From a virus: a DNA stretch of 21,076 nt. The translations under genes were made by a program, and so were the position numbers. The stretch spans positions 1 to 21,076 of the IMG/VR virus record IMGVR_UViG_3300040809_000129. One strand, 5' to 3'. Shown here piece after piece: positions 1 through 21,076 of this stretch (its first letter is position 1; each line of letters opens with the position of its first letter). The notes under the pieces are model-generated. The model did no database searches. It had not been told where the DNA came from and was given only the letters and a program-made list of their open reading frames with translations.

Positions 1-914
1 GTGAAGATGATGCAAGTGGCGATGATTCAGGTAAAGTATATATCTTTGATCCTTCAACTGGATCATTACTTCACACATTAGACAACCCAAATCCCTATGG
101 AACAAGTGCAGGTGATTCCTTTGGAAATTCAGTAGATATCTCAGAGTCTTATGTCATAGTAGGTGCCTCTGGTGAAGATGATGCAGGTGGCACTACTTCA
201 GGTAAAGCCTATATCTTTAATCCTTCAACTGGAGCATTACTTCACACCTTAGATAACCCAAATGCCTATGGAACAAGTGCAAATGATTACTTTGGAACTT
301 CGGTATCTATATCTGAATCTTATGCCATAGTCGGTGCGTTTCTAGAAGATGAGGACGCCTTTTCCGAGGCAGCTGGTGATGCGGCAGGCAAAGCCTATAT
401 CTTTGATCCTTCAACTGGATCATTACTTCACACCTTAGATAACCCAAATGCCTATTTTAGAGGTGAAGATGATAACTTTGGACTTGCGGTGTCTATATCT
501 GAATCACATGCCATAGTAGGTGCCCCTTACGAAGATGATGGTTTTAATAATTCAGGTAAAGCCTATATCTTTGATCCTTCAACTGGATCATTACTTCACA
601 CCTTAAATAACCCAAATGTATACGGTACAAGGGATAATGATCGATTTGGACGGTCGGTAGCTATATCTGAATCATATGCCATAGTAGGTGCCCCTGAAGA
701 AGATTCTGCAAGTGGTAAGTCGACAGGCGTAGCCTATATCTTTGATACCTCAGATGGATCATTACTCTACACCTTAGAACACCCATACGGTACAAGTGCT
801 TATGATAACTTTGGACTTGGGGTGTCTATATCTGAATCACATGCCATAGTAGGTGCCCCTTATGCAGATGATGCAGGTGGGTATAGTTCAGGTAAGGCTT
901 ATATTTATAATTAA
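1..914 (+). CDS. FG-GAP repeat beta-propeller-like tail fibre/adhesin protein (5' partial)
   Basis: The frame is open from the first base (codons begin at base 3) to the TAA at 912-914, so the protein starts before the window; the internal ATG at 489 is not its start. It is five tandem units of about 55-62 residues. Each contains an AYIFDPSTGSLLHTL-type strand, then NPNAYGT, an 'FG' and ISESYAIVGAP, followed by a short acidic Asp-rich loop ending in SGK. The FG...VGAP spacing is that of FG-GAP (integrin alpha-type) repeats, which fold as beta-propeller blades and often bind Ca2+ through acidic loops. The neighbours are a tail-fibre chaperone-like protein and other fibre-like proteins, so I infer a virion surface protein that binds host glycans or proteins. 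The ending AYIYN closes a last strand, as propellers often do. The fold is well supported; the receptor role is inference. Confidence 0.75.
   Translation, partial: EDDASGDDSGKVYIFDPSTGSLLHTLDNPNPYGTSAGDSFGNSVDISESYVIVGASGEDDAGGTTSGKAYIFNPSTGALLHTLDNPNAYGTSANDYFGTSVSISESYAIVGAFLEDEDAFSEAAGDAAGKAYIFDPSTGSLLHTLDNPNAYFRGEDDNFGLAVSISESHAIVGAPYEDDGFNNSGKAYIFDPSTGSLLHTLNNPNVYGTRDNDRFGRSVAISESYAIVGAPEEDSASGKSTGVAYIFDTSDGSLLYTLEHPYGTSAYDNFGLGVSISESHAIVGAPYADDAGGYSSGKAYIYN
36..896 (+). repeat. Five tandem ~165-186 bp coding repeats (FG-GAP units)
   Basis: Units begin at about 36, 207, 393, 561 and 732, and a sixth partial unit begins at 897. Segments such as tatctttgatccttcaac and ggatcattacttcacac recur nearly unchanged. 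The variable parts are the acidic loops, with insertions such as 340-385 in unit 2. This near-identity at DNA level suggests recent duplication or homogenisation. Confidence 0.9.
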
Positions 915-936
915 CGCACAGATAGGAGGATAAACA

Positions 937-1395
937 ATGTACGTTAAAATCACAAACGGCTCAGTAGATACATACCCATACTCAGTGGGGCAACTACGCC
1001 GTGACAATCCAAACACTTCTTTTCCTAAGAAAATACCAGAAGCAACACAGGCTTCTTACGGTATGTATCCTGTAACGATTGCAGATGAACCAACTTACGA
1101 TTCATCAACTCATAAAGTACAGCAAGCAGAAACGCCTACCTTGGTTGATGGCGCATGGACAATTACTAAATCTGTTGTTGCTTTAACTGCCGAAGAAATC
1201 CAAGCGCCAACTGACGCAAAAGCTGCTAGGGTACGCTCTAAGCGTGATAGCTTGCTTGCTAAAACAGATTGGACAGGCTTATCAGATGTAACCATGTCTG
1301 CTGAGATGGCAACATATCGTCAAGCCCTGCGTGACATCACAACTCACGCTAACTTCCCCAATTTAGAAGAGGCCGATTGGCCCGTAAAACCATAA
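937..1395 (+). CDS. Phage tail assembly chaperone-like protein (tail-fibre assembly type)
   Basis: This 152-residue protein starts at an ATG preceded by a strong AGGAGG (925-930). The C-terminal half has the signature of the phage tail assembly chaperone family (Phage_tail_APC type, as in tail-fibre assembly proteins): a charged KRDSLLAKTDWT helix (about 102-113), an MATYRQALRDIT segment (about 125-136) and a final FPNLEEADWP. The N-terminal half (about 1-90) has short beta-like segments with PYSVGQLRRDNPNTSFP, seen in phage proteins coded beside fibres. Such proteins help fold or attach fibres, or are minor virion parts. It lies directly after the FG-GAP protein, which may be its client. A shorter paralogue is coded at 8884-9114. 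The family call is good; the client assignment is inference. Confidence 0.7.
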   Translation: MYVKITNGSVDTYPYSVGQLRRDNPNTSFPKKIPEATQASYGMYPVTIADEPTYDSSTHKVQQAETPTLVDGAWTITKSVVALTAEEIQAPTDAKAARVRSKRDSLLAKTDWTGLSDVTMSAEMATYRQALRDITTHANFPNLEEADWPVKP

Positions 1396-1404
1396 GGAGT
1401 AGAC

Positions 1405-1848
1405 ATGAGTCGTATACGTGACTTTATACGTTACATTCGTAGTGTACGTAGACTAGAAGAAGAATCTGTATTAGAAGCAGATACAGTAGAAACTACAGCT
1501 CTTACATCTACTAGTGTAACTGCTACAGCTCTTACAACATCTTCTATTGATCTAAATGGTGAAGTAGTAGAACAAGTGTACACGCTTACGGGTACTAATC
1601 TTGACCCTGCTAACGGAACTATTCAAGTGCTAACACTTGTAGCTAATACAACGTTAACTTCTAGCCTCGCTAATGGTGAGAGTATTACGCTGATGATTAA
1701 CGATGGTGCATCGCGCACTATCACTTGGCCCACAATGCAGTGGGCTGGTGGTGAAGCACCCACTCTCGCAGAATCTGGCTACTCAGTCGTTACTCTGTGG
1801 AGAGCAGGGAATGTTCTATACGGGTCTTCTGTAGGGGATATGGCGTAA
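1405..1848 (+). CDS. Small tail/virion-associated beta protein
   Basis: This 147-residue protein has an AAGGAG ribosome site just before the ATG. The first ~25 residues are basic and arginine-rich (SRIRDFIRYIRSVRRLEEE). A Thr/Ser-rich stretch of short repeats follows (TTALTSTSVTATALTTSSIDL, about 30-50), like a fibre shaft with a 'create feature then assign' pattern. The C-terminal domain (about 58-147) has LDPANGTIQVLTLVANTTL, SLANGESITLMINDG and TITWPTMQW, a beta-rich pattern I recognise from phage tail-fibre-associated hypothetical proteins. It ends in an LWRAGNVLYGSSVGDMA strand typical of such domains. It shares its stop base with the next ATG (TAATG), so translation is probably coupled. 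I infer a virion fibre or adhesin component; no catalytic motif is visible. Confidence 0.5.
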   Translation: MSRIRDFIRYIRSVRRLEEESVLEADTVETTALTSTSVTATALTTSSIDLNGEVVEQVYTLTGTNLDPANGTIQVLTLVANTTLTSSLANGESITLMINDGASRTITWPTMQWAGGEAPTLAESGYSVVTLWRAGNVLYGSSVGDMA

Positions 1849-2441
1849 TGTTATCCAACAAGCTACGTATGGGCGGCGGCGGCGGCGGCGGTATCACCCC
1901 TGGATATTACTCTATAATAGCTTCTACAGGTAATAATGATAGCGCAGATCCCAATATTATTAATATTTACTATCGTAGGTCACTCATCCATTTTGTTTAC
2001 ACCGCAGCCGAAATTCAAGCGGCTACGGGCGCCACCAGCGGGACAATCAGCGCCCTGAGATTTAATGTTGTAGGAGAACCTGCATACCAACCGTTGCCTG
2101 ACTATGCTGTCGGCATTAAAAATGGTACATTTAGCGGAGACCCTGGATACACGGGATACACGATTGTCTTTGGTCCAAGTGCTGAAAATTTTTACGCAAA
2201 CTCAGAGAAATTCCTCGGCTTTGGTTCTAATACCTTTGTTTGGACAGGAGGAGATTTAGCATTTGCTTTTGCTTGGGGTCAGTGCCCAGAAGACTATGAC
2301 GAGTCAGGTGTAACTCCAATCGGGTCTGGGACGATGTATTTCGACCAGTCAGACAGCTCAGGTGCATATACAATCAATTCCGATAGTACAGGTGACTATA
2401 TGAATTATAGACCAGTTATTGAATTATATTTTGCTGGGTGA
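1848..2441 (+). CDS. Glycine-rich adhesin-like tail protein
   Basis: I start this 197-residue protein at the ATG overlapping the preceding stop (TAATG). The longer frame from 1797 would add 17 residues inside the upstream gene. A run of seven glycines follows at about residues 8-14, coded by a GGC-repeat tract at 1872-1890. The rest is a beta-rich domain with aromatic residues: YYSIIASTGNNDSADP, IHFVYTAAEIQAATG, TSGTISALRFNV and NTFVWTGGDLAFAFAW. The 'YTAAEI...TSGTISALRF' pattern resembles beta-sandwich domains of secreted surface proteins. Position among fibre genes suggests a receptor-binding tip or adhesin. I do not recognise a specific family. Coding-like sequence continues in frame after its TGA (see the remnant at 2442-2516). 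Confidence 0.5.
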   Translation: MLSNKLRMGGGGGGGITPGYYSIIASTGNNDSADPNIINIYYRRSLIHFVYTAAEIQAATGATSGTISALRFNVVGEPAYQPLPDYAVGIKNGTFSGDPGYTGYTIVFGPSAENFYANSEKFLGFGSNTFVWTGGDLAFAFAWGQCPEDYDESGVTPIGSGTMYFDQSDSSGAYTINSDSTGDYMNYRPVIELYFAG

Positions 2442-2516
2442 TACGCCAACGAAGCCAAGGCTCGTATTGAAGCAAACCGTCAGGGTAAAGTCCTTGAGGA
2501 AAAAACACAAAAATAA
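2442..2516 (+). pseudogene. In-frame coding-like remnant after the adhesin stop (possible readthrough or old C-terminus)
   Basis: Directly after the TGA at 2439-2441 the same frame stays open for 24 codons to a TAA at 2514-2516. It encodes a charged helical peptide beginning YANEAKARIEANRQGK and ending EEKTQK. This looks like the tail of a real phage protein rather than random AT-rich DNA. It may be the leftover C-terminus of a replaced gene, or an extension reached by TGA readthrough. No independent start is visible. Confidence 0.3.
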
Positions 2517-2526
2517 AGGGCTATTA

Positions 2527-3210
2527 ATGAGTAAAAGAAAATCTCGCTATGCTACTAAGACAAATGTTCATCAACTAGGTTTTCATGTAATACCTAAAAA
2601 TGATAAACAAGATAAACTTATACGAAGTATTAAGATGTACCCGATTGTAGTAACAATTGGGTGCGCTGGTACGGGGAAGACTTATTGTAGTGCAGGGACA
2701 GTTGCTCAGTTATACAAGCAAGGTAAGTATGATAAAATTGTACTTACCAGAGCAAACGTACCCACAGGTAAAACTCTTGGACACTTTCCAGGAACTATAC
2801 AAGATAAAATGACACCTTGGTTAATGCCTATGCTTGAAGTTTTAGAAGAAGCTTTAGGTAAAAGCAAATACCAGTATATGTTAAATAAAGGCGAGATTGA
2901 GATACAACCTATTGAGACTATTAGAGGGCGTTCTTATAAGGACGCTCTTGTACTAGTTGATGAGGCCCAAAACCTCACTATAGAAGAGCTTAAAGCTATT
3001 AGCACTAGACTAGGAAAGAACTCTAAGTTAATTCTTATGGGGGATCCGGCTCAGTCAGACGTTAAACATGGCGAAGACTTAGTTAGATTTTGTAAGTTAA
3101 TTAAAAGAGCAGGTATACAATTACCTGTTGTAGAGTTTACAGTAGATGATATTGTTCGGAGTGATATTGTTGCTGACTTAGTTAGAATGTTTATATCAGA
3201 GAAAATATAA
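2527..3210 (+). CDS. phoH: PhoH-like phosphate-starvation ATPase
   Basis: This 227-residue protein is a P-loop ATPase of the phage PhoH family. The Walker A motif is GCAGTGKT at 45-52, a Walker B-type LVLVDEAQN lies at about 141-149, and the GDPAQSD sensor-like motif is at 172-178. TRANVPTGKTLGHFPG (about 74-89) and the RGRS motif (133-136) are also typical. I choose the ATG at 2527, with AAAGGG six bases upstream, because the longer frame from 2419 would overlap the adhesin and add a non-homologous stretch. PhoH is common in marine phages. Its biochemical role in infection is not settled; ATPase or RNA-linked functions are proposed for the family. It sits as a metabolic or host-takeover gene inside a structural cluster and is followed by a hairpin. 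Family assignment is firm. Confidence 0.93.
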   Translation: MSKRKSRYATKTNVHQLGFHVIPKNDKQDKLIRSIKMYPIVVTIGCAGTGKTYCSAGTVAQLYKQGKYDKIVLTRANVPTGKTLGHFPGTIQDKMTPWLMPMLEVLEEALGKSKYQYMLNKGEIEIQPIETIRGRSYKDALVLVDEAQNLTIEELKAISTRLGKNSKLILMGDPAQSDVKHGEDLVRFCKLIKRAGIQLPVVEFTVDDIVRSDIVADLVRMFISEKI

Positions 3211-3216
3211 CAATCT

Positions 3217-3264
3217 CTAGGGGATAGAATACCTGACGTTAAAGAAGGTTGGGCTATCCCCTAG
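3217..3264 (+). other. Long intergenic hairpin (11-bp perfect stem)
   Basis: CTAGGGGATAG at 3217-3227 pairs perfectly with CTATCCCCTAG at 3254-3264 around a 26-nt loop. It occupies most of the gap between phoH and the next gene. No T-tract follows, so it is not a standard intrinsic terminator. It may be an RNA-processing or stability element, or a weak attenuator. Confidence 0.6.
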
Positions 3265-3282
3265 TAGTATTAAAGGTGATAA

Positions 3283-3726
3283 ATGTATTATACAGTAGAA
3301 GAAATAACTAGTGCTTTAAAACAAGCAAAAGATAATATAAATAACAGAACAGGTAAAGTAGATAAATTTACATGGGGGTACAATGACTGTTTTTGTTTTC
3401 TTATTGAATATGATAAGGCACTAAAAGGTAAAAAATCAAAAGCAGAAGAAGTTAAAATAGAGTATAACAATCCAAAAGAATATTTATTAGGATTGAGAAA
3501 ACAAGGATTTACACTTAAATCTTTTGCTGAGTATTGTAATTATGAAATACGCCCCGACTTAAGGCCCCAATATGGTGATATTGGTTACATGGATGGTTCT
3601 GCTGTAATAGCAGAGAATGGTCACTGGGTCACAACTGATGAAGACAATTCAGGAATAAAACAAGGTTCTCGCTATATGTTTTTAGATAGGCGATTGAACC
3701 TTTTAGCCAGACCATTAAGGAGCTAA
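3283..3726 (+). CDS. NlpC/P60-like Cys-His hydrolase (tail-tip assembly, DUF6950-like)
   Basis: This 147-residue protein has the pattern of phage-encoded NlpC/P60-type or DUF6950-type hydrolases. WGYNDCFCF carries the candidate nucleophile Cys36 in an N-D-C context at the start of a helix, and GDIGYMDG...ENGHWVT carries candidate His114. These proteins sit in phage tail tips and cleave peptidoglycan peptides, helping the tail cross the wall (compare lambda gpK's C-terminal domain or the GTA tail peptidase). A linker with many Lys/Glu (about 46-70) separates the two halves. It is the first gene of the distal-tail cluster, followed after 2 bp by a minor tail gene. The leading MYYTVEEITSALKQAK helix precedes the catalytic core. 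The fold is inferred from motifs. Confidence 0.65.
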   Translation: MYYTVEEITSALKQAKDNINNRTGKVDKFTWGYNDCFCFLIEYDKALKGKKSKAEEVKIEYNNPKEYLLGLRKQGFTLKSFAEYCNYEIRPDLRPQYGDIGYMDGSAVIAENGHWVTTDEDNSGIKQGSRYMFLDRRLNLLARPLRS

Positions 3727-3728
3727 CT

Positions 3729-4220
3729 ATGAAATATTATTACGAAGGCTATGAGATTCTAGCCCCATTAACTATTGCTTCAAACGAACCTATGTTTGAT
3801 GCTGATACTATCTCTCTTAAAAAGCAGAGATCAACACAGGGTGCTCAACGTTGGGAGCTTTCCTTTGGGATTGCAACCACAAGCCCTGCAGATGCACTAA
3901 TAAGCATAGCTAGTTTTGATACTGTTAAAACTATGCCTATGCCTCAATTAACTGATGTGGATAGCCGTCTTAGTTCAGTTAACTACCCAAAGGGTGCCTT
4001 TGTTACAGGTAGCAATAATAAGGTCTATATGGTAAAGACCGATGCCGCCTCTGTGGTAGACTCTAATCTTTATCCAACACCTCCTAGCGGGTTAACATAC
4101 TCGACAGTAGCTAATGCTACTATTAGGTATTATAGAGAAGTTAGTGACCTGAGAGGCATAACCTTTAACGATGGAATTTTGGCTAGCCCGGGAACTATTA
4201 GTATTATTGAGGCTTTGTAA
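3729..4220 (+). CDS. Distal tail protein, unrecognised family
   Basis: This 163-residue protein has AAGGAG upstream (3717-3722). It is beta-rich: KYYYEGYEILAPLTIASNEPM at the start, then RWELSFGIATTSPADALISI (about 42-61), KGAFVTGSNNKVYMVK (about 88-103) and a C-terminal GILASPGTISIIEAL. No enzymatic motif or membrane segment is visible. It lies between the Cys-His hydrolase and another minor tail gene, with the next ATG overlapping its stop (TAATG). This is the place of small proteins that build the distal tail or baseplate hub before the J-like tip. I infer a structural role from position only. Confidence 0.5.
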   Translation: MKYYYEGYEILAPLTIASNEPMFDADTISLKKQRSTQGAQRWELSFGIATTSPADALISIASFDTVKTMPMPQLTDVDSRLSSVNYPKGAFVTGSNNKVYMVKTDAASVVDSNLYPTPPSGLTYSTVANATIRYYREVSDLRGITFNDGILASPGTISIIEAL

Positions 4221-4792
4221 TGAGAACATTTAGTAGCACAGTACAGTCTTTAATTAACCAAGATACAGTTGACTTTTTCTTTTTAATTGACTTGGAATTT
4301 GATACACACCATAGGCTTTCATCTTTACCTTATGAAGTAGAGTATCCTCCTAGTTCAGGGAATACTTATGCAGCTAACGGTGCTATTCTAGAAGTAGACT
4401 CACCAAAGTTTTCTTCAGTAGTAGATCGTGAGTCTTATAGAATAGTAGTTGTTGAAGATGATGATAACACTTTTAAGGGTGAAATTGAAAATAACGTTGT
4501 TGGTAAGAACATAACAGCTAGGGTTGGTTTCTTTGACTCTAATGGAGACCCTGTTCTTAATGTTGATGACACCCTGCTTGTCTATAAAGGTTACGTAGAT
4601 AGCCCTGCTATCAGTAACAACTTTGATAATAAGATTGTTACTTTTGAGGGTACTTCTCCAATGGCAGACCTCGATATGGTTATATCCTTTATTGGTTCTA
4701 AGAACGGTATTAAACAAAAAGATAGCAATGATGAAAGCTTTAGCAATGTCTATGGCGAGTCAATAATTAAACTTAAGTGGGGGAAAGTCTAA
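4220..4792 (+). CDS. Minor tail/baseplate hub-like protein
   Basis: This 190-residue protein starts at an ATG overlapping the previous stop. FSSTVQSLINQDTVDFFFLIDLEFDT, a middle LLVYKGYVDSP (about 118-128) and a C-terminal FEGTSPMADLDMVISFIG...LKWGK resemble the hub or minor tail proteins encoded before the tip gene in siphophages and gene transfer agents (DUF2163- or gpL-like). In that family the 'Y.G.v..' strand and the 'SSPmadLD' turn are recurrent. Such proteins bridge the distal tail ring and the J-like tip. No Cys cluster is visible, so an Fe-S cluster as in lambda gpL is not supported. Its stop overlaps the next ATG, so expression is probably coupled with the tip gene. The family call is moderate. 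Confidence 0.55.
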   Translation: MRTFSSTVQSLINQDTVDFFFLIDLEFDTHHRLSSLPYEVEYPPSSGNTYAANGAILEVDSPKFSSVVDRESYRIVVVEDDDNTFKGEIENNVVGKNITARVGFFDSNGDPVLNVDDTLLVYKGYVDSPAISNNFDNKIVTFEGTSPMADLDMVISFIGSKNGIKQKDSNDESFSNVYGESIIKLKWGKV

Positions 4793-7700
4793 TGGCATTA
4801 CCACCGACATTTTTAGGCAAAACAGCCCTCCAGTGGTTTACTTTCGCAGTTTCAACTGCTTATCAGATTGCTCAACATAACAAAATGAAACGTGAGGCCG
4901 ACAAGAGAAAAGGCTTTGCAATTAACACCCGTGGGGAAGCTACCCATATTCCGATAGTTTACGGAAAACAAGCCGTAGGCTTTATTGAGGCCAACCACAA
5001 AACTTTAAACTCTTTCACTTACTCTGCCCCAAACTCTGGCGGTACGGAGTGGCACTCTAAAAACTCCTTCTTAAATCAAAACAGAGGTGCTGGTAAGAAC
5101 AGCCTCTTAATTATGGATGGCGCTATTTGCCAAGGAGGTATTGAGGGTGTACAAGGTATAGAGGTTGATGCAAGACAGTACAACAAAGATAAGAAACACC
5201 GGCATGTGTTCCACACTTATAACACTCAGTTAGCCAGTACCTCTTCTTTAGGTTCTTCTAATGGGCTTGGTGATAATCATTTCTTTACAGGTTTGTCTCA
5301 CTCTACTGCTGCGTTTCTATTAAACAGAGACGACTATAACTACAATGGCATACCTAATGTCACTTTCTTTGTTAAAGGTCGTAAGGTTCGCCCTGTAATT
5401 AATAGTGGCGGCAGCTATAGCCTAGGTGCATACATCTACTCAAATAACCCTTCATGGTGTTTACTTGACTACCTTTTAGGGGATCATGGTCGAAATATTA
5501 ATGTTTCTGATGTGGATCTTGAGTCTTTCTATAATGCAGGTACAATCTGTAATACTACAGTAATGAATAATGTAACCGTTGCAGGTTCTGTTAACGGTGA
5601 ATATCCAATTGAAGCCTATAACACTCTTAACGACTTTCCTGATGTAACGTCAGATGATACCAGTGAAGAGACTTATTACAAGGCGGTAGACACTGGAAAC
5701 TTCTATACGTTTACTCAGACAGGTACTGAAGAAGAACCTAATGGTAGCTATTCTTCAGCAACACTAGGAACCAGAAGTATTCCTCTTTACGAGTGTAATA
5801 TTAGCCTTGACTCTGAGCAAACTGTCAGAGATAACATTGAAGCTATTCTTAACACAATGCCCCTTTCTGTTCTTACTTGGACATCTGATGGTAAGTATAA
5901 ACTTCAACTAGAATACCCCTCTGATCAGACAGAGCTAGAGGCCTTAACTGTTAAGACTTTTAATAATGATAATATTATCAGAGATAGTATTGACCTACAG
6001 TGGGCAGCTGCTTCAGAACGTTATAACTCTGTAACAGTGACTTTCTTGAATGAACATGAAAACTTCAAAGAAGATAGTAAAACTTGGCCCGATAAGGAGA
6101 CTGCTGCAGGACGAGCACTTTCTGCAACGCTATTGTCACAAGACAATAATCAGCCAATGTCTACAGATATTAATCTAACAGGCATTACTGATCCCTATCA
6201 TGCCTTAGCTCATGCTGAACAAATTGGTCGTCAGTCTAGAACTTTCCACACGCTATCCTTTGTGGCAACAAAAGAAGCTATTGGTTTAGAGCCTGGAGAT
6301 TTCATTAAGGTAGAGCTTCCATTATCAGACATTGATGCTGTGTACAGAGTTAACTCTACAGAAATTTCTGAAGACCTTACAGTCAAGATTGATGCATTCT
6401 ATATTGACATTAATGGTTATGCTTGGAATGTTTCTGATAATGATCTTCCAGGAGTTACCGAAACTAACCCTACTAACTTTGATCCAGATCTGATTACTAA
6501 CTTGTCTTGGTCAACAACAGCGCTTTACAATGGAGTGGCTTCAGGTAGTTTGTCTTGGACAGCGGCTGATAGTGATGTACTCTATTATATCGTTCAAGCT
6601 TCTAACGATAACCAGACAACATGGTTTGATCTAGGAACAACTACAGGATCTGTTTTTGATGTTACTGCCTTAGCACAGGGCAGCTATCATTGGGCAGTAA
6701 GAACAGTTGCACCTAACGGTCAGGTATCCGGTAGAGTTGTTATTGGACCTTATTCACTATTGTATACTGGGCCTCGTACTCAAGATTACATATACGGGAC
6801 TACTGCGAATCAGGATACTAATACTCAGTCTTATAATGATACCCTGAGTGAAACTAGTTATCCTTATGTTGCAGTTATTGACTATAAACCAGACGAACAA
6901 CCCACGTTACCCGTAAGATCTTCTAGTGGTATTACTTTAAACTTTTTATCAAGAACTGCAACGTTAGTAAGAGAGTTAAGTGTTTATCAAAGATCTTTAT
7001 CAACACCCTCTGCACCCAGTGGCGGTAGTTATAACTTTTCAACAAATACTTTAACACCACCAAGTGGTTGGTATAATTCTGTCCCTATAGGGGTTGGGCC
7101 TGTTTGGATTTCAAATTCTCAGGCGGAAGGTCTATCAGCTACCACTAACGCTACACCAGCTAGCTGGTCTTCTCCTGCTATTTTAGGGCAAGATGGTGAA
7201 GATGCAGGTGTATTGATTGTCTATGCAGATGATGCAAGTGGTACAAACAAGACTACTACTTATAGTAATCAAGAGTATGTATTGTATTATGAGTATGCAG
7301 GTACAGCACCTTCCGTAAGTACTGTTACAGGTACTTGGGTTAAATTTGTTGGTGATGACGGAACTTCGGGGCAAGGTATTTGGCCTATTTATGCAACTAA
7401 CGCTTCGGGTAGTAGCCAATCTTTTACAATAGGATCTAGAGAATATGTAACCTTTTATGAAAGTATTTCTCAACCTACTTTACCAGTAAGTGGACAGACT
7501 TTTGTTAAGTTTATTGGAGATGACGGTGTTACAGGAGATGATGCTCCAAGACTAACAACTGTAAGAGTTTATCGTGGTGCAACAAGTCAACCCTCTGCGC
7601 CCAGCGCAACCATCACTTGGTCTAATTTAGCCGTTAGCGGGTTAACTTCGGGTTGGTCCTTAACAGCACCCACTATTGACGCTTCTAGTACAACTACCTT

Positions 7701-8871
7701 TTATTTTAGTGATATTAGTTTTACTGACCCCACTGGAACAGCCTCTAGTACTGATGCGACAGGCACTACTCCTACACGTAGTGTAAACTTTGATGGTATT
7801 GTTAGTTTTACTAACCTTAATACCCGTTTGGCAGATGCTACTACGGTTATTGATGGCGACAGAATTACTACAGGTACGATTGATGCTACTCAAGTAAATG
7901 TTACTAACATTCGAGCAGACAGTATTTCTGTAGGTACTGGTACTATTAACACAGGAGTCATTCCTACGCTTAACCAAAGTAAAATTAGTGGACTTACAAC
8001 AGATTTGTCTAATGTAAATACTGTAGCGAGTAACGCTCAGTCTACAGCTGATACGGCGGTTAATGATGCTTCTACAGCTCAGTCTACAGCTAATACAGCG
8101 CAATCTACTGCCGATACTGCTCAATCTACAGCTAATACTGCTGAGTCTACAGCAAATACAGCTCAATCTACAGCAAATACAGCTCAATCTACAGCTAATA
8201 CGGCTAACAGCACTGCTAATACAGCTTATACTACTGCTATTGGTAAGATTAAAAGTTATTATCAATCTAGCACACCAAGTGCATCTGCTGTAGGTGATAT
8301 CTGGTTTAATACTAGTCAACAAAAGAACTATTATTGGACAGGCTCCTCTTGGCAACCTGTAGCTTTAACAGCAGACAGTATTGCTGCTAACTACGTTTAT
8401 GCAGGTAGTGTTAATGCCAGTCAAATTAATGCAGGTACTATCAACGCAGACCGTATTCCCACTATGGCAACTAATCAGTTCACCACTATGTCAGGTCTAT
8501 ATGGGAACCGAAGCGGTGATACTGATGACCCTGCCGCTACAGGTATAATAACTACTCTTTATTATACCCCAAGTTCTTCTTCTAAGGTTCTTCTTAGTTT
8601 TTACGCAGATGTTACTTTTGAGCAAAGAGGGGGCGGTGAAGGGTCTTATGCTTTCGCTACAGATGTGTATTTAAACAACTCCCTTGTAATTGTAATGGGA
8701 GGCGGCGCAAGCACTGATGGTCCGGTTAGCGCTAAATTGCAAGGATTTCACTCATTCAATTCATCAGCAACTCAGCAAACAATACAAGTGCGTTGGCGGC
8801 AGTTTAGAGGTCGTAAAGGCAGAATGCAAATTCATAGTGGGTTTGTTGCTGGGCTCTTTACTCAAACATAA
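4792..8871 (+). CDS. Large J-like tail tip / receptor-binding protein
   Basis: This 1359-residue protein is the largest tail gene here. I take the ATG at 4792, overlapping the previous stop, over the GTG at 4777. IPIVYGKQAVGF (53-64) and LGDHGRNINVSDVDLESFYNAG (about 228-250) match the conserved part of lambda J-type tip attachment proteins. A fibronectin III-like domain follows at about 567-660. Next come duplicated beta modules: 808-860 and 863-912 (both 'IYA...EYV...KF.GDDG.(T/S)G'), plus two 'VY.R..S.PSAPS' units near 735 and 930. Short SxxIxxGTI strands (about 1020-1060) lead to nine seven-residue STANTAQ-like heptads (about 1082-1150), a probable trimeric coiled coil. The last ~130 residues form a beta-rich knob (SSKVLLSFYADV...FVAGLF) that probably contacts the host. 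The tip role is well supported; the receptor is unknown. Confidence 0.85.
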   Translation: MALPPTFLGKTALQWFTFAVSTAYQIAQHNKMKREADKRKGFAINTRGEATHIPIVYGKQAVGFIEANHKTLNSFTYSAPNSGGTEWHSKNSFLNQNRGAGKNSLLIMDGAICQGGIEGVQGIEVDARQYNKDKKHRHVFHTYNTQLASTSSLGSSNGLGDNHFFTGLSHSTAAFLLNRDDYNYNGIPNVTFFVKGRKVRPVINSGGSYSLGAYIYSNNPSWCLLDYLLGDHGRNINVSDVDLESFYNAGTICNTTVMNNVTVAGSVNGEYPIEAYNTLNDFPDVTSDDTSEETYYKAVDTGNFYTFTQTGTEEEPNGSYSSATLGTRSIPLYECNISLDSEQTVRDNIEAILNTMPLSVLTWTSDGKYKLQLEYPSDQTELEALTVKTFNNDNIIRDSIDLQWAAASERYNSVTVTFLNEHENFKEDSKTWPDKETAAGRALSATLLSQDNNQPMSTDINLTGITDPYHALAHAEQIGRQSRTFHTLSFVATKEAIGLEPGDFIKVELPLSDIDAVYRVNSTEISEDLTVKIDAFYIDINGYAWNVSDNDLPGVTETNPTNFDPDLITNLSWSTTALYNGVASGSLSWTAADSDVLYYIVQASNDNQTTWFDLGTTTGSVFDVTALAQGSYHWAVRTVAPNGQVSGRVVIGPYSLLYTGPRTQDYIYGTTANQDTNTQSYNDTLSETSYPYVAVIDYKPDEQPTLPVRSSSGITLNFLSRTATLVRELSVYQRSLSTPSAPSGGSYNFSTNTLTPPSGWYNSVPIGVGPVWISNSQAEGLSATTNATPASWSSPAILGQDGEDAGVLIVYADDASGTNKTTTYSNQEYVLYYEYAGTAPSVSTVTGTWVKFVGDDGTSGQGIWPIYATNASGSSQSFTIGSREYVTFYESISQPTLPVSGQTFVKFIGDDGVTGDDAPRLTTVRVYRGATSQPSAPSATITWSNLAVSGLTSGWSLTAPTIDASSTTTFYFSDISFTDPTGTASSTDATGTTPTRSVNFDGIVSFTNLNTRLADATTVIDGDRITTGTIDATQVNVTNIRADSISVGTGTINTGVIPTLNQSKISGLTTDLSNVNTVASNAQSTADTAVNDASTAQSTANTAQSTADTAQSTANTAESTANTAQSTANTAQSTANTANSTANTAYTTAIGKIKSYYQSSTPSASAVGDIWFNTSQQKNYYWTGSSWQPVALTADSIAANYVYAGSVNASQINAGTINADRIPTMATNQFTTMSGLYGNRSGDTDDPAATGIITTLYYTPSSSSKVLLSFYADVTFEQRGGGEGSYAFATDVYLNNSLVIVMGGGASTDGPVSAKLQGFHSFNSSATQQTIQVRWRQFRGRKGRMQIHSGFVAGLFTQT
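8035..8240 (+). repeat. 21-bp periodic repeat encoding nine coiled-coil heptads
   Basis: The unit is roughly 'gctcaatctacagctaatac', translated A-Q-S-T-A-N-T with variants (AQSTADT, AESTANT, ANSTANT, AVNDAST). Ala and Thr/Ser fill the core positions. It lies inside the J-like gene between the beta shaft and the C-terminal knob and probably forms a slender stalk. Such tracts change length by slippage or recombination. Confidence 0.9.
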
Positions 8872-8883
8872 GGATTTTAAACA

Positions 8884-9114
8884 ATGAATGAAATTGATTG
8901 GAGCCAAGTAGACTTTAAAAATCTAGACTACTTAAAAATGTTAAGAGTTCAACGAGACTGGGCACTGGCTAAATCAGACCGACATATGTTCTGGGACAGC
9001 CCACTAACAGATTCTCAAAGACAAGAGTGGGCTACCTATCGCCAAGCCCTGCGTGATTTGCCAGAAACCACAGAAGATCCAGAAAACCCAGTGTGGCCCG
9101 AGCCACCACAGTAA
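8884..9114 (+). CDS. Short tail assembly chaperone-like protein (paralogue of the 937 gene)
   Basis: This 76-residue protein has AAGGA 9-13 bases before its ATG. MLRVQRDWALAKSDRHMFWDSPLTDSQRQEWATYRQALRDLPE is the same motif as in the protein coded at 937-1395 (RxKRDxLLAxTDW...YRQALRDI), and it likewise ends with a Pro/Trp segment (NPVWPEPP). It matches the small Phage_tail_APC family, which accompanies fibre and tip genes in many phages. The N-terminal half of the longer paralogue is missing. Its position immediately after the J-like tip gene suggests it assists assembly of that protein. Family call good, client inferred. Confidence 0.7.
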   Translation: MNEIDWSQVDFKNLDYLKMLRVQRDWALAKSDRHMFWDSPLTDSQRQEWATYRQALRDLPETTEDPENPVWPEPPQ

Positions 9115-9124
9115 GGAGAATATT

Positions 9125-9577
9125 ATGAGTTATAATTTAAGCCAGCGCTCTCTAGGTAAACTAGAGGGCGTTGACCCTAGTCTTGTAGCCGTTGTAAAAC
9201 GAGCTATTGAATTAACTAAAGTAGACTTTGGTGTAGTTTATGGTATGCGTACCGTAGAAGAACAAGAAAAGCTTGTTGCTGCAGGTAAGTCTCAAACAAT
9301 GAAATCAAAACACCTAGAAGGTCGTGCAGTAGATCTTATGGCTTATGTAGATGGTAAAGGATGTTGGGAACTCAACGTCTATGATGATCTTTGTGATGCC
9401 ATGAAGGAAGCCGCCAAAGAACTAGGAGTAGCAATCAAGTGGGGTGCTGCTTGGTCAGAGGGTGATATCAGAAGCTATCCAGGAACAGCAGAAGATGCTA
9501 TGATGGCCTATGTTGACCTCAGACGCTCACAAGGGCGTAGACCATTTATAGATGGACCTCATTTTGAGCTTATCTAA
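9125..9577 (+). CDS. Endolysin, M15 (VanY/L-alanyl-D-glutamate) peptidase
   Basis: This 150-residue protein starts at an ATG with AAGGAG upstream (9113-9118). The zinc ligands of the M15 family are clear: SKHLEGRAVDL gives His63 and Asp70 (HxxxxxxD spacing), and DGPHFEL gives His146, with Asp143 three residues before it as in the phage T5 endolysin. MRTVEEQ (41-47) is the conserved segment upstream. It hydrolyses peptide bonds in the peptidoglycan stem; T5-type enzymes cut between L-Ala and D-Glu. There is no signal peptide, so it needs a holin, and two membrane proteins follow directly. Length fits a single catalytic domain. Function is firm; bond specificity is inferred. Confidence 0.92.
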   Translation: MSYNLSQRSLGKLEGVDPSLVAVVKRAIELTKVDFGVVYGMRTVEEQEKLVAAGKSQTMKSKHLEGRAVDLMAYVDGKGCWELNVYDDLCDAMKEAAKELGVAIKWGAAWSEGDIRSYPGTAEDAMMAYVDLRRSQGRRPFIDGPHFELI

Positions 9578-9587
9578 GGTAAACAAA

Positions 9588-9833
9588 ATGGCACAAACTA
9601 TAGTTGATGATTGGAAAGTTATCCCCAGACTAATGATGCTGGCAGTAACAGTTTTAACATATCAGGCAGTCCATTGGTATATGGCGCTCCCAGACCCCAC
9701 TGTACAACAGAGCGGATTAGTCTCTGTTTGTATGGGAGCCTTAACAGGTTGTTTTGGTATTTGGATGGGTAAAGAATCTAAGACTACAGTAACGCCTATG
9801 GCAGTAGTTCATGAGGAGAAATACTCAAAATGA
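9588..9833 (+). CDS. Small two-TM membrane protein, holin-like
   Basis: I start this 81-residue protein at ATG 9588, which follows the endolysin stop with an AAGGT nearby; the upstream ATG at 9552 lies inside the endolysin. Two hydrophobic segments are visible, about 12-31 (IPRLMMLAVTVLTYQAVHWY) and about 43-60 (GLVSVCMGALTGCFGIWM). A short Lys/Glu-rich tail follows. Size, topology and place beside the endolysin fit a holin or holin partner. Its last codons overlap the next start (ATGA). Two membrane proteins in tandem may be a holin and an antiholin or partner; I cannot tell which is which. Confidence 0.65.
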   Translation: MAQTIVDDWKVIPRLMMLAVTVLTYQAVHWYMALPDPTVQQSGLVSVCMGALTGCFGIWMGKESKTTVTPMAVVHEEKYSK

Positions 9834-10216
9834 TACAAGCACTTATAGGTCCAATTGCCGAACTAGCAGGAGGCTGGCTTAAAGGTAAAGCAAGCGCACA
9901 AGCTGCTGCTGTAAACCTTAAATTAGTTGAGGCCGAAGCTAAAGCCACCATAATGAAATCAGCAGCTACATCTGAAGCTGACTGGGAAAGAATTATGGCG
10001 GAAGGCTCTAAAGAGAGCTGGAAAGACGAATGGTTGACAATACTCTTCTCTGTCCCGCTTATCCTAGCCTTCTTTGGTGATTGGGGTAGAATTATTGTAG
10101 AACAAGGCTTCGCAGCCCTAGAAGTAATGCCAACTTGGTATCAATACACTCTTGGTGTAATTGTTAGTGCTAGCTTTGGTGTTCGTTCTGCAACCAAGTT
10201 CTTTGGTAAAAAGTAA
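9830..10216 (+). CDS. Holin of the GTA 3TM-type family
   Basis: This 128-residue protein has an amphipathic Ala-rich N-terminus (about 1-45, KGKASAQAAAVNLKLVEAEAKA). It is followed by SWKDEWLTILFSVPLILAFFGDW (about 63-85, first clear membrane segment) and PTWYQYTLGVIVSASFGVRSATKFF (about 101-125, second). The 'W..SWKDEW' entry, the 'PxWY' before the last helix and the 'FGVRSxxKF' end are the pattern of holins related to the gene-transfer-agent release holin (GTA_holin_3TM). It would open the inner membrane to let the M15 endolysin out. It is coupled to the preceding membrane protein by an ATGA overlap. I rate the family assignment good. Confidence 0.75.
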   Translation: MIQALIGPIAELAGGWLKGKASAQAAAVNLKLVEAEAKATIMKSAATSEADWERIMAEGSKESWKDEWLTILFSVPLILAFFGDWGRIIVEQGFAALEVMPTWYQYTLGVIVSASFGVRSATKFFGKK

Positions 10217-10252
10217 TAAGTAATTTTTAATTGTAGATGAAAGGAAAGTAAA

Positions 10253-10447
10253 GTGTTTGTAGCGATCTTATTAGTCTGCAACTTAGAAACAGAAACCTGT
10301 GAAGTAGTTAGTCAAAAACAAATGCTAAAGACGGAGGAACAATGCTATGTTCAGTTGGGCCTTGGTATGAATTACTTTGAAGATCTGGGCTATGAAATTC
10401 CCGTATATCGATGTTTACGACTAATTGAAGAATACGAAAAGGCATAA
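10253..10447 (+). CDS. Small cysteine-containing protein of the lysis cassette, unknown function
   Basis: This 64-residue protein starts at a GTG with AAAGGAAAG upstream. It has a short hydrophobic start (FVAILLVC) and four cysteines (9, 16, 31, 54) that could form two disulfides outside the cytoplasm. The EEQCY...VYRCLRL pattern is familiar from small conserved proteins near phage lysis genes, but I know no function. The hydrophobic start is short for a signal peptide. It could be a secreted or periplasmic accessory to lysis; a spanin role is not supported, as no lipobox or long coiled coil is seen. Confidence 0.5.
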   Translation: MFVAILLVCNLETETCEVVSQKQMLKTEEQCYVQLGLGMNYFEDLGYEIPVYRCLRLIEEYEKA

Positions 10448-10452
10448 ATAAT

Positions 10453-10472
10453 AAATACCCGCAAATAATGAT
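10453..10472 (+). promoter_or_regulatory. Candidate phage RNAP promoter, copy 1
   Basis: AAATACCCGCAAATAATGAT here is repeated exactly at 10561-10580. It is followed by AAGAGACAGG, a purine-rich start-like segment. The AAATAC start recalls TAATAC of T7 promoters and AGAG recalls the T7 start region, though the spacing is longer. It lies in the noncoding region upstream of the operon that encodes a T7-like RNA polymerase. Confidence 0.5.
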
Positions 10473-10507
10473 AAGAGACAGGAATCAAACTTTCCTGACA
10501 GTCTCTT
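10473..10507 (+). other. Hairpin A: structured leader directly after copy 1
   Basis: AAGAGAC (10473-10479) pairs with GTCTCTT (10501-10507). Inside it AGGAA (10480-10484) pairs with TTCCT (10492-10496), with a four-base 3' bulge (GACA). If copy 1 is a promoter, the transcript would begin almost at the base of this stem. No T-tract follows. Confidence 0.55.
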
Positions 10508-10512
10508 CACTA

Positions 10513-10543
10513 GCCACCCTCTAGGAATCACCTGGGGGGTGGC
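10513..10543 (+). other. Hairpin B: GC-rich stem between the two promoter-like repeats
   Basis: GCCACCC (10513-10519) pairs with GGGTGGC (10537-10543), extendable inward with further C-G and G-U pairs. The 3' side has CTTGATAAC instead of a U-run, so a terminator is weakly supported. It could be an RNA stability or processing element, or part of a small RNA bounded by the two repeats. Confidence 0.5.
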
Positions 10544-10560
10544 CTTGATAACTAGAGTAA

Positions 10561-10580
10561 AAATACCCGCAAATAATGAT
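10561..10580 (+). promoter_or_regulatory. Candidate phage RNAP promoter, copy 2
   Basis: This is an exact second copy of the 20-mer at 10453-10472, followed by TAGGGGGCC, which is close to the T7-type AGGG start. It is about 127 bases upstream of the portal ATG and is not coding. The two copies differ outside the 20-mer, except that both keep an AG and purines just downstream. A DNA-binding or packaging role is an alternative. Confidence 0.55.
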
Positions 10581-10610
10581 TAGGGGGCCTCCCTATTAAT
10601 ATATTAAAAT

Positions 10611-10654
10611 ATACATTTAAGACTATAATGTATGTTTATGTATATTAAATATAC
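10611..10654 (+). promoter_or_regulatory. AT-rich putative sigma70-type -10 with palindromic operator
   Basis: TATAAT at 10624-10629 is a perfect -10 box, but no good -35 stands 16-18 bases upstream. ATACATT/AATGTAT (10611-10617 and 10627-10633) form an inverted repeat over the box. A 15-base palindrome, GTATATT-A-AATATAC, at 10640-10654 covers the expected early transcript. This could be a host-type promoter with an operator, or only an AT-rich chance pattern. Confidence 0.35.
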
Positions 10655-10706
10655 TTAACAAACAACAAGGGCATATAAGCCCATTTAAATAAAATGAGGT
10701 AATTAT

Positions 10707-12275
10707 ATGGCACTAGTTAAGACAGCTGCTAGTTCTCATAAGCGTGGTGTAGAAACACCTACAGCATCTTATTTGTCCTTAAAACCACTCTGGAAAAAAT
10801 CCCGCAGTGTTTTACAGGGACAAGCTCATGCTAAGGCTCATGATGAATACATTGAACACGATTATTCGAATCTATTGATTCCTTTTTCTCCTTCAATGAC
10901 ACAACAACAATACGACTTCTATAAGGCAGAGGCAGAGCTACCGGGGTTAACTACACAATACGCCCGAGTGCTAATTAGCGCCTTGCTTCGGAAACCCTCA
11001 CGGTTAGAGTTACCCGATGATGTCCCAGAAGAGGCCTATGACTGGCTAACTAAGGACTTTACCTTAGATGGCGCTTCAATGTTTAACTTCCTTGATTCGG
11101 CTATCTGGGAAGAGTTACAAACTTCTCGTGCTTGGATTTACGTTGATACTCCCAAAGTTAACGCCGAACAGTATGATATCATGACAGACGAAGAGCGTAT
11201 GCGTATTGCGCCATACCCCACAGTCATGAAGGCTGAGAATGTTATTAATGTTCAGCTAAAAGAACACCCTATTACTCGTATTAAACAATTGTCTCGTTGG
11301 ATTACTAGGTATATTGCTAAAAGCTACAGTGATGATAACCCTTGGCACCCTAGCTTTGTGGACACAGTCGCAGACCACTACATTGACGAGGCTGGGGGTC
11401 TAGTGATTGATATCTATCAACGTAAGGATCCCAACCACAGTGTCGATGCTGTAAATGGTGAACTTCGTCAGGACTACGAAGACGAAGTAGAATCTGGATT
11501 TATTAAAGTTGAAACAATGACACCAATGAAGTTTGGTGAAAGACTAGAATTTATTCCTGCATGGCCCTTAAATGGTCAATTAGAACCTATCGAGCCAGTT
11601 CTTATGCCCCTTGTAGATCGTGAAGTTGCTCTTTATAACAAGGTATCTCGTAGAAACCACTTATTATACGGTGCTGCAACTTATACTCCTGTTGTACAAT
11701 CTGATATGACAGATGAGGAATTCGAGGAAATTGTTAACGCAGGATTAGGTACTTGGCTACGTGTTCGCAAGGATGAATCAATTTCTGTTCTTGAAACGCC
11801 TACAGCTGCCTTGGCCGATATGGAAAAGGCTATTGCTTCTACAGTACAAGAAATGGCCAAGATGGGGATTCGTATGCTTTCCCCAGAGCAAGCAACCTCC
11901 GGCGTGGCTCTTGAAATCCGTAATGCGTCTCAAACCGCACAACTCGGAACACTTAACTCTAAAATCTCAGGCACTATGCAGGAGGTTATTGCATTCATGA
12001 TGAATTGGAAATACAACCTAGATCTAACAGGTAATGATATTGTATTCCAATTATCTTCAGATTTTTCACCTATGGTAGGTGGAGAAGGTGCAATGCGTCT
12101 AGTATCTGAATGGTATCAGTCTGGTATTATTAGTCGTGAAACTTTTGTTTCTATTGCTAAGTACAATGACTTCTTACCTGCAGACTATGATGACGAAAAG
12201 GCAGTTGGTTCAATCCAAACTGATCCTCTCATCGGTACAACTCCCGATACAGAAATTACTCTCGATGAAGAATAG
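10707..12275 (+). CDS. Portal protein (DUF4055-type)
   Basis: This 522-residue protein starts at an ATG with GAGGT seven bases upstream. The first ~110 residues match the DUF4055 portal group: LLIPFSPSMTQQQYDFYKAEAELPG and TTQYARVLISALLRKPSRLELP. EELQTSRAWIYVDTP (about 135-149) is the 'AGRag..VD.P'-like strand. The region around 300-420 (LVDREVALYNKVSRRNHLLYGAA, ATSGVALEIRNASQTAQLG) is the helical stem-crown part. It forms the dodecameric ring at the capsid vertex through which DNA is packaged and ejected. It is the first gene of the head operon, directly downstream of the promoter-like repeats. The Mu F-like fusion follows, the usual order portal then Mu F protein. The tail is acidic (PDTEITLDEE). 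Confidence 0.88.
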   Translation: MALVKTAASSHKRGVETPTASYLSLKPLWKKSRSVLQGQAHAKAHDEYIEHDYSNLLIPFSPSMTQQQYDFYKAEAELPGLTTQYARVLISALLRKPSRLELPDDVPEEAYDWLTKDFTLDGASMFNFLDSAIWEELQTSRAWIYVDTPKVNAEQYDIMTDEERMRIAPYPTVMKAENVINVQLKEHPITRIKQLSRWITRYIAKSYSDDNPWHPSFVDTVADHYIDEAGGLVIDIYQRKDPNHSVDAVNGELRQDYEDEVESGFIKVETMTPMKFGERLEFIPAWPLNGQLEPIEPVLMPLVDREVALYNKVSRRNHLLYGAATYTPVVQSDMTDEEFEEIVNAGLGTWLRVRKDESISVLETPTAALADMEKAIASTVQEMAKMGIRMLSPEQATSGVALEIRNASQTAQLGTLNSKISGTMQEVIAFMMNWKYNLDLTGNDIVFQLSSDFSPMVGGEGAMRLVSEWYQSGIISRETFVSIAKYNDFLPADYDDEKAVGSIQTDPLIGTTPDTEITLDEE

Positions 12276-12301
12276 GATGGTGGGGCTTCGGCCCCGCCTC
12301 C
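12275..12301 (+). other. UUCG-capped hairpin between portal and Mu F/RNAP genes
   Basis: GGTGGGGC (12279-12286) pairs with GCCCCGCC (12291-12298) around a TTCG tetraloop, and GGA/TCC extend the stem past a bulged T. It begins at the portal stop codon and ends 19 bases before the next ATG. No T-run follows, so it is more likely a stability or processing hairpin than a strong terminator. Confidence 0.75.
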
Positions 12302-12319
12302 CAGTAATGGAGAAGCTTA

Positions 12320-15300
12320 ATGGCTACCGTCAACGATAAAATATTTGACCGTATTGTAGATCACATGACAGATGTAAGGCTCTATGAAAACGGTGTACAA
12401 AAACAAAACAGAGCGATTCTGAAAACACATCGCAAGAATTTAAGAGATATATTGGTAAAAGATATCCGTGGTGATGTAAAACCTGAAGTGACACGCTTCG
12501 GAAAGGAACTCCTTGGACATAATACAAAGTCTTTAAGTGAGTTCTCTAAGTCCCAATTATCCTTCCACTCAAATAACATTGATGCGGAAATTAAAAAGTT
12601 CTATCGAACAAATAAACCTAAAACTAAAGAACTACTAGCAGAAATCTCTGGCCCTAATATTAAAGGTGTACGAAAGATATCTTCAAATATTAGCAACATT
12701 TCTTCTGGTGAGCTAGTGCGCATTCAGTCTAAAGTCAAGGCAGGTCTTGCCAAAGGACTATCTAAGAATGAAATTATTGCTGATGTTATGAAAACAACTA
12801 AGATCACAGAACATCAAGCTAAAACCTTAACACGCACCTCTATCACAAGTACTCAGACACAGGCCCTAAATCAAGTTATGGATGCTAACTCTGAGGTATT
12901 AGAGGGTTATATGTTTACAGCTATACTTGACGCTCGTACAAGCCCTATTTGCTCTCACCATAATGGCAGAGTCTATAAGCTTGACGAGATGCAGTATAGG
13001 CCTCCGCTTCACTGGAACTGTCGATCTTCAATGGTTCCTGTTGTTAAGTCTAAAGAACAACTAGCCGCTGTAAAAAGCAAAAACATAAAAGAGCGTGGCC
13101 TTAAGAATACGCAATCTGCCGATCTTGATGGCAACCCCTCTAGAATAAAAACATTTGGAGAGTGGTTACGCAGACAACCAACTGATACCCAAGCTAAGAT
13201 ACTTGGCGGAGAGCGTCAGGCTACTTTGTTTCAAAAAGGAAGACTAAAAGCTGAAGAGTTTGTAAGTCCAGAAGGTAAAGCACTTTCTATCCGTGGCCTT
13301 ATGCGCCGTGCTAATACTACAGTACGTAGGCCAACTGCTTCGAACATATCTAATACTACTCTGAGGTTTAATACACCCGATGAGTTAATGTCATCTAAGA
13401 GTAGTACACAGGCTTTAAAAGATTTCTTCAAGGCTGATGCCGCAGAAAACGCACAGTCATTGTCTCTTGTAGACTACAAGGGTAACTCCCTCGCTCAAAA
13501 ACAGAGTGCAAGACGATATTTTAAGAATGATCGTAAGGGCGCTGCCTTTAGTTCTGATGGTACAGACTACAATTCTGGACCATACAAACATCTACAAGCA
13601 CCTGACCCTGAATTCTTGGCAGAAAGGTTGGAGCGGCTTAGTTTTGAGCAGTACAGTCTTACTCCAAAACAACAGAGCTATATCCGAAATTTTGTTAATG
13701 ACTTAGATAGCTCTTTGTCGGTTAATCAAAGAGCAGCTGTTACGGATGTAATGCGCCAAACATTTTCTCGTGCAAATAAGAACGGGGAAGTCTGGGAACA
13801 ACCTGTTTCTGTATTCCGCAAATTTATGCTTAATGCTGTACAAGATAACGGTACCTCTCTTTTTAACAGATCTGTAGAACGTGGCAAAATGTTTGGGCCT
13901 CTCGGGTCTAGACTAGCTGACGATCCTGATGTATTTATACTAAATAGAAAATATACTATATCTCAGATTGTAGAAGACCAGCTAAGAGATAATCGCTATA
14001 TAGAGACTTGGCGAGGTAAACAGGGCGCTAAACTTGCCCGGAGAGCTTACTATAACCGTAGTGCTCCTATTTCAGCTTATACCCAACCAATCATTAAAAG
14101 GTATCCTTCAATTAAAAATGCTAAAAAGGCATTATTAAATAAGATACCGGGTTATAAACAGTGGCAAGCTATAAATAAACTCTTGGAACCCAAGGGGCCA
14201 TCTGATTCCTGGATTACACAACAGATAGCTAAACTTCGGGGAACTACCCGTGAGTTGCTTGATGGAGAGTTCCTCTTTGCTAGCAATAGGAAAAAGGCTA
14301 TTAGAAATCTAAATGACAAGTCAACCAGTGCCTTGGCTAAATCAATGGAAGCTATTGCACAGGCGGATGGTGCAGATTATGACCAATTAGCAATCAAGAT
14401 TGGACAAATATTTGATCAAGAGCTAGGTAATCTAAACCCATTCCGATCTAAGACTCTTGGGGAATTCCACAAGGATGGCTCTAAGATTTTAGCGAATCTA
14501 GAAAAGCAAAAGCTTATTCGCACAGATGTCTTCAGAGACTCTGGGACAAGCTCACCGATCGACATTGTTACAGGTAGACCTGCAGCTGATAAGACTCTGC
14601 GAGGAACCTCCGTATTTAAACAAATACAAATAATCGACGGGGATCTTCGCCAGCTTCAGATTGCTCACGCAAAAACTCGTACAGCTAGGCGGTTTGGGGT
14701 TTACAATAATAGAGATAAGGTCTATGCTCGTGCAGGTCAAAAAGAGTACTATGATGCTCGTGGCCGCAAGACAAAGATGCCAGTTGTATCTGAAAAAGTA
14801 TACCCCGACTATGATCCTAAGCAGATTGACCGTGAAATGGCTCAAATGCTTAATCATGCTAACTCCGTAAAATACCAAGTTGACAATGACTTTTTTGACT
14901 TTGCTGAAGAGGTTATTTACTTTAAAGCTAAACGTGCTGGTGACTCTAAGCTGCTAGAACAAAATGAATGGAAGAAGTTATTTATCGATGCTAGAGGTAA
15001 TGATGGTCGTGGGGTTTTGGCTACTGCCAAATTCCATAGACAAAGAAATCAAAGTTTTTCAGTTGACGCCTCAATTGATTTCCGTGGGCGTGTATATCAC
15101 CGTGGACTATTAACCCCAACCAAGGGGGAGACTGTACGTCCGTTTTTAAATACGGCAAAGGGAGTTTCTATTACTCCAAATGCGGTTGAAGAGCTTATGA
15201 CTCAAATTGGTGCTGCAACAGGTGCTGCTACCGAAGTACTAACTGTAAAGGGTAGGCTAAAAGCCTTTAAAGCTATTGAACAAGATCTGCTAGAGCTTGG

Positions 15301-16774
15301 TGGCTATATGTTAGATAAGCCTTCTCAGCGTGCAGGGCAAGTTCGAAAGTTCATTGCTAAAACCCATCAAATGGGTCTTGATGATGAACACATAGGTAAG
15401 GTCTCTCGGCTTGCTCTAGAATACACTCGTATATACCGACATATGGGCGGTAAAATGTTAACTGATAAGTCTAAGTGGAGTTCCGCAGATATTAAAAAGT
15501 TAGCTCAGTACAAGACTAAGATGATGATTGAAAATGATGCTAGTTCTTCTGGTGCTCAAATTATCGCCTTGTCTACTAAGGATCGTGCTGCTGCCGACTT
15601 ATCTAATGTTGTTCAAACTTCAAGTAAACAAAGATTATACGATGAGATCGCTAAGAGAACCGTTAATGATCCTGAGTTTCTAGCTATACCTGAACTTGCT
15701 GAATTAGACCTAGATTGGTCAGACCTTATGAAGGCTGCTAAAAATCAAAACATGGTTACGTTCTATGGTGCTGGTGACGCTACCAAGGCTAATAACGTTT
15801 CTAATGCTTTTGCGAAAGTGTTAGCGAATAAAGGTAAAGTGACTATTTCCGCTAAAGAGGTGGATAAGTTTAAAAAGGCCATTGATGCTAAAATTAGCTT
15901 TGAAATGGACAGAAAGAATTGGGCACGTATTGACGAACTACGTGACATAAAGAAAAACGTGGTACTGGCTTCTAAAGACGGAAAGCCTATCACAGACTCC
16001 CTACACGACATTGCCAAGGCAGAGTTTAGAGATGGGATTAAGAGTTCAGAAGAGATGCATACTTTTCTATACAAACTTAAAGACGAGACAGGAGACCTTG
16101 TAGGTACCCGTGTCTTTGAGAAAGTATCTAAAATTATGACTCGCTATCTTGAAGAAGAGGTTCCTGTGACCGGAAAGTTTATCAAGTTCTGGAAAGACGT
16201 AGCAAAAGACTACGTTGCAGAATCTGGTTCAGTTGACATTCCTTGGGTTACTTTTGATGGTAAAACAATGATGCAACGCTATCGTGTCAAGGAACAAGTA
16301 AGAATTGACTTTACAGACCCAGTCACTGGGCAAAAGGTCTTTAATATTTACGAGACTCCCTCTCGTGATGGTAAGCTACTATCACAACAATCAATACAGG
16401 ACGCTGCTATTGGATTAGGGGTTAATGGGAACCACAGCAATGACGCCGTGCTCGTAAGAAGATTTCACCTTTGGGGGCGAAAGAATAATGTCGATACTGG
16501 TACAATCCACGATGCGTTCTTTACAAACCTAGGTGACGCAGTAAATGCGAAATTTGCCTTAAGACAGTTTTATGCTGATGCATTAAAGTCTGGGACAATA
16601 GAACAAACTCTCAAGGCTATGAGAGACTCGGGCATGTCAAGAGCGACATACCGGAAATACGTACAACGTGCCAAACAGGACGGGCTTTTAAAGTCTGGCC
16701 CAGAGGCGCTAACCTACCGAGAAGTCCTAGATCCGATTAAGGACGGGAATGACTGGTATGGTATCGGACCATAG
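12320..16774 (+). CDS. Fusion of Mu F-like minor head protein with a T7-like single-subunit RNA polymerase
   Basis: This is one uninterrupted 1484-residue frame with two recognisable parts. Residues about 150-245 are the Mu F/SPP1 gp7 minor head domain: LTRTSITSTQTQALNQ, then LDARTSPICSHHNGRVY with Cys211, His213 and His214, and PPLHWNCRSS with His231 and Cys234. Residues about 830-1484 align with T7 RNA polymerase. DFRGRVY at 920-926 matches T7 DWRGRVY. NDASSSGAQ has Asp1073, matching catalytic Asp537. KNQNMVTFYG has Lys1141, Met1145 and Tyr1149, matching Lys631, Met635 and Tyr639 with identical spacing. IPWVTFDGK is at 1307-1315. GNHSNDAVLVRRF precedes TIHDAFFT with His1397 and Asp1398, matching His811 and Asp812. 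Both catalytic Asp residues are kept. Residues about 245-830 are basic and unrecognised. Mu F proteins sit inside the capsid at the portal, so I infer a packaged polymerase. The Arg of the KxxxMxxxYG helix is replaced (Met1137). Confidence 0.9.
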   Translation: MATVNDKIFDRIVDHMTDVRLYENGVQKQNRAILKTHRKNLRDILVKDIRGDVKPEVTRFGKELLGHNTKSLSEFSKSQLSFHSNNIDAEIKKFYRTNKPKTKELLAEISGPNIKGVRKISSNISNISSGELVRIQSKVKAGLAKGLSKNEIIADVMKTTKITEHQAKTLTRTSITSTQTQALNQVMDANSEVLEGYMFTAILDARTSPICSHHNGRVYKLDEMQYRPPLHWNCRSSMVPVVKSKEQLAAVKSKNIKERGLKNTQSADLDGNPSRIKTFGEWLRRQPTDTQAKILGGERQATLFQKGRLKAEEFVSPEGKALSIRGLMRRANTTVRRPTASNISNTTLRFNTPDELMSSKSSTQALKDFFKADAAENAQSLSLVDYKGNSLAQKQSARRYFKNDRKGAAFSSDGTDYNSGPYKHLQAPDPEFLAERLERLSFEQYSLTPKQQSYIRNFVNDLDSSLSVNQRAAVTDVMRQTFSRANKNGEVWEQPVSVFRKFMLNAVQDNGTSLFNRSVERGKMFGPLGSRLADDPDVFILNRKYTISQIVEDQLRDNRYIETWRGKQGAKLARRAYYNRSAPISAYTQPIIKRYPSIKNAKKALLNKIPGYKQWQAINKLLEPKGPSDSWITQQIAKLRGTTRELLDGEFLFASNRKKAIRNLNDKSTSALAKSMEAIAQADGADYDQLAIKIGQIFDQELGNLNPFRSKTLGEFHKDGSKILANLEKQKLIRTDVFRDSGTSSPIDIVTGRPAADKTLRGTSVFKQIQIIDGDLRQLQIAHAKTRTARRFGVYNNRDKVYARAGQKEYYDARGRKTKMPVVSEKVYPDYDPKQIDREMAQMLNHANSVKYQVDNDFFDFAEEVIYFKAKRAGDSKLLEQNEWKKLFIDARGNDGRGVLATAKFHRQRNQSFSVDASIDFRGRVYHRGLLTPTKGETVRPFLNTAKGVSITPNAVEELMTQIGAATGAATEVLTVKGRLKAFKAIEQDLLELGGYMLDKPSQRAGQVRKFIAKTHQMGLDDEHIGKVSRLALEYTRIYRHMGGKMLTDKSKWSSADIKKLAQYKTKMMIENDASSSGAQIIALSTKDRAAADLSNVVQTSSKQRLYDEIAKRTVNDPEFLAIPELAELDLDWSDLMKAAKNQNMVTFYGAGDATKANNVSNAFAKVLANKGKVTISAKEVDKFKKAIDAKISFEMDRKNWARIDELRDIKKNVVLASKDGKPITDSLHDIAKAEFRDGIKSSEEMHTFLYKLKDETGDLVGTRVFEKVSKIMTRYLEEEVPVTGKFIKFWKDVAKDYVAESGSVDIPWVTFDGKTMMQRYRVKEQVRIDFTDPVTGQKVFNIYETPSRDGKLLSQQSIQDAAIGLGVNGNHSNDAVLVRRFHLWGRKNNVDTGTIHDAFFTNLGDAVNAKFALRQFYADALKSGTIEQTLKAMRDSGMSRATYRKYVQRAKQDGLLKSGPEALTYREVLDPIKDGNDWYGIGP

Positions 16775-16806
16775 GTTGTACCTATGTTTGATATAAACTA
16801 TTTAAG

Positions 16807-16819
16807 GTGTCTGTGACAC
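16807..16819 (+). promoter_or_regulatory. 5-bp stem, 3-nt TGT loop hairpin (1 of 2) before the scaffold gene
   Basis: GTGTC-TGT-GACAC. It shares stem length and the loop TGT (central purine) with the second hairpin 29 bases on. It resembles, in size only, the small hairpin promoters used by the N4 virion RNA polymerase; mRNA stability is an alternative. Confidence 0.35.
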
Positions 16820-16835
16820 ACAATCATATTTAATT

Positions 16836-16848
16836 CTAGCTGTGCTAG
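16836..16848 (+). promoter_or_regulatory. 5-bp stem, 3-nt TGT loop hairpin (2 of 2) before the scaffold gene
   Basis: CTAGC-TGT-GCTAG, immediately followed by the AGGAAAGGA ribosome site of the scaffold gene. Its closeness to the start codon suggests it could also modulate translation or mark a processed 5' end. Confidence 0.35.
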
Positions 16849-16861
16849 GAAAGGAATTATC

Positions 16862-17536
16862 ATGGAAAATCAAGTAGAGAATGAAGTAGTAAATGAAGAA
16901 GAAGAAGCTGTACAATCAACTGAAAAGGTTGAGGAAACAGTAGAAGCCCCTAAGGCATCTGAAGATGATCTCGAAGCTATCGTAAATGAGCGACTGGCTA
17001 AGATGAAAGAAAACATGGACCGAATGGCCAAAGAACGTGATGACGCACTAAAGCTAAAAGCAGACCTTGAAGCTAAAAGCAAAGAGGACGCAATTGCCCG
17101 TATGAAAGAAGAAGGCAAGCTGCAAGAAGCTTTAGAAATGGAACTTGCAGACGCCAAAGCTAAACTGGCATCTTATCAAGAGCAGAATACAAAACTCTCT
17201 CGTGATAATGTCCTAAATCAGGCTCTGGCAGGTATGGATTTCCGTAATGAAAAATCTCGTGACATGGCTCGGCGTGAAATTGTTGAATCATTAATTCAGA
17301 GTGAAGAAGGGGCTTGGGTACATTCTTCTGGCATGACTATCTCAGACTTTGTTGAGTCTTATGCTAAATCCGAAGACAACTCTTTCTTGTTCCGTCCTAA
17401 AAATAACAGCGGAGCAGGTACAGGTACTCCTGCAGGAGCACCATCAACTGAGCAGAAAAAGGCCATTGGCCAAATGACTACTCAAGAAATTTTAGCTCTT
17501 GCAGCTAAAGGCCAACTAGGTAATTTTAACCTATAA
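16862..17536 (+). CDS. Capsid scaffolding protein
   Basis: This 224-residue protein starts at an ATG with AGGAAAGGA upstream. The N-terminus is very acidic (NEEEEAVQSTEKVEETVE). Residues about 40-120 are a heptad-rich coiled coil full of Lys, Glu and Ala (ERLAKMKENMDRMAKERDDALKLKADLEAK). A Gly/Ala/Pro-rich linker (about 181-195) leads to a C-terminal helix (TTQEILALAAKGQLG), where scaffolds commonly bind the coat. Size, composition and place directly before the major capsid gene are the standard pattern of a scaffold that organises prohead assembly and is then released. No protease motif is visible, so processing, if any, is unclear. Confidence 0.8.
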   Translation: MENQVENEVVNEEEEAVQSTEKVEETVEAPKASEDDLEAIVNERLAKMKENMDRMAKERDDALKLKADLEAKSKEDAIARMKEEGKLQEALEMELADAKAKLASYQEQNTKLSRDNVLNQALAGMDFRNEKSRDMARREIVESLIQSEEGAWVHSSGMTISDFVESYAKSEDNSFLFRPKNNSGAGTGTPAGAPSTEQKKAIGQMTTQEILALAAKGQLGNFNL

Positions 17537-17569
17537 GAACACTATATACAGCTATAAAGGAATTATAAA

Positions 17570-18670
17570 ATGGCTATCTCAAATACAGACTTCCAGAATA
17601 TCGCTCTGGCAATCTCCGCCTACGGTGACGAGGCCTACACAAAGGCTAAGAAACTTAATGGCACAGGTATCGTTGCTGCTGACCAGCGCATCGACCTTTC
17701 TGGCGAATCTTTCATCGGTCAATTCCGTTGGTACAAGCCACTTTCAGCAACAGTAAACGTTGCCTCCTTGGCCTCTGCAACAGATGGTACATACACAGGT
17801 ATCGCAACTGACGTTGCTGACTTTGTGAAAACAGTTCGTACCTTCGGTGCAGAACAAGTAAACATGCAAGAAGTTGTATCCCAGCAAGACGGTCTGGCGA
17901 AAATTGCCCGTGACTTTGCTGAAGTCCGTGCGCAAGACGAGCATGACGCTCTGTTGTCAGTACTCAAGGGTGTAGCTGCTCACGAAGTTGGCCTCGGCAC
18001 AACTTCCGGCATTATTGACTTTGACACGGACGCAGACGCCTCTGGTGTTGGCTCCTTTGTAGACGTTAACGCTGCTGGGCTTCACGGTGCTGCTGCAACT
18101 GGCGCTTCTGACGCACGTAAACTCTTTGACTCCACTGCAATGGGCGCTGCCCGTGGTGAGCGCTTGTTCCGTTCTATCGGTGCTGCATTCAAAGATTACG
18201 AACCAGACTTCATGTACATGGTTACTTCCCCTGAAGTTATGGCTGAAATGCGTGCTGCCAACTTGGTTGACGAAACAACTGTTACTGAAGGTAACATTGA
18301 GTTCACAACAATCTTTGGTGGTAAATTCCGCCTGATTATGACTCGTGCAAATCAAGGTAACTTGGGTGCTGAGTCTGAAGTAAACGCACAGTCCACAAAG
18401 ACTACCTTCATTATCAAGCCAGGTTCTGTAGCTTCTGCTGCTATGCCAATCCCAACCCCTGTTGAAGTTGACCGTTCAGCGGCTTCCTACATGGGCGGTG
18501 GTTCTACAAATGTATGGTATCGCTGGGGCTATGCGATGCACCCAATGGGTTATGACTGGGCTGGTTCAACAACTGCCTTTGCAACTAACGCAACTATGGG
18601 CGCAGCCGCTTCGTATGCACGTAAAATGGACGCATTGAACTTGGGCATCCTGCCTATCTTCCACGCTTAA
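17570..18670 (+). CDS. Major capsid protein
   Basis: This 366-residue protein starts at an ATG with AAAGGA upstream and follows the scaffold by 33 bases. Codon choice changes sharply here: TTC, GAC, AAC, TAC and GCC become frequent, unlike the AT-ending codons of neighbours. This is the mark of a very highly expressed gene. The sequence is mixed alpha/beta without membrane segments: VRTFGAEQVNMQEVVSQQDGLAKIARDFAEVRAQDEHDALLSVL (about 85-128) resembles the long spine-helix region of HK97-fold coats. FMYMVTSPEVMAEMRAANLVDE and FTTIFGGKFRLIMTRAN (about 213-264) are like the P-domain. GYAMHPMGYDWAG lies near the end. It would build the icosahedral shell. Position and expression signature are strong; the exact coat family is not determined. 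Confidence 0.85.
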   Translation: MAISNTDFQNIALAISAYGDEAYTKAKKLNGTGIVAADQRIDLSGESFIGQFRWYKPLSATVNVASLASATDGTYTGIATDVADFVKTVRTFGAEQVNMQEVVSQQDGLAKIARDFAEVRAQDEHDALLSVLKGVAAHEVGLGTTSGIIDFDTDADASGVGSFVDVNAAGLHGAAATGASDARKLFDSTAMGAARGERLFRSIGAAFKDYEPDFMYMVTSPEVMAEMRAANLVDETTVTEGNIEFTTIFGGKFRLIMTRANQGNLGAESEVNAQSTKTTFIIKPGSVASAAMPIPTPVEVDRSAASYMGGGSTNVWYRWGYAMHPMGYDWAGSTTAFATNATMGAAASYARKMDALNLGILPIFHA

Positions 18671-18691
18671 CTATGATAAGAGAGTGAACTA

Positions 18692-19198
18692 ATGGCACTT
18701 GTACTTAATACAAACAGTTATGTAGAAATAGCAGATGCTGATACATACTTTGAAACTCGTATTGACAGTGCCGAATGGACTTCTGCTACAGACGAGATCA
18801 AAGAGCAAGCTTTGGTTACTGCTACTCAGTTAGTAGATGACCATGCTTGGATTGGGTCTGCTGTTAGTTCCTCTCAGGCTTTAGCTTGGCCTCGTAAAAA
18901 TGCTATTTACATTGATGATCGTTTAGGTCTTCAAGTTACAATAGCACAAAACGAAATCCCAAGTCGTGTTAAAACCGCTGTCTATGAACAAGCATTACAT
19001 CTTGTAAATAATGAAGACCTACTGGCAGGTACTACTCAAACTTTCGAGAGTATCTCCGTAGGCTCCATTAGCCTTACAGATAGTAATAGCGATGTTACAA
19101 GAACCTCTATTAAACCTTCTGTAGTTATGAGACCTATTAGGCCTTTACTTCGCAGGGGCACTACCGGGCAAGGCTCCGGATGGTGGAGGGCGAACTAA
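18692..19198 (+). CDS. Head-tail connector / DnaT-like structural protein
   Basis: This 168-residue protein follows the capsid gene with a GAGAG site. Its start, VEIADADTYFETRIDSAEWTSAT, then QALVTATQLVDDHAWIGS and QALAWPRKNAIYIDD, is the pattern of phage proteins often labelled DnaT-like ssDNA-binding or head-tail adaptors (gp6-like helical bundles). The 'QALaWPR' segment is characteristic. The C-terminal tail is basic (RPIRPLLRRGTTGQGSGWW). Position between capsid and connector genes supports an adaptor that docks below the portal; the DNA-binding label from the family name is not evidence for that activity. Its stop overlaps the next ATG. Confidence 0.7.
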   Translation: MALVLNTNSYVEIADADTYFETRIDSAEWTSATDEIKEQALVTATQLVDDHAWIGSAVSSSQALAWPRKNAIYIDDRLGLQVTIAQNEIPSRVKTAVYEQALHLVNNEDLLAGTTQTFESISVGSISLTDSNSDVTRTSIKPSVVMRPIRPLLRRGTTGQGSGWWRAN

Positions 19199-19536
19199 TG
19201 TCACTAAACGCTAAAATCCGTGCCGCTGTAAATAAGGCTTTTACAGCTGTAGGAGATTTAGTTGTTACTGGGACACTTTCCTCTCGCAAAGTCTCTAACT
19301 ACGATTTCGCTAATCGGGGTGTAGTTTCTTCTGTGTCAACTTCTTCTGTAGAAGTTATAATTCAGTCAACTCAAAAGCCTTCTGGCGATGGGTTTACGGT
19401 TACGGCACTAATGAAATTCGGCCCGGACTTATCTGTTTATGATACCCTTACTGTAGGTAGTGATATCTATAATATTGCTGATTACTCTGACGATGGTTTC
19501 TTAGTAACTGCAATACTTGTTAAGGAGAGGTCGTAA
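19198..19536 (+). CDS. Head closure / head-tail connector-like protein
   Basis: This 112-residue protein starts at the ATG overlapping the upstream stop (TAATG); the longer frame from 19180 would lie inside the upstream gene. It is a small beta-rich protein: DLVVTGTLSSRKVSNYDF, VEVIIQSTQKPSG and FGPDLSVYDTLTVGSDIYNIADYSDDGFLVTAILVKE. The last part, 'yDtltvgs..Y.I.d....dg....a.lv.r', is the head-closure (SPP1 gp16-like or lambda FII-like) small-barrel pattern. It sits between the adaptor and the tail-terminator-like gene, where the stopper is expected. I infer this from pattern and position. Confidence 0.6.
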   Translation: MSLNAKIRAAVNKAFTAVGDLVVTGTLSSRKVSNYDFANRGVVSSVSTSSVEVIIQSTQKPSGDGFTVTALMKFGPDLSVYDTLTVGSDIYNIADYSDDGFLVTAILVKERS

Positions 19537-19940
19537 TGTTTGATAATGTATTGGCTGACATCGAAGGAGTCTTTGGCGGGGCAGTTTGGAATGCTAACAG
19601 CATACCCACATTCCCTATGAACTACCAAGGTAGCATAGGATCAAATGTTCAAGAGTTTGTTCGTTTGAATGTACTGCCAAGTGCAAGTAACAACTATGCC
19701 TATGATGACAAGAAAAAGACAACGGGGCTAATTGCAGTAAAAATGTTTGTAAAAGCAGGAGATGGTCAGGGGCGACTCATGGCAATTGCTGATCTTTTAG
19801 ACATTGTACTTCAAAACAAAACACTGCCCAACGGCACAAGCCTTGGAACATCATACTTAACAATAGAAGGGCTAGATCCTTCTAATAATTCGCTTTACAG
19901 CGCATCTTATTTCATTCCATTTACACTATACGGAGAATAA
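19536..19940 (+). CDS. Tail terminator / tail completion-like protein
   Basis: This 134-residue protein starts at an ATG overlapping the previous stop. FDNVLADIEGVFGGAVWNANSIPTFPMNYQG (about 2-32) followed by EFVRLNVLPSAS and KTTGLIAVKMFVKAGDGQGRLMAIADLLDIVLQNKTL is the fold pattern of the phage tail-terminator group (DUF4128 or gpU-like): a helix, a strand with 'v..n', and a 'G.......D.l...l' helix. LEGLD-like and YFIPFTLYGE strands finish it. The gene directly precedes the major tail protein, the usual place for the ring that stops tail growth and joins tail to head. The call rests on pattern and synteny. Confidence 0.65.
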   Translation: MFDNVLADIEGVFGGAVWNANSIPTFPMNYQGSIGSNVQEFVRLNVLPSASNNYAYDDKKKTTGLIAVKMFVKAGDGQGRLMAIADLLDIVLQNKTLPNGTSLGTSYLTIEGLDPSNNSLYSASYFIPFTLYGE

Positions 19941-19942
19941 AA

Positions 19943-20482
19943 ATGGCACATATTTCATCACTCGGTGCAGGTATCTTTACATACCTGGACCTCTTTAAAG
20001 GCACAATCCCAGCGGGTACTGATACCGCAGCTGAATGTGCTGCACTATTTGTAGGAACAACCCCAGGAACAGCAGACGCAGATCATGTGCGTATGCCTTC
20101 TGTGCGTGAGTTCCCATCCGTGGGTACACCTGCAAACATCGTAAACGTACCTGTTTATGGTCAGAAAACATCTTCTCAGGTTCAAGGTCAGGCCGATGCG
20201 CCAAGCCTCGAAGTTACTGTTAACTATGTTGCAGAAGACATGACAGCAATCCACGCCCTTGTTGGTCAAACTGTTATCTTCCGCTTCATGATGGCTGCTT
20301 CCGCAGTTACTCCTGATGAGGCCGCCGCTGCAACTTTGGCTGTAGAAAACACAGAATTCTACTTCCAAGGTAAAATTGAGGCTATTCTGGTTAACCCAGC
20401 CTTGACAGACTCCACAACTGCAACCGTTACTCTGTCTACTCAGTCAGATTTCTTCGGTCCAGCAACTTTGGCTGCTGCCTAA
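19943..20482 (+). CDS. Major tail (tube) protein
   Basis: This 179-residue protein starts at an ATG two bases after the previous stop. It has the capsid-like codon pattern (AAC, TTC, GAC, TAC), a sign of high expression. The beta-rich sequence includes VREFPSVGTPANIVNVPVYGQKTSSQVQGQADAPSLEVTVNYVAEDM (about 54-100). The 'G.p.nivnVp.Yg...s..v.gqad.p.lev..ny' stretch is the shape of siphophage tail-tube proteins. FRFMMAAS and FYFQGKIEAILVNP follow, and it ends with a glycine/alanine tail (FGPATLAAA). It would polymerise into the tail tube. A strong terminator follows 8 bases after the stop, isolating this highly expressed gene from the smaller genes downstream. Confidence 0.8.
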   Translation: MAHISSLGAGIFTYLDLFKGTIPAGTDTAAECAALFVGTTPGTADADHVRMPSVREFPSVGTPANIVNVPVYGQKTSSQVQGQADAPSLEVTVNYVAEDMTAIHALVGQTVIFRFMMAASAVTPDEAAAATLAVENTEFYFQGKIEAILVNPALTDSTTATVTLSTQSDFFGPATLAAA

Positions 20483-20489
20483 AACAATT

Positions 20490-20518
20490 AGGGGGCTCCT
20501 CCGGGAGCTCCCTTTTTT
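20490..20518 (+). terminator. Intrinsic terminator after the major tail protein gene
   Basis: AGGGGGCTCC (20490-20499) pairs with GGAGCTCCCT (20504-20513) with one G-U, giving a 10-bp stem closed by a TCCG (UNCG-type) loop. A run of six T's at 20513-20518 follows at once. This is a textbook intrinsic terminator, placed after the highly expressed head-tail block. Confidence 0.92.
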
Positions 20519-20529
20519 AAGGAGTAATT

Positions 20530-20766
20530 ATGGATAAACCATTTAGTAAATCGTTTGTTATGCGTACAACGTTCCGACACATGCGTAGGAGTGTTGATAT
20601 TAGTATTCGAAAAAGCTTTGAGAGATTCAAAGACTTTGATAATGATAGCCGAGCCGGAAAAGAAATTATGGAAACTCTTTCTGTATTACATACAGTACGT
20701 AAGATGTTAGACGATTTCCAATTAGAAAACGCAGAGCTATTTAATGATAAAGATAAGTTAGGATAA
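20530..20766 (+). CDS. Small helical protein after the tail tube gene, unrecognised
   Basis: This 78-residue protein starts at an ATG with AAGGAG eight to thirteen bases upstream, directly after the terminator. It is basic and helical with MRTTFRHMRRSVDISIRKSFERFKDF at the start and ETLSVLHTVRKMLDDFQLENAELF at the end, and has no visible enzymatic motif or membrane segment. Genes here, between the tube gene and the tail chaperone, are often small and of unknown function. I do not recognise the family. Its promoter may be its own or readthrough past the terminator. Confidence 0.6.
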   Translation: MDKPFSKSFVMRTTFRHMRRSVDISIRKSFERFKDFDNDSRAGKEIMETLSVLHTVRKMLDDFQLENAELFNDKDKLG

Positions 20767-20769
20767 GAT

Positions 20770-21069
20770 ATGAAACATCTCGTAAATAAATCAATGACAG
20801 AAAAAGTCCCATTTATGGGCGACGAAGTTGAAGTGCGTAAATTGACTGTTGGCCAAATTATGGACATGCAGAAGATTATTCAGAAGGCTGAAAAATCTAA
20901 GGCGGAAGACGCTCAATTGAAACTCCTTTGTGATATTATTAAAATTGCCGTAGTGGGCGCAGAAGATCTGTCTGAAGAGGACTTTTCTTCTTTTCCGCTA
21001 GGCGAACTTTCAGAACTTTCTACACATGTTATGCGTGTATCAGGTCTCGGGGGCGTTGAGGGAAACTAA
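20770..21069 (+). CDS. Probable tail assembly chaperone
   Basis: This 99-residue protein starts three bases after the previous stop. Its layout, EKVPFMGDEVEVRKLTVGQIMDMQKII then a Lys/Glu-rich helix and IIKIAVVGAEDLSEEDFSSFPLGELSELSTHVM, is that of tail assembly chaperones: 'v.vrkLtv.q......' followed by '.i...v..w.ls.edl..l...el..l...v'. These bind the tape measure protein during tail assembly. The gene follows the tail tube gene, its usual place before the tape measure. In many phages it is extended by a programmed frameshift. The end GGTCTCGGGGGCGTTGAG has a G-run, but the window stops seven bases later, so this cannot be tested. Confidence 0.65.
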   Translation: MKHLVNKSMTEKVPFMGDEVEVRKLTVGQIMDMQKIIQKAEKSKAEDAQLKLLCDIIKIAVVGAEDLSEEDFSSFPLGELSELSTHVMRVSGLGGVEGN

Positions 21070-21076
21070 CTCAATC

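Follow-up and report, generated by a model that had tools for sequence, protein, structure and literature searches.

The DNA element described here most closely resembles the T7 and SP6 promoters of the Autographiviridae (TAATACGACTCACTATA followed by GGG, and ATTTAGGTGACACTATA followed by GAAG). It shares with them a length of about 20 bp, an AT-rich segment from -17 to -13, a specificity block of the kind read by the polymerase loop, and a G start. One of the versions described below, type E (TAATACCTGACGTTTAA followed by GAATAA), is close to both. The elements of our phage group nevertheless have other central sequences, start with GAY or GAA, and stand as a tandem pair before the portal gene. 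The Autographiviridae plan of one RNA polymerase (RNAP) and a short tail also does not apply, as the relatives of our phage encode two RNAPs and one of them, DSS3_VP1, carries a tape-measure gene.

Pairs of phage RNAPs in which one enzyme is a virion protein or is joined to one, and in which distinct DNA motifs are used, are known from N4 (PMC4496689) and from the Thermus phage P23-45, where the partner is the tape measure protein (PMC10770324). In our system the partner is instead a MuF head protein, both enzymes have the T7 fold, and the MuF partner suggests that the fusion may be packaged. MuF domains fused to other enzymes are known as delivered effectors (PMC5512222). The roseophages DSS3_VP1 and DSS3_PM1 (Naomviridae), whose DNA is reported to contain dU (PMC12697855), encode the whole MuF-RNAP fusion (45% identity over 100%), annotated there as a minor head or head morphogenesis protein, together with a separate annotated RNA polymerase. 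Head genes of DSS3_VP1 are ordered as in our phage (portal, MuF-RNAP, capsid). The two roseophages repeat a T7-type motif of their own, AATAGGKNRCGTTAAAGA, with three of the copies lying upstream of the portal gene, and their early genes are preceded by the second motif discussed below; they differ in promoter specificity (GGGTGCG and kin) and in a portal leader without a visible bulged hairpin. Our literature search found no description of a MuF-RNAP fusion or of these promoters, which does not prove that none exists.

We analyzed a complete IMG/VR record of 21,076 bases that represents a genome fragment, hereafter called the window. Two identical 20-mers within it are, with a probability we put at about 0.9, tandem promoters (P1 and P2) for a free T7-like RNAP of the phage whose gene lies outside the fragment.

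A tandem pair of 20-mers before the head operon

The sequence AAATACCCGCAAATAATGAT occurs exactly at 10453-10472 and 10561-10580 on the + strand, 108 bp apart, inside a 259-bp gap that separates a small ORF (10253-10447) from the portal gene at 10707. An earlier note, made from the letters of the window, had pointed to this pair, and the observation holds: the copies are exact, no further copy exists in the 21-kb window when up to three mismatches are allowed, the chance expectation is 0.02, and none of 100 shuffles contained two. A search with the DNA of this region returned no match in the phage collection, and Rfam yielded none that was credible.

Both copies have the layout of a T7-type promoter, with an AT-rich segment (-17 to -13), a specificity block (-12 to -6, CCCGCAA), an AT-rich melting segment (-5 to -1) and a purine start, and all versions of the element align in this single register. 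We designate the window's version type A (AAATACCCGCAAATAAT followed by GAT, spanning -17 to +3). Its assignment draws on the exact repeat, the same placement in relatives, and the T7 register given by the covariation presented below. Because that register makes the G at position 18 of the 20-mer +1, P1 and P2 would start at 10470 and 10578, the latter 129 nt upstream of the portal start codon. The earlier note had instead placed the start in the purines that follow each repeat. The bases it cited (AAGAGA and TAGGGG) are there, but they fall outside the conserved block, and the probable start moves into the repeat itself.

Beyond P2 lies an operon that this promoter would transcribe. It begins with the portal protein (10707-12275, + strand; phrog_145, E 1e-45; DUF4055), continues with a 1484-aa fusion of a MuF head domain (PF04233, aa 135-238) to a T7-fold single-subunit RNAP (PF00940, aa 1058-1437) at 12320-16774 on the + strand, and then encodes a scaffold and the major head (capsid) protein.

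The pair recurs across related marine phages, each with its own sequence. With the fusion as query we recovered 83 relatives in viral contigs. In 17 related records every phage has its own version of the 20-mer, present as two tandem copies upstream of the portal gene, and the longer records have extra copies before replication genes. Specificity blocks include CCCGCAA, GGGCGGA, CTTGACC, CTCCCGA, GGGTCCC, CCTGACG and others, and repeat versions at homologous places in other phages read AAATAGGGCGGAATAATGA, AAATACTTGACCCTTATGA, AAATACTCCCGAATAATGA, AAATAGGGTCCCCTTATGA and AATACCTGACGTTTAAGAA. The exact 20-mer of the window is present in 13 viral DNA stretches. One of these, a 63.9-kb record, bears out the earlier note's expectation that promoters would reappear between genes on the coding strand rather than singly or inside genes on random strands: it holds five exact copies, all intergenic and on the coding strand, namely a tandem pair upstream of the portal gene, single copies ahead of a gp2.5-like ssDNA-binding protein adjoining an RNAP gene and ahead of a 5'-3' exonuclease, and a fifth close to a contig end. 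Across the 17 relatives and the window, type-matched sites (at most one mismatch) lie on the dominant coding strand in 48/48 cases and between genes in 45/48, the latter count coming from a crude ORF caller that flagged three of the 48 inside its ORF calls. Among full-length relatives, those nearest to the window share 80% DNA identity over 11.6 kb and a fusion that is 83% identical; in them both promoters have changed jointly, to CGGACCC / GGGTCCC, and the fusion loop is almost the same, differing by few residues.

Window positions 9055-10215 match a type-E-group phage (L077) at 92% identity, although the sequence to their right is that of the A/B group; these affinities place a recombination boundary immediately upstream of P1. 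The window further contains an orphan type-E site, AATACCTGACGTTAAAGAA (also written AATACCTGACGTTAAAGA), at 3228-3246 on the + strand after a PhoH gene, where it lies within the loop enclosed by the two arms of an 11-bp inverted repeat (3217-3227 / 3254-3264). The other promoters of the same phage are type A. DSS3_VP1 likewise has a promoter directly after PhoH.

Two T7-like polymerases and the probable reader of the pair

Longer records encode, in addition to the fusion, a second T7-like RNAP that is free and about 730-780 aa long. It matches the Pfam family at E of about 1e-78, compared with about 1e-10 for the fusion. Its specificity loop changes with promoter type, and the MYRIS loop is common to two type-A enzymes that are just 60% identical. 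An alignment search with the free RNAP yielded 80 loci. At most of them a single T7-type site follows the RNAP stop at a distance of about 170-270 nt (446 nt in one case), and a few gave none.

We compared promoter bases with polymerase residues in the T7 register, collapsing the data to 15 specificity types plus T7. At the homologue of T7 R746, which we take from the T7 RNAP-promoter crystal structure to contact -7, arginine is present in 8/8 of the types whose -7 base is C and in 0/8 of the others; where that base is A the residue is Q (2/2), where it is T the residue is V, and where it is G the residue is K, E, D or T. By an exact test, the 8/8 versus 0/8 split has a probability of 8e-5, a figure to be read with the types being non-independent because they are phylogenetically related. 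At the homologue of Q758, the residue goes with base -8 in a similar way (A with K, 4/4; T with Q, 2/2; C with R, 5/6; G with E, D or W). Among 2940 column-base pairs, 758/-8 ranks second and 746/-7 third, and some non-contact alignment columns also score highly. The R756 homologue fits in part, with arginine solely where -9 is C, in 5/7 such types. In T7 itself, Q758 contacts -8, R756 contacts -9, N748 contacts -10/-11, and the loop covers -11 to -7 (PMC5937735). Since many types have a single member, ranking the alignment columns of 35 dereplicated RNAPs by normalized mutual information gave no useful signal, and the type-collapsed test was used in its place.

Taken with strand, position and recurrence, this covariation with the residues that contact the promoter in T7 strongly supports the part of the earlier note that read the 20-mers as putative promoters of a phage-encoded T7-family polymerase. 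The residue-base pattern is nearly one-to-one at two contact positions. With at least 15 natural promoter specificities and their polymerases, the group is an extensive natural record of changing promoter specificity among T7-type RNAPs and a source of orthogonal polymerase-promoter pairs.

The free RNAP gene is absent from the 21-kb window, and its type was traced through a relative. Contig 3300040751_000797 matches window 18797-21076 at 97.3% identity. By coordinates, it carries a free RNAP with a type-A loop about 8.3 kb beyond the window's end, with a type-A site after the RNAP gene. From this 97%-identical relative we infer that the cognate free RNAP of the window phage is type A.

The same note had gone on to suggest the polymerase of the downstream operon as the reader, which could then amplify its own expression. 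The fusion is encoded directly downstream, and its RNAP domain carries motif A together with the DxRGRVY and HDAF motifs. The model built for residues 560-1484 (mean pLDDT 70, moderate) finds T7 RNAP as its best structural match (Foldseek E 1.8e-14). The specificity loop of the fusion, however, is near-constant from promoter type A through type E, which leaves self-amplification unsupported. Fusions from one type-A and one type-B phage are 94% identical, those of one type-D and two type-B phages are 92-93% identical, and the fusions closest to that of the window come from phages with other promoter types. The promoter sequence is tracked by the separate free RNAP and not by the fusion. We regard self-amplification as very improbable, and the free RNAP as the candidate reader that is well supported by sequence comparison. 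Elsewhere, EBPR siphovirus 1 (L138:5001-10410) carries a distant MuF-RNAP fusion (31%) interrupted by an HNH endonuclease gene.

That the 20-mers are instead a sigma-type promoter bound by the host RNA polymerase, or an operator bound by some regulator of the phage, is less likely still. Generic sigma-70-like matches do occur near the 20-mers, but only as often as in shuffled sequence; the 20-mers themselves have no -35/-10 architecture, and their central seven bases are phage-specific and match changes in the loop residues of the phage RNAP. That they are recombination, packaging or replication sites, as pairs recurring beside the portal gene in a hairpin-rich region might suggest, can be practically dismissed, since single copies, invariably on the coding strand, also precede the genes for the ssDNA-binding protein and the exonuclease, and since the sequence covaries with RNAP contact residues.

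A predicted P1 transcript and a second motif

If P1 and P2 are promoters for the free RNAP, as we favor, P1 would produce a transcript that opens with two predicted hairpins. The first (10473-10507, + strand) includes a conserved CTGACAGTC block and has a 4-nt bulge, GACA (10497-10500), on its 3' side. The second (10513-10543, + strand), lying between P1 and P2, is G+C-rich, 13 bp long and terminator-like. A short hairpin, TAGGGGGCCTCCCTA, follows directly after P2 (10581-10595, + strand). A related block is present after P1 in 23/23 compared sequences (GACAG...CTGACAGTC in most). The GACA-bulge hairpin is predicted in most of the 23 and is followed by a second hairpin of unconserved sequence. 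Fold energies of the 23 sequences lie 2 to 6 standard deviations below those of shuffles, and in some (e.g. G005, G008, G011, L019) the minimum-energy fold pairs otherwise. Several relatives have a T-run past the second hairpin; the window has none, and no + strand terminator was called at its second hairpin. Transcription from P1 would yield either a short structured RNA or a two-hairpin leader, ending between P1 and P2 or entering the head operon. The stretch 10473-10543 could possibly serve as a small RNA or as a leader or processing site of the RNase III type.

A second motif marks other genes of these phages. It takes the forms GTGGGG-N9-CCTCTATAAYGA and, in DSS3_VP1 and the type-E group, GTGAGA-N8-GCATCTATAATGA, with the combined consensus GTGRGR-N11-TCTATAAYGA. 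It lies roughly 20-60 nt upstream of small genes, precedes early genes, and stands upstream of the free RNAP gene in DSS3_VP1 and many loci (examples are at L223:4606-5014, L232:2181-3613, and L136:35795 and 36242). The motif is alike in phages with promoter types A, B and C and is therefore independent of the free RNAP's specificity. It may be an early promoter, read perhaps by the MuF-fused and possibly virion-borne RNAP. By eye, the motif contains no consistently paired stem of the kind found in N4-like hairpin promoters. Host sigma-70 was considered as its reader and set aside, as a TATAAT is there and a -35 at the right spacing, again by eye, is not.

These elements can be assembled into a two-polymerase cascade, which we offer tentatively, at a little under even odds. 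A MuF-RNAP in the capsid would enter the cell with the DNA and express the early genes by reading the invariant second motif. The free RNAP, made early, would then read the fast-diverging 20-mers, and satellites such as L248, described below, would parasitize the system through a row of promoters with several specificities. A T7-like polymerase fused to a capsid protein, and a satellite possibly exploiting the system, thus come into view, and both can be tested in a cultured phage, DSS3_VP1 on Ruegeria pomeroyi.

A satellite-like element with several promoter-like sites

A search of 84,980 bacterial and archaeal genomes for the exact 20-mer gave one match, in a 7.3-kb contig (L248) of a Gammaproteobacteria metagenome-assembled genome. 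This contig encodes an integrase end, a molybdopterin oxidoreductase, a DUF5906 helicase-primase and an HNH protein. At L248:4063-4384 (- strand), five different T7-type sites, TAATAGCCAGGAATAATGA, AAATAGCGCCCCCTTATGA, AAATACGCGACCCTAAAGC, AAATAGGGCGGGTTCATGA and AAATACCCGCAAATAATGA, one of them the exact 20-mer, lie on one strand within about 320 nt before small genes and the DUF5906 primase. Nowhere else among 359 loci (3.3 Mb, some overlap) did three kinds of site fall within 450 nt, and the L248 helicase had no relatives in viral contigs. The cluster is possibly a promoter array that draws on several helper polymerases, in a single case whose contig is perhaps misbinned. Two more motif matches in Gammaproteobacteria were considered as satellites and rejected as chance-like, neither lying within a site cluster.

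L248 bears some likeness to PICMIs, a kind of marine phage satellite. It combines an integrase domain (PF00589) with a DUF5906 primase (PF19263), both among the genes by which PICMIs are defined. It differs in that AlpA and Fis were not seen among the six ORFs scanned in this incomplete contig, and in its array of phage-RNAP promoters, a feature of which we found no mention in the PICMI description. At L248:4400-7262, the end of the integrase frame (MREHMEKVW) recurs beyond the molybdopterin gene, in the manner of an attachment-site repeat.

Follow-up and report, generated by a model that had tools for sequence, protein, structure and literature searches.

Why should a phage build an RNA polymerase onto a head protein? 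The question arises from 21,076 nt of viral DNA (IMG/VR record IMGVR_UViG_3300040809_000129, positions 1-21,076), a fragment of about 21 kb that is termed the window here. A sequence-only reading had noticed a single frame of 1484 residues that joins a MuF/SPP1 gp7-type domain, placed at about residues 150-245, to a single-subunit RNA polymerase (ssRNAP), and had proposed that the head domain serves to package the enzyme, which then enters the cell along with the DNA. Earlier examples of RNA polymerases carried in virions come from N4-like podophages, jumbo phages, crAss-like phages, and P23-45. No MuF-RNAP fusion is described in the literature searched. The present analysis confirms the fusion, and strongly suggests that, in a widespread group of long-tailed phages, the polymerase travels in the virus particle and reads viral genes once the DNA enters the cell.

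The frame is open throughout: 1484 codons, no internal stop, no frameshift, and an ATG start preceded by GGAG. (The opposite strand carries stops all along the gene.) Pfam places Phage_Mu_F (PF04233) at residues 135-238 with 60.2 bits against a cut-off of 29.6 (E 4e-16), and RNA_pol (PF00940) at residues 1058-1437 with 31.4 bits against a cut-off of 22 (E 1.2e-7). PHROGs assigns residues 1-381 to head morphogenesis (phrog_241, E 3e-54), and matches the protein to RNA polymerase as well (E 8e-24). The MuF-type part takes up roughly residues 1-330, and this is the length that it has in common with MuF-only phages.

Table 1. Features of the locus (positions in the window; residue numbers are those of the fusion protein)
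Feature	Position	Strand	Basis or remark
Possible promoter GAATACCTGACGTTAAAGA after phoH	3227..3245	+	ACGTTAAAGA in common with DSS3_VP1 late motif; single copy, weak
Candidate late promoter AAATACCCGCAAATAATGAT, first copy	10453..10472	+	Identical pair in gap 5' of portal
Candidate late promoter AAATACCCGCAAATAATGAT, second copy	10561..10580	+	Identical pair in gap 5' of portal
Portal protein gene, directly 5' of fusion	10707..12275	+	phrog_145, E 1e-45; Pfam DUF4055
MuF-RNA polymerase fusion gene, 1484 aa	12320..16774	+	Single open frame; 121 intact full-length homologs
Head-morphogenesis (MuF/SPP1 gp7-like) N-terminal region, residues 1-330	12320..13309	+	PF04233, phrog_241, BFVD fold matches
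Pfam core of MuF region, residues 135-238	12722-13033	+	PF04233
Middle region (residues 331-830), a helical linker with what is presumably the N-terminal part of the polymerase; no family assigned	13310..14809	+	AF2 models
ssRNAP catalytic region, residues 831-1484	14810..16771	+	PF00940, Foldseek, hhalign
DFRGRVY motif, residues 920-926	15077..15097	+	T7 DWRGRVY equivalent
Motif A catalytic Asp1073 (NDASSSGAQ)	15536..15538	+	T7 Asp537 equivalent
Motif B/O-helix K1141, M1145, Y1149	15740..15766	+	T7 K631/M635/Y639 equivalent
WVTFDG motif, residues 1309-1314	16244..16261	+	Motif comparison with homologs and T7
GNHSNDA motif, residues 1370-1376	16427..16447	+	Aligns with T7 NFVHSQDG
Motif C catalytic His1397-Asp1398 (TIHDAFF)	16508..16513	+	T7 His811-Asp812 equivalent
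Scaffold protein gene, directly 3' of fusion	16862..17536	+	phrog_206, E 1.5e-13
Major capsid protein gene	17570..18670	+	phrog_247, E 4e-23

Structure prediction agrees with this two-part description. Residues 1-600 find head morphogenesis and minor capsid models in BFVD, including the ART-MuF proteins of Xp12 and Percival; against solved structures, the N-terminal model has no significant match. The AlphaFold (AF2) model of residues 341-1484 adopts the ssRNAP fold (pLDDT 75, pTM 0.71). Foldseek returns a best E of 5e-18, with T7 and the mitochondrial enzymes POLRMT and Rpo41 at about 1e-16, and the PDB matches listed are ssRNAPs throughout. The target-normalised TM score against T7 RNAP (3e2e) is 0.57. 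At the sequence level the resemblance to T7 RNAP is low, with hhalign giving E 3.9e-8 for the catalytic region.

The middle region, residues 331-830, is found in all homologs and diverges faster than either end, with 31-38% identity to the DSS3 clade. Its divergence would suit a variant in which proteolysis, either within the head or at entry, separates the packaged polymerase from the MuF domain and the fusion serves only as a packaging tag; head-protein cleavage is a known step of maturation in large phages. The window revealed neither a protease nor a cleavage site, however, and this variant, which is compatible with packaging rather than exclusive of it, is rated a minor possibility.

Could the joint itself be an artefact of assembly or annotation? 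A search of related phages found the intact fusion at 121 further loci (34 clusters at <72% identity), on independent contigs and in two cultured roseophage genomes, DSS3_VP1 and DSS3_PM1 (QGH74596.1 and QGH74736.1). Intact homologs were counted by alignment coverage, and both domains were checked by Pfam in representatives, where 26 of 26 carry the MuF and the RNA polymerase domains. Nothing was found in favour of two wrongly joined genes, and the chance of this is negligible. In both cultured phages the protein is annotated only as a minor head protein.

The gene lies within the late head-gene cluster. The order portal, fusion, scaffold, capsid is the same in the window, in both roseophages, and in the contig of locus L087. 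With its Phage_Mu_F domain, an adjacent portal gene, and scaffold and major capsid genes after it, the fusion matches the MuF/SPP1 gp7 proteins in sequence and gene order; with motifs A, B, and C, both aspartates, the lysine, the tyrosine, and the fold, it matches the T7-type ssRNAPs in sequence and structure.

The motif residues quoted by the sequence-only reading are all correct, the two catalytic aspartates and the Lys-Tyr spacing among them. The 26 representatives form two clades that have only about 30% identity in common, and every one of them retains D920, R922, R924, and Y926; D1073; K1141, M1145, Y1149, and G1150; D1313; and H1397 and D1398. (Residues 1315-1368 correspond to the T7 specificity-loop region, a match by position only.) Moreover, group I introns lie repeatedly in or beside the catalytic motifs of the fusion genes; in relatives, one sits inside the M1145 codon (window equivalent 15752-15754). 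Group I introns are mobile elements with a preference for conserved codons. A polymerase part that kept its fold, lost catalysis, and served the head in DNA binding or in ejection/anchoring would have precedent in MuF partners thought to be inactive, such as the Mu gp30 PBECR domain (PMC5512222). A dead enzyme should drift, so the invariance of both aspartates, Lys1141, Tyr1149, His1397, Asp1313, DxRxRxY, and NHSNDA argues against this, and the introns at catalytic codons point the same way. A dead enzyme is thus highly improbable, and the fused polymerase is presumably active.

The fused enzyme is accompanied by another. A second, free ssRNAP was found in 29 of the 35 records searched, and the other six are fragments or partial. 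It occurs in 8 of 13 group-A virus records, in the L087 contig, and in 20 of 20 large group-BC contigs. DSS3_VP1 and DSS3_PM1 follow the same two-polymerase plan, with free RNAPs QGH74624.1 and QGH74764.1. The fused polymerase is about equally distant from T7 RNAP, from N4 RNAPII, and from the free RNAP of the same phage. Recent duplication of the free enzyme is unsupported, the fused one being no closer to it than to T7.

The two polymerases differ in cysteine content. The window fusion has two cysteines in all, C211 and C234, both in the MuF domain and both invariant (122/122). Beyond residue 250, none occurs in 120 of the 121 homologs (41/41 in group A, 79/80 in group BC). The free RNAPs of the same phages (n=23) contain about 12.5 per 1000 aa, with a minimum of 5 each. 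Controls divide similarly: N4 vRNAP (gp50), 0/3500; N4 RNAPII, 13/673; T7 RNAP, 12/883. Other virion proteins also are poor in cysteine (VP1 tape measure, 0/1655; VP1 portal, 1/537), so this exclusion argues for a virion protein and not specifically for ejection. Passage through the tail along with the DNA would, if it occurs, account for the cysteine-free polymerase part.

Candidate promoters fall into two classes. The early region and the free-RNAP gene lie outside the 21-kb window, and were read from relatives G012 and G014, whose fusions are 83-86% identical. The candidate early motif (AAAGTGAGAAAACTAAGGCATCTATAATGAAGAA) spans 34 bp, occurs in two to four copies per genome in the early region, on the + strand only and upstream of the free-RNAP gene, and is absent from shuffled sequences. 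Record G005 and group-BC genome G008 showed no copy of it, and a brief look found no early motif for group BC. The candidate late motif (AATAGGGTGCGTTAAAGAGGGGGA) stands just 3' of the free-RNAP gene, which therefore sits between the two classes, and recurs doubled before the portal gene; relatives carry a pair of AAATAGGGCGGAATAATGA at that place. The DSS3_VP1 late motif also stands after phoH (VP1 7407), as does the possible promoter in the window. Some early copies form a short hairpin of the kind seen in N4 promoters and those of VP1 form none, so the hairpin is not a consistent feature of the motif. Each polymerase presumably is paired with one motif class.

The early motif includes TATAAT, so a host sigma-70 holoenzyme could be the reader, although TTGACA is absent at the right distance and the conserved block runs through the spacer into GAAGAA. 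The TATAAT, together with the place of the fusion gene in the late cluster, would fit a fused polymerase that acts in the producing cell on late genes, its presence in virions incidental or nil, while host RNA polymerase reads the early genes from sigma-70-like promoters. However, the free ssRNAP, encoded between the motif classes, already provides a candidate enzyme for late transcription; a polymerase part without cysteine fits the expectation for a virion protein and not that for an enzyme of the cytoplasm; and it is not evident why an enzyme of the cytoplasm should need a head domain in every homolog. Such a role is improbable.

The fusion is probably a virion-packaged RNA polymerase of new architecture. 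The proposal of packaging through the head domain and delivery with the DNA is now supported independently, by cysteine exclusion and the second, free RNAP, by the place of the gene among late genes downstream of late-type repeats, and by the distinct early motif before the free-RNAP gene. Work on SPP1 shows that gp7 is directed into the procapsid by the portal protein (PMC6316719). The C-termini of gp7/MuF proteins carry toxins or enzymes (PMC6316719; PMC5512222), and the toxins are believed to travel on them (PMC6316719). By analogy, the fusion would be made late, together with the head genes; its N-terminal domain would attach to the procapsid on the portal side, in the way that gp7 of SPP1 does via portal gp6, and would bring the covalently joined, divergent T7-type enzyme into the head. 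Residing inside the capsid, the protein would be threaded through the tail along with the DNA and refold in the cell. The fused polymerase would then read the early region, starting at early promoters of its own. Among the early products would be the free ssRNAP, which would transcribe the middle and late genes, including that for new fusion protein. The sequences themselves show the fusion, its motifs and fold, the two polymerases per genome, the two motif classes with their placement, and the exclusion of cysteine; from these we infer catalytic activity, packaging, ejection, and the pairing of polymerases with motifs.

A tentative extension can be added. Once ejected, the MuF-tethered polymerase may remain at the entry channel, where transcription from a dedicated early promoter would draw the genome into the cell. 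This would start a fully phage-encoded cascade from virion to free RNAP that is free of host RNA polymerase, an independent evolutionary route to virion-packaged transcription. The cultured members presumably carry deoxyuridine DNA, as AR9/PBS2 do; if so, this would give a reason for such independence.

How does the fusion compare with known systems? N4 vRNAP (gp50, Schitoviridae) also is a late-encoded member of the ssRNAP superfamily, one of two phage RNAPs, with a cysteine-free polymerase part, and the fusion likewise is presumed to start early transcription. However, gp50 has about 3500 aa, dedicated regions for ejection at the N-terminus and for encapsidation at the C-terminus, hairpin promoters, and a short-tailed phage; the fusion has 1484 aa, a MuF N-terminus, the polymerase at the very C-terminus, and phages with tape-measure and J-like tail genes. 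Against the N4 vRNAP core, hhalign detects no similarity (E 0.16 and 0.28, not significant), and the "N4-like" phrog_2166 match is weak (E 0.001), N4 RNAPII and T7 RNAP scoring better. Orthology is therefore rejected: the fusion may work like N4 vRNAP yet stand outside that family.

Thermus phage P23-45, also long-tailed, has a tape-measure-fused virion RNAP (gp96), a non-virion RNAP (gp64), and separate promoter motifs; the full-length fusion band was seen in virions by Western blot (PMC10770324). Both systems thus join an RNAP covalently to a structural virion protein and add a second, non-virion RNAP, but the P23-45 enzymes are two-barrel polymerases and the fusion partner is the tape measure, whereas here a T7-type ssRNAP is attached to a head protein. 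The early-gene polymerases packaged by jumbo phages (phiKZ, AR9/PBS2) and crAss-like phi14:2 (gp66) (PMC10612078), to which the fusion is presumably alike in role, are multisubunit or two-barrel enzymes, and the fusion is an ssRNAP. T7/SP6-type polymerases have the same fold and all the catalytic motifs; the fused form is highly divergent and has a head domain attached. MuF effector fusions (MuF-ADP-ribosyltransferase and MuF-toxins; SPP1 gp7, Mu gp30) have the same MuF/gp7 domain encoded beside the portal, and their C-terminal cargo is believed to reach the cell together with the DNA (PMC5512222, PMC6316719). The difference is the cargo, here an RNA polymerase.

A 2025 N4 preprint calls the large vRNAP unique to its family (PMC12633501). 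If the proposal is true, a separate class of virion RNAP exists in siphophage-like genomes, represented by more than 100 contigs and two cultured roseophages, and the MuF delivery module extends from toxins to a transcription enzyme. Cysteine loss may prove a readable mark of virion RNAPs. Moreover, the pair of polymerases and their candidate promoter sequences would be open to in vitro work at once.

A single reading frame of 1484 codons encodes a MuF-family head protein that carries a single-subunit RNA polymerase (ssRNAP) as its cargo; numerous stop codons interrupt the opposite strand. Pfam places Phage_Mu_F at residues 135–238 (E 4e-16) and RNA_pol at residues 1058–1437 (E 1.2e-7), both above curated cut-offs, and PHROGs matches identify head morphogenesis (residues 1–381, E 3e-54) and RNA polymerase (E 8e-24). 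Alignment to T7 RNAP pairs DFRGRVY with DWRGRVY; NDASSSGAQ with FDGSCSGIQ (Asp537); WVTFDG with WVTPDG; NHSNDA with FVHSQDG; and IHDAF with IHDSF (Asp812). KNQNMVTFYG was paired with T7 KRSVMTLAYG (Lys631/Tyr639) by inspection, because hhalign leaves a gap at that place. The sequence-only reading had described this two-domain frame, which the open frame, Pfam and PHROGs bear out; the residue positions it gave are correct. The fusion is certain, and its polymerase is predicted, very likely, to be an active ssRNAP.

Predicted structures of both ends agree with the two-domain reading. The AlphaFold2 model of residues 341–1484 (19-row alignment; pLDDT 75; pTM 0.71) has the ssRNAP fold: among PDB entries it matches the mitochondrial RNAPs of human and yeast as well as T7 RNAP (best E 5e-18; TM, normalised to the target, 0.57 for T7 RNAP). 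The model of residues 1–600 matched no solved structure; its many BFVD matches are minor capsid and head morphogenesis proteins, including MuF-ADP-ribosyltransferase fusions. Roughly residues 1–330 are common to the fusion and MuF-only relatives. One of the latter, from Pelagibacter phage Aegir, has a possible C-terminal zinc metallopeptidase where the fusion has its polymerase (Pfam E 9e-5, below cut-off), possibly a further MuF cargo.

The same fusion, sought in related phages, is widespread. By tblastn, two cultured roseophages, DSS3_VP1 and DSS3_PM1, have it full-length (45% identity), annotated simply as "minor head protein-like"; it is also present in EBPR siphovirus 1, where an HNH endonuclease splits the gene. 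Three queries confirmed 83, 147 and 48 IMG/VR relatives, respectively. Among 208 loci (those kept from the IMG/VR scans, plus DSS3_VP1 and EBPR siphovirus 1), 121 keep the fusion intact; these fall into 34 clusters that share less than 72% identity. Homologous fusions in cultured phages and IMG/VR rule out an assembly artefact. Two clades share about 30% identity: A (the window and DSS3 phages) and BC (relatives of contig L087 and EBPR siphovirus 1). Both Pfam domains were found in 26/26 representatives scanned, and the catalytic-motif residues are all invariant among fusion representatives.

The fusion gene is interrupted at recurring points in about 19 loci. Rfam finds group I introns above gathering score in nine of ten interrupted loci searched, EBPR siphovirus 1 being the exception. 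In locus L070, the exon ends AACCAGAACAT and GGTAACATTC, set by inspection, rejoin as N-M-V-T-F, placing the intron within codon Met1145 of the O-helix. Other sites are GETV|RPFLN (939/940); the O-helix (1142–1147); NG|NH (1370/1371); and immediately 3' of catalytic Asp1398. In loci L244, L242, L210 and L236 the fusion gene carries up to five group I introns, with five in L244, and several of them lie within or next to catalytic codons. Homing introns tend toward codons that cannot change, so their placement here provides a separate line of evidence for constraint on the polymerase site.

DSS3_VP1 and DSS3_PM1 each encode one further, free ssRNAP of 732 residues (Pfam E 8.5e-83 for VP1). This free RNAP also occurs in 8/13 group-A records searched (the other five are fragments of 20.7–38.6 kb), in L087's contig, and in 20/20 large BC contigs; in the partial EBPR siphovirus 1 sequence, the fusion's polymerase alone was seen. 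In many BC-clade phages the free-RNAP gene is also broken at recurring points (contigs G021, G023, G025, G028, G029, G030 and G034), probably by further introns. The fused polymerase is as far from the free RNAP as from T7, or farther, so recent duplication is not indicated as its origin.

Two classes of candidate promoter accompany these genes. The late motif, AATAGGKTGCGTTAAAGA, occurs 12–15 times in DSS3_VP1, on the + strand only, ahead of structural and middle genes; GGGGGA follows several copies. Its counterpart in the window's clade, AAATAGGGCGGAATAATGA, is doubled 5' of portal in records covering that region. At this place the window and its relatives have different late motif cores, which suggests that late promoter and free RNAP co-evolve. 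Six BC loci have a further motif, ACCCGTTAAATTAACC, 3' of the free-RNAP gene. The early motif, a different 34-bp sequence, AAARTGRGRAAANYNNNSYMTCTATAAYGAAGAA, lies upstream of the free-RNAP gene in two to four copies per genome, always on the + strand, in VP1, PM1, G001, G002, G003, G004, G011, G012 and G014 (one copy each in G012 and G014 found only at a looser threshold); shuffled sequences gave zero matches at the main threshold. The VP1 copies lie between the free-RNAP and tape-measure genes. Its core, CTATAAYGAAGAA, resembles the SP6 promoter, CACTATAGAAG. The fusion polymerase is the proposed reader of this motif; no −35 TTGACA is found, although host sigma-70 may still read it. Most simply, the early motif would drive the free RNAP, which would act at the late motif to express the fusion along with the other head genes. 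An RNAP produced so late would be of use to early genes only if packaged.

Features and their coordinates
Record	Position	Feature	Remarks
Window	3-914	FG-GAP repeat protein	5'-truncated, at contig edge; Pfam E 2e-53; precedes tail-fibre assembly chaperone
Window	2419-3210	PhoH-like ATPase	within late cluster; DSS3 phages have one at matching place
Window	10453, 10561	AAATACCCGCAAATAATGAT	identical pair upstream of portal
Window	10453-10580	late motif core	ACCCGCAAATAATGA
G001 (relative)	58637-58766	late motif core	AGGGCGGAATAATGA; example from relatives
Window	~12281-12300	GC-rich hairpin	portal-fusion gap; no tRNA
Window	12320-16774 (+)	fusion gene	
L002 (DSS3 phage)	19816-19891	tRNA gene	between portal and fusion
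L086 (DSS3 phage)	39589-39664	tRNA gene	between portal and fusion
L070 (relative)	9866-9937	tRNA gene	right before fusion
L244 (relative)	7496-12613	five group I introns	all in one MuF-RNAP gene
L245 (Aegir)	2998-4896	MuF protein	
G001	13165	AAATAGGGCGGAATAATGA	directly 3' of free-RNAP gene
G004 (relative)	38334	AAATAGGGCGGAATAATGA	directly 3' of free-RNAP gene
G014 (relative)	19062	AAATAGGGCGGAATAATGA	directly 3' of free-RNAP gene
G012 (relative)	20966	AAATAGGGCGGAATAATGA	directly 3' of free-RNAP gene
G003 (relative)	34608	AAATAGGGCGGAATAATGA	directly 3' of free-RNAP gene

Cysteine content also bears on packaging. The only two cysteines of the window's fusion, C211 and C234, lie inside the MuF domain and are invariant (122/122); past residue 250, cysteine is absent from 41/41 proteins of group A and 79/80 of group BC. 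In the free RNAPs that these phages encode, the mean is 12.5 cysteines per 1000 residues, and every one has five or more. Controls show the same pattern: the N4 virion polymerase (0 in 3500), N4 RNAPII (13 in 673) and T7 RNAP (12 in 883); VP1's tape measure has 0 in 1655 and its DNA polymerase 8 in 661. A cysteine-free polymerase of more than 1000 residues resembles a protein that the virion stores and then ejects; cysteine absence by itself would mark a "virion-like" protein, not ejection.

SPP1 gp7, present in few copies, is brought into the procapsid by portal gp6, and toxins on gp7-like C-termini are thought to take this route (PMC6316719). Phage P23-45 sets the precedent: one RNAP is joined to a structural protein and a second, separate RNAP is non-virion, although its enzymes are two-barrel and the fusion is to tape measure (PMC10770324). 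Here an ssRNAP is fused to a MuF head protein. The proposed mode of action is like that of N4 vRNAP, but the fusion falls outside the N4 family by sequence and architecture. Our literature search, which did not cover a 2021 roseophage paper where an earlier mention is possible, found no MuF-RNAP description. Packaging is likely; ejection together with early transcription is also likely, if somewhat less so. A MuF head protein carrying an ssRNAP would be a new form of virion-packaged RNA polymerase.
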